Positions 1 through 64,000 of a stretch of DNA of 64,000 nucleotides are shown piece after piece. The translations under genes and the position numbers were made by a program. Location of the stretch: positions 65,068,533 to 65,132,532 of the forward strand of contig OX485804.1 of assembly GCA_950295325.1 (NCBI GenBank), read 5' to 3'. Every line of letters begins with the position of its first letter. The stretch's first letter is position 1. Under the pieces are notes generated by a model. It was not told the DNA's origin. It ran no database searches and saw only the letters and a list, made by a program, of their open reading frames with translations. Source of the stretch: Polytrichum commune. Taxonomy: Eukaryota; Streptophyta; Polytrichopsida; Polytrichales; Polytrichaceae.

Positions 1-329
1 TTTGTTTTTGAAAACGTCACGTGACACTTTGGATTTGAGGTTGAACGTCACATGAAATTTGTCAAACATACACACTGGTTGGGCCCCCATGATTTTCCAT
101 ATGATTTTCCATTCGGTACAAAGGTTGAAATTCATCAACTTCCTACTTTGCCAACTTCTTTGCGGACTTCTCCTATTTTCAGCCCGTTTCTTCGGACTCT
201 CAACAAAGTTTTGGGCATTCAATCCCACGGCCATAGTGTGAAGCGGCCCTTGGAAGAAGAGGAAGAAGAAACATGGGTTAAGCTAAAGAGAGGAACATGG
301 TTGCAAAGGCTTCGCCATAGTCAGGAAAA
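1..329. other. Upstream flank of the TilS gene
   Basis: No coding region is recognised here. It contains the presumed 5' flank or 5' UTR of the TilS gene. An in-frame TAG at 318-320 lies just before the first TilS ATG (330). An AG at 319-320 could serve as a 3' splice site, so a further upstream exon carrying a transit peptide is possible but not shown. Confidence 0.4.
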
Positions 330-3300
330 ATGGTGGTGGCGGCACAGCATCGCCTCCACGACACCGCCACGCTCGACATCCATGGCGCCTTCGCCAAAAG
401 AATGGCGGCGGCGGGTCTCGGCCCCCAGGATCGCATCGGTGAGTTACAAAATCCATCTCTCGGCTCGTATTGCCCTTCAATTCAGAGTTTTTTTCGAGGT
501 TTTGCATGATACCGTGGATTCGCTGAGCTCTGAGAGAGAGAGTGAGAGACAGTAACTTCGGAGGGCACTGTGATAAGTTTTTGTGAAGATGGTGTCAAGA
601 AGAGAAGAGGAAACGGTAGAAGATTGTCTATTGAGAGTTTTGCGTCACATGTTGCTTTTGATATTATGATCCGTGGAGATGAGAGATTTTGTAATTAGGG
701 GTTAAAAGGGCTGAAAAATGCAAAGTGCCGTAGAGAGATTTATGGTTCAAGATTTTGAGTGCCGAAAGGTAATTTGCACGTAGGATTCAATAAGGTTTTT
801 ACCAATGTGCATATGCCACATGGAAAATTTCATCAAACAAATAATCATTCTATGTCGAACCAGATAGCACCCTACGGTAGTGTGATAGATTTTTGCGAAG
901 ATATGTGAAGAGAAGAAGAGGAAGCGGTAGACAATTTTGTATTTGAGAGTTTGCCTCACATGTTTCTTTTGATATTATGATCCGTGGAGGTGAGGGAATC
1001 TGTAAGTAGGAAATGGAAGGGCAGAAAACCGCAATGTAATGTTTCGGTGTGATAGGTTTATGCGAAGATGATTTGGAGAGAAAAAGAGGAAGCGGTAGAA
1101 AATTTTGTAATGAGAGTTTTGCGTCACATGTTGCTTTTGATTTTATGATCCGTGGAGATGAGAGAATTTGTAAGTAGGAATTGGAAGGGAGGAAAACCTC
1201 AAAGCAATGATTCAGTGTGATAGATTTTTGTGTAAGATGATTTGGAGAGAAAAAGAGAGGAAATGGTAGTGATGCTTGTGAAGATGATGTTTGAGGATGT
1301 CTTTGAGATGAAAGTGTTGGATGGCAGCAATTGCGGTGTCAGGGGGGCCGGACAGCATGGCGCTTTGCTTACTTGCCAAGCACTGGTGGCAGCAATGGCG
1401 AGAGTCTGGAATATTCTCGGAGAAGGTGACAGGCATTGTGGTAGACCATGGGTTGCGTCCAGAGAGTGGTGCAGAGGCTTTGCAAGTGCAACATTGGGTA
1501 CAAAATCTTGGTGAGCAGCCTACAGTATTACACTCTTTCTTCTCTTTAGTGTTGGCTTTATTATTTCAAACTTTTGTCACTTATTTAGGTAGCTGGATCT
1601 ATTGATGTGGTGCACACTATAGTAGAACACCACGATATTTCACAAAAATTAGAGAAACTAGTGGATGTGCAAGACATTACATTTCACAAGTTAACTTGGG
1701 CCTAAGCTTACTTCACAAAAGATAATCCAAAATGCAATGTTCACGTCTAGCAGAGGCGGCATCAAGGCATGACAACCAATCTTGAGATTTTTAGAGACAT
1801 TGTTCACTTTGAGAGTGGTGGCAACACGGTGTGCAAGGAGTGGTGGTAAGACAATGGTGGTGGAAGGCCACTCAATGACGCACTTTTTTTAGTAAGCCAC
1901 TATATTTCACAAAAACTCTTCAATTATAGTAGGCCACCCTAATTCGATAGCACATTACGTACCCACACTAAAGAGAAGAGTGTAGCAACCTTGAAAAAAT
2001 GCAGTCGTGCTATTGTATTTCACTTTGAACATACTTGAAAGAAATCCAAATTGCAGGATTAGGCAGCTTGGAATCATGAAAGGGTGATCAAATCTTTGGT
2101 TTGCAAGAGGGGTTTAGTGTTGACCTGATAGAGTTTCTAGTTTCCAGGGACGGCATATATGCAAGGTGAATGCTTGTAAAGGACGACAAAAACAGGTATT
2201 GGAAGTGTGCAGACTGAACTTCCAGCTAGGAATTGAATTAAGGGTGCGTTTACATTACGGTCCAAGACCAAATACCTTAAGTTTGAAATCTAACCATCCT
2301 GTTGATCGAGAGCAAAAAACTGAACCCAAGGAATTTACACTAAGGTCCAAGGTTAAAGCATGAAAAGACGGGATGGCATTGATGTGGGACCACTTTCGTG
2401 GTGGTCCGGATTCAAGAAAATAATCCGCCTAATTTGAGAAACCAAACTTTGAGCTTGGGTCCCTAACTAGGGTCCATGGAGGGGCGTTTTGAATCCCAAG
2501 TTTCTTGGGCCCGAACCTCAATGGAATTCCACCCTAAGTGCAGAATTTTATAGATTGGTCCGAAGAGGATCCTTGTGCGTGCTAATCTCTTTTGTCAAAT
2601 TCTGAATGCCTGACATTGAGGTAGTCTTGAGATGAGCTCTTTCGTCAGAATTCAATCAGTAGAGGCGCAGCAGATTGCAGATTTGCAGTCTGAGAATCTA
2701 ATAGAATGAGGTAAAAGTGACAAGTGGAACATTAGCATAGCTTTACTTGATAAGTGCAGCTCAACTCTTGTGTAAAATTGTGGAATGTCTAGGCTTGTAA
2801 TGACTGGATTAGAGTTGGGTTTTTGGTGAAGGTTTTGATTGCCATGTACTCAAGTATGAATGGACAGAGGGTCGACCTGACACTGGAAGGCTTCAAGAGT
2901 CTGCTCGGAATGCAAGGTATGTGGCAACCGCAAATCATCATCATCTTATTCAATATTCTTCTCAGGTATCCTTCCAGGCCACCATTCTCATTGGCTTTGC
3001 TAACATACTTCTGGTTGATCTAACATGGAATCCGATGCAGGTATGCTCTTATGGAGCAGACATGCTGGAGGCATGGTATCGGCACTCTACTCACTGGCCA
3101 CCATGCCGACGATCAGGTTCATCTCGTCCCTCTTTGCTAAAGTGCAGAGTGCTTCCCTTAACCACAGAATAGCTTTTTAACAGGATAATCAGAAGGGGTT
3201 GGATTTATCTTGTGGTGAGAAAGATATTACTTCTATAAAGGTCTGAAGCACCAAAAGTTGAGTATTAAAACAACACCTACGAAAAGGGAGCAATGTCTGC

Positions 3301-6300
3301 AGAATGCTGCCTTTCATCACGGAATAGTACCTGGATTTGGCTATAGAACAACAAAGAAATGGGGAGCAATAAGGGAAGCAAGCTCCTTTACACATCGGGA
3401 TAGCTTGAACATGATTAGCATAAGAGGATGGCATGTCCATCTTGAAAAGAAAAGGAAGATCTTAATGCACTGAATGTGAAGCACAAAGATACAGCTACAA
3501 TATTTTTCTGCTAAGAAGAGCCATGACTGCTCCCTTCTGCTGGAGAATAGTCTTAAGACAAGCTATGGATAGGGGGCGGAATCACCTTGAGAACAGGAAA
3601 GAATTACCTCTACTGGCCACTGAATATCTTAAGGTCTAATGCACGAAAGGGAGAGTACAAAGACTTGGCTACAATATTTTTTTGCAAGGGGAGCAATGAT
3701 TGCAAAATCTTCCCTTTCCATAGCTCTTAGACAGGATGCTCAGAAGAGATTGAATACAAGAAGAGATAAAGACAAAACTCTAGCTGTTTGCTGAGTTCTG
3801 AAGGTCTGGTGCACCGAAAGTAGAGTACAAAGACTTGGCCACAATCGCTTTTAAAACGGGCTGATAACTATGTGTTGGGTGACATCATCAGGCAGAGCTT
3901 TTCATAATGAGGATGGCACGAAACAGTGGCATCATTGGACTGGCAGGCATGGCATTCGTTTCTCATTTTTATTCCAGGTGGCCAACAAGAGACAATCAAA
4001 CAGGATTGTTGTTGGTGAGGCCTCTGCTGCAGTTCACGAAGCAAGACCTATACACAGTATGTTCAGTCCACAACTATTCCATTTGAGACATATCTACAAG
4101 CTTGTCAGCTCACCTATCCTCACTCCTGATTTCTCATGTCTCTCTATTTCCATTTTTTCTATTAAAATTAGAAGCCTCATCCTTCTCTGTGTGAGTTTTT
4201 TCTTCAGCTATAACCTAATCTTTTTAGCTCAAGATCTTCTCACCTTTTTTGTTCTGCTACAAAATGTGGTGAGACTTGAACTGTGAAAATGGACAAACAA
4301 TGAAACTATTGATGTGCCTTCTATGTGGTATCAACAGGTTTGCAGAAATGCAGGACAGGAGTGGGTTGAAGATCCTACAAACATTAATCGCACATTTGCA
4401 CGCAATCGTATACGCCAAGCTTTGGCAGACCCTCTATACTGTAAGTTGAATGAGTTCCACCTATGTTTGCTACTTAAAGATATTGCTTGCTATGCTTTGC
4501 TCCTTGTAAACACAGAAGTTGGAAATGCCAAAATTCTGTTATTGCATGTTACCTGTAGAAGAAAGCTGATTATGGCATTTTTTTTTTACTTCCTGGTGCT
4601 TCTGCTGTCTGTATCCAGCTGAAGCAAATCAGCAGATACATAATTTAGTAGCTGCTTGTCGGAAAACACGGTCTGTACTTGACAAGGAGAGGGACAAAGT
4701 ATTGGCTAAAGCAGTGTCAATCTCTAAAGTAAGTTTTCGTGCTCTCTTTCAATTTTAATAGTTGATGTGGGGCAACTTTTGGTTGTTCATGCATCCAAGC
4801 AACATATATAAATAGAGGCAGATTTCTCATTCAGCATCTGCTTGTAAATTGTCTAGATTCATTTAATATATGTCTAACCTGGATTTTGAATCGGAATGTG
4901 CAGGACTTTGCTTATGCTGCAATGAACGTCCCACTCCTTGCATCAAATGATGTTAGTGATGCAGTGCTTGCCAGAGTGTTGGTGGCCATATTGCAGGCAT
5001 GTTCTTTTTGCATCTGAAGTCTTGTGTCATTCTCTACTTTTAATGTACAGAAGTGTGTGAGAAGTTTGGATCTGCAATTGCTCAGTGACTGGAATGTCTG
5101 CTGTTATTGCTGGTGACTGGAAACTTGACACTCCTTGTCTTGGCCAATGGCTTTAGTTCATAGCACAGAAAGATAAGCCTCCTCGAGGAAAAGCACTGAA
5201 GAGTTTGATGGAAAAAATACGACGGCCGCCATTGAAGGTACATTTCAATCTGCAAATCTGGACGTCTCTATGAGTGGCCAGAGGAAGATAGCTGCCTCTC
5301 TATTGGTGGTCAAGAGAGAGCATTGCTCACTATCTTTGCGAGGCCGTCTTTGTAATCAGTTTCTATTTGGGATCAGTCAATATTTTAGGACTTGGCTAGT
5401 GCATTAAATTTTTGCATGGGAGCAGTGTTTTTGATTTATATGCGACATGTGAGGTGGAATCATACCTATTCTGTTTTGATTTTTGGTGTGGACAAACATA
5501 ATGTAAACACTTACTATACTTCAATGGTGCGGAAACCCTCCAATACCAGAAACTTATTATATTAAAACTAAAAAACAGGTTGGTTTTTATATTAACACTT
5601 GACTGGAGGTCACTAGAAAAAGGTTGTTTCAGTGCACACCTGGATCACGTTTTTCCTGTAGTCTCCATTGTCCTGCATTAGCAAGCACTTGTAGTCAAAT
5701 CTCTCCAGTATATTGATTGCTGTTGACTCTGAATATGCCTCATGAAATTGCAGGAAGCCTTTACATTAGCTGGCTGCCATGTCTCCCCTGTTCCAGGATC
5801 CAAAGGTTATAGGCTTATGGTATGCTTGTCTCCTGACTCCCCCACACCTGCAACGTCATTAGAATTAAGTCCATGGGAGCCAAGTGCAATGCAAAATTTG
5901 GATACATGCAACTCAGAGAAGGTGCAACCTTCTCTTACTGAAGAGGCAGATTTTGAAGGGAGTACAATTCCTATACTTGATACTCGGGATGGGGCGCCGA
6001 GCGTTTTGGCGCAAGGGAAAGAGCTTGGACTAGTATCAGATGCTGTCACAGAGTTGCTGAAATCCTTAAAGATTGAAATTGCAGCAACCATGAGTAAGAC
6101 TGTCGAAGATGGGAGGTTAGTTGAAGCAAATGAAAAGGAAATACCGTTTGGCCAGGACAGCAGGAAACAACTTCTCCCGTTTAAGAAGACATGCTACTTC
6201 ATGAACCGCTATTTGGTTTCATGGTCACCAAAAGTTGTAGCTCCCACATCAAATCAGTCGCTTTGTATGACTTTAAGTGGTGATGAAAGGGGTCGATGCT

Positions 6301-6909
6301 GTTTAATGCGAGAGCAACCAGATGCATGGGTTCGGAACTACAAGGAAACCGACTGGAAACAACTTTCCCAAGTGCTGAAAACCAGTTTTGCTTCTAAGCG
6401 GCAGGACAAAGTTTCTAGCTGGTGTGTCTATCAATATGAAAATGATCTATACGGTGGCAGTGAAGAGAGGAGGCAACAGATGCAGTTAGAGCATGAAATG
6501 CGTGCTCCAAAAAGGGATACAAGCAAGAAGCCAAAAAATCCCAAGAGAAAAGAAGAGGCACCAATATATTGTGGTGGGATTGTCACAGCCAAGGCCCAAC
6601 GAGCTCTAGCACTTCTTAAACATATTCCAAGGCCTGTTAGGAGGGGTCTCCCAGTACTTGTTAATGCTCAAGGCTTGCTATTGGCATTCCCGGTACGTGT
6701 TCTGCAATTTATGAATCTTCGATGAGAATGAACACATGCATTGATTTCAGAAGCCTTATTGTTGCAATGGGGAGTGAGGGACTCACTGTAGGATGAATTG
6801 GATGTTGGATGTGTAGGCTCTTGGTTTTCAGCGTTGCCCTTGGATTTCTGTATCTGCTGTTTTCCACCCTCGAACACCAGTTGGTGGTGGTTGGGCATCT
6901 TGGACATGA
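330..6909 (+). CDS. tilS: tRNA(Ile)-lysidine synthetase (TilS/RSY3-like), 11 exons
   Basis: TilS ligates lysine to C34 of the CAU-anticodon tRNA-Ile so that it reads AUA; plant nuclear versions (Arabidopsis RSY3) are thought to act in plastids. Exons I can place: 330-438, 1328-1497, 2813-2916, 3041-3116, 3892-4056, 4338-4440, 4619-4728, 4904-4996, 5157-5237, 5754-6692, 6817-6909, giving about 680 residues in frame. The PP-loop SGGPDS is at about residues 41-46, GHHADDQAELF at about 147-157, and VEDPTNINRTFARNRIR at about 218-234. A long C-terminal part (from about 338) ends in GLLLAFP plus the conserved last exon with PVGGG. The exon 2/3 junction is uncertain: a second donor at 1511 looks natural for the protein but leaves no in-frame AG acceptor. 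Intron 8 is GC-AG (GC at 4997). If the last intron is retained, translation stops at 6725. No transit peptide is evident after the only in-frame ATG. Confidence 0.9.
567..1270 (+). repeat. Tandem repeat of about 168 bp in TilS intron 1
   Basis: Units begin near 567, 881, 1048 and 1216. Each starts with a GTGATAG(G/A)TTT-like stretch, then AGAGGAAGCGGTAGA, then TCACATGTTGCTTTTGAT and ATGATCCGTGGAG. The first two starts are about 314 bp apart, roughly two unit lengths, so an intervening unit may have decayed. The repeat stops just before the exon 2 acceptor. Confidence 0.75.
3230..3870 (+). repeat. Diverged tandem repeats in TilS intron 4
   Basis: The related segments GGTCTGAAGCACCAAAAG (about 3240), GTGAAGCACAAAGATACAGC (about 3475), GGTCTAATGCACGAAAGG (about 3632) and GGTCTGGTGCACCGAAAG (about 3804) recur. 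Several are followed by CTTGGC(T/C)ACAAT. The spacing is about 160-235 bp. Together they fill most of the intron between exons 4 and 5. Confidence 0.6.
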
Positions 6910-8084
6910 AACCATCTGGTTGCTGGAGATGTCCAAGATAAATGGGTCCATGCCAACTTTCTGTGGGCGCAATCCTTGTTCTGAATCTTGGGGGCAGACT
7001 GGGCTCTGCTGCCAGTCTCTGGAAGCATTTGTCCTTGGCAGCCGATAAGATGAGAAGACTGATCAGTTTCAATGGGATATCAAGCTCAAGCCAAGTGTAG
7101 GTAGCTTGTTGCACAGTGGAGAAGAGCTAGAGGACTTGTAGACAAGGACTAATTGAGGGGAGCTTTAATTCCTAGTTCCATTGAAGGATAGGTAGCTCAG
7201 GGATGAGTGGATCATGGCTCTTATTATCTCTTCTTTTCAGAGATACACTTTCCAGACCAAATCACCACAAATCATTTATGGAAGGCCCTGCGTCTTTGAC
7301 GCACAAATTCTGATAAGCCCAATACATAGGCAACTATTGGAAAAATATCTTTTGGCCCAACCCACACCCAAATTGCACAAACAACACAATTATCTTCATG
7401 CACATGGTCACATCTACTCTCCACATGCTCAAACAAACATAGAAGAGGACTATGTATAATATGCCAAAATAATGCTGGTCATCAAATGGTACACTCCAAT
7501 CCAACGAGATTCTAAATCCTCATTAATGCATGAAATCCAAATTCTAGACCTCAAGACATAATAGTTATGGATTAGCGATTACAATGCACATGCAATATAT
7601 GCTCCCCATGCACATGCTTAGTTTGTTTAAGACTAGACTCCTATGCGTACTTGGTGCCCACATTCATAGCCAACCCCCTTTTACCACATCCATGCCAACT
7701 TTGATAGAAACCATAGAATTTACCTATTTCCACGACAAATTTCCTAACATCACTATCAAAGGAATTCTTGATAAATATAACTCATCAATACATGCACTTA
7801 GAGCCACGGGTTGGTTAGTTAACCTTCTTATAATCATCATGGCTAACAATCCACATGGTGTGGTGGGCTAGTGATGATATGGAGTCCCCAACCATATACC
7901 TAAACACTTGATAAAAACACTACAACATCTCAAAAAAACCCATGAAACAAATACACCACGCATCCATGAAGCACCTTACTCACATACCTAGCACCAAACA
8001 AGCAAAGATAGACAACAAATCAAGCTCCAATGGACCCACCATTGGAGATGGCCTCCCATACCTATGAACATGTTATTGTTCTCC
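6910..8084. other. TilS 3' flank, no gene seen
   Basis: This begins with the TilS 3' UTR region. The rest is AT-rich DNA with only short chance reading frames. I see no recognisable gene, RNA or element. Confidence 0.4.
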
Positions 8085-9750
8085 CTCTTTAGTAACGTTT
8101 GGGAAACACAAAAAATGTCGTATTATCTAGGTGTAGTCTTCTCGTTAATATGACAATTGGCGTAAAATTGTCGTACTATCGAGGGAATACAAAAATATAA
8201 GCAATATGAGCTTAAAAATATATACAACGAGTTTAAGCAATATAGATTGTATGATTTAATAACTTATAACTCCAAACAAATACAAATATTCTCAAGAACT
8301 CTTGAAATTGGAGTTCAAAGATCTTTGGTGTTGCCTACCCAAGTTAGCAATTGTCATCTTATCGAAATTCCCTACTAGCTTTTGATAATTAATAATTTCT
8401 TTAACACCAAAATATCAAGAGTTGTCTAATAAGAAATTAGACAACAATGATGCATGACGTTTAGCATCACTAAGCTTTACTGTAGGTGGAGCAACATCAT
8501 CCACATCTACTGAATGTAGATCAACATTAAGAACAAAACCTTGTGCATAATTGACTCCCAAAGCAACATCCACCAACTCATCAATACTCAATTCTAGCTC
8601 AGTATTCTCTTCCCCTTCCATCTGAATGTAAGTCTCGATTGACATCTCATCATCAAGTTCATTTGATTCTTCTTGCATTCTATTCTTCTCCCTCTCGTTA
8701 ACTAGGGCGAAATCAACATTCCATGTTGCAAGTAATATATGCACCATCCTCCAACAATTCCTGACTATCTATGCATCCAACTCACACCATACTTCATAAC
8801 TCCACATGATAGCATGTGTGATGTTGGGCACCACCTTCTTTAAGTCCTTTAATGTAGCATCATCATATTGTGATAAAACCCATTGCAAAAGTTTCTTCTT
8901 GTACTAAATTTCGAAGGATGCTATTATACCTTGATCCAAAGGTCGAACTACGCTTGTAACATTGGGAGGAAGGAATACCAAAGTCATGTTGCTCAATTCC
9001 AGGGTTAAATAACCACGAGACCTACCAACTATGGCAGAGCTAACAACATGTGAAGATGCATTATCCAAAATCATAATCACCTTTCGATTTTGGCCCGTGA
9101 ACTAATTGTTGAGCTGCAAAATCCAAGCTTCAAATATACCCCCCTTCATCCAAGCTATTTTATTTGAGTGCCACCAAACATACTCATGAGGTTGCCACCT
9201 TCCAAAACATCGTGGTTGCTTAGACGTATAAATCACAAGCAACTTCAACTTATCAGTCCCAATTGAATTAACAACAAGAGCAAGTGTTACACTCTCATTC
9301 TCTAACTTCCGACCCTTCACCTTCCCTCGTGCTAATGTTTTATCAAGATGTGCTCTAAAATACAATCTAGTCTCATCCATGTTGTAAACATCTTCAGGCT
9401 CATAATCTGACAAAAGAATTGGAAGGAGGCCACTCTAACCCTAACCATGTCCATTTTACACTAGTAACCCTAATTATCATTAAGTTCCCAATGATATGTG
9501 AAGTTCCCGAGTGGTTCCTAAGTGAAAATGGATGTATTTTGGATGTATACAACATAGATGAATGGAATTTTAGCATTAATTGCCTCTTTAATATGGCAAA
9601 ATGGAGATTATGAATGTCGTATTATTGAGTGTCGTAGTCGTATAAAAAAAGGAGTTTTGAAGTAAAAAGTTTGGTTGTGCAAAAATGTGTCATAATATCG
9701 AGGGTGTTGTATAAATGAGTGTCATACTAACGAGGTTAGATTATACTACT
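8085..9750 (-). mobile_element. Tigger/pogo-type DNA transposon relic
   Basis: This spans the transposase relic and its outer repeats. Both ends carry related motifs of the form GTCGTATTAT, CTCGTTA(A/G)TATGACA and ATCGAGGG (8119-8187 and, inverted, 9618-9740), typical of subterminal repeats in pogo/Tigger elements. I did not find perfect terminal repeats or a clear TA target duplication, so the outer limits are approximate. Confidence 0.7.
8415..9413 (-). pseudogene. DDE (Tigger/pogo) transposase, truncated and broken
   Basis: Read on the minus strand, 9413 to about 9102 encodes the start of a DDE domain with YNMDETRLYF (first catalytic Asp) and GRKLENESVTLAL. After a stop or gap, the reading resumes with VIMILDNASSH (second Asp) and VVRPLDQGIIASFE (the third acidic position is an Asp, as is usual in this family). 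A further in-frame stop lies before the acidic C-terminal tail (8747-8415, rich in E and D, with VKLSDAKRHASLLSNFLL). The N-terminal CENP-B-type helix-turn-helix is missing upstream of 9413. Known family behaviour is cut-and-paste transposition into TA. This copy cannot be active on its own. Confidence 0.85.
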
Positions 9751-10363
9751 AAAAAGAGCCCACCCTCCGAAAGGATAGAAGTAACCCAACCTTAGAGCTT
9801 GGTCAAACATGATCAGGATATGGAAGGACAAACTCCCATTCATGTTGGTGTAATATTGACATCGACATTTATCTCAAAATACACCCCCCACAAATGTAGA
9901 CCAAACAATTACCATACAATTCATTGAACTCGCATACTGTAATGATAGATTTTCACCAGCAACTCTAGAAGCCAAAACTAACAAATACCAACCACTGATA
10001 AAAAGCATTGCTGCCCTAGGTTGGAAAACCGACCCGCTTATTGTTATTACAGCAGGCGCCAGAGCCGCAACACACATCCCATCAATGAAACTATTGGAAG
10101 ACAAATTTAAAATACCTATGTCATCCATCCGAAATACCTTCAAAAACATTAATACCATTGCGATACAATACGCCATGTCCATCTTGCTCCACAAAAGAAG
10201 ACTTGAAAATCACCAACCTCTACCTCAAATACAAGACCCCCCCTAAACTCCCTAGATCAAACTAAACAAAACAAACCCTATATTAAACCATCCCTTGGGT
10301 ATAGTCTCCCTTTGTGTCATTAACCAATATTGGTTACTTGCTCTTATTTGTTATTGGTTACTT
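9751..10363. other. Intergenic, nothing recognised
   Basis: This stretch holds only short reading frames with no familiar motif. No repeat or RNA gene was recognised. Confidence 0.35.
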
Positions 10364-10525
10364 GTGACTATAGTGTCTACTCTCGAAAGGGGGAAGTAGT
10401 TCCTCACTTCTACTCCTAGTCCCGTGGACATAGGTTTAGGGGTGGAACGAACAGACACTTCATTCACGTCGGTCCCCCTGGGGATCGAAGTTTCTTCTCT
10501 TCTCTTCTCTCTCTCTCTCTCTCTT
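10364..10525 (+). mobile_element. 5'-truncated SINE copy
   Basis: This segment matches the body and tail of the complete SINE at 62194-62560 in inverted orientation. It shares CTATAGTGTC, CTCGAAAGGGG, AGACACTTCATTCACG-like sequence and (G)ATCGAAGTTTCT-like sequence. It ends in a pyrimidine microsatellite (CTTCT and CT repeats). The tRNA-like head with A and B boxes is absent, so it is a truncated copy. Confidence 0.7.
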
Positions 10526-13333
10526 GACATTTATCTTATTTTATGTAAGCTGTAGTATTCCCATTCCAAATAATTATTATATACACACACAATAGACCTG
10601 TTTGTCGGTATTTGGAGGCATTGAAACCTTCAAGAATTAATAAGTACCTCTTTTTATTCTTTCATGGCTAGGACCAACCTCTTTCCTAGACAAAGTTTAG
10701 TACACCAACATTACAATCTTTTGACCAAACTATTAGAATCATTGTATATTACATGAGTTATTAGTTGGGTCCAGTTCATCCTAGTACCTAATCATTACAC
10801 ATGCGTGTGACGATTCTTGCTTGGTATATAGATCCAAATGCTATCAAGGATTTAAAAATAAAATAATAACAAAGTAATTTCCAAACAAAGTTTACTAGCA
10901 ATACAATCTTTTGGAACAACCAATAACTTGGATTACCATACAATGAAACTCTCATCTAATGATACCTCTTAATTTTGCAATCCTTGTATACACAACAAAG
11001 TTTAGTAGCATTTGAATCTTCTTGAACACACTTTCCAGAGAAATGGGGGACTATGTGGACATATTCCTCTACAAAGTAGACAATCGTGAAAAGAAATTTG
11101 CACAATATTGATCTCAAGTCAAAAGTATTTGAGCATGCGTCCATAGTCTCTAGTAGCATCTTGGTCAAAAGGTGAAGGTGCAATAGAGTTATCCTTTAAT
11201 TCTTCAACTAGAGTTGTAAATAGGAGTTGGTTTGTTTGCATACAATACTTTCTTTGTTCAATTACCCACAAACTTCACAAGTAATGCACTTCATGCTCCT
11301 TGTGTTGGAAGCCTGGGGTGGTAACTCATGACACCTATATAAGGGAATTGGTGAAAACACCTCCCTACATTACTTGTAGTTCATTCATCCCAATCTAATT
11401 TCACTAGAATAATTTGGGATCATTAATGCTAAAACCCCAAGGTCATATAGGTTAGATAAGATATTTCATTAGTTTTTCTACCATCTACAGTTACTTGTTT
11501 ATTATTTATTATTTTTCTTAGAAGACAAAAACAAAAACACTAACTTTGATGAATCATTGATGTTCATAATTACTTATAAATTACAAACTTATCTAAAATA
11601 ACACTTATAAAATGAAAAATCAATCTTTCCCCTTTACTCATACTTTGACATACATAGAAGTTGTAAATCCCTTAGCTATCTTGAAAGACCCATATGCACA
11701 TCTAAGATGTGGTTTACATGTTGACCCACCTTGTATGAATCACCGGTGATGCTCATCTTAGGGGTTTTGGTAACAAGTTGGGTTTTTTTTTTAGGCTTGC
11801 ACCCCAACTCTAATCGGCCAGATTGATTTAGGGTCATTGACATTGATTTCAGGGTGGTTCTTGGGTTGGGCCGACTTTTATAACAAAAAGGAGCCTCCAG
11901 ACTATCCAACATGCGGATCACTTTTAACACAAATCAATTAAAAATGAAAGATGTTGCTTTTTCAATAGACTCTAATGAATTATCGATGAATCATGTTGAA
12001 GGTGAACTTGATCATCTACTCAAGAACTCCTCACATGCATCAAAAGTTACAAATGATGAAGTATAACTCCATAGTTCAACAAGGGAATGTGGCTTTGCCC
12101 TAAAATAACATTTAAAAAGAAACTATTTTAAGTACTAATTATTTTCTTATTAAATTGGAAATTTCATTGAGCCTCACCAAACCTTATCCATTGAGATCCA
12201 ACATGCATTGGAGTGCAGGTGCCCATAACCGATCACTTTAGAGATCCTACGCCAAACATGGAGAAGTATAAGGCGGTGCAAATTTTGCATGTGTAGGAAG
12301 ATAGAAATCAAGAGGATTGCAATTTTTAAGGTAATTTTATTCCTTCAATTAAAATTATTGAGAGTTTTTAAAACCCAAAGTTGGGCTGAACATATTACCA
12401 ATGTCTAGAAACTGCCATAACCGTTCATTTTGAGACGAATACCTCCTCACTGTAACACTCAACACTAGGGACATGTGGTCATGGCATTATCGATTCCAAC
12501 CTGATCGAAATTTAGCCCTAGCCTGATTATAATTTCGGTACTCTATAGGTTCCCAATGTCGTCATGGTCAGGAATGGGCACTCTACCTAGACCCTATTAC
12601 CACTCAAAGACAATCTCCACAATGCCTCTATCCCATGATATGGGACAGAGCCAACAATTTAAAAAATACAACACTTAAAAAGTAATTCCCGACGTTTCCA
12701 CTTCCAACTTTAACATGAGCACCTTGAAACCGTGACGTACCCCTTGAAGATTAGGGTTCATTGTATCGAGACCACGTATGGGATGTCCATCTCCATCCAC
12801 GTCATAGTCGGGACCGGACCGGATTGAATGCTTCTAAAAACCCCTTGAGCGATTCTCGTTAGTTATTTGTATCAGGTTTGAAGTTGTTCCACTTGACAAA
12901 ACCGAAAGAGGACTCACTTTCCAACCTTCAGAAAGGTGGAAACGAATCGAACTGAAAGAGGCACTACAAATTAAGTGATACTTAAAACGTTACGAAGAAA
13001 TTCCTCACTCACTTCGGAGGGAATCTTAAAACAAACTTAAAGGTGGCGAGTAGGGAATATACCTCACAGCACTCTAACTTATAAGTTTCACTTCAACTTA
13101 AGGCTTATAATTAGTTGATCACTCGACACCCTTCTTTCCAGGAGATAGATGCTTCTTCTTGCATCTCTCCAGCTCTCCGGGTTTCAGCATTTTCTCAAGT
13201 CCGGAGTGAAGTTAAGGTTGAATCTTTGAACTTAAAGAGGGAAGAAGAGGAAGGATCATCGAGTCCTGTTTTTTTTTAAAGTTCGAGGAAGCAATACGGA
13301 AACCGAAGAGAAAGAGAAGGATTGAGGGCAGTC
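10526..13333. other. Intergenic, nothing recognised; upstream flank of the fusion gene
   Basis: AT-rich sequence without a supportable gene. The last 200 bases before 13334 are presumed promoter and 5' UTR of the MTNA-MTNK gene, but I see no clear TATA box. Confidence 0.35.
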
Positions 13334-16300
13334 ATGGCCAGCCATAACAATCTGCAAGCGATTCGGTACAGCCGTGGTAGCCTCCAGCTTTTGGACCAGG
13401 TATGTGCACAGTTTGATGGCAATGTGGGGGAGGAATCTCTGATGTTTGGGACTTGGGTCACCGAAAAGATTCAATTTTTGGGATGTGGGCGGTGAGTCAA
13501 GCGGGGAGTTCGTCAGAGTGTGAATTGTTTCTGGCAGGCGTCCGTCCTGCGCCAGCTTCAATTTGCAGCTTGATCAGAGAAAGCTAATGTTTTTAATTAT
13601 TTTCTGATTTTTTGAGAGAATCTCTCTGTGTGCTGCGATCCACATTACTTCATCAATATTTTGCGTTGGTGGGTTATGTGAGGAATAGGTATGTGTACGT
13701 TTGATGGCAATGTGGGGAGGAATCTCAGCTCATTTCTGAAATTTGGGTGTCGGGTCGCCATAAGAAGTATAATTTGGGGAGGTGGGCGGTGGATCAAGCA
13801 GGAGTTAGTCAGAGTGTGAGAAAAGCTGTTTGTGTTGGATTGGGTCGCTCTTTTGATCGATAGAAACGTGCTTTGAGAGAATCTCTATGTGTGTGTGCTG
13901 CGATCCGCATCACTCCACCGATATTCTGCGTTGGTAGGTTATCTGAGGACATGGGCTATCACGTAATGTTGGACGTTTCCATTACGTGAGGACTCATAAT
14001 TTGTGAAGAATTCAGGAAGTTACACCCCTTTCAGCAATAATTGGTTGGGGTGATTTCAGGGTTTAAGGATTCTGACTGATGTGTGTAAGGAATTCGGCGT
14101 TGAATGACAGAGGAACAGTTTAGATCATCTTACAATGTAGACAAGAGAAATCTAGAGAGAATTCAGCCTCTACGATCAACCTGCCTCTCAAAAGGGCAAT
14201 GTAGGACCTTGAAACACAAGTTACCAAGCGGAAAGGGTTTATATTGTTGTGAACTTGCTGACGATGAATTTTTGGGTAAAATTGGGGGTGTTTCTTTCTA
14301 CCAGCGTAAACTGCCCCATGAAACCATCTACGTCGACATCAAGAATTCAGAGGACGGGTGGTAAGTTCCAGCCCAAATAAAGAAAAAAAGAAAACCCTCC
14401 GGTTCTTGCACGTGTTGGCTGAATTTGGTTATTATTCTTTGAGTTGTCTGGTTTTTCAGTTGTGTGAAATTTGATTGAAGCACTGTAATGTCATTTATGA
14501 TGGCAATGTCGAATGCAGGAATGCCATCAGAGACATGGTTGTTCGTGGCGCACCTGCCATCGCCATAGCTGCTGCTCTTACCCTTGCCGTAGAAGTCGAA
14601 AACCTGAGACCTTTTTCTGGAACCGGAGAAGAGGCTGTTACTTTCTTGCAGAAGCGTCTGGATTATCTTGTCTCCAGGTCTGACCCTCCCTCCTGCCACC
14701 AAAAATCTGCTACAAAACATATATGTGTGCAAAATTTGTTGATCACGGGTTGGGCCTACTTCTTCCAAAACCCCAGCCATTACCTGTTTCCTGGCTTTCA
14801 AGAACACAATTTCAGAGATTTTGTTAGTCAAGAACTACCATACATGAAAACAGAATTGGAGGTCTAAGATTAACAGTCAAGTAGAATCAGACAACATCTG
14901 GAGGAAGAAAAGGGAGTTTGTTGCGACCACTTTATATTATCTACTAATATCAGGGATCTGCTTTCTGTATGAGAGCAGTCGTCCAATAGATGTCAACCTT
15001 GCTGATGCTGCCACAAACTTTGTTAGCTATTGTTCAACTTTGTCAGCTGGTGGCTACAAAATTTGGTGGTCATAAGTTGGCCAAAGTCTTCCAAAATCTA
15101 GGCTCTCCCTCTTTTCTACCTTTGAGTAACACAATGGGATTATAAGTCTAAGATCAACAGTCAAGCAGAATCGGGCAGTCTCTGAAAGAGGGATTTTGTT
15201 GCATCAACTGTTTTTTACTAATAATATTAGGGATTTGTATTCTCTGTGGCCGCAGTCGTCCAACAGCTGTCAACCTTGCAGATGCTGCCACAACTTTATT
15301 AGCTCTTGTTCAAGAGGCAGCCGATGAAGGAGCCGATGCCGAGTCAGCATATCAGGTGAGCACATGATTGCAGATCAATTCAAACAATAGTGCTTTTGAT
15401 TGGGAAGAAATCGTGGTCTTGACATGTGCCTAACCTTTGGGAGATTGGTTGCAAGGTTGGTCCCTCTTTGGTTGGATACAATTGTCCGTTTCAACACTGA
15501 TTGGAAATGTGGTTTTAAGCCTTACAAAATCTTCGTCTTGGATTGGAGTTGAAATTGACATTTCTATCTGAAAAAAGAGGGACCGATGTTGAAACCTAGC
15601 TCCTCAAGGTGAGGCAAATGTCAAGGCTGAAAGTCTTTTACCTTGGCACGCCGAATTCCGTTTCCAAAACGGCATCCTTGAACTTTTCTGCGCAGACATC
15701 TAGACAGTCCTATCGATCTTGAAATTGTGGATGTGGTTTTTGCATCTACAGGCTTACATGGAGGCTTCAGAAAACATGCTGGTTGCTGACATGGCCTCCA
15801 ACAAGGCCATTGGAGCCTTTGGAGCAGATGCTTTGTCAAGTTGGATGGGATCAACAACACCTCCTGCACGCAAAGGCATGCGTGTCCTCACGCATTGTAA
15901 TACTGGCAGGTGGAAACCAGCATTGGTCTTGTATGTAGGTGTATGCATGGGTATCAGTAATCAACATCAATAATGCTATCAAAGAACCTACCTGTGGTTA
16001 TCAAAATTGTAATACCAGTGAAATACTGATATTTGGTGGGTATGTCAAGGTAGTAGAATCTTTTTATACCTGAGTTATTATTTGGGTCAATATCTTTCTG
16101 AACCACATTGATACTAGGATGATTTTGCCCAGGTATGAAGGTTCTTGCATGGTATATACACCCGAATGGTATTGAAAACAAAATTTACTGTCAAATACCC
16201 ATACACTACTGGTATCAAAAAAATGTGAAATTTTCATTATAGATACCCGATTGATATCAAGAAAACGGTTCCCTCCCTTGTTGACTATTTGTTTGGGAGA

Positions 16301-19300
16301 TTCATATCCACAGTTGCTCTTTGTGCGACCTGGGTTCTCAATGTTGGCTGAGATGCTTTAAAATGCTAAATATTAGGCAGCATTAGATCACCATGTACAC
16401 ATGACCCTCCGTACAGATGTGAGTGTCTTTGAATGACATACTGTGTACATTAATTGTTGTATATCAGCTTGGCAACATCTGCATATGGGACAGCCTTGGG
16501 AGTCATTCGTGCGCTGCATGCACAAGGAAAGCTTGAGACCGCTATTTGTACAGAAACACGTCCTTACAATCAGGTTTAATATTTGGTGTTCCACTATTTT
16601 TTTGAATTTTTTTTCTGTTTCGTTGTCCTGGAAAGGTAATATTGTTTGTCAGTTCACTGTGAGAAGCTGCCAAAGTTACTGAAAATCATTTTGGTAATCT
16701 TATCAATTAATGATGGTCCCTGAAATTACTTGCATGTGAAGGTCATACTGTGGTCTTCACTAATCTTCCATCAGGGAAGCTTATGTCCTTCCTGTTGTTT
16801 ATGTATCAATTATTGTTGTCTGTTGTATAGAAGGTTTAGTTTATTTCTCATAACGTTTGATAGTATCATATCATTCGAGTGTCTTTACCTTTTGGTTTAA
16901 GAATGGAGGTCTTTAGAGTGCCTGTTAGGTCAAGTATACTTCTACACTTGCTGAGCAGCTTCTTCATATGTCTGTCTTTAATTGTGTTCTCCATTTTTCT
17001 GGTAATTGGGATTGTTGCAGGGGTCAAGATTGACTGCGTTTGAGTTGGTACATGATAAGATACCAGCAGTGCTGGTAGCTGACTCTGCTGCAGCTTCTTT
17101 GAAATCATTAGGCCGTGTTGATGCAGTCGTTGTTGGGGCAGACCGAATTGCAGCCAATGGTAGGTGTTTGAATTTCCACTTTCTCTGGGAACTTTGTTGT
17201 GGAGGTTTTGTGGCTCGATCTCTGCTTCTTTCATAACTTTTCTGTTTTCTTGTTAATTGAGGCGATGAACACATCACAAACTTTTGGAGCTGGAATTATG
17301 ATGTAGAAACAATAAATTGTTGAAATAACATCATACATATCTTGTTAATGCGTCATGATTTCCTCATTTTTGTTTAACATGTGCCACATTAGGCTTCTAT
17401 GAAGCAAATTGTTACGTTAGAGTAGGACATACATTATAAGATAATTACATTATACACCAGTAGGTATAATTTAACACGACTCTTTGGAAAGTTGTGATGC
17501 ATACAAATCATGTCTATATTATTTCAATTTCATCATGGCTAGAATACGCAATGCAGCTTTCACAAAGGCAATTCTGCTGATGTCGCTTTTTTTCTGTACA
17601 GGGGACACAGCAAACAAGATAGGGACATACAGTCTGGCTCTGTCAGCCTTCCACCATAATGTACCATTTTACGTAGCAGCACCTTTGACTTCCATTGACA
17701 CCGCGATTCAGTCTGGAAAGGAAATTGTGATTGAGGAGAGGTCACCAAAAGAGCTTACCCACACACATGGTGGGCACGGTACACAAATTGCTGCACACGG
17801 TGTTGGTGTTTGGAACCCTGCTTTTGATGTCACACCAGCTCGACTCATTACCGGTATCATTACAGACCAGGTAAACTCCCCAAGCTTGTTCTCAACATGG
17901 CATAAATTAAGAGGGCCTAATTTGGTTACTTATTTCAATCGTCGGACACCTGTATTTGAGTTGTGTGTAATTGGACTGGTGTGGATATAATGACGAACCC
18001 CAAGTAGACACATGTGTTTCAAGAGGTTGGACTACATGCTCAAAATTTTGTTAACTACTCCAGGTCCATTAATCAACATAATATTGGGGGGACTTATATG
18101 AGCATCCAAGAAGAAAGAGAACCTTCACTTTGATAATGATTAAGATACTCAAATGAGCTCCAAAATTGTGTGGACTTGTATTTGCTAATCCACTTGTACT
18201 AAGCGGGCATTTCATACCCTAGGAGAAGTAGGTGCAGAGCTCAAAGTGTCTGTTACAGGCCCACTTACCTTACATCTATCAGAATGCTTGTTTTTGTCTT
18301 GGGTCTAAGAACTCTTCATGTGGACTTGTTTTCAGTCTGTGGAGTGAACTCAGTATTTGTTGTTGTTAATGGCAGGGTGTGATCACAAAAGACAAGAACA
18401 GCGATGTCTTTGATATCCAGTCCTTTATTGCAAAAGCCACCAAAGGAGAAACCCCTAATGAAGCTGGGAAACCAGACCTTGAATCAGAGCCCACCATTCC
18501 AGTGGATTTGAATGGGCCAGCTGTATGTGGACGTGCTATGGGTGAAGATTTGCATTCTTCTTTCAGACCATTGAATGAGGCAGTGGTTGCGGACTATGTG
18601 AAGAACCAATCTCATTTGGCAGATATTTTAGGTGGAACAAGCACAGAATGGAGCATCAAGGAAGTTGGAGACGGTAACCTAAACTATGTATACATTCTCG
18701 TTGGTCCAAAGGGGTCCTTTGTTTTGAAGCAGGTATGCATTGAACTAATTGATCTATGTTTTGTTTAATAGCACTTTGTGGTTCCCAAGTACACATCAAA
18801 CTAGTTTGAACCTGTGCCAGCCCAGTCTGTTGCTCCTGTGCATACAAATTTAAGTTCCTGGCCCCGTCAATGGCTGGAGCTGCGGAACTGCAATAATGTC
18901 AACGCCCATGCACACTCACTGTTCCAAAATGTATAGTAGACTAGTACAGGCCCATGCCGTCTGTCCTGGCCCCATGCACCCATCCATATAAATTAATATC
19001 CTGGGTTATCCCGCACTGTCCACTCAATAAGTCTTTGTAGACAGCCAACTGGTTTTGGAATGGTGATTGCCTGATTACCTGTGCAATCACCGTTCAACCT
19101 TTCTAAAATGTATAGTATATTGATGAATTGATGTGAGTTTGGTTTGATATAAGCACTTGATGGGTTCCTCTCATGATTCCTTTTTAAACTTGTTATGACC
19201 TCTTCATACATGAGCTTAAATATGAATTTGTGTTTTGCATGACAGGCTCTACCCTATGTGCGGTGTGTTGGTGAATCTTGGCCAATGACAATTGAGCGAG

Positions 19301-21533
19301 CCTACTTTGAAACCACTGTGTTGCGTGAGCATGGAAGGTGGGCACCGGACCATGTGCCAGAGGTTTATTACTTCGACCATCCCATGGCGTTGACTGTCAT
19401 GGAATACTTAGAACCGCCGCACATCATTTTGAGAAAAGGCTTGATTGCCGGCGTAGTGTATCCTCAATTAGCACGAGACATGGCAAAATATATGGCCTCC
19501 ACTCTCTTCAACACTTCTTTGCTGGCGGTCTCCACTCTGACACATCGGGAAGCAGGTACCCAGCAGTCAATGAGTTTCCAGAACTAATAATCACTGTTTT
19601 GGTATTGAGTTGAATACATGAGGTGCATGTTGTTGTACGTCTTTGTATTCCTAAGTTCATGGCCGACCTGTCTCATTTTCCTTGCTCGTGCATCTTTTTA
19701 GAAAGAGTAATTTTGCAAAATAGTTCAGTTGATGCAGTGATGTGCACCTTTTAAGGTAGTCCCTCGATAATCTTAATCATGAAAGTTGCACTTTATTGTG
19801 GATTTTGCTTGCAGTGGCAATATTTTGCGGCAATATTGAAATGTGTCGGCTAACGGAGCAAGTCATTTTTACGGAGCCCTACATGGATGCTTCCAACAAT
19901 AGATGGACGTCACCACATCTTGATGCTGATGCCCAAGCTCTACGGGAAGATTCAGATGTCAAAATTGAGATTGCCAGCCTCAAGTCAAAGTAAGAACTTA
20001 GTACATTAAGACCGTTAGGGCTCACTTGCACTCTGTTGTATATAGAGAGTAACATGTACAGTGCATTAGGACATGTCATTTGTCAAATTCTGTGGATTTG
20101 TTTATTAATTTGATTGAAGGAAGGATCTATTCTTATTACCCTTGGAAGCCATTACAGTCATCATTGTTTTTCTATGGCATGTTTACTGAATGATGAGTAT
20201 GGGACATGTGATGACAGGTTTTGTGAAAGAACACAGGCCCTGTTGCATGGGGATTTACACACAGGATCCATAATGGTCACGCAAACATCCACAAAATGTA
20301 TTGATCCCGAGTTTGGCTTTTACGGGCCAATGGGATTCGATGTGGGAGCGTTCCTTGGCAATCTGATGCTTGCATATGTGTCTCAAGATGGCCATGCAAC
20401 TGCCAAAGATGACCGAGAGGTACTCAACTTTCTTTCTAGACTGCGTCAAAAATGAAGTCCATCTTTTTTGTTGGTTGGCGTAGTGTAAAAGTCAGCAGGC
20501 CAGTGATGCATTTAGAGAGAAGTTACATATTTTTCTCTGGTATAAATTTGCAAAAATCTCTCCCATTTGTTGTGGTTTTCCAGGAGAATAATGAGCCGTT
20601 GTACACATGTTGCATCACAGGGGTACAAACTCTGGTTATTGAAGACAATAGACCAGACGTGGCGACTCTTTGCAGAGGAGTTTGTTTCTCTTTGGGACCG
20701 AAATTGGGGTGCTGGGGATGCATACAAGAAGGAAGTTTACAATACAAAAGAACTGCAAACACGCGCGCAGAAATCATATATGTCTGAGATTTTCCAGGAC
20801 AGTCTTGGCTATGCTGCAGCTAAAATGATCAGGTGAACCATTGTACATACTTCGAAGCAAGCAAACTTTTATTCCAGCCTAGGCTAGTCAGTGCTACAAT
20901 TAGTATGACAAGTTGGAGTGTGGCTTAAACCCAAGGCCTTAACCCGGATTCCATGGGAACTGAGGCTAAGCCGCCAAAGCCCGGGATAGTGCTCGGATGG
21001 GTGACCTTTGTAGCACTTGATTTCCAGTGCACCCTACCATCTATGGTCATAGTGGGGGTATTCAGGTGAACTGGATCTTTCTATCAACCATGTGGGAACC
21101 TAGGGGCTTGCCCTTGGGGGGATAGATGCCAGACGGCTTGTCCATGCCCTGTCAAGGAGTTCACCTTCAAAAGGATGCAATAGTTGTTGGGGTCCTTCTA
21201 ATTCTCATAATACTTGTTTCAGGGTTACATATAGACTTGGACCAACTCGAAAATGAAGCGACACCATAATGCATGCTGGTGGCAACATCAAATTTGTCTT
21301 TCTTTTCTTTGCTTTCTTCTTTTCTATGACAAGTTTGTGCTAATAGCTTCCCTGGCCCTTGTTACAGGAGAGTGGTCGGCATTGCTCATGTCGAAGACTT
21401 GGAGTCTATTTCTGACTTGGAGAAGAAGGTCCAATGCGAGCGCCGAGCTTTGAACTTTGCCAAGCATCTGTTGATAGGGAGGTCGGAATTCACCGACATT
21501 GGGCAAGTCTGTAATGCTCTGCAGGCTAGTTAA
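13334..21533 (+). CDS. Fused methylthioribose-1-phosphate isomerase / methylthioribose kinase, 14 exons
   Basis: Exons: 13334-13399, 14305-14360, 14519-14677, 15256-15355, 15752-15909, 16468-16573, 17021-17159, 17602-17870, 18376-18732, 19246-19555, 19815-19989, 20218-20419, 20621-20832, 21368-21533. All introns are GT-AG, phases agree, and the product is 824 residues. The N-terminal part (about 1-375) is [15 protein letters not shown], catalytic-type Cys176 in THCNTGS, and [10 protein letters not shown] with Asp263. A hydrophilic linker (about 376-411) follows. The C-terminal part (about 412-824) is MTNK: the nucleotide loop [28 protein letters not shown], the catalytic-loop Asp644 in HGDLHTGS, and DPEF at 661-664. 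Exon 9 encodes both the MTNA C-terminus and the MTNK N-terminus, so the fusion is in one exon. Kinase and isomerase are consecutive methionine-salvage steps after MTA nucleosidase. No targeting peptide is seen, so it is presumably cytosolic. All key motifs look intact. Confidence 0.96.
13400..13960 (+). repeat. Tandem duplication in intron 1 of the fusion gene
   Basis: The sequence after the exon 1 donor (TATGTGCAC, TTTGATGGCAATGTGGG, GTGGGCGGTG, TCAGAGTGTGA) is repeated from about 13690. The stretch GAGAGAATCTCT, GTGCTGCGATCC, TGCGTTGG(T)GGGTTAT occurs at about 13615 and again at about 13875. The period is about 265-290 bp. Confidence 0.75.
14868..15255 (+). repeat. Intron 3 duplication carrying a decayed copy of exon 4
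   Basis: A block beginning GTCTAAGAT(T/C)AACAGTCAAG occurs at about 14863 and 15147, and each copy leads into an exon-4-like end. The upstream copy (from about 14987) has GAGCAG as acceptor, then TCGTCCAATAGATGTCAACC, then TGATGCTGCCACAAACTTTG. It soon diverges and meets a stop, so it is a pseudo-exon. The real exon 4 is 15256-15355. Confidence 0.8.
20944..21036 (+). repeat. 5S rRNA-like sequence (5S-derived SINE or pseudogene) in intron 13
   Basis: Within the last intron of the fusion gene, CCGGATTCCATGGGAACT, GAGGCTAAGCC, GGGATAGTGCTC and CGGATGGGTGACCT follow in the order of the 3' two thirds of plant 5S rRNA. The box C region of the internal promoter is almost unchanged, while the box A region is altered. 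The 5' third is not recognisable. About 200 further bases may be the body of a 5S-derived SINE (SINE3 type). No second copy is visible in this window. Confidence 0.75.
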
Positions 21534-22442
21534 TAGGATTCTCTTAAACATCCACAATCAAAATAAGGCCCTCATTTCCTGCTGTCAAGGGCAAAGTTTC
21601 TGTCCAGCAAGTGCTAGAGGCTCATGGTGGCTTGGGATTTGTATTGTGGCAGTTGCTTGCCGGTACCCATTGTTATAATGGGCACACTGAGCAGGATCAT
21701 ACAGCTTCAATGTGCTGTCGTTGACTGTATGGATTGGTCACTCTTTGTAACGTATACAAATTCTACCTTTGATCCTTACCTACTTTGATTACAAGATGTG
21801 TTTCTCCTTCAAAGTCATGACTTGGGAGACACTTTCTGGATCCAGCCAAAACGTCTGGAATGCCAAGTTTCCGTTTGAACACCTACCATATATGTTTGGA
21901 AGAAGACACCTCCCGGAAGATAGAATGTATGCCTACACTGTTACCTAGTAAAATGGAATCAAGGTAAGGAAGAACGGGTTCCCATTCACGGTGGTGCTGA
22001 TAAAAGTCCCTATATTATTTTTATGTATTTGGAAGAAGAATGCTCCAAGGATAAGTTTTTTCCAATACAGTTTACATTTAACATCTTGACATGCCAGTAA
22101 AGCACGTCTTAAGATTTTGACTACGAATATTGATAATTCATAATCATAACAAGGTACAATTTAAAGAAATTTGAAGAAAGGAAGACTACAATTATTATGT
22201 GTAGAAGGGATGTAGAAGTGGTGACTAATAAAGTTAGCTAATAGTGCATAGTATTGTAAAATGTAGTCTTCCTTCACGCACAAGTGACTTGACCAAATTT
22301 TGCACTTTAATTTTTATCTTATTTCTTTGATTGGAGAGTCTCAATGAAAAACATATGGTTTTTAATTGAACGAGGTATAGTATTCTAAGAAATGACTAAG
22401 GATGAAGTTATCAACAACAAAATATCCCCAACTTGAGGGGCT
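21534..22442. other. 3' flank of the fusion gene
   Basis: This holds the presumed 3' UTR of the fusion gene, then AT-rich sequence with no recognised feature. Confidence 0.4.
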
Positions 22443-22581
22443 GATCACACCAACTACATTTGGCACCATCCATCGGCATCTCCGATCGTATAAGTGTGAA
22501 AAGTGGTGGGCCATCATCTATTCATCAACATAATCCTTAGTAATTTTATAGTTGGAACCGGTTGGAAATGTTGGTGTGATT
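22443..22581 (-). mobile_element. MITE of the GATCACACCAAC family, copy A
   Basis: It is bounded by GATCACACCAAC at the left and GTTGGTGTGATTG at the right, an imperfect terminal inverted repeat. The interior, read on the minus strand, contains GATGGCCCACCACTTTTCAC and CGGAGATGCCGATGGATGG, shared with the copies near 36.6, 57 and 60.7 kb. It is followed by a (CT)n run at 22630-22655. Confidence 0.75.
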
Positions 22582-22659
22582 GGGACTTGAGACTCTTGTC
22601 AACGAAGGTAGTTTAAGCAAAGGAACTCTGTCTCTCTCTCTCTCTCTCTCTCTCTACAT

Positions 22660-25600
22660 CTTGAAATCTTGAAATCTGGTTCCAAATATACCCTTACGGG
22701 CTGCCCGTGAACAAAAAAAGAAAAAAACAGAATATAAAAAGACGACGAGAATGGGCAAGTCTGTGTGACCCCCTGCTTTCAATACTAGGATTCGGATACT
22801 TTCTGCCTGCAAGTGCTTCTGCTAAGAAGAAGTGTCTCTGAGATGAGACTCTGCAAAACAGGGTAGGAAGTAGAATCTGTGACGCTTACAACCAGCATTA
22901 GACAGTAAGCACAGAGTGAATGGGTGGTGCTTAGAAGATAGCAGTGAAACGAGTCTGGTCCTAACCAGAAGTAACACAGTCTATGTTCGGAGAAATCACT
23001 GCAGCTTCAAGATGAGCAAGACTCACTCATCTGAGGTCGAGTATAAGGTGGTGATATATGACTACACAGACTATACTATGATGGATAAACTGTACCTGAT
23101 ATCTTGCTATAATACTTTGGTCTACACAATTCTTGATAAAGCGCATGTATATATCAATCTTTTTTACAATATATGTAGACTAAAATGAATATTACCTATT
23201 TCTAAAGAAGTAGAATAGCCTTGTTGACATCGATAACAAGACAAGAGGTCCATTAACACCTGTTGTACGCTTTACTAACCTACTATATGTATGTTTGGGG
23301 AGCATGGGCACAGGTGAGGACCTCTTCTACAAGCGCTATATGCTTTCCGAAGAAGTGGCCAACTCATTGCAAAATTTCAAGATACTTCTCTTCGAAATAC
23401 TGGAATATTGAGTTTATACTTCATGACAAAAATATTCTAATATGTCTACAATCTGATTGATACCCGTACTAGAACTTCCAAAAATAATATAGTCGGGATA
23501 TTAGTACATGCTTGTGTAAACAGTGACCAATAAATTGCAGGAATATCTTGAAATATTACCCTGCTTCTTTTCAGTAGCCAATAATATACAGTGTATAAAG
23601 AGACTACTGTAATATTGAATAATATCAGTAGTTAATCCATCTGTACTCTTAAAACGACTATATGAACGTTAAAGTGTACAATGCTTCTTCTAAGGAAAAA
23701 AGGTGTTACTGATACCATACTCTGTAAACTAACCATGTAAACTGGTTGCTCAAGATTGAGGAAAATCGAAAACACTTATCCGTGCATTTTCAGTAACCAT
23801 GTGAGAGGAATTGATGAACTATTGGAAATAGTGATTCAGAAGAAATTCTTATCCTCTTCCTATCTGTCTGATAGCTAGAAGAGAGCCAACTACACAAAAC
23901 AGTTTGTCAAATCAAGTGATTCCGAAAATACTTACATCTCATAACATGGATATTGACTATTTGAGAAATTAGGTGAAGAACGGAACTCATGTATACATCT
24001 CTTTCAAACATATGAAGAGATTTGTAATGCTCATATGGCTGGAGTTGTATATAATAAGAGATATGATTACAGGGACCCACTATGATAATACTGGTTGCAC
24101 AGAGTTGCTAACGGTACAGAGGACACTTACACCCTAAGCCTTTTTCGGTGACCATCTGAGAAATATCAATGTAAAGGAAAAAGTGATTAAGAAGAAAACT
24201 CATTTCCTTTACTTATTCGTTTGCTGATCAGAGGAGATCTAACCATATAAAAGTATTTTCGAGTTTACAGATTTCGAGAATACTAATACCGAATAAATTG
24301 ATGGGCATGTGTTGAAGATCTGTTACCCTGAGTATTGAAAATGTGTCATATTCTGTGGAATGCAGTCCAATCCAACAGTAAGTAGTCACTGCAGAATGTA
24401 TAGTTTACAGCAGTAAACTGAGATTGTTATGATTACGGCATAAAGGAGTATATACCCCTTCGTTGGGATACCACTGACCGGTTGAACACCATACATCTTG
24501 ACAGGCCTATATCACTTTGTGTGAACTAACAGAAGTGACTACATATCTCTGATGAAAGCAGAATAATATGTATATACAATACAGGAATAGATTGCTGAGA
24601 AAAATCCAGATAACTTGGAAGTATTGAACCATTCTTGATAGTCAAACTTGAACAAGTACTGACAAAAAAGAAACTACACCAGTATACAGGGAAATATGTA
24701 TGATAAAGTACCACGTGATTATCGAGACCCTGCTAACTGAAGGGATGTATGTTGTCATTAACTCTACATGACATAACTCTATGATAGTGATTATATATCC
24801 TATTTTAACAAGAGTTTAATCAGGACAAGATTAGTCAGCTCTATACTCTGTTTTTTACTTTGCCATATGTAACTAGCACAACCTTTTAAATATAACCCCA
24901 AAAGACTATTTACTTTAGGGCTCGAAAAGGTACATTTAGAAAATATCCACCATAGATCTAGCAATATGCATCTACGGACAATGATGTTTACCTAATCCTA
25001 TATTAAGAGACAAGGGCCATGAGAGCATCCTTTTCAAAGGTTAACCCGCATTGGTAGTTTACCCTAAGTAACTTTGGGGATTAGTGTAAAGTGAGTGGGA
25101 TTGTGGAACGTGCATGTAAACTGCCTCAAATCTCCAACACTCAAGTTTCAAAATGGCTAAGGAATAGGTAGAGTACTCAATGGTAGTATTGGATGGATAC
25201 TACCATTGAGTATGCATGGATACAAAATGTTTGTGTAATTATTTGTGTGACATAAATAACAATTGGCTTCTGTTATTCACCTCATCTACGTCACTAACCC
25301 TCTCTTTGGATTTGGTTGGTGGCATGCACACATGTGAGGCAGACCCTTCACAACTTTGACGGCTTTCTTAGGTTTTGTATACCATCTTATTGCAAAAATA
25401 GGATGTATAATGTACAAATATTCTACTAAATAATGTGGAATACAAGACATCTTTGAGTAGTCTTTAAACCTTGAAAGTTAGTTTCAAAATGTTTAAGAAT
25501 ACCTTTTTTGAGTTTAATTGGGTACATCCTAGACATGGAATGCAAATCATCATGTAAGGGTGCAAAGGTTACAACCTTAGTAGTTCGATGCTCAACGGTT

Positions 25601-25830
25601 TAACTTTGTTAGATACATACCAAGATGAGATAGTTATAAATGTATAATGATAGCTATGCAATGATATGACCATGAGGGATGGTCCCACCCACCCTCCCGG
25701 ATTTTGAAAGGTACATAGATATGTAAAAGAATGGTTTGGCCTATGTACAAGAGGATGTATTAAGAAAAAGATATGCTTGAATGTAAGCATAGATCTCTAC
25801 TCAAGAAATGTCCAACTCTCTCTCGTCTCA
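22660..25830. other. Long gene-poor stretch with diverged repeats
   Basis: No gene recognised. Between about 23.75 and 24.45 kb, two related blocks about 355 bp apart share CAGTAACCATGTGAGA / CGGTGACCATCTGAGA, AGTGATT(C/A)AGAAGAAA and CGA(A/G)AATACT. They suggest an old, strongly diverged tandem repeat. A run of 22 G (25831-25852) lies at the right end. Confidence 0.4.
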
Positions 25831-25916
25831 AAGGGGGGGGGGGGGGGGGGGGAGTTTTATCGGTACTCGTTACAATAAGTTATCGGGAAGAAATGTCCCT
25901 CCAGGAACCCGAGTGC

Positions 25917-25938
25917 GCCACGTGGCTCCCACCTTATC
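25917..25938 (+). promoter_or_regulatory. G-box and I-box upstream of psaL copy 1
   Basis: GCCACGTGGC (25917-25926) is a perfect G-box core, followed by ACCTTATCG (GATAAGG on the other strand), an I-box. Both are typical light-response motifs of plant photosynthesis genes. They lie about 210-230 bp before the psaL ATG. The same pair is present upstream of psaL copy 3 and missing upstream of copy 2. Confidence 0.65.
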
Positions 25939-26146
25939 GAGCACCTACGGCCAGCCAACCGGATAGAATGCTACACTTGCGCTTCCGTTCGAAGATCGCG
26001 CTCGCTCCCGTAGCTCCTCCGCACGGGACGATCCCATCTTAGCTCACTTCTTCCGACACCGGCATCTCATCAGCTGCAGCAGACCATCGAAGCTTCAGCA
26101 ACGAATTGCTCATTTCTAGTTTCCCCCAGCAATCCATCCATCAGAC

Positions 26147-26809
26147 ATGGCGGCCGCAGCCATGACCCGCGCGGGAGGCCTCATGGCCATGGAGCGAGTG
26201 TCCAAGGTCTCCCACGGCGGAGCCAGCAGCAACCGGGCGTTCCTCGGCAATGTGAGCTCCCTGCGAGCTGCCCGCCCCGCGCAGGCGGTGCAGGCCAAGG
26301 CCCTGGGCGTCAGGGCTGAGAAGTACCAGGTTGTGGAGCCTCTCAACGGCGATCCCTTCATCGGAGGCTTCGAGACTCCCGTGACCAGCAGCCCCCTCGT
26401 CGCATGGTACTTGTCCAACTTGCCCGCTTACCGCACCGCCGTGTCTCCCTTGTTGAGGGGAGTGGAGATTGGGCTTGCCCACGGCTACTTGCTGGTGGGG
26501 CCCTTCGTTCTAGCTGGACCTCTGCGGAACTCCGTGGTGAGGGGAGAGGCCGGTGCCCTTGCCGCCGGTGGCCTCGTTGCCATCCTTACCATCTGCTTGA
26601 CCATCTACGGAATCGCTTCGTTCAAGGAAGGCGCCCCCTCGTTGGCACCCAGCCTTACGTTGACAGGAAGGCAAAAGACGGCCGACAAGCTGCAGACGGC
26701 TGAGGGATGGGCTAGCTTCGCTGGAGGTTTCTTCTTCGGTGGGCTGTCCGGTGTCTACTGGGCGTACTTCTTGCTCTACGTGGTCAACCTCCCTTACCCC
26801 GTGAAATAG
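26147..26809 (+). CDS. psaL: Photosystem I reaction centre subunit XI (PsaL), copy 1
   Basis: Nuclear-encoded PsaL, 220 residues, no intron. Residues 1 to about 56 form an Ala/Ser/Arg-rich chloroplast transit peptide, with cleavage likely near [10 protein letters not shown]. The mature part has [18 protein letters not shown], then three membrane segments at about 102-124, 136-156 and 188-213, and ends LPYPVK. In plants PsaL lies on the PSI edge next to PsaH, PsaI and PsaO, where LHCII docks. ATG 26147 starts the typical MAAAAM leader; the later Met6, Met13 and Met15 are less likely. It differs from copies 2 and 3 by a single residue (Thr178, Ala in the others). The upstream region has a G-box and I-box. 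Confidence 0.97.
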
Positions 26810-28529
26810 GTTATATTTGTCGAAATTCTTGCTCAAGCGGGCGATTAGATTGTGAGCAACTTCACATTGTAAACTGGCATCAGTGGCATGGCAACAAGCT
26901 TCTCCTATGTTCATATTCTTTCCTCTTACCTCTGTTATTTGCTGCCATTGTTCGATAATCGCTGGGGTTTGAAACACTTTTCAGAGAGTCCAGTAGGCTC
27001 AATTGATTTAAAATATTGGGCAACCTACTTCAATGAAGAGACGGTTATCCACACCTGACTGTTTTCATACAAAGTGTTATCTTGTGTTTCTGCATGGCAT
27101 GTGAAGTGTTTGGACTCCAAAAGTCTAGGGATTATAGTTACCGTGAAGCTGTATGATTGGTGGGCTTTTCAAGGCCACATTGCAGAATCTATGAAATGTG
27201 GGATGTTGTGGATTATGTAGCTAGGGTGGTGAGCATTGATAGGTTACAAGCTTCGGTGATTGTGCCATTCTGGGGAGAGTCTGATGTTTCGTGGGAATGT
27301 GCATTAGCAGATGTTACGCAGTAGATAGGGCAGTCCATTCTTGGTAGTGATATCATCCTTCGCGAGATTCAGCAGAACAGATTCTAGTGTGCTCCTTCCT
27401 ATGTGGTATTTGGGTGTGTGACCTTACTGCGGGACTTCCAATTCCACAGACTATCTTTGATCACTTGATTGGAACAAGAATCTGACATTCGGTTGGCATT
27501 TGCGAATCTCGAAGATTGTGAGCTCAAGTTTCAGAGTTGGAGTTGAGATACAAACGTTCAAAGTGAAGAGTCTCTTTGTCTTTTTCTTTACGTGATTACA
27601 TAGGCATTCTTAATTGTGTTGACAATTGAACGGAGAATGGGGTCTATATTATGAGCAGATAGTTCTATCTCATAGGAACACGTGCCTTTTTGGTGTCTGT
27701 GCTTGAATACAAGCCTTGCCTTACATGACTGAAATACATAAATGTGTTGGATATAAACTCACATACGTTATGTCTAGATTTTGACAAATGAGAATGAAAG
27801 TACGTGTCTCGATGTTTGCGCTACATTAGTATTCATATGGAATGCCTGGGGCAGGGGAGGGTGGGTCATATAAAGCATGCAAGAGATCTGTTACAATTGA
27901 CCATTACACTCAAACGAGTATATTGATTTCTGTCAAATCAGAGGTCCGCTCAATCTTTTAGCCGGTTGTGTGCAGTTCAAAGATTGATGAATTTGTGAAG
28001 ATAATCAGACAGGGAGGTGAAGCATTCGGTTGTCTCAGTGTTCAGGTTAATTCTGCTGTGTATGTATAAATCGAGATCTCAAGACCATTCACAGGAGAAT
28101 TTGTGGTCTGATGCTTTTACGCTTCTGACACATTTCAGTGCATCTGTTCGATGCTCTCAGATTCAATCCCGCTATGAGAAGGTTGAGTGAATCATCGCAT
28201 CAAGGTGTTACATACGATGGCATTGATATGGAATGCGTTCATGGTCGTATGTTAATGTGCCATTTGACTAGTGTCAACCTTTACAGGCCTGAGGGGTAAA
28301 ATGTTATATGAAAAACACTATCGAAGCGACTTTTGAGAAGGGTTGTTCTGATGAGAAAATTGATATAATTAGTTTGATTTACATATACTGAACATTGGTG
28401 GAATTTTTCCTGCACAGTTTGATTTGAAGTGAACCAAAATGTCTCTTGATGTGAGGACTTCTTGAAGTACGGAAGATATACCATTCATGTAATTTTATGA
28501 TCTCCGAGGGGGCCTCACCACGTGAAGCT
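26810..28529. other. 3' flank of psaL copy 1
   Basis: Presumed 3' UTR and downstream DNA, homologous to the 3' flank of psaL copy 3 over about 1.5 kb and to that of copy 2 over a few hundred bases. No other gene is recognised. Confidence 0.5.
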
Positions 28530-28552
28530 ACACTAAATATGGTATTTAGTGT
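28530..28552. repeat. 23-bp palindrome, copy 1
   Basis: ACACTAAATA, three bases, then TATTTAGTGT: a perfect 10-bp inverted repeat. Related copies occur at 28864-28886, 35755-35777 and 56748-56770, with a half copy near 28940. Confidence 0.75.
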
Positions 28553-28863
28553 CAGTATGGTAACTTTTTGGATAACACCTCTTATGAATATGTGAACAAA
28601 TACTGTCATGGATGATGGACGAGTTCATAAGTTGGCCAAAACTCTACCTTCTCACGTCAGCAACTTGTGATGAAAAATCGTCATGGATTTTTCAAATCCG
28701 GATGTCGCGATTACTTGGTAAGTGACAGTAATTGCAATACTGTAAATGTATAATCCCCAAGAAATTCACAAGGAACAACAAATATTGTTGGGTTAACATT
28801 TAGTGTTGGTGACACTACACTGCAGTTTACAATTAGTAGTGAGCAAGGCAATCAGAATTGGCG

Positions 28864-29000
28864 ACACTAAACACCCTATTTAGTGTAGTTATGCGAGTGT
28901 TAGGGAACTAGTTTGGTGGTTTTTGAAAATCTGATACATCCTATTTAGTGTAGTTATGCGAGTGTTAGGGAACTAGTTTGGTGGTTTTTGAAAATCTGAT
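28864..29000 (+). repeat. Palindrome copy 2 followed by a 65-bp direct repeat
   Basis: ACACTAAACA-CCC-TATTTAGTGT is at 28864-28886. Starting inside it, a 65-bp unit (28875-28939, beginning CCTATTTAGTGTAG) is repeated almost exactly at 28940-29000. It ends each time in TTTTGAAAATCTGAT. Confidence 0.9.
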
Positions 29001-29300
29001 GGGTGTCTTCAACCGCAGTTTAGTTGATCTCAAGTGATTTGTTTCTGGAACATCAACATTCGTCGAAAACTTATCCAATTTCTAAGTTTAGTGCAGCTCT
29101 GAAAACTCCTCAGCTATACTTCCACCAATGCAAGTAATTGAACAGACTCCAAGTTTCCCACTATTGCCATGTGGGAGTAAAGCTCCCATTGCCCCGTGCT
29201 CTTAGTGAAGAGGTGATTGAGGAGCACCCAGCTACACAAACTTCTGCATGTTGATAGTGTTGAAGTGTAATTTACTCAGCCCGGGTGCTCAATACAGAGC

Positions 29301-30140
29301 ATAACATTATTAACCCTTAAATGCTCATGCAACCTGAAATGGGTCGTCACCTAATATTCCAATGCAGTTTGCGACCCACTAGATGGCGATCTATGTGAAT
29401 GGAAGGTATCTACTTGTATAAGGTGGTGTCCACTACCATGTGGGTTAAAATAACAAATAAAAGCCTCAAACTCCAAGCATGTAGGATTTTTTGTTAGGTT
29501 GGCATTGCTTGTTTGGGAGGCGGTTCCAAGTGTTGCCCAATTGTAGGAGCCAAATTTAGGAGCCAATATCTTTCACATATGATGCCTAGTTTGGGCGGGG
29601 TTTTCTTTCCCTTAGGACAGGGTGGTTGTTGTGCACAACTTGACCGGATGGATTTGGGAAAAAAATTGGTGCACACATGCTTGCTCCATGAATAAGGGGA
29701 AATCTCCCAAAATGACCTCATGTGGCCCCTCCAACTTTGAGGATGACCGACTTCATCTAAACTTGCTCAAACAAACCCAAATTCTTTAGAGCAGCTCATT
29801 TGTCATCCATATGGCATATAATCACAAAGTTGCCAACTTTCTTAATTTTGTGGCATGACCGAAATGGTCATGAAAAAAAAAAATAAAAAAAAAAATAGAG
29901 TTTTCTCTAGCTACCCCCCCCCCCAAGATGAAGGTCCTGTTCATATGACAAGTTGACCTAGAAAATGTGGTCCGATTGACTTCAAATTTTCACATAAAAC
30001 ATATAATATGGTAGTCTAGTTCACATTTGTATGGTTGGATTTTCAGGTCACATAGTATGTTTTTCTACATAGTAGAAAGTTCGAGCGTTGGTGCAGGAAA
30101 TGCCCCAAAATGGAATGTGAAGGCTTGAACGTTTAAGGGT
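29301..30140. other. Intergenic, nothing recognised
   Basis: AT-rich DNA with A and C homopolymer runs near 29870-29925. No gene or element was recognised. Confidence 0.35.
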
Positions 30141-30144
30141 TATG

Positions 30145-30905
30145 TAGTGTGCTTTTGTTCATGGTTGTATTCTCAATTTTTTTATGATTTAGCCTTCTTA
30201 ATTTGAAAATCCAACTGCAAGTAATGTGCTGATTTTAGGTAATTCATTTTTAATATTTTAAATAATGTTTTCTCCTTTCACAAGTATTCATACATTCAAA
30301 CTAATTAAACCCAATTAAAATTAATTGAGTATAATCAAGTGAAAGTCCCAAGCCTAATTTGGTGCCTACTATGCATGTAGATAAATATGGCAAGTCTGAG
30401 CATTATATCACACTAATCATAATAATTTAGCCTAATTACGCCAAATTAAATCAGAAATTATGCTTACTAATCAAACTACTAATCTATATTTAAGGCATTA
30501 ACTAAATAAGCTAATTGAATATAAAATTGCATACTTAAACTAATTGTGATCTAATTGAGAAACTTGCATTGATGCGCTTAATTGCACTTGCTTAGGTTTC
30601 ATTACGCTTAATTAGGTTTAATGCACTTACTTGCACTGAACTGGGCTTAATTAGTTTGAATGAGTATGAACACATGTAGAAATTTAGGCCTTGAGCTTGA
30701 TTACGCTTTTATTACGCTCAATTACTCTCAATAACTTGTAATTGGATTTAATTAGTTTGAATGTATGAATAATTGGGAAAGGAGAAGACATTAAGCAAAA
30801 TATTATAAAATTGATTAGCTAAAATCAGCACACTATTTTAAGTTCAATTTTAAAACAACAAAGGCTAAAGCACAAAATTATAACCTCAATGTTCATGAGG
30901 ACTTT
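30145..30905. mobile_element. Long-terminal-inverted-repeat (foldback-like) element
   Basis: The left 200 bases and the reverse complement of the right 200 bases align. Shared blocks include ATGATTTAGCC / GTGCTTTAGCC, GTGCTGATTTTAG, TTTTCTCCTTTC / CTTCTCCTTTCC, CATACATTCAAACTAATTAA and CAATTA(A/C)AA. The central part (about 30360-30690) is rich in CTTAATTAGG-like segments. There is no reading frame. The ends are set by loss of similarity and are approximate; I could not define a target duplication. Confidence 0.75.
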
Positions 30906-31859
30906 TTAATATTTGCATCCTCCAAGTTAATTATGTGCTTTGTTAATAATTTTCTTTTGGAATGAAATCCTAGTCAATTTTTTATTTACTAAGTGGAAGT
31001 AAACATATATGTTGGATTTTGGACCTTCAAGGTGAGGTGCACTCAATATGTGTTTTGTGGACAAGCAACCTTCAAGAATGCAAGGGCAACTTTTTTCGGT
31101 TAGGCTTAAAAAATTTGAAATTTTGTTAGGGGTTGGCTAAGGGGTTGCGGGTCATGGGCCCCGGCCCTTATCCAAACCTAGACCCCCCCCTTAAAAGTTC
31201 GTAGGGCGAGGTGTAGCGTCTACTGTCAATAAATTGCATGTTTTACTTTTAATGCATGCCAAATGGTGATAGTCTAGTTCATGACCATTGGAGTAAGGCG
31301 TTCCATTGCCCACATGGGTTTTGACCCGATTTACATGTCCACAATTGGTTGTGGTGGCCCTAGAGCTAGCCACTCCCTATAAGGGGCTCCAGGGTAATGC
31401 ACCCAAATGGGCTCCCACAACATGCATATTTTTTCACTAGATTTTTTTTTCCCTTCATAGGCCTCTAACAATGGATGCACTACACCACAACATAAGGCCT
31501 AGTATGCCCTCCCTGCCAATAGGCCTATTAGCCCTTATTGCCTCGTCCAATTTCACCTTTGCTTCAATGCATCATTACACATGCCACATTACTCCATGTT
31601 CTTCCACACATTCCTCAGCCCTCCACTTCTTCTCCTCAAATTTTTTTCTTTTTTCTTTGCCTTTTGATTTTTTGTAATCTTGAGGTTGGCCTTTCTCTCC
31701 TCTTTTTCTCGAGCTACCTTCTTCTGTCTCTCTTGCTTGTATTCTAGAGCAACTAGCTACTTACCCCTCGTCATTATTATAGGGTTAGAATAGTCTAAAT
31801 GGGGTGTCATTGCTCCCTTGAGGAATAACCATTGTTTGCGAAAGTCTCAAACTTGATCT
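30906..31859. other. Intergenic, nothing recognised
   Basis: No supportable gene. Short reading frames on both strands have low-complexity Ser/Leu/Phe-rich translations. Confidence 0.35.
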
Positions 31860-33900
31860 CAACCTTTATGTTGCATTTGGGTCAACCCCTTCCAACTCTT
31901 CTGTAGTACTAAACTCCTCAATGGTATATTCCTCCTCCACCCCCCCACCCCCACCCCCATTTTCACACCTTGCATTGTGTCCTCATCGTCATTCTCAACG
32001 CTATCATATATTGAGTTCCATCTTCTTGAGTATCTATTATCATCTCTCCAAACACCTCTTCGACCATTTCTTCGCACATTTTTTCTTCATTGACCTCATT
32101 GACATTATTAACCTCAACTGCAACACTAACAAACACTACACTTGGCCGCATTTTATCATCCATGGTTGAACAATTCAAAGGCCAAATACATGTGGCAGAA
32201 AACCCTTTCCTAATGTTTTCTAGAGTCATGGCCTTTTTCAAGGCCAACAACACCCATTGGGCTAGGTCCTCCTTTGTAGCTCCCTTCCCCTTGTTCCTAA
32301 GGGTCGAAAAATCTTGGTGTTTTTGAATGCATCCTGAATGGTTTGAAAATACTCACATCCAAAGGTTGGATGGCATGGGATGTGTGACTAGGAATGGTTG
32401 AGACATCTAGACATATTTTTTGGGTAGTGTCGGCAACATCTTTGGTGACATGGGAGTTGTGCCCATCCATTATGAGTATATACTAGCTCTCATTAGAAAT
32501 GCGATACATTTTACCAATGTGAAGTAGTAACTGTTCAATCCACTTGTTGTATAGTGCTCCCGTCATCGAAGATTTTTTTTGCATGGCCATACAAGCCCAC
32601 TCCTTGTACCTAATCATGAAATTCCACTTAAATGACCTACCCATAAATATATTAAAATTGGGAATGCTAGAACCCGATGCCTTGATGCGAGACAAGGCAG
32701 ACGACCATTCCAGAGCTTGGACAACTAACCAACTAATTCAACTATTAGTTGACTAGTTGCCTTTCGTAACTATAGTTATTTGCAATTTGACCTACCATAA
32801 AATGTAGTTGACTATAGTTGTTTTAAATTTGGTGTGTCAAAAAATTTAGTTAACTATAGTTATATCTAGTTAACTAAAGTTGAGTGCAACATGTTCACAT
32901 AATTATGTTGTAGTATTGTAGTGTCACTAGTGTGTTATTTGTGTTGGTGATGTACATGGAGGTTGTTTCAAAGCCCAACATTGTGAGTGATCGTATAAAA
33001 ACGTTAATTGGTAATCCTCAGTGGCCCGAGCATATTAAAGACACTTAATTAAAACAAATCAAGAGGCGAACTTCTTCCAATATATAATAATACTTGGGAA
33101 TTTTTCTAGTTAACTATAGTTGTTTTTTAATTTGGTCTTAAGTTTTTCTAGTTAACTATAGTTGTTCCCTTAAATGTATAGAAAAACATTAGTTATAGTT
33201 ATTTTGGTAGTTGTCCAAGATCTGTACCATTCTCTCTCGTCAGGCATGGCAATATGGATGCTCCATATCCCCCTCATGGCCAAAACGTGGCCACTGCCAT
33301 TTTGCCTTGCTTGGGGTCCAGACTCATTATATATCCAACTCTGAGTGTCTAGGTAATTGTTCCTAGAGTACATATATCATAAATTATCATATAAAGATGC
33401 ATCATTCTCAGTGCATAAGCCCTTCACCCTCCCTTGATCAAACTATGTGCCAATTTAAGTGTCAAGTTGGGGTTTCTAATTTTGGACCACTTTACTCACT
33501 CCGGTCCAGGATTGCGTATTGTAAAAGGAATGTCATGGTCATGGGTGATCTCAGCCACCTTTAAACAACATTGACTCAATTTAATTGGATGGCCTAGTCT
33601 CTACGTTTTGAGAATCTAATTACAAGTTCTTTCTCCTCTTCATATGAAGGCACCCCTGACTTGTCACGTTTTCTACCCATAGTTTTCCCTAGAAGACGGT
33701 CCCACAAAGACATGGTGGATATTCCATAAATTTGTGCCACTGTTTTTATTGGAGCCCCATCATCAATTGCAAGAAGCCTGCATCTAGTTGCTAATATGTC
33801 CAGTTGCCATTTTTCTAAGTTCTTTAACCAAACGTTCAAAACATATACCATCCACATTGCCCACCTCAACACCTCTCAAATGTCCTCCACACCTTGATAT
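31860..33900 (-). pseudogene. Second Tigger/pogo transposase relic
   Basis: Minus strand, in several frames. 33872-33594 encodes a psq/CENP-B-type helix-turn-helix (IKTVAQIYGISTMSLWDRL, then GRKRDKSGVPSYEEEKEL). Around 32480-32330 lies the DDE core, YILIMDGHNSH followed by HAIQPLDVSIFKPF. 32253-31963 encodes the tail KKAMTLENIRKGFSATCIWPLN, which ends in an acidic region. The order matches a complete transposase, but stops and frameshifts separate the blocks. It is more diverged in sequence from the copy at 8.4-9.4 kb than that copy's intactness would suggest, so the two are different subfamilies. Confidence 0.85.
32745..33200. repeat. Recurrent TAGTTAACTATAGTTG palindromic motif
   Basis: Variants of TAGTTAACTATAGTTG recur at about 32765, 32815, 32850, 32870, 33108 and 33145, several followed by TTTTTTAATTTGGT. 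The motif contains overlapping palindromes (GTTAAC, CTATAG). The cluster interrupts the transposase relic between its helix-turn-helix and DDE parts. Confidence 0.6.
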
Positions 33901-35344
33901 TCAATGAGTAATTTGATAAGAAAGGTATGCAAAAAAAAACCGTTAGATATGGGCCTCAAGATTTTGTGTTGATGGTAGTTCTGGGTTGTTTGAAAACCCT
34001 AAACCAAGCAACAATAGAAATGAATGAACATGCTAAACCAGTAGCATTTGACCCTTAAACCAATATATAGCATCCTGTCTTGCTGAACTAACAACATCCG
34101 ACCCAAAAACCGACAACATCAACCTAACAAGCCCTAGCCTAAACCGCGGTGAGAAACAACGTTAATCAATACCAACCAGTGACATACCCAACCCTCAATC
34201 AAAAGCATTTCTTTTCCTAAACAAATGTGAAACCCAAGAGACTGAGTGTACAAAGTTGACCCCTTTACGTTAGGTAGCCATCCCCTAAACCAAGCAACAA
34301 CAACAATAACTCACCTTGCTAAAGCAATAGCATCCAACCCTTGAATTGGAATCATATTGGCAATTAGTGGGTGCAATGCAAACGAACCTACAAAGAAGAA
34401 CACATTTGTGATTGGGTCACCATCCACGATTAAAGAGAGCCCAACGTGAAGTATTCATTTAGAGTCCACAAAATTTCAAAAGAGGTAGATAACATTTGTG
34501 ATTTAAAGACGTGTAGGAAACAAAAGATGATGAATGACTAGTACTAGAACACTAGACTACAAGTAGATTGATTCATGTGTAAATCTAAAATGTTGCAAAA
34601 GTGATGGCTTGAAAAAGATGCAATGAGAGGCTGGATGTAGTGATTCTCCAGCTAGATCATGTTTTACATTGCTTGGAATCACTTTTGAAAGCCAGTGAAT
34701 CCACCATTTGGTGTGTAGTTGTGAGCAAGACACGATATTTTGATGCTCAAATTAAGGGGCCACTATTTTATAAGTATGAGTTTTGGTCCCTAACTAGTTG
34801 TTTACAGGGTGTGATATTGTGAAACAACTTACATTCCTCTAACATTTCATGTTATCTCTCATGCATCTCTGAAAAATGTAGGACAAATTTGAAGTTTCTC
34901 TTTCTGGCCAAATCAGCTTATTTTCATGGTTTTCCATCTCTACCATACTAGATATGTCTGAGTGCTAAATGAAATGCTAACAGCTGCAGTACCATACAAC
35001 ACTATCAATGAAATGGTCTAATTTTACATGCGATTTGGCCGCTCAATAACCCAAAGAAGCATGTTAGTAATGAAGATATCCACTGGAAGACTGTTCAACA
35101 TATAAACATTGTAACACTTAGTATTATATGCAGATACTGATACATGAGGCTTCAGTGCACATTGTGGCTCATTTATCAAGCACAAACACTTTGCTGCACC
35201 TATAACTGTACTGCATTTTGCAGAGAACTGTATAAAGGTGGATAGGCATTGTACTGAAGAAAACAATAAATCGTCAATTTAAATAATTGAATCTTCAATC
35301 AATATTACAATGAAAATTGCTAATGTCAAAGCTATGAAGTCCAC
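33901..35344. other. Intergenic, then 3' UTR of psbR copy 1
   Basis: No gene recognised in 33901-35200. About 35220-35344 is the presumed 3' UTR of psbR copy 1 and is similar to the 3' UTR of psbR copy 3 (shared TACAATGCCTA(T/C)CCACCTTTA-type sequence). Confidence 0.5.
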
Positions 35345-37351
35345 TTAAGCCAAGGCACTGGTGCTGTAGACGAGGAAGGCACCGGCAAGAAGAATACCTC
35401 CAAGCAAGGTGGCCCAGATGGCAAGCCCGGGAACTCCTGTCATACGAGATAGAACACAAATCAGCAATAGAAAAAAGGATAAGTCAACAGTGACTCGTGA
35501 CCCCTCAAAAAAGGACAGGAAAAAGTTAATGGTTCTGGACTCTGAGCCACTCATATGCGATCTGCTTATCTTAACTAACAGACACAAATTCTTCCACTAC
35601 ACAATAAATTCTGCAATGTTAAAACTATATATCTCATTTTTAATCAACAAAGGTCAAATTGGTTGGTTGGATATTATGGCAAATTAACATCTTTACTTGG
35701 TACAAATTACATGTGTAGTAAGATTTAGCTTTGTGTAACTCAAAATGGTAAATAACACTAAATACAATATTTAGTGTAGTTTCTGACGATGACTTTGCCA
35801 TAAAAACTTCAAAGATTCAGCTCTAATTTTATATCTGATTGAGCCTGTATGTGGACCAGGGAAGAAGTGAAGAATAATGTCACCCACCTCCTGCGTACAC
35901 GTCTCCTGATTTGGACCACTCATCCCTGGCGTAGATTGGGCTGCAAGAAGATAGAAAGTTGAGGAACTAAGCGCCAGTACGTGATATTTCAAGGACCCAA
36001 TTTGGAAATCCGCGCCACAAATCTTGTGCGCCTCGGATCAAATTTGTAGAAGTAAACAAATGATCAGGAGAAAGGCACAATGAAACTAGCCCAATTTCGC
36101 ACGACTATGTAGCCAGGAGGAAAAGTACCTGTAGCCATCGACGTTAGCACCATACTTCTTGGTGTACTGGTACACTCCCTTACCCTGCAGGCCAAACAAT
36201 GAACCCATGTAAGCATTCCAAAACACGTGATAAGGGGGCATAACAAGATCATGTCCAGAAGTCATTACATTCCCAACTTTGTCTTCAACACTCTAAAAAT
36301 GTTCAGAGATGCCACTTTCTCTGCAGGCACTAACATTCAACTGTAAGCATTCCAGACCACAGGGTATGGCGACGTAACGAGTCCATGTCCAGAATTCATC
36401 ACATCCTACGTTTAATCTTATCGAAGACTCAAATTCTTGACATGTGTCAATGGCACTCACAGTGGGCTTCCTTCCTTGGGCGTCGACACCTTTCTTGAAC
36501 TTGAGATCACCTGATGGGCCTGCAATTCCCACATTCCCAAAAACCACAGTTACTACCACACTCCGTTTCACAAAGTGAAGAACCAAGACTTTTGACATTC
36601 AGACTCAAGCCCAGATCACGCCAGACTTTCCGTCCGTGAAATTGCTGAGGATTGTGTTTGAGGAATAGATGTTGGCCCACCACTTTTCACACTATTACAG
36701 CCGGAGATGCTGACGGATGGTGCCAGATGTGATCAACCCCTCCCCCATGTCACCATTTGTCAAACACAACCCCCCAATGGCTACAAACACAATTGTCCTT
36801 CTCGTCACCATCAATTTGGACACCCTGAACCTCCGAAATTTAAAAAATGCCGACAATCCTGGGTTGAGAACCAACCACTGGCTCCACATCTAGCTAACAC
36901 ATGGCTGAATGGCTAAATCAGAAGTCCCTCATCCCCCATGTCGCTGTGACCACTTCCCAAACACAAACCCCCCCAAAGCACTCTTGTGCTTTCCATCACA
37001 ATCTGAAAATGTATTCAGTCTGCAGAGAATCCTAAGCTGAGACTCAGCCAATGGCTTCACGTCTACTTACGACTGGACGATTGACTAACACAGAACTCAC
37101 TCGTCCCCCATGTCATCCGGAAATGCATAAGTCTGCAAGTAATTCTAAGAAATTCTGAGTTGAGAGTCACCCAATGGCTCCTTGACGTTGATCTTCTTCA
37201 CGTTGGCGGTGATCCTCAAGGCGGATGGGCCCCGGGTGGTCCTGAGCACGGGCAAGCCCTGCACTGCAGCACCGGAGAAGGATGACCTCTCCAACACGGA
37301 GGGAGCAACGACAGAGGTGGCCATGGAGGCGGACAGAGTGGTGGCGGCCAT
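35345..37351 (-). CDS. psbR: Photosystem II 10 kDa polypeptide (PsbR), copy 1
   Basis: Five exons on the minus strand: 37351-37171, 36519-36461, 36184-36129, 35940-35888, 35436-35345 (181/59/56/53/92 nt, 146 residues, all GT-AG). PsbR is a thylakoid lumen-side PSII protein that supports PsbP/PsbQ binding and oxygen evolution. An Ala/Ser/Thr-rich transit peptide (MAATTLSASMATSVV...) is followed by LKFKKGVDAQGRKPTGKGVY, KKYGANVDGYSPIY, WSKSGDVYAGG and a C-terminal membrane segment ending VYSTSALA. Exons 4 and 5, intron 4 and the 3' UTR closely match psbR copy 3, while exon 1 is the most divergent of the three copies. A 23-bp palindrome lies in intron 4. Upstream is a relic of another psbR exon 4. 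Confidence 0.96.
35755..35777. repeat. 23-bp palindrome in psbR copy 1 intron 4
   Basis: ACACTAAATA-CAA-TATTTAGTGT, a perfect 10-bp inverted repeat with the same arms as 28530-28552. It is also preceded by TGGTAA, as is that copy in its inverted reading. psbR copy 3, which otherwise shares this intron, lacks it. Confidence 0.8.
36614..36735 (+). mobile_element. MITE of the GATCACACCAAC family, copy B
   Basis: It starts GATCACGCCAG and ends GATGTGATCAACC, with interior TGTTGGCCCACCACTTTTCAC and GGAGATGCTGACGGATGGTG. It lies in intron 1 of psbR copy 1. Confidence 0.7.
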
Positions 37352-37495
37352 GGCTGATGTTGCTGCGATTGTTGATCAGAGCAGAATGATGTGTGGGAAC
37401 AAATTGGGTTGCCTTCCTTCCTTCGATAGGGGGAGGAAATATGAAAGGAGGGGCGAATGCGAGTGGGCAGGCTGCTACCTTATCCGAAAGGAAAG

Positions 37496-37546
37496 GTCAC
37501 CCACCTCCCGGGTACACGTCACCTGACTTGGACCACACATCCCAGG
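37496..37546 (-). pseudogene. psbR exon 4 relic upstream of psbR copy 1
   Basis: The reverse complement reads GATGTGTGGTCCAAGTCAGG then TGACGTGTACCCGGGAG and GTGGGTGACC. This is the end of psbR exon 4 (WSKSGDVYAG) plus its donor GTGGGTGAC. It lies about 145-195 bp before the ATG of copy 1, in the same orientation. It marks a former further psbR copy, of which neighbouring exons are not seen. A GATAAGG motif follows it at about 37480. Confidence 0.8.
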
Positions 37547-37943
37547 TGGTCCCTGATTCGACCCGAGACCTAATCTTGAGCTCAATCCATGTAGAAACCC
37601 TAAACGTGATCCATAAACTCTTCGAATAATAAACAGTCTTCTAACCTCCCATATATAAATCTCTCAGTTCTAAAGCATTTCATTTGTGCAGGCGATTTTG
37701 TCAAAATAGTTCGGAGATCTTGTTGGCGGCAGTCACTCGATCGTTTGCATTTTTAGTAGTACACAACAATCCTTTCATCTCCTCCATTAATTCGCAGGAA
37801 CAAGAATGTCGAGGATTGAATACAACAAGTGGGATCACGGACACACACGCTCTTCCGAGGATGAGGGAAGACCCCAGGCTATGACGAATAACGCGCCAAA
37901 ACGTGCAAAGAGCACCGAAGCCCAACTACAAAGTGATTAGATT

Positions 37944-38740
37944 GTGCCAATTAGAGAAGAAATCCGATGCATCCGTGCATACTACAGATGTGACTATAGT
38001 AAGCGTTGCAAGAGTCGACGTTTCAATCTCTTTGACACAAGCACTGCGAAGTTGGACCATCCTATAGTCAATGTCGGTTCTCTATCCCCAGTTTTTGACA
38101 GAATTAAACTTCCGTTGCAATTATACCTCGAGAGCTCACTCCAAGATCCACTGGGTCATCCGGCTAATGAACACTACAACAACCAACTGGTCACATACCT
38201 GATGATTGAGTCCGACTCCGGCTTCGCACCACCCTGTTCCCAAGCTGGAATTGGGACCGTGATTATTGCTCACAAAGATCGAAAGGCGTTGCTACCCGAA
38301 CATCTTGAGGTGCTGTAGCAGTCCATTACTGATCTCTTGGATTGTTACGGGGATGAGGCTGTCGACCCTGAGGTGGACATCACGCATGCTGCATTCGAAC
38401 AATTTTACAAGCCTTACGAAACGGCAGTCATGGCGGAATACTCCACCTCCATATGCTGGTTGAATTCCTGAAGGAAAAAAACGATGTGCACAAGCTCGGT
38501 GCGGATTTTTCACCTTGCACTGCTCTGCATTCGCTGTACAAATACTACACTATGAGAGAAGATCGGCCCATCCTCCATCAATCATCAAATACTATCAAGT
38601 GGGTGCCTACAATGTATGCGGATGTGAACCAGAAAATTGGAACCCTCATATCGAGTCGGCAGAAGTTGAAATATTGAGTTTCCGAGGAAAAAGATTCAAA
38701 CCTACAACCTGATAGAACATCAAACCCAGAAGACAAATAA
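37944..38740 (+). other. Unrecognised coding-looking stretch, broken
   Basis: An open frame from 37944 to 38318 (HPIVNVGSLSPVFDRIKLPL, then QDPLGHPANEHYNNQLVTYL) continues in the same frame after one TAG with SITDLLDCYGDEAVDPEVDI and on to about 38468. A second frame follows (38453-38677, FLKEKNDVHKLGADFSP). Composition looks like that of a soluble protein rather than random DNA. I do not recognise the family. There is no evident intron signal, so it may be a processed or captured gene fragment with one stop and a frameshift. Confidence 0.35.
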
Positions 38741-40035
38741 TACTTTGCATTTTCTTGTGGGAAGTAGTTTACCACGTGCCGTTCTCACATTGGTTAAGAC
38801 CCAAGAGAATACTATGTGCAGAATAATTTTTCGACAAAGTGTTGAACCAGATAGGTTCTACGTCATACAGACTTTCTGCTACTGCTGCAACTACTCAAAA
38901 ACCAACACATACAGGTTTGTACCTACCTTAATCGGCAAAATATCACCAATATCAATACGACAGACTACAACTGTGCAAGGATCAATAGAAGAAGTGCCAC
39001 TGGTTTGTGTGAGAAGTTACAATGTTTTCAACTAGTGTCAACTAGAACATACATTGCAAGAATAATATGCTCTTGAAGTGACCGAAATGTCAAAAAAGCC
39101 TTTTGAGATCTAAACACTTCATGAGGTATAGAGGCAAAGAGTTCATAAAACTTCATAATCGAGCTAAATCAATAACTATATGTGGGGAAAAAAATTGCTA
39201 AGACATATTTATTTTTTAGCATGACATTATGCAGGTCTTCGGTATTACACCGTGTCACGTACAGTAGCATTAGTGGTTTAAATTCCGCTTAAGTTTAGCG
39301 AGCATTTCTTCCCAAGTTTTTTGGACAATTGCATGATCTTTAAGTAGAGCGGTACATATAATCTTCCACGTCATTACCATTTTCTAAAAATAGAAATTTC
39401 TCCAAAGTCAATTGATGTCAACACTCGCATGACTAAACGTTAAACGAGGATACTGCGTTCTACTCCCTCGAAAGCAAGCAGCAATATATTGCAACAGCTG
39501 CATGTGAGCATAGCAAAGAACCCACTATACACCAATATAAGAATCTACACACAGCATACTGCCAAACCTTCAGTGCCTCCTATCTGAACATTACGATATT
39601 CCAAAGAAAAAAATTCCATTTACAAGTAACATGTTAACTTTCACATGACCAAATTTCAGCTCTATTGGACCGAGTACACACTACAAGTAGACATCTCGAG
39701 CTATTGATAAGATGCAGCAGTCACAAAAGCCTTTACTACTTTCCTCACAAGCATCTATTGCTCAACAATAAAATCTTGTGGGAAAGATTCAGATCAAAGA
39801 GAACTAAAATCAGATAACAACCTTAAAGCAACTATGCACAGAAAAAATCGTCCACTTCAGAGGGGAGATCGTTTCAAACATGCAACCAATATCAATCATT
39901 TGAAAAAGAGAAATAGTTCATAAACAGCGGTGCAGCAAAATGAACGCAGACATATAAGTACAAGTGGTAGTCAGTGTCTTATATTCAAGTGAGTATCGAT
40001 GTACAGATTTGTTACAGCTAACTTAAGAGGTTGTC
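38741..40035. other. Intergenic between psbR copies 1 and 2
   Basis: AT-rich with no recognised gene. The right end is the 3' UTR of psbR copy 2, which does not resemble those of copies 1 and 3. Confidence 0.4.
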
Positions 40036-41452
40036 TTAAGCCAAAGCGCTCGTGTTGTAAACAAGGAGAGCGCCTGCAAGAAGGAGACCTCCGAGAAGGG
40101 CTGCCCAGATAGCAAGCCCGGGAACACCTGCAAACCAGAATCATCATTAGCATCTTCCACTATGAATAGAAAGTGAACAAATCGATTACAAGAAACACAT
40201 GGGTACGCTTATTCATCAATTGCGCACGCTTCCAAGCCAGGCGCCAATTTCAGTAGATTTCATAACAGCTCGCTCGTTCAAATAGTAGCGTGGGCACTTC
40301 GAACAAGTCTCTTGTGCCATTCTCCACGCACAGAATTCTTCATCCATAAGCTTCCCTTTACTTCCATGAGCAGATCGATTATGTCCCATTAATGGCAACT
40401 CATTGCCAATTATACGGTCGGTTATGTAGTCGATAGCTACAGCACCAATATGTAAAGAGGATGAATAATGCTGAGCCCCGCTACTAAGGCTTGATTCTGG
40501 ATGTGACAACACATCTAGAACTTGAAACCGTGATGATCGAGTATGACTTACCTCCAGCATAAACGTCTCCGGACTTAGACCACTCCTCCTTGTCGTAGAT
40601 TGGACTGCGCAATAGAATGTTACACACCTAAGTATTTTCGCCACTCCAGAATAATAACCTCCGACCACAACAATTAACCATTGGAAGAAAAAAAAACACA
40701 AATCTTCCTGCAAACCAGTTCTGCGAAATACCTGTAACCGTCGACATTAGCTCCGTACTTCTTTGTGAACTGGTAAACTCCCTTTCCCTGCACAAAACCG
40801 ACATCTCGTTATTTTTTGAAGTACAGCAAGGAGAGGTCCACATAGTAACTTCACACTAGTGGAGGCTGTTCGTCCGCTAGAGCATATTCTCCAGGCTATA
40901 ACAATTACACCATCGAAGTCAACATCGAAGTGGAAGTGGCAGCAACGACCACTCACCGTCGGTACCCTGCCGCTTGCGTCCACACCCCTCTTGAACTTCA
41001 AGTCACCAGAAGGACCTGCATCAAAAGTCCAATTTCAGATGAAAATTACATCACTCTCATCGACGCCATGCAGGCTCCTCCTCGAAAACAACGATCGCGT
41101 TCTCATCCCAAACGTACCATCTGTACGTCTCCACAACATCAAACGGCAATTATGTACACCTATTCACACCGATCGGGCACGCTACTGCCCCGCTACTACA
41201 GCAACACGTCGATTTCATGAAACAAGGACACTTCGCAGGTGTAAATTAGCATTGCATAGCATAATTCTCACCTAGAGGCTCCCTGGGGATGACTTTCCTG
41301 GTCCTAGCCTCCACTTGCAGAGACGCGGGGGCCTTCGAAATCCTCAAGACCGGCAAACCTTCCACTGCCGCACCGGAGAATGACGATTTCTTGAGACCTG
41401 AGGGCGCGGCAACTGGAGTGGCCGTAAGCGCGGACACTGCGGTGGCGGCCAT
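40036..41452 (-). CDS. psbR: Photosystem II 10 kDa polypeptide (PsbR), copy 2
   Basis: Five exons on the minus strand: 41452-41272, 41015-40957, 40787-40732, 40604-40552, 40127-40036, with the same lengths and phases as the other copies (146 residues). The transit peptide begins MAATAVSALTATPVAAPSGL. The mature part has GPSGDLKFKRGVDASGRVPT, GVYQFTKKYGANVDGY, SPIYDKEEWSKSGDVYAG and a terminal membrane helix ending VYNTSALA. I chose Met 41452 because it aligns with the starts of copies 1 and 3; an in-frame Met at 41476 would add eight residues. Introns 1 and 2 and the first part of intron 3 are nearly the same as in psbR copy 3. It is tandem with copy 1, lying upstream of it in the direction of transcription. 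Confidence 0.96.
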
Positions 41453-41599
41453 GGCTGTAGATCGCATGCAACTCACTCACTCACTCGATCGATGGAAGCG
41501 AAAACAACGACGACGACAAACGAGAAGCCTTTTAGGACACGGCGGTGCAGCGCGCGATTTCTATAGCCGCACGGGCAGGAAAGACCGTCGGACGGGCAC

Positions 41600-41700
41600 G
41601 GGGACGGGTGTCACCGTGGGTAGGGCGGCCAATCCAGGAGCACACTTGGCGCCCCATGACCGGCCACTTTGGATATCGGCCCATCTGGGCCGTAGATCGG
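41600..41700 (-). promoter_or_regulatory. psbR-type promoter module upstream of psbR copy 2
   Basis: Read on the minus strand: GGCCCAGATGGGCC, then GCCGGTCATGGGGCGCCAAG, TGTGCTCCTGGATTGGCCGC (with a CCAAT-box complement). The core is about 170-210 bp before the ATG. The same module occurs at the same distance before psbR copy 3 and, inverted, before psaL copy 2. It is not seen before psbR copy 1. Confidence 0.7.
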
Positions 41701-42097
41701 ACCGTGCGCTGCCTTGTTCGCACCGGCACTGCTCCATGCAGGGACGGGCTTGGGACCCTGGCCGTCCGATTCGAAGTTACGGTTGAGATCGACCAACCTT
41801 TTCTGGGGGTCCGGGCAGCCCGAAATCAATCACTTTTCGAGTCTCATCCTGACCGCCTCCCAGAAATCATCCAAATTTGTTCTCAATCAACTTGGTTCCC
41901 AATCACCATTAACCTCAACACTTAAAATGTAAGAGGCTCACTTTAAAAAGATTATAGATGTGCATGTCCTTGAAGTGTATTTGAATTTGGGTCTTTGTCC
42001 ACATATTGATGTGATTCTTCTTACATTAACCATGAGCACACTCACCAATGTCATTAACTTGGACCGAAGTTTGAATCTTGATTGTATCTATAGGTTG

Positions 42098-42192
42098 AAA
42101 GTTGGGAACCAGGAATGTGGAGAGTGGGGGACAGAGTTCCCAATGGAATTCCCCCTCTGTCCCCACTCTCCCGTTCCCGGTTCCCAAATTTC
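42098..42192. repeat. Strong hairpin (inverted repeat)
   Basis: GAGAGTGGGGGACAGAG and CTCTGTCCCCACTCTC flank a loop of about 18 bases. The outer arms GTTGGGAACC and GGTTCCCAA extend the stem across small internal loops. It could be a small MITE or a precursor-like RNA hairpin; nothing in the sequence decides between them. Confidence 0.7.
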
Positions 42193-43914
42193 CTTCATAC
42201 AGCATCAATTTTTTTCATTCATCTCCTCAAAAGGGTTGCCATAAATTCAACGGTCTAGATCCCAACATCCCTGCATGTTCCCATCTAGGTAGAAGCCAGA
42301 CACATGGCCTGCATACCGGTCTTTTGGATTGACCTTTAAAGGACCTAGCTAGATTAAATACACCAAAGGTTATTACTATAGATGCCGCGAAAGAATTCGA
42401 TACTAGTATGGATATGCATATTAAGGTAGGTGGGTCTTCAATGGTTGATTTATCAAAGTAGCCCAATTCTGCTTGGATATGAAACACACGATTAGTATGA
42501 GATCGCTGTTTAGCAAATCAAATCAAGGCCATTATCACTTTTCTCATAATTTTGGAGCTCAATCATATGGTGTTTTTTTTACAGTGCCATTATAAAAACT
42601 CATTTGCTATTATGCCAGTCGATTGCAAAGTCAATTGTATGGGAACAGTGGACTACAGAGTCAACTGCACATGAGGAGTTGGCTCTTTAATCAACTCCAC
42701 ATGAGCACTTATCTCCATAGTTGACTTCCATAATAACAATCGACCTTCTCCAATTGATTACTCTCATTAGTAGTCGATAAAAGAGTCGACTACTCTCATC
42801 AGCAATTGGTTAGGAAATTGACTCCTCATTTAGCAGTCGTGTAGAGAGTCTTGGAAAGGGTGGTTGAGTTGAGAATGAGACCACTTCTTGCTTATGGCTG
42901 CAAGAGGAATGGCCAATGCTTCTTTGTGGCGCTTCTTTGTTGTTGATGTGGGTGGTTGATGCCTTCATTAGATCATGAGTGGCATCAAAATTGGGAAGGT
43001 GTTGATTCCCAAGTGTCTCAATCATTTTCATATCATTAATAAACCTCTCATGTGTGCAACAATTTTGGATCAAGCATTTAGAGATGGCAATTGTTGCAAG
43101 TTCTAAGGGTTGCAAGTTCTAGGATCAAGCATGGAGATTGGTTTATGTTGGTATCAAAAAAGAACCAACAAGAAGTGGACTTACAATATTATGAATCATT
43201 TGATGGTAGATTTGAAAACAGAAACTGCATTAGCTTCTAGGACATATCTTGTAGCCTTAGATGCTTAGTAATTACATCCGGAGAATGAAAAATATCTTCA
43301 ATGACTTTATTAATGAATTCTAGGGTTTTAACTTATACATATGATAGAGGTTCATTATTATTCAAAAGTATATTTGTATACTTATGTTGATGACTATACA
43401 TTAATGAAATTATTTACGTATACACATTGTCACTTGTATTTTTATCATTGAAATTGTATGTATATTTCTTGATTTTATCAAAAAATGATAATTATAATAA
43501 AACTTGTATATAGGAGGTTTTTAAGAGTATGTTGTGAACGCACGTGGTTCTTGTTTAACAAAGGACAAATTTGGAGCTTGAAAATGGAGTTAAACAATCA
43601 TCAAAATGTGAAGATTCCAAAAAGAGTTCAAAGTGATAGTAATGAGGATTCAAAATGGCAAAAATTTGGTAGAAGAGATAGGGCTTGGATACATTAAAAA
43701 CGTAGCTACAAAATAGAGTCGCAACTAGCAAAACACTTGCTCCATGATGAAGGAAATAAAAACAAAGGATAGCGCGCAATAGCTAGGCCATCATGTCTAT
43801 TAGTGATGCCACCGATATGATGATGGCCAAAAGGTTATGCTCGAGGGGGTTACTCCCTTGTATTTAGTGTGAACACATGAGAACACAAGGTGTTTTTAGG
43901 TGGGGTATTAAATT
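42193..43914. other. Intergenic with degenerate GTCGACT-like repeats
   Basis: No gene recognised. Around 42615-42840 short segments such as AGTCGATTG, AGTCAACT, AGTTGACT and AGTCGACT alternate with CACATGAG or CTCATTAG, in both orientations. This looks like a decayed palindromic repeat. Confidence 0.4.
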
Positions 43915-43922
43915 GAAGAAGG

Positions 43923-44779
43923 CAGGGTTGTCTATTGTGTCGTGATGGAGGGTAATCCCGACATAATGTCGTGCCGTCACGACACGTATCCGTCACGATA
44001 TTATGCCGGATGATGTCTTTATCCTGCCGGACTTGAATTTTACCGAATTTTTGGTGTATTTACATTACCCCATTGCGGACACGTAGGAGTTACGATGTCC
44101 ACGTGTGATGACATGTCAACAAAGTAGAGGTAAAGTGGGGAATAAAATTACTAGCGCCCGTCCGCCCTCCCGTCCGCCCCCGTTCCCCCCCCCCATTCCC
44201 CGTACCCTAACCCCGCTCCCTTAGCCCATTAACATGTTCCCTAACCCGTTCCCTACGTTCCCTCCCGTCCGACCCCCCCGTCCGACCTTTTCCCGTCCGA
44301 CCCTCCCGTCCGACCTTTTCCCGTCCGACCCCCCGTCCGACCCTCCCTCACACCCGACCCCCCCCCCCCCCCCAACCCGACCCTACCCCCCTTCTGACCA
44401 CCCTACCCGACCCTCCCTCCCCGTCCTCCCCCCCCCCCCCCCCCCCCCGTCCGACCCCACGTTCCCCCGCGTTCCCACACGTCCGCCCGCGCTCCCCACC
44501 CGTTCCCCCCGTCCGACCTACACCCTCCTTAGTAATATTTTATTACTTTGATTTTAACAAAATGATAAACACAATGGCAAAATGGTTTACATGCCAAGGG
44601 AAATATGCACATCCACGTCGGCATTTTTTGCCACATAGGACGCCACCTTGGCAAGAAGGTAAGTATTTTACCCACCCTACTAGGTTGACCCTAGTTTGAC
44701 CCTACGAGGAGCCTATTGTGTCGTGACGGAGGGGTCCGACCCAACACGACGCGTCATGACGTCGCGATAGACAACCCTG
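43923..44779. mobile_element. Non-autonomous hAT element with 8-bp target duplication
   Basis: The ends are CAGGGTTGTCTAT and its complement ATAGACAACCCTG. The flanks are a perfect 8-bp direct repeat, GAAGAAGG (43915-43922 and 44780-44787). CAGGG-type ends with 8-bp duplications are typical of hAT transposons. Subterminal TATTGTGTCGTGA(T/C)GGAGGG occurs near the left end and again, in direct orientation, at about 44715. There is no transposase. The interior carries the C-rich tract 44150-44530. Confidence 0.93.
44150..44530 (+). repeat. C-rich minisatellite inside the hAT element
   Basis: Irregular repeats of CCCGTCCGACC, CCCGTTCC and poly-C runs (up to about 18 C). The plus strand is almost free of G except in CCG steps, so the two strands differ strongly in base composition. 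Confidence 0.85.
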
Positions 44780-44787
44780 GAAGAAGG

Positions 44788-47700
44788 TAAATATTGTGGA
44801 CCCTACTATTATGCAATTGTTTTGTCATTCATTGTTTTTGAGGACCCTGTGGGTAGGTTAACTTAATATTTGTTCTTCTTTTACATGGGCATGTTGTGGT
44901 TGTAAATGAAGTTTTGGTTGATATCATGTAAACTCTAACACTTACACATATCAAATCATGAACACAACATTCACACACATATAAATACTGATAAAATGCT
45001 TGTGTTTAAAAACCCATGCAAAGGCTTCCAAAAGTTGTGTTCAAAAACACAATTGCATACATACATGTAGGATTGAAACACAACCAGCCAACACCAATCA
45101 CAAAGTTTGTTTAAGGATTACACATTCATATATGAAGAATTTTTTTGTCATTGTTCAAGTTCAAATGGTTAAAGCCACTCAATATACAACATTTTTTTTG
45201 GTCTCAAGAGAGAAAGTACAAACCCTAATTCTAACCCCATCACTCCAAACTATACTATATGCCCAAAACATTGCCACAACTTCTGCTTAGAATTCTACCC
45301 AAAATAATTCAACGAGCAACTGGAGGTTTTTACTCTTGTATTTCCTCAAACAAACCAATTATGTAGTTCACCTTCGCATCATAGTAAAAATCACATAGGG
45401 GTGATTGAGGTGACATTTTAAAATTTTGGCAAAGAGTTTGTGGATTGTTCTTGGACTGATCTCTAGTGGTGGATCCGAACTCTTTACAACACTCCACACA
45501 ATACATCTATACTACACCCACCAAATTCTAGTCCAAAGACCTCAAGTGCCATTGGTGATCCTCGGGAGTGATTAGTTTCATATCTTTCCTAAGTTTCTCT
45601 TTCGTCAACAAGTTTCTAGTCATAACCTTAGCACTCGCCCATGTGGACTTCATGTCAGATGCCATATGGTAAGTGATCTCATCACTAGCTCTAAAACCAA
45701 CATGTGGAGGCAACGGCTAGTCAAAGTCATCAAGAGGAGTAAGATCTTGGATTCCAACCTCTGCAGCTATGCACTCTAGGGTTGGTTGGGAATTTAAAAC
45801 AAAATCTAGGTCAACCACATGCATGCGCTTTCTAGATTGAAGGTTGGGATTAGCTAGTGGTAGAACATAAAAATCCGAAGAAACTCTATAAAGTCCCTTG
45901 GCCAGTAAATCCTACATCTACTTTCAATATCTAAGAACTAAAAGGGCCAATCTATAATATAAAATACCTTCGAGTAGTGGTATGAGTTTGCATATATGTC
46001 ACCCTTAACACACTCGCAAGATCAATAAGTTATGGCCTAGCATAGGCACTAGCAAGTGAATATAATTTCAACTTCAAAGACATTGCAAACCTGGTATGTG
46101 ACTAGCAACCTCATTAGATTTGAGTACCTCGAGTCACAGTTGATATCACTCATACAAACACCTCCTACTGACATCGCCCCCCCCCCCCCCTCCTCTATGT
46201 TGACAATGCTCCCAAAAAAAAGCAACAAATCACAACAAAAATTCAAAACCCTACCCATATATCAAGTGAGCCAAAAATCGAAAGTAGGAAAGATGAATCT
46301 TGGGATGGGCGCACTTGAGGAGTGCAACTATGGATATGCGCCAACTGTCCAACCTTCAACACTGAACAATCAACATTCACCAAGTTTGCAAGATGGTTGG
46401 AGTTTGCACAGACATAAAAACTTCAAAAGGCTCCCAAAAACCCTAAGTGGGAACTCACAAAGCCAAATAGAATGCACAAACCCATCAAGAGTCCTTCCCA
46501 CATCTAACCCAACATATTACATCCAACTACCAAGAGACATCCATGAGATGTAATCCAATGATGCTCATCTGTAGTGTGGGACCCTAATATATATATTATT
46601 TTAATACCTCACCCTACTAAACCCTATGATATGCTAAACTTCTCTAACATGGTCAATTTGCAAACTCCCTAATTTATTTATAACATGAAGATCAATATAT
46701 AACTTGAGCTTTGTTATAAGTACAAGTTTTATAATTTGTAGGTCACAACTATAAAATGAACCCTATATTTATTCTCACATAGTTTTCTAAAATACAGGAG
46801 AGACCCCCCCCCAACGGTCTTCGGACATGACTCCATCGACACCATTGCACATTCTCATAGCTAGTCCATCCCAGGAGTATGGTGTCAAACACAAGAAGAA
46901 TTTGGCGGCATTTCTCAGCAAGGCTAGAAAGATGAGTCAAGATGTTTGATTACATCTACAGATGTGGTTCAATTGCAGGCTGCAGAACGGCATTACAACA
47001 AATTTTGGTGCTCATTTTGCAATCAGGACATGGACGAGAGAAGGAGTTTGTATGCTCGGGTATGTGTGATCAGATGGTAGACGTTTCTTTTTTCTTTTCT
47101 TCAATATCAAGTGATCATGAATGTGATTGACATGATGCTACAATGTTGTGTGCTGAGATGTATAGATGTTGTTTCTTCCATGTGTTGCAAAAGCTAATGG
47201 GAAGCACTGCAAATATGGAATTTCGTACTCGTTGTTTCCATAGATTGTCCAACCTGTTGGTGTTAGGGTTCTGAAAAATTGTGCCAGGTTGTCAGGTCAT
47301 TTTAGAACAATACAGCAAATGTGCTGGATTGATGTCTTCAGCTTCAGTCAGAAGAGCTTGGAGATATGACGTTGAGGACTTTAGAGTAGTGATGAAGCGC
47401 CTGTTGCTTCTTCCAAGCAGTTCCATCCTGTGTGTTTAATTCCCTATTCTTTGAAACTTATTGAATCCTAATTCGCTATCTCACCGTTGATTAGTGAAAG
47501 TGCCATTCAGCATCTAGGAAGTTCACCACACATTACAAGCGTGAAGAGCTTCTGGGTGGAGTAGGGGAGCGATGTTGTGAAGTGAAATCGCTATATTATA
47601 TCCAAAGAGGATCTGTTACAGGTTTGAAATCTCCTAGACACACTAGAAGTATGATCTCCTATGTAGGTAGGTTTTGATCATGTTGAAAGTGGCAAATGAG

Positions 47701-48420
47701 ACTATGACAGTCTTCATATTTTAATGTATGCTGAATATCTTCAATGGGCGCGACACTTAACATTATTCAGCTGCATGATTGTGTTCTATTCTATATTTAG
47801 CATGTGACATGGGCGTCTACCATCTTACCTTCATGGGAAGAAATTTTAAAATAAGAAGAAATTTGAAGCCAATACAAATATTAAATAGTTCCGATAAAAA
47901 TAATAAGAATATTGTGCATAGTGTCAATATTTTCAATGTGTTCAATAGCGTCATAGTGTTGCTATGAATAGTATTTTTAGGGAATAATATTGGGATGAAA
48001 AGTGTTCCCAGAACGAATAATGATTCTTGCACATAGTGCCGGAGTGCTGTAAAGGTGAGATTCCACGTGGGTCGCTTGTCCACCAAATTCTAGTGTGAAT
48101 AAGGACAAACCCACCCAAACGTAGAAGGAATCTAGTGGGATAGGGTTTGTATGTGCCAACTAGCTACTCCCATCTTCTCAAACCGGGTCCACCTACTAAC
48201 CTCCTCCTCTTAAAACCGGTCTCAAAATCTTCGGTGATCAGCATTGGTAGATTGAAGATTCTTTAGTGATCGAACGGAAGTATGACAACATATGTCCATG
48301 GCCCTCCACATTCTAGTAGACGACCATAATGTGATCGGTTGGCAGGTTGTGCTCAACTACATGTAAAGACCTCTAGTGCAATATTATCTCGAATCTAGTA
48401 GTCGACAAAGCCCTACATTG
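44788..48420. other. Long gene-poor stretch
   Basis: Only isolated short reading frames are seen (the longest is at 46056-46553, with no recognised motif and a low-complexity proline stretch). C-runs occur at about 46178 and 46805. I see no supportable gene. Confidence 0.35.
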
Positions 48421-48424
48421 GGTG

Positions 48425-48612
48425 CCCACACCCATGCCCATGCCCATGCTCACCCATGCCCATGGGTTTTGGGTGGGCATGGGTGCGATATTATTGTTCA
48501 TGGGTGGGCATGGTTGCAATATTATTGTTCATGGGTGGGCATGGATGGGCATGGCTGCGATATTATTGTTCATGGGTGGGCATGGGTGGGCTTGGGTGGG
48601 CTTGGGTGATCA
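48425..48612 (+). repeat. CATGGGTGGGCATGG minisatellite, left block
   Basis: Units of CATGGGTGGGCATGG alternate with TGCGATATTATTGTT (three times). An inverted segment at the left end (CCCATGCCCATGC, CACCCATGCCCATGGG) can pair with the array. Further units lie at 48927-49030, on the other side of the hAT relic. Confidence 0.85.
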
Positions 48613-48876
48613 TGAGATCATTGCAGCGGTGAGCTTAGCATTGCCAATGAATTGGGATACCACTACTAAATTCAGTATTCTCTTATGGTGAAGTTGAAAG
48701 GAGCCCCCACATTCCCCATCATGTCGCGCTTGGTTTTGTGCATCCTTGCATCCAACTCCAAATCGGAGTCAAACTTCTCGGATGTAGGGGATACGCTAAC
48801 CAAGAAGCGCTCCGGGCTGAAGCCAGCGATAGTGAATGACCTTTTATTTGTCCGATCCAACCAAGACTTGGTGTAG
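48613..48876 (+). pseudogene. hAT transposase C-terminal dimerisation domain relic
   Basis: In frame from about 48688 to the stop at 48876: PTFPIMSRLVLCILASNSKS, then ESNFSDVGDTLTKKRSGLKP and AIVNDLLFVRSNQDL. This fits the hAT dimerisation domain (usually S.SERVFS.AG....KKRS.L....V..L.F...N). The preceding ALPMNWDTTTKFSILLW is in another frame, so a one-base shift separates them. The catalytic part is absent. It is enclosed by the GC-rich minisatellite blocks. Confidence 0.75.
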
Positions 48877-48926
48877 GCGGGTAATACACATTACATAATT
48901 TTGGAATACATGGGCGCAATTTGAAT

Positions 48927-49030
48927 AGCATGGGTGGGCATGGGCGGGCATGGGTGGGCACATGTCATGCTATGTGTGGGCATGGGTGGGCATAGGTCGC
49001 TGTTGATGGGCATGGTCTGGGTATGGGTGC
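48927..49030 (+). repeat. CATGGGTGGGCATGG minisatellite, right block
   Basis: A second short array of the same unit (GCATGGGTGGGCATGGGCGG and variants) follows the hAT dimerisation-domain relic. Confidence 0.8.
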
Positions 49031-49344
49031 AATTTAAAAGGAAAATATTGGGCTCTGGTAGACGAGCAACCTCCATGGAAACTCTGCCTAACTCCACCCA
49101 TATTTCCAAGTTCGGCATGAGTGTGTGTATAGCAATAAAAAATTCTTACTTTGTTCGGAAGCCCACAGAATGTAATTGACATATTCCAAAGTGATGTAAC
49201 CGACCAATATGGCTGAATAATGTTATGGCACCACTGGGATTGTGGACATTAATTTGAAATAACTCCGTACCATATACTCAATGTGATGATTGGTATCCTT
49301 GTTCACAGTGCTCTTTTCGTGATCAGGCCCACTTATGGTAAGAT

Positions 49345-49560
49345 GAACAATAACGTAGGAGTTGCTTGTCGCCATGCCACTGATCCCAGTTTACAACGTG
49401 AAGAATCTCTAATTCCTTGATCAAATTCTTCTAATTCCTTGATCAATCGCCTGAGCAAGGACTTCGATAATCCAATTCGCGGGAAACGAATTTCAAGCAC
49501 ATAGAGCAGCTTGTAAAGCCAGTGGACGCCCAATAGCCCACTGAACAATTCAAACAAATT
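49345..49560 (-). pseudogene. psaL: psaL 3'-end relic B
   Basis: Minus-strand translation FSGLLGVHWLYKLLYVLEI corresponds to the PsaL C-terminal helix ([19 protein letters not shown]). It is followed by recognisable psaL 3' UTR (complement of GCCATGCCACTGATCCCAGT at about 49370). The upstream part of the gene is absent. Confidence 0.8.
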
Positions 49561-49639
49561 AAGAAAGCCTAGGCCTATGGAATCCAGATAATCAACATTT
49601 CACATTGCTTACTGAAACACAAGATAACCTGAAGGCAGT

Positions 49640-49990
49640 GGCTTGGGAATACAATAAGAGTCTATAGGGTCTTCATTGATGTGGCTTTCCCAAAACATTT
49701 AATCGATTAAGCCTGCCTCTACCCTCTGCAATCTGAAATCCCGGTGGACAACGACATCAGATAAAAGACAGAAACAAGAAAATGGAATGTGAACGAAAAA
49801 GCTGCCTGTCGGCGTGGTGCCTCGTGGATTAGCTTTAGATTGACGGTAAATCGCCTGAGCATGAACTTCGACGCTTGAAATCTAGTGTAGCACGAAGAGT
49901 TGAACACATACAGCAAGAATGCCAATCGAAGTATACGGACAAATTCAGAAAGCTGAACCCTGAAGAATCCCAAACTCCAACGTTCACATT
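49640..49990 (-). pseudogene. psaL: psaL 3'-end relic A
   Basis: Minus-strand LRLAFLLYVFNSS at about 49945-49895 matches the last PsaL helix ([12 protein letters not shown]). Decayed 3' UTR follows, and then the psaL downstream sequence AGAGGCAGGCTTAATCGATT at about 49720 (compare GTAGGCTCAATTGATT behind copy 1). With relic B and copy 2, this makes three psaL 3' ends in a row spaced about 400-430 bp. Confidence 0.75.
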
Positions 49991-50267
49991 CGGCACACAC
50001 CAATGCAGACTTGTGTACAAGAAAGAGTCTCTTCACTAATATCTGAGTTTGCCCAATATTTAAAGTCGATTTGACCTGCCCGTACTCTCTAAAATCTGTT
50101 ACAAACCCAAGCGATGATCGAACAATGGCAGCAAATAATAGACAGAGGTAAGAGGAAAGAATATGAACATAGGAGAAGCTTGTTGCCATGCCACTGATGC
50201 CAGTTTACAATGTGAAGTTGCTCACAATCTAATCGCCCGCTTGAGCAAGAATTTCGACAAATATAAC

Positions 50268-50930
50268 CTATTTCACGGGGTAGGGGAGGTTGACAACGTA
50301 GAGCAAGAAATAAGCCCAGTAGACACCGGACAGCCCACCGAAGAAGAAACCTCCAGCGAAGCTAGCCCATCCCTCAGCTGTTTGCAGCTTGTCGGCCGCC
50401 TTTTGCCTTCCTGTCAACGTAAGGCTGGGTGCCAACGAGGGGGCGCCTTCCTTGAACGAAGCGATTCCGTAGATGGTCAAGCAGATGGTAAGGATGGCAA
50501 CGAGGCCACCGGCGGCAAGGGCACCGGCCTCTCCCCTCACCACGGAGTTCCGCAGAGGTCCAGCTAGAACGAAGGGCCCCACCAGCAAGTAGCCGTGGGC
50601 AAGCCCAATCTCCACTCCCCTCAACAAGGGAGACACGGCGGTGCGGTAAGCGGGCAAGTTGGACAAATACCATGCGACGAGGGGGCTGCTGGTCACGGGT
50701 GTCTCGAAGCCTCCGATGAAGGGATCGCCGTTGAGAGGCTCCACAACCTGGTACTTCTCAGCCCTGACGCCCAGGGCCTTGGCCTGCACCGCCTGCGCGG
50801 GGCGGGCAGCTCGCAGGGAGCTCACGTTGCCAAGGAACGCCCGGTTGCTGCTGGCTCCGCCGTGGGAGACCTTGGACACTCGCTCCATGGCCATGAGGCC
50901 TCCCGCGCGGGTCATGGCTGCGGCCGCCAT
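50268..50930 (-). CDS. psaL: Photosystem I reaction centre subunit XI (PsaL), copy 2
   Basis: 220 residues, intronless, same transit peptide, helices and LPYPVK end as the other copies. The protein is identical to copy 3 and differs from copy 1 only at residue 178 (Ala). Base differences are nevertheless visible (for example AAATAAGC against AAGTACGC near the 3' end). The 5' UTR matches copies 1 and 3 to about 51047, where homology ends abruptly. The G-box/I-box promoter of the other copies is missing and an inverted psbR-type promoter module lies about 180-220 bp upstream instead. It is divergent from psbR copy 3. The start and function reasoning is as for copy 1. Confidence 0.97.
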
Positions 50931-51077
50931 GTCTGATGGATGGATTGCTGGGGGAACCGAGAAATGGCCAATTCGATTCTGGAGCTTTGATTGTTTGCTG
51001 CAGTTGATGAGATACCGGTGTCGGAAGAAGTGAGCTAAGTTGGGATCTCCAGTGCTAAACCCTAAACCACTGAAGTT

Positions 51078-51350
51078 AGTTCACGGGAACCAGTGCCACC
51101 AGTGGATAGGGCTGCCAATCGAGGAGTACACTTGGCGCCCCATGACCGGCTAGCTTGGATTGCGGCAGCCCCGGGCTATTGGAGGTGCATCATCCGATGG
51201 AATTTTAATTCTTATTGGGTACTTTAGGGGTTAATCCAGGTACGATTTACGGCCCAGATCGGCCGATATCCAATCTAGCCGGTCGTGGGGCGCCAAGTGT
51301 ACTCCCGGATTGGCCGCTGTATCCACGGGTGGCACCCTTTCCCGTGCCCT
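51078..51350. promoter_or_regulatory. Divergent promoter with inverted psbR-type modules
   Basis: The region between psaL copy 2 and psbR copy 3 (558 bp) carries two copies of one module in opposite orientation. At about 51263-51350 (+) the core is TAGCCGGTCGTGGGGCGCC, AAGTGTACTCCCGGATTGG. At about 51167-51078 (-) it is TAGCCGGTCATGGGGCGCC, AAGTGTACTCCTCGATTGG. The arms are about 85 bp with high similarity and a spacer of about 95 bp. Each core is about 170-220 bp from its own ATG, the same distance as upstream of psbR copy 2. TATA-like GGCTATAG follows on the psbR side near 51374. Confidence 0.75.
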
Positions 51351-51488
51351 TTCTACGGTCTCCCGTGCCCGTGTGGCTATAGGAATCGCGGGCTGCACCG
51401 TTCGCCGTAGAAAGAGTTCTTGTTTGTCGTCATCGTTATTCTCGCTTCGATCGATCGAGTGAGCGTGTGAGTTGCGTTCGATACAGCC

Positions 51489-52879
51489 ATGGCCACCATC
51501 GCAGTGTCCGCGCTTACGACCACTCCAGTTGCCGCGCCCTCAGGTCTGAAGAAATCGACATTCTCCGGTGCGGCAGTGCAAGGTTTGCCGGTGTTGAGGA
51601 CTTCGAAGGCCCCTGGGTCCCTGAGAGTGGAGGCCAGCACCAAGAAAATCGTCACTAAGGAGCCTCTAGGTGAGAAAAATGCTTTTATAATTCACACCTG
51701 CGAAGTTTCCTTGTTTCATGAAATCGACGTGTCGCTCTGGTAGCGGGCAGTAGCATGCCCGATCTATGTGAATAGGGTGTACGTACTTGCCGTTTGATGT
51801 CGTGGAGACATGTAGATTGTACGGTTGGAAACTAGGAAAGGAACGCGATCGTTGTTCTCGAGGAGGAACCTGCATGGAGTGGACGAAGGTGATGTTATTT
51901 TAATCTGAAATTGGACTTTTGATGCAGGTCCTTCTGGTGACTTGAAGTTCAAGAGGGGTGTGGACGCAGGCGGCAGGGTACCAACGGTGAGTGGCAGTTG
52001 CTGCCAGTTCCACTTCGACGTTGACTTCGATTGTTGAATCGTTATAGCCTGGAGAAGAAGCTCTAGCCGACAAATAGCCTAGACTAGTGTGAAGTTATTA
52101 TGTGGACTTCCCCTGACGTACTTTTGAAAATTAATCTCGGTTTTGTGCAGGGAAAGGGAGTTTACCAGTTCACAAAGAAGTACGGAGCTAATGTCGATGG
52201 TTACAGGTATTTCGCAGAACTGGTTTGCAGCGAGATGTGTGTTTTTCCCATCACTTGATTGTCGCGGTCGGAGGTCATTAGCTGCGTAGACGCTTCGTTT
52301 TTTTTTCCTGTTACGTAATGGCGAAAATTGTTGGCTATGTATAAACCCCTTGTGCAGTCCAATCCACGAGATTTGTGGCATGGATTGCCAGAATTGGTAC
52401 ATAAGTTGATCAATCACGTATCGGCACCTAATTCCTTTCGTTCCCACCTCGCAGCCCAATCTACGCCAGGGATGAGTGGTCCAAGTCAGGAGATGTGTAC
52501 GCAGGAGGTGGGTGACATTTTTTCTTCGTTTTTGTTTCATTGGTCCACATACGGACTCAATCAGACGCAAAAAAAAATAGTTGATCTTGATGCCTTTGTG
52601 GGAAATCATCGTCAGAAAGCATTGTAATGGATTCGTCTCTGATAATTTAAAGAACCAGATTACACATGGGTAACTTGTAGTCCAGAATCTCTTACCGTTT
52701 TCTGGCCTTTTTGAGCTGATTATGAGTAAGCGTTGACAGATCCTAATATCGTTCCGTCGCTGATTTGTGTTCCATTTGTCATGACAGGAGTTCCCGGGCT
52801 TGCCATCTGGGCTACCTTGCTCGGAGGTCTTCTGCTTGCCGGTGCCTTCCTCGTCTACAGCACCAGTGCCTTGGCTTAA
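51489..52879 (+). CDS. psbR: Photosystem II 10 kDa polypeptide (PsbR), copy 3, chimeric gene
   Basis: Five exons: 51489-51669, 51928-51986, 52151-52206, 52455-52507, 52788-52879; 146 residues, GT-AG introns. Motifs are as in the other copies (GPSGDLKFKRGVDAGGRVPT, GVYQFTKKYGANVDGY, SPIYARDEWSKSGDVYAG, VYSTSALA). Promoter, exons 1-3, introns 1-2 and the start of intron 3 match copy 2: exon 3 differs by one base. The end of intron 3, exons 4-5, intron 4 and the 3' UTR match copy 1: exon 4 differs by two bases, against about ten from copy 2. The switch lies near 52355-52375, where the sequence still shows GTGCAGTCCAATC(C), the copy-2 exon 4 acceptor and first bases, now buried in the intron. The gene is intact and reads through. 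Confidence 0.96.
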
Positions 52880-55800
52880 GTGTATCTCATAGTTGTAACA
52901 ATATCAATTTTATCTGTAATGCTCATTGGAGATTCAATTTTTCTTAATCGAAGATTAATTGTTCTCTTCAGTTCAATGCCTACCCACCTTTACACAGTTC
53001 TTTGCAATTGAGAGGGGCAGTAGAGTTCTAGTTGCTGCAAAGTGGTTGTCATTGATAAACGGGCCACAATATGTACGTAAGCCTCATATCTCATTTCTGC
53101 ATATATTTCAATGTGTTACAATGTTTATGTGTTGAAGAGTCTGTTGCAGTGGATATGCTTCTTTGAGTTTATGAGCGGCTACATTACATGTAAAATTACG
53201 CCACTTCGTTGATAGTAGTATGTGACACTCAATCTGTTACCAGCTCAAAAGACTGCCCTGTGGAGAAGAGATGATGGTATCTGAAGTGAGCCAAAAGTTT
53301 GGCCTCTGAGATGAGCAATGTCATCAAGAATGTGATCGTGATTTTTCTCTAGTATAGGGCAGAGCATTCTTCGACTAGCCGCTTGTTTGATCAAGTACTT
53401 TCAAACATCTAGTATTACCGCATATCACAGATGCAATGTACAAGACAAGGGTACATGCTTTCACAGTTAAAATGAGGGTGTAAGCATTTGTTGGAGATAA
53501 TTCTCAAAGCCAACCTTTTTCTCTTGCATTTTGTTGAACTAATAAATCTATGCAACATCTGCAACAAATTGATCAAAATTATCTATTACTACTTATATAT
53601 GTTCCTTGAAGTGCACAGGTAACCTTTCTCATTATATGTCAAGACATCTATCTAAATATCTAAACATTTTAGTCATGTACATTGAAGGTCATGATTCAAA
53701 TCAATATTACTCCCTCAAATGAGCAGCTTGACCTACATATCATATCAAAACCTTTCCAATCGACCTTAAACCATTACCTAGCAAAGAAACTTGTGGTGCA
53801 CACTATTCAACATTGAATTTGCCACTAGCAACCAGTATTATAAATTCCAATATTTACACTTTATAGTTTGTAAACCTACAGAAAACATCCATTTTTGTGT
53901 GACTAAACATTACATATCATTACTTAGCACTTAGTGCTCATTCCATGGGTCCTCATATTATAACAATTGGATGCTTGGAAAGCTATGTAAGAAAACACAA
54001 ACTCTAATTGAGCTCCCAGCATTCGACTTTTATATTCCGAGGGCCCACATCACTAAGTAATGGTATGTGTTTAATAATATTTACCATTTTCCTAGATTGC
54101 ATTTATATTTACTACCATCTTCCTGGATCACATTCATATTTCAATATACACAGGGGAAGATGCGAATATAACATTGTCGGTCATCCAAAACATGTGATGT
54201 ATTGATTGTTTCCGGTGTATACAATATAAATCAACTTGAATAATTAGAGTTGATTATATGCAATCTAAGCCCTGAAGGCTCTAGATTTTGGGAAATTCCA
54301 AACACTAAATTCGTCAAGATACGTTACTATTCTACTTGTATGTAGGCCCTACATAGGCATGAACAATAGTCCTTACCGTCACCATCGTTTTAGGCCATCT
54401 GAACCTCTGGAAATGGAAAAATGTAAACAATACTAAGCTAAGACTAGACACATAGAAACACCGACATCCCATAGAGGCAAGCATGAAAGAAGAGCCACTT
54501 CGCCCGCAGACTACTTTCACCTCTCGTAATTGATCATATGGGGATGAAGCTAGTTGAGTTTGAGAAATAACTAGTTCAAGTTCAAGACTTTATAGAAATC
54601 ACCAATCATTTAAGAGGAATTTATAGAATATACCCCAAATAAATGAAGGAAGCCCGCAAGTTGTCAACAAGTAACCAGTTTGAATTGGAAACATTAGGAT
54701 CTCGACCAAAAATCTCCACGGACACTGTTGGGTGGGCCCTTTGAGGGGCAGTTTAAAGACACTCAAATGCCGGCCAACGTATGGCAGCGCATGATATTCC
54801 TTAGCAAAAGGCGAACAAATGTTTCGCTCTTGTGTTCAATATTGAAGTCTTCAACACCTGTCAAATGCCATTTTGGCCGTCAAAGGTCTTTTATTGGGCA
54901 CTTCACAAAAATGTGCTCTATAAAGTTTTCACCGGTCACAGTGAAGGCCTCTCCAAAAACTGCTTATCACAAAATACAGTGGTTGTAATTTGTAAATAGA
55001 AATATAATTGTATTCCAATCTTGATATCTTAACATACATTTCCAAATTCCAATAACTCCTGCAATTTCAACTCTACAACTTCAACTCGACACTAACGGGA
55101 CTAGGCATTGCAACTTTGGCTCGGCACTCTCGGAGGCGGCACTGCAATATCTTCAACTCAAACCCCTCCATTTCTAGCAAGCTTCGACACTTGGTGCGTT
55201 AAGTTCTCTCATTCAGTTTTAGTCTCTGCAAGGGAGGAGGAGCTTATGTTTGCGAACTTCGGAAGAGTTGGAACTTCAAATTTCCAAACGAATTTCGACC
55301 TGTGGATTCGTTCGTGAAAGGGTTGATTTCCACTTCCAATTGTTTCAATTTCGAGGTATGAACAAATCTGATTGTTTAAAAAATGCAACAAATCATATTG
55401 CAGGAATTGCTTGGCCTGTATAATTTTGTGCGAAATTCACAGTGAGCTTATTATTAAGGACTATGTATTCCGCTCTGAATCTCCCATCCGTGATCTTGGA
55501 ACTCAATCTTGTTCATTGGTGATAATTTCTGATTTTTTGCAATCTTTGCTCTCCCGTTTTGTGGCCGCATGCATCTTGAGTACTCTAGGTTAATTGGTTG
55601 GATGGTTGGCTGGCTGGTCGGAATTGAGATTTTTTCCTGAGGGTTTAGGTGCAATTATCTGACGTTTCGAACAATTGCATGTACTTCTTCAATTTAGTGG
55701 GACATCATATTATTTTCATATTCAATACAAAACGGCCAATATCAAGTTTTTCTTTTGTGAAGTGTTGCAAAAAAGTTTGAAAGTTTGAGTGAAGTGTGGT

Positions 55801-56490
55801 TATTTTGAAGCCCTTCACATTGAAATGCATGTGCACACTTCAAACTTGAACACCGGTTCGCTCTGTGCTGAGCAAGCTGCTGTCTGATGTTTGAGCTGGG
55901 AAGTTTATTAATATTGGTGTGTAGTTATCAAGCTCCTTCTCATTGACGATATGAGGCAATGGCATCACCTCCAGAAGGTTTAATTGGTGGAGAGGAAGTT
56001 AGAGCCTGCAATTATATTGGAAGGTCAAGCATTTTCAGATAGGCACTGCGTATATTAGTTGATAGAATAAGCACAGAGATCAGAGTCGTTCTTTAAAGAT
56101 GAAAAGATTACGTAGAGGTGCCAGATTCACCTACAAGCCTCATTGCGTGCATTGCAGTGTTGATAGCTGGATTCTTCTCAACATGAAGAGTTGTTCAATG
56201 TTGACCTAGCTTGATATCCTGTACTTACACTCTCGTCAATTGGATCCAATCTCACCAAGCATGCAATGACCACGGAGCAAATCGCGCATGTCTTTCCGAA
56301 GTTACTTTTTCATCACAACAATACGTAGTCCAATGCCCAACACCGAAATTCAAAAACCACTTTCAACACTCTCTTCACACTCCTGCTTCAATTTATATTA
56401 GGTGGGCTCTGTTAAGGAGCAATCCCAAAATATGTGTTTGCCGGCAATTGTAGCCAACGCACGGTATTCTTTAGTAAAAGGCGAAAGAAT
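52880..56490. other. 3' flank of psbR copy 3 and long gene-poor stretch
   Basis: It begins with the 3' UTR shared with psbR copy 1 (to about 53000). Beyond it I recognise no gene, RNA or complete element, only short reading frames. Confidence 0.4.
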
Positions 56491-56747
56491 AGCTCGCTCT
56501 GTGTTGAGCACCCGGCTGTGTGAAGTGTAGTGCAGCTGAAGGAGTTTATGTAGCCGGTTGCTTCTCGACGCCCTTTTCCCTAAGGTATGGGACAATGGAA
56601 GCTTTGAATCCAGCAGGCAACACTGTAAATCTATATTTCCCAAAAAGAATTACAAGGAATGACAATTAGTGTTGGGTAAACATGTAGTGTTGGTGATACT
56701 ATAGTGTGGCTTGCAATTAGTATTGAGCAAGACAATTAGAATTGGTG

Positions 56748-56770
56748 ACACGAAATATCATATTTTGTGT
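56748..56770. repeat. 23-bp palindrome, diverged copy
   Basis: ACACGAAATA-TCA-TATTTTGTGT. It is at the position homologous to 28530-28552, while its left flank (GACAATTAGAATTGGTG) instead resembles the left flank of 28864-28886 in direct orientation. Confidence 0.7.
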
Positions 56771-56952
56771 AGCTTCAGGTGGCAAGGCCACCTCAGAGGT
56801 CATGAAATTTCATAAATGGTTATCCTCCAAACGTCAGAAGCTCCTCACATCTCAAGAGACATTTTGGTCACTTCAAGTGATGTTGTGTTTAGTATATGTA
56901 AATTGAGCCAATCATATCAAGTTTCTCATTGAAACAATCCTTCTCATGCCCC

Positions 56953-57730
56953 GATCACACCAAAAAATTTGTTTGGTTCCAGCCATGAAATTGTTGGGGA
57001 TTATGTTGACAAATAGATGTTGGCCCACCGCTTTTCACACTACAGTTATCTCCCACTTAAATATGCACTTTGAACCGGAGCCGTTGGTGCGTACTTTGCT
57101 CATATCGCCTTCTAGACCCTTTGATTCGATGAATCGCAATGGAGAATGGATGATACCTGAGGCAACCCGCTTGACTGAAGCCCAACAATGTGGAATCAAT
57201 GCAAAGTTGAGCACGTCGAACGTGCCGAGCAAGCAGGCAGTGTTCGATGACGCAAACAACAAAAAATATTGTGTTGTTATGTTAGAGGACGTTGATGAAG
57301 TTTTGGAAACAATGTGGATCAAAGAAGAACCATCTATACATGACGAAATCTAGCCTATCGAGACATTTGTTGAATTTGGAAGTGCTACCAACTTCAAAGG
57401 CTTTGAAGCTCTACACAGCATTCTCCTCGATATTGACGACCAATTGCTTTGCTCCGATGTCCTAATGGAAGCTAGATACATGTATGATGAATTGCGACGA
57501 TCATTTGAGACATTTCAACAAGATGTTAACAAACTGACATTGAATGTGAAGTGTAAAAAAATTCATGTATTTGCGGCAAATGACTCTGCATGATATGCTC
57601 AAACAACAAAGTATGAACCCTCATATTTGTCAAAAAATTGTGCACTTAATCAGGATGCGTACTTAAACGGGTGCATACTATTACAACTAGAGATGCCAAT
57701 GGATGGTGTCAAAATTGGTCAGTGTGATCA
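56953..57730 (+). mobile_element. MITE of the GATCACACCAAC family, copy C, split by an insertion
   Basis: The left half 56953-57042 (GATCACACC..., TGTTGGCCCACCGCTTTTCA, CACTA) and the right half 57677-57730 (ACTATTACAACTAGAGATGC, CAATGGATGGTG, GTGTGATCAACCC) together make one element. They are separated by about 635 bp. ACTA occurs at both junctions (57039-57042 and 57677-57680), so it may be a target duplication. Confidence 0.75.
57043..57676 (+). other. Unrecognised coding-like insert inside MITE copy C
   Basis: One frame stays open through nearly the whole insert, with stops only at 57351 (TAG) and about 57591 (TGA). Its translation includes FEPEPLVRTLLISPSRPFDS, CCVVML-like KKYCVVMLEDVDEVLETMW, EFGSATNFKGFEALHSILLD and LMEARYMYDELRRSFETFQQ. 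Acidic and amphipathic composition suggests a once real protein. I do not recognise the family. It could be a captured or retrocopied gene fragment; I see no poly-A tail. Confidence 0.4.
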
Positions 57731-59629
57731 ACCCCTCAAGGAACCCTTCAATAAATAAATAAATTCATACGACATGTACGGCCAATTTACACGGGGTTCC
57801 AAGTCCCAAGTCCCAACATGGAAACAACTTTTCACGCTCAAGAAACCATAAAAGTATGATTTCTATCCAGAAAAGTTAGAACTTAATTATTTCTTGCCAA
57901 CATTCAACTCTCAACACAAGCCCCGGCCTCACCTCCAGAACGTGTTGTCATATGGACATTCATGTTATACTCAGGACTTGAAAGCCCCTGTGAAGTGGTG
58001 ATTCCTAACTTCCATCCTCTTATCAGCTGGAATTGCACGGATTGACCTGAAGTGAACTGGGACTAAGGACTTGGGACCCTTGTGAACCGGCCCTTAGTGT
58101 ATGCTTAACCCCTCGGGCCTGTAAAGGTCAACACTGGTCAAATGACATATCCGACACACTAGGATGAACGCATTCCATATCAATGCATCCGTATGTAACG
58201 TTTTGGTACGGTGATTCACTCAACCTTCTCATTGCGGGCTTCAATCTGACAGCATCGAACAGATGCAATGAAATTAGTCAGAAGTGTAAAAACATCAGAC
58301 CACAAATTCTCCTGTGAATTGTCTCAAGATCTCGGATTTGTACCCACACAGCAGGAATAACCTGAAGACTGAGGCACCTTAATTCTTCACCTCCCTATCC
58401 GCTGGTATTTCCAAACATTCAATCTTGAACTTCACACAACCGACAAAAAGATTGACCTGACCTATGACCGAAATCAAAATACTCGTTTGAGTGTAATGGT
58501 CAATTGTGACAGATCTCTTGCGAGCTTTATATCATCCACCCTTCCCTGCCACAGGCATTCCATTTGAGTACTAATGTAGCGCAAAGATCGCGACGCGTGC
58601 TTTTGTCCTCATTTGTTGAAATCTAGACATGAGATAGGTGAGTTCTATGTAGTCACTCTTCCTATTCGGACACATGTATTTGAGTCTTACAAGGCAAGGC
58701 TTGTTGTCAAGAACAGACACCAAAAAGGCATGTGGTCCGATGAGATTGGACAATGTGCTCATAATATAGACCCCATTCTCCGTTCAATTATCAACACAAT
58801 TAAGAATGCCTATGTAATCACGTAAAGAGACAGACAAAGAGACTCTTCACCTTGATCTCTTATAACATTCGCATGTCAACTGCAATTGAGCTGACAACCT
58901 TCGAGATTCGCAAATGCCAACCGAATGTAAGAATTCCTGTTCAAATCCAGTGATCAAAGATTGTCTGTGGAATTGGAAGTGACCGCAGTAGGGTCACACC
59001 CAAATACCACATAGGAAGGAGCACACCAGAATCTGTTCTGCTGAATCTCGCAAAGGATGATATCACTACCAAGAATGGACTGCCCTCTCTACTGCATAGG
59101 AACTTCTATTGCGCATTCCCACGAAACACCAGACAGAGATAAGCATGGGTAGTATCTCCCCACAACGGCACAATCACCGAAGCTTGTAACCTGTCAATGC
59201 TCACCACCCTGGCTACATAATCGACAACATCCCACATTTCATAGATTCTGCAATGTGGCCTTGAAGAACCCACAAATCACACAGCTTCATGGTAAATGTA
59301 ATCAGCCTAGACTTTTGGAGTCCAGACACTTCACATGCCATGCAGGAACACAAGATAACACTTTGATGAAAACAGTCAGGTGTAGGATAGCCGTCTTTTC
59401 ATTGATGTAGGTTGCCCAATATTTTGAATCGATTGAGCCTACCTGAATCTCTGAAAAGTGTTTCAAACCCCAGCGATTATCGAACAATGGCAGCATATAA
59501 TAGACAGAGGTAAGAGGAAAGAATATGAACATAGGAGAAGCTTGTTGCCATGCCACTGATGCCAGTTTACAATGTGAAGTTGCTCACAATCTAATCGCCC
59601 GCTTGAGCAAGAATTTCGACAAATATAAC
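57731..59629. other. 3' flank of psaL copy 3
   Basis: The part from about 58105 on mirrors the flank of psaL copy 1. No separate gene is recognised. Confidence 0.45.
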
Positions 59630-60292
59630 CTATTTCACGGGGTAGGGGAGGTTGACCACGTAGAGCAAGAAGTACGCCCAGTAGACACCGGACAGCCCAC
59701 CGAAGAAGAAGCCTCCAGCGAAGCTAGCCCATCCCTCAGCCGTCTGCAGCTTGTCGGCCGCCTTTTGCCTTCCTGTCAACGTAAGGCTGGGTGCCAACGA
59801 GGGGGCGCCTTCCTTGAACGAAGCGATTCCGTAGATGGTCAAGCAGATGGTAAGGATGGCAACGAGGCCACCGGCGGCAAGGGCACCGGCCTCTCCCCTC
59901 ACCACGGAGTTCCGCAGAGGTCCAGCTAGAACGAAGGGCCCCACCAGCAAGTAGCCGTGGGCAAGCCCAATCTCCACTCCCCTCAACAAGGGAGACACGG
60001 CGGTGCGGTAAGCGGGCAAGTTGGACAAGTACCATGCGACGAGGGGGCTGCTGGTCACGGGGGTCTCGAAGCCTCCGATGAAGGGATCGCCGTTGAGAGG
60101 CTCCACAACCTGGTACTTCTCAGCCCTGACGCCCAGGGCCTTGGCCTGCACCGCCTGCGCGGGGCGGGCAGCTCGCAGGGAGCTCACATTGCCGAGGAAC
60201 GCCCGGTTGCTGCTGGCTCCGCCGTGGGAGACCTTGGACACTCGCTCCATGGCCATGAGGCCTCCCGCGCGGGTCATGGCTGCGGCCGCCAT
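59630..60292 (-). CDS. psaL: Photosystem I reaction centre subunit XI (PsaL), copy 3
   Basis: 220 residues, intronless, protein identical to copy 2 and one residue (Ala178) from copy 1. The transit peptide, three helices and C-terminus are as described for copy 1. Its 5' and 3' flanks match those of copy 1 in inverted orientation, including the G-box (CACGTG at 60515-60520) and GATAAGG (60501-60507) upstream. It therefore keeps the ancestral-type promoter that copy 2 has lost. Confidence 0.97.
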
Positions 60293-60500
60293 GTCTGATG
60301 GATGGATTGCTGGGGGAAACTAGAAATGGGCAATTCGATGCTGAAGCTTCGATGGTATGCTGCAGTTGATGAGATGCCGGTGTCGGAAGAAGTGAGCTAA
60401 GATGGGATCGTCCCGTGCGGAGGAGCTACGGGAGCGAGGGCGATCTTCGAACGGAAGCGCAAGTGTAGCATTCTATCCGGTTGGCTGGCCGTAGGTGCTC

Positions 60501-60520
60501 GATAAGGTGGGAGCCACGTG
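60501..60520 (-). promoter_or_regulatory. G-box and I-box upstream of psaL copy 3
   Basis: GATAAGGTGG followed by GAGCCACGTG, the inverted counterpart of 25917-25938 upstream of psaL copy 1, about 210-230 bp from the ATG. Confidence 0.65.
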
Positions 60521-60667
60521 GCGCACTCGGGTTCCTGGAGGGGCATTTCTTCCCGATAACTTATTGTAACGAGTCCCGAAGAAACGCTCCCAGTTCGTGG
60601 AGAGAGAGAGAGCACATTCCACTTCCTTTGCTATTAAACAACTTCATCAACAAGAGTCTCATGTTCC

Positions 60668-60780
60668 AATCACACCAACGTTTCTGACTGGTTCTACCTG
60701 TGAAATTGCTGAGGATTATGTTTCACACTATTACAATCGGAGATGTCAATGGATGGTGCTAAAAGCGGCTGGTGTGATCA
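60668..60780 (+). mobile_element. MITE of the GATCACACCAAC family, copy D
   Basis: It starts AATCACACCAACG and ends GGCTGGTGTGATCA. The interior has TGTGAAATTGCTGAGGATTA and CGGAGATGTCAATGGATGG but lacks the central TTGGCCCACC part, so it carries an internal deletion of about 30 bp. Confidence 0.75.
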
Positions 60781-61755
60781 ACCCCTCAAGGTTGGGAGAT
60801 TTTACTATTGATAACTTCATTCTTAGTCTTTTCTTAGAATATTATACCTCGTTCAATTACAAACCTCATGTTCTTTCATTGAGACTCTCCAAATCAAAGA
60901 AATAAGCTAAAAATTAAAGTGCAAAATTTGGTCAAGTCACTCGTGCGTGAAGGAATACTACGTTTTACAATACTATGCACTATTAGCTAACTTTATTAGT
61001 TACCGCTTCTACACCCCTTCTACACATACAATAATTGTAGTCTTCCTTTCATTTAAATTATGTTGTACATGAGTCATTTTTTAGTCTTAGGGCATAATTT
61101 CATTAAAATTGTACCTTGTTATGACTAAAAATTATGAATATTTGTAGTCAAAATCTTATGACATGCTTTCCAGGCATGTCGAGATGTTAAATTTAAAGTT
61201 TTAATTATATTGGTGTAGTCTTTTAGTGATTTGTTAACAACTTTTCTTTTAGTGTAAACAACACGCGAACATGGAGCAATCTGTCATCTTAAGCCATGTG
61301 GATTTTTAAAATACACCCATTGACCTTTAAGGGTTGGGTTGAGTGACAAGCAACTAAAGGTCTTTGGCCCTCAAATTGGAGGGTGAGAAGGTATTTAGAT
61401 GTTGCCTCTCTCTCCACAATCGGTAAGCAATAGGAATTTGGAAAATATTAGGGCTTTGTGGGTGGGATGAGCATGCAAACTTACCTCCAAAAACCCTTAA
61501 AAGCTTACTATTGTGAGATTGGTTTGTCGGTGGCTAGATCAAGAGTTGCTCTTACAACCATTGTGGGTCTTGAGCCCACCCAAAACGTTCAATACATAAG
61601 CTTACCCCTTAATTCATGGAAGGTTGTTCTTATTAGGAACAACCAATAACACGATATTCAATATTTTGAGAGTGGGATCCTCTCAATATAATATTGGCCA
61701 TTTGGACACCTAAAAGTCATGTTAGGTTGATAAATACTAGATTATACTTCAGACG
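60781..61755. other. Intergenic, nothing recognised
   Basis: AT-rich with short reading frames only. The part just after the MITE resembles the sequence next to MITE copy A near 22.2-22.4 kb in inverted orientation (for example CACAAGTGACTTGACCAAAT against ATTTGGTCAAGTCACTCGTG), so both lie in a longer shared repeat. Confidence 0.45.
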
Positions 61756-62038
61756 TGTAGTTTCCATTAAAATGAGAGTATGTTAAGTTGGGAAATCGAC
61801 TCATTTAGGTTGAGTCGACTTAAATGAGGACATTATGTTGTCAGTTTAGGTTGAGTCAACCTAAATGAGGACAATATTTTGTCAATTTAGGTTGAGTTGA
61901 CCTAAATGAGGACATTATGTTGTTAATTTAGGTTGAGTCGACCTAAATGAGGACAATTACATTAGTCAATTTAGGTTGAGTCGACCTAATTGAGTCGATG
62001 TCCCAGCTTAACATACTCTCATTTTAATGGAACCTACA
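61756..62038. mobile_element. Foldback MITE with internal palindromic tandem repeats
   Basis: The terminal inverted repeat is about 37 bp: TGTAGTTTCCATTAAAATGA, GAGTATGTTAAGTTGGGA at the left, and its near-perfect complement at the right (TCCCAGCTTAACATACTCTC, ATTTTAATGGAACCTACA). The interior is about four to five units of roughly 53 bp, each with TTTAGGTTGAGTCGACCTAAA-like palindromes (written here in part) and ATGAGGACA(T/A)TAT. A further half terminus, CTCTCATTTTAATGAA, lies at 62161-62176. No coding capacity. Confidence 0.9.
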
Positions 62039-62193
62039 GCGGAATTTACAGCAGAAAATCAAATGTTATTTTTTTACTTGTACTCTACAACTTTCCAGTG
62101 GTTTTCATTTCATTCTTGGATTAATAGTTTTCTTTATGTACTCTCAATTCACTGGAAAACTCTCATTTTAATGAATATTGTGTTCAATATGTA

Positions 62194-62560
62194 GATAGAT
62201 AGAAACTCCGGTCCCTTTTTAGCAAGGGGCCGGCGTGAATAAAGTGTCCGTTCATAATGCCAATGACCCGATGCCCACTGGACAAGGGGGGCATTGGGAC
62301 AATACTACTCTCCCCTTTCGAGGATGGACACTATAGTGACACACTATACTAGTTCCTAGCTAGCCACTAGTGCCTTGAAGATACCGGACATGGTATCCCC
62401 CCAAAGGGCTTTGAGGTACCCATACAACAAGGTCCAAGGACCCCCCACCATAGTTGGGTGGACTAAGGTGGTGAGCACCACGCCGGCATGGGGAATAGAA
62501 CCCACAACCTCCTCATTGGGGGCCATGAGCCCTAACCACCAAGCCAAGGCCCGTGGTGCC
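62194..62560 (-). mobile_element. Full-length tRNA-derived SINE with 15-bp target duplication
   Basis: Both flanks carry TGTGTTCAATATGTA (62179-62193 and 62561-62575), a perfect target duplication as left by LINE-driven insertion. The minus strand begins with a tRNA-like head containing an A-box-like TTGGCTTGGTGGTTAG and a B-box-like GGTTCTATTCC. It ends in CTATCTATC. The body shares segments with the truncated copy at 10364-10525. Confidence 0.92.
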
Positions 62561-62575
62561 TGTGTTCAATATGTA

Positions 62576-64000
62576 TATATGTCTTGCATCATGTAGAAGC
62601 ACTTAATTCCAACATGTGTTTTTTCCCAAAAGCGGGCAACTATGTACTTCAATATGAATACTAACATTATGATTGTGAGGACTGAACATGTGATTGAATA
62701 GTTGCAAAGGATAAAATGTCAACATCATTGTGACTATTCATTCTGGGGGGATCTACACGACTAAAAGAGTCAAATGAGGTCTATGACTTTGAATGTTTTT
62801 ACATAATTAAATATAAATGATCTCAACATCATTGTGCTAAAACATAATTATCCAAATAAAATATTGGATGATTTGTCCGAATTAAAGAAGGGACCATAGA
62901 GCTCAAAGTATATGCCATACACACTTCTACCTTACCCATGGTTAACATTGTGTTTGCTCATCTGAAGTTTCATCCCAATGTAAGATTGTGGAACCTTGCA
63001 CACCATGTGCAAAAAACCGCTAAATAATGACCTACTTTCCAACCCCACAATGAGCTTGAACCATTATCTCAATTAATTTTTGTTGATTTGTTTAGGGTGG
63101 ACCATGGTGAATCAAGAGGATAATCTTGAACTTCATTTTGCAAAAAAAGGCCATGTGTTGCCTCTGCCCCCACTTCTCATAGAATCTTAGGGGGGTCACT
63201 AGCGAAAATCGTAGAAATAATGTGCGATAAAAAAATAAGGTGTAATATATTCATTGTAGATCAATTTTGCAAAAAAAAACATACACATAATATAAGGGTT
63301 TTAATAATAATGAAACATGTTTACATGTAAAATACCATCACATATAATGGCCTCTTTTATCTAGTCAGTACATGTAAAATAGCGTGGAAACAATTACTAA
63401 GGGTAGCGGGACTAGAGTAGGATTTGTGCTAGTGGATGAAAAAGGTATTTTCTATTGAAAAAGCTTGGATGAATGACTTCGCAACCTAGATGACTTGAAC
63501 GTTACTGAACCAATGTATCCAATGTGCAGTTAATGTTCTCTACCTACGTGCCCGGATGGAAATTTTGAGCGCATTATTTAAATTGCAATCTTCTTTCCAA
63601 TGTCTTTGGCAGTATAAGTAAAATAGGGTATTTTTAAATGATTCCCCCAAAATTTATAATTATTGATAGGGTGTATTAAAATACAATTATTTACCTTCAT
63701 TTTGAAAAATACCATACCTTATAATCTTTTTTGCAAGGTAAATAATCCCCCAATAAATAGGTCTTGATCGCATGTGTATGCATTAATCACGTGGCATTAA
63801 TATAAGAGGGAGTGACCCCCCCCCCAAGCGTAGGATGTGAAACCAAACTTTCAATCCACACCTAACCACATAACACTCAACTATAAGTGTCCAATTTACT
63901 GGTGTGTTTGATTTAGGCACGTCTACCTTATCTTATTTCATTCTAATAAAACTTTTGATATGTTTTTTTTTCATGCATCAAGGATAAAGAGCATAAATAT
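62576..64000. other. Intergenic, nothing recognised
   Basis: AT-rich with homopolymer runs (for example C at 63817-63825). No gene or RNA was recognised. Confidence 0.35.

Follow-up and report, generated by a model that had tools for sequence, protein, structure and literature searches.

A methylthioribose-1-phosphate isomerase-methylthioribose kinase fusion gene in the moss Polytrichum commune, probably retained from an old eukaryotic fusion

Introduction

Methionine salvage recycles a by-product of polyamine and ethylene synthesis. In Arabidopsis and other flowering plants, S-methyl-5-thioribose-1-phosphate isomerase (MtnA) and S-methyl-5-thioribose kinase (MtnK) are produced from separate genes. 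One source counts MTI and MTK as two plant enzymes (PMC8137854). The closest described system in which both enzymes form one chain is MtnAK of Tetrahymena thermophila (XP_001031773, 779 amino acids; Salim et al. 2009, PMC2759508), and the same paper names MtnA-MtnK fusions in Ostreococcus tauri, Micromonas pusilla, Micromonas sp. RCC299, and Phaeodactylum tricornutum as well. Its wording, "plant species like" the named algae, suggests that the authors may have seen more fusions than they named. Section 7 of the paper places the Tetrahymena isomerase at the N-terminus and the kinase at the C-terminus, with residue ranges, while one sentence in section 6 gives the order as reversed; we take this sentence to be a slip. 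In the algal and diatom fusions the same enzyme pair is joined, and the available text states the domain order for Tetrahymena but not for these. Methionine-salvage enzymes are also fused in MtnBD of Tetrahymena and MtnBC of Arabidopsis (PMC2759508), which differ from the gene considered here in that they concern later pathway steps and other domains.

Here, we describe MTNAK, a gene of Polytrichum commune that encodes the same two enzymes in one chain as Tetrahymena MtnAK (824 versus 779 amino acids), with the isomerase preceding the kinase in both according to section 7, though one sentence of section 6 contradicts this. Unlike the ciliate, algal, and diatom fusions, MTNAK is found in a land plant and is divided into 14 exons. 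No report of a land-plant or moss MtnA-MtnK fusion was found among the matches listed for open-licence literature. The fusion as such is already known.

Results

MTNAK lies on the + strand of a 64,000-nucleotide stretch of P. commune DNA (the window, to which all positions refer) and extends from start to stop codon over 13334..21533; all features given below are on the same strand. Splicing of the window DNA joins exons 1-5 (13334-13399, 14305-14360, 14519-14677, 15256-15355, and 15752-15909), exons 6-10 (16468-16573, 17021-17159, 17602-17870, 18376-18732, and 19246-19555), and exons 11-14 (19815-19989, 20218-20419, 20621-20832, and 21368-21533) into 825 codons, which form one 824-residue frame with a single terminal stop. 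The coordinates, exon number, length, and exon 9 bounds proposed in an earlier sequence-only reading were all reproduced in this way. GT-AG borders were observed in 13 out of 13 introns; the donors of six of them (introns 3, 5, 6, 10, 12, and 13), judged by eye, are distant from GTRAGT, but are nevertheless fixed by the reading frame and by homology. The spliced translation and profile matches place MtnA first and MtnK second in a single reading frame, and the scores of both profiles exceed the NCBIfam curated cut-offs by so much that chance is excluded. We consider the enzyme identities and the gene model, taken apart from the evolutionary part, to be very nearly certain.

The MtnA domain, delimited by the TIGR00512 match and by alignment with chain 2a0u, comprises residues 1-372, encoded by exons 1-8 plus 63 bases at the start of exon 9 (13334..18438). 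Residues 8-356 match the S-methyl-5-thioribose-1-phosphate isomerase profile TIGR00512 over its full length (model positions 1-335 of 335) with 452.2 bits (cut-off 279). Cys176 (15896..15898) is aligned with the invariant MtnA cysteine in 4/4 sequences and Asp256 (17141..17143) is invariant in the same number; we take these residues to be the catalytic pair of MtnA, by analogy with the Bacillus subtilis enzyme. An eIF2B subunit, considered because of a match to PF01008, was rejected. The best two PDB chains for residues 1-370 are both named MtnA (4ldq, 366 bits; 4ldr, 365 bits), and subunits of the eukaryotic eIF2B complex scored at most 53.3 bits (5b04_A). Four chains deposited under eIF2B names scored higher than that (2a0u, 324; 1t5o, 220; 3a11, 108; and 3vm6, 105 bits) and are presumably MtnA or ribose-1,5-bisphosphate isomerase; 2a0u, deposited as "initiation factor 2B", is a Leishmania MtnA.

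The MtnK domain, residues 413-824, extends from the end of exon 9 to exon 14 (18559..21530), as defined by TIGR01767 and by identity to chain 2pyw. The S-methyl-5-thioribose kinase profile TIGR01767 matches residues 414-821 with 481.9 bits (cut-off 275; model positions 1-400 of 401). Three sites are invariant in 3/3 aligned MtnK sequences: Asp644 in the motif HGDLHTGS (20252..20254), which is presumably the catalytic base of the kinase; Asp661 and Glu663 of the D-x-E motif Asp661-Pro-Glu663 (20303..20311), taken here to be the metal-binding motif; and the pair Arg770-Arg771, which spans intron 13 (20831..21371) and which we assume to contain the arginines that bind methylthioribose (MTR). Chain 2pyw, deposited as an "uncharacterized protein" and corresponding to the Arabidopsis kinase At1g49820, is a free-standing 5-methylthioribose kinase whose active-site motifs are identical to those of the fused domain and which shares with it 254 of 409 aligned residues (62%); unlike MTNAK, it is a separate chain of 420 amino acids without an isomerase domain. 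Identity to 10 bacterial MtnK sequences is 34-43%, a difference that fits vertical descent within plants.

The two domains meet in exon 9 (18376..18732), whose 357 bases encode residues 352-470, i.e., the MtnA C-terminus, a linker, and the MtnK N-terminus. The coding frame of this exon is open, and the other five frames contain 7, 7, 3, 3, and 6 stops. Residues 352-372 align with the final residues of the free-standing chain 2a0u (up to 383 of 383), and residues 413 onward align from residue 5, that is, from the start, of the free-standing kinase 2pyw. Both enzymes are thus partly encoded by a single exon. The 40 residues between the aligned parts (373-412; 18439..18558) are polar (60% P/G/S/E/K/D/N/Q, versus 39% and 41% in the domains), with a GC3 of 0.30, and are probably flexible. 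The sequence-only reading had described one fused gene rather than two neighbours, carrying the key motifs of both enzymes, and both statements hold: exon 9 is shared by the two domains with no stop between them, and the active-site residues are conserved in the MtnA and MtnK alignments.

The artefactual merging of gene models is documented (PMC3143110), and MTNAK could in principle be a chimera in which the assembly joined two loci or gene prediction merged neighbours. We reject such an artefact, and give it almost no credence, since both domains lie in one 357-base exon with an open frame and the same DNA is present in a second contig of the assembly (C31; 29,073 bases). The reported fusion of the same enzyme pair in other lineages (PMC2759508) also speaks against a chimera. 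C31 contains MTNAK exons 4-14 and downstream DNA, including the exon 9 junction at 100% identity, though perhaps derived from the same reads. It was compared with the window over two stretches totalling 16,975 bases, which have one base in common (C31:1-12099 was left out); identity was 100% over 7,074 bases and 99.99% over 9,901 bases. C31 ends within intron 3, at window position 15010. With near-total identity and an end inside an intron, C31 looks like assembly redundancy; we set aside the idea of a second gene copy and conclude that C31 is probably redundant.

In a genome search with PF01008, all 16 candidates were scored and nine matches were obtained, all above the cut-off. Four came from MTNAK and its C31 copy. 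The remaining five fall in four further loci, of which two resemble eIF2B-delta, one eIF2B-alpha, and one, probably, eIF2B-beta. No second mtnA was seen in this search, in which only exons 7 and 8 of MTNAK itself matched, so that a much diverged or broken mtnA could escape it.

The linker contains an internal methionine, Met406 (18538..18540), eight residues ahead of Phe414, where the TIGR01767 match begins. Relative to its codon, positions -3 and +4 are both G, the same context as at the main start. Met406 may be a relic start, an alternative start, or a matter of chance. Both its context and its position would suit a gene with two products, the full-length fusion and a free kinase starting at Met406, produced either through an intron 8 promoter or through internal initiation. 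Such an arrangement, which is compatible with our main reading, appears improbable: internal methionines are common, and neither TATAAA nor TATATA is present in intron 8, the latter being weak evidence because many plant promoters lack a TATA element.

Bacteria provide pairs of the same two activities that are adjacent on the DNA. In 10 plasmid loci (Shinella, Sinorhizobium, Priestia, and others), hand-picked across genera from 93 records whose cover was 80% or more, mtnK precedes mtnA in 10/10 cases, as separate genes with a stop between them, in the order opposite to that of the MTNAK fusion. Five of the 10 are from Rhizobiaceae, the other 83 records of this group and 32 with less cover were left out, and plasmids sample bacteria only narrowly. 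Since simple loss of a stop codon from a pair in this order would not yield the MTNAK arrangement, capture of a bacterial operon is disfavoured. A scan of genome contigs with six stretches, most of them poorly conserved, gave one relative among 20 matched stretches, a Bdellovibrionales mtnA with no kinase match within 4,184 bases; it says little about bacterial fusions. In three scans of viral contigs, relatives numbered 0/3, 0/95, and 2/24, and those two matched MtnA only.

Discussion

We propose that MTNAK encodes a cytosolic polypeptide that has two active sites. Its C-terminal kinase domain would convert 5-methylthioribose and ATP to MTR-1-phosphate, and the N-terminal isomerase domain would convert MTR-1-phosphate to 5-methylthioribulose-1-phosphate (MTRu-1-P), the two reactions being predicted to form two consecutive steps of methionine salvage (the Yang cycle). 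A linker of ca. 40 residues, probably flexible, would connect the domains. MtnA forms dimers, and the likely particle would therefore be a dimer bearing two kinase domains.

Green algae, a diatom, and a ciliate are reported to have the same fusion (PMC2759508), and MTNAK is therefore most likely an old fusion that was retained rather than a new kind of protein. With a probability of about 75%, we regard it as a bifunctional enzyme, leading from MTR to MTRu-1-P, that derives from an old eukaryotic fusion kept in P. commune. The sequence itself shows the reading frame, both domains, the active-site residues, and the shared exon; the activity, oligomer, location, and evolutionary route are inferred. 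The sequence-only reading was right that a fusion exists in Tetrahymena, and the domain order that it gave for the moss gene, with the isomerase first and the kinase second, reversed relative to the pathway, agrees with the profiles. The rarity that it implied is not supported, as Ostreococcus, Micromonas, and Phaeodactylum are named too, and its leaning toward an independent origin is not sustained in view of the same fusion in algae (PMC2759508).

An independent origin would mean that separate mtnA and mtnK genes were joined in the moss lineage and that the order came to be the same as in Tetrahymena by coincidence. Met406 is near the expected start of a free kinase, as would be seen if a recent join had left a start codon in place, and Arabidopsis has separate genes. 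Two plant enzymes, MTI and MTK, are listed in PMC8137854, and the order in the algal fusions is absent from the available text of PMC2759508. On the other hand, the order is shared with Tetrahymena (section 7) and the same enzymes are fused in green algae (PMC2759508). Further, the exon that completes the isomerase also encodes 58 kinase residues (413-470), so that no intron marks the joint, although this does not date the fusion. We consider an independent fusion unlikely; one old fusion common to these lineages would be the more economical explanation.

A more specific form of the retained-fusion reading can be offered tentatively, at somewhat less than even odds. The fusion may have been ancestral to green plants, passing from algae to land plants, where it would be the only isomerase gene of the moss, and may have been split into the MTI and MTK of flowering plants; MTR-1-phosphate may pass directly from the kinase to the isomerase.

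With MTNAK, the range of a fusion known from unicellular algae and protists comes to include a land plant. It raises the testable question of whether the two enzymes of flowering plants arose by the splitting of a bifunctional ancestor; if the ancestral-fusion reading is true, this would be a rare gene fission in core metabolism. It also raises the question of whether joining both steps changes methionine salvage flux, and the moss would allow fused and separated forms of the enzymes to be compared in a whole plant.

Gene structure and domain content

The fusion gene MTNAK (13334-21533, + strand) was rebuilt from the sequence, and consists of 14 exons with 2,475 coding bases, which specify 824 residues and a stop. 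Every one of the 13 introns is bounded by GT-AG, and the gene model of the sequence-only reading (14 exons joined in one frame) was reproduced. The donors of introns 3, 5, 6, 10, 12, and 13, judged by eye, are distant from GTRAGT; these six atypical sites were still accepted because they are fixed by the reading frame and homology. Intron 3 contains a degenerate tandem duplicate of the start of exon 4, including the 3' splice site, with 14941-15016 matching 15218-15293 (83% identity over 76 bases, spacing 277) and 14855-14905 matching 15139-15189 (76% identity over 51 bases, spacing 284). This repeat is probably the remnant of an exon duplication.

The NCBIfam model TIGR00512 matches the isomerase (MtnA) domain at residues 8-356 (452.2 bits, cut-off 279), and TIGR01767 matches the kinase (MtnK) domain at residues 414-821 (481.9 bits, cut-off 275); Pfam assigns the product only to wider families, IF-2B and APH. 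The best PDB match of the kinase half was 2pyw, which we take to be the Arabidopsis kinase (584.5 bits, 254/409 residues identical), and the next was 2olc, presumably the B. subtilis enzyme (263 bits). The isomerase half was best matched by 4ldq (named MtnA, 366 bits), then by 4ldr, and then by 2a0u (324 bits), deposited under the name "initiation factor 2B" and assumed by us to be Leishmania MtnA. Isomerase residues Cys176 and Asp256 are invariant in a small alignment of four sequences, as are kinase residues Asp644, Asp661, Glu663, Arg770, and Arg771 in one of three, and the key motifs claimed earlier for both enzymes are indeed present; the catalytic roles of these residues we take from studies of bacterial enzymes. 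Judging by family membership and conserved residues, the kinase half would convert 5-methylthioribose (MTR) and ATP to MTR-1-phosphate, and the isomerase half would convert MTR-1-phosphate to 5-methylthioribulose-1-phosphate.

Exon 9 (18376-18732) is decisive for the fusion. Residues 352-372, encoded by the opening 21 codons of this exon, align with the last residues of 2a0u, where 2a0u ends, and the part from residue 413 onward aligns with the start of 2pyw, so that the kinase domain has 58 residues (413-470) in an exon shared with the end of the isomerase. The two domains are separated by a polar linker of 40 residues (60% P/G/S/E/K/D/N/Q). The coding frame is open from end to end, and the remaining five frames all hold stops. 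The alignments and the open frame thus bear out the claim that this exon carries both the MtnA C-terminus and the MtnK N-terminus. Met406 lies eight residues upstream of the point where the kinase match begins and, like the main start, is flanked by G at -3 and +4; a separate kinase may once have begun here, Met406 may still serve as a second start, or it may be there by chance. We conclude that MTNAK is a real fusion gene, correctly recognized from its sequence.

Related genes in the genome

A PF01008 search of the genome (407.8 Mb, 64 contigs; window at C2:65068533-65132532), with 16/16 candidates scored, gave nine matches, all above the cut-off. Four of the nine are exons 7 and 8 of MTNAK (two) and the same exons on contig C31 (two). 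C31 (29,073 bases) corresponds to window positions 15010-31983, being 100% identical over 7,074 and 99.99% over 9,901 fetched bases, and terminates within MTNAK intron 3; by this sequence comparison, it is probably a redundant assembly piece. The other five matches, at four loci, have 25-40% identity to the isomerase half over short stretches and look like eIF2B. When compared with PDB chains, two loci (C4:37750215 and C1:73064702) matched eIF2B-delta best and are possibly left over from a genome duplication. One locus matched eIF2B-alpha best, a neighbouring exon match being counted with it, and one short exon matched eIF2B-beta best, with a narrow lead over delta (38.3 versus 35.7 bits). A separate mtnA, for which the sequence-only reading had proposed a search, was not seen in the genome with PF01008, at a sensitivity that recovered two of MTNAK's own exons. 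Two contigs of a viral collection (IMG/VR), viral by collection label, encode MtnA relatives with 45% and 38% identity.

Other features of the window

Three uninterrupted psaL genes (photosystem I subunit XI; 220 residues each) are located at 26147-26809 (+), 50268-50930 (-), and 59630-60292 (-), with residue 178 the single position at which the first departs from the others. The copies sit in inverted repeats (1,088 bases at 99% and 906 bases at 97%) and are a recent duplication, to which gene conversion has perhaps been added. A psaL product of the window is identical at 146/163 residues to chain L of 7xqp, presumably from Physcomitrium patens; by this one protein, a moss is the probable source of the window. 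An open frame at 5742-6725 (+; 327 residues) had no Pfam match at E 0.01.

Known fusions and origin of MTNAK

The same enzyme pair is fused in Tetrahymena MtnAK, described by Salim, Negritto, and Cavalcanti (PLoS Genet 2009; PMC2759508), which has 779 residues versus 824 in MTNAK; ESTs from both ends of a single cDNA clone match both its halves. According to section 7 of that paper, the isomerase makes up the N-terminal 350 residues and the kinase the second half, while one sentence in section 6 gives the reverse. The order of section 7 is the likelier, its account being more detailed. The order called reversed in the sequence-only reading, isomerase first and kinase second, is therefore found in Tetrahymena MtnAK as well. 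Tetrahymena was rightly cited as a known case, but the list was incomplete: the available text of PMC2759508 reports this fusion also in Ostreococcus tauri, Micromonas pusilla, Micromonas sp. RCC299, and Phaeodactylum tricornutum, leaving the order unstated, so that a green-lineage fusion was already published. A later review, in its available part, names Tetrahymena alone (PMC6302742). No report of an MtnA-MtnK fusion in a land plant was found among the matches listed from open-licence PMC papers.

Bacterial loci were sampled by opening 10 out of 93 high-cover records. In all 10, separate genes adjoin, kinase then isomerase, with a stop in between, an order opposite to that of the MTNAK protein. 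Fusion of such an operon through stop-codon loss would yield a kinase-isomerase protein, and on these 10 loci is disfavoured as the source of MTNAK. For the kinase domain, identity to 2pyw is 62%, versus 34-43% to the 10 bacterial kinases, which fits vertical descent within plants. The simplest account is that the fusion is an old eukaryotic one, that prasinophytes and this moss retained it, and that flowering plants split or replaced it; in its full form, a fusion ancestral to green plants with later fission, we give this account slightly less than an even chance. MTNAK matters for plant evolution, though the surprise is smaller than was held from the sequence alone, since a fusion of this kind was already known.
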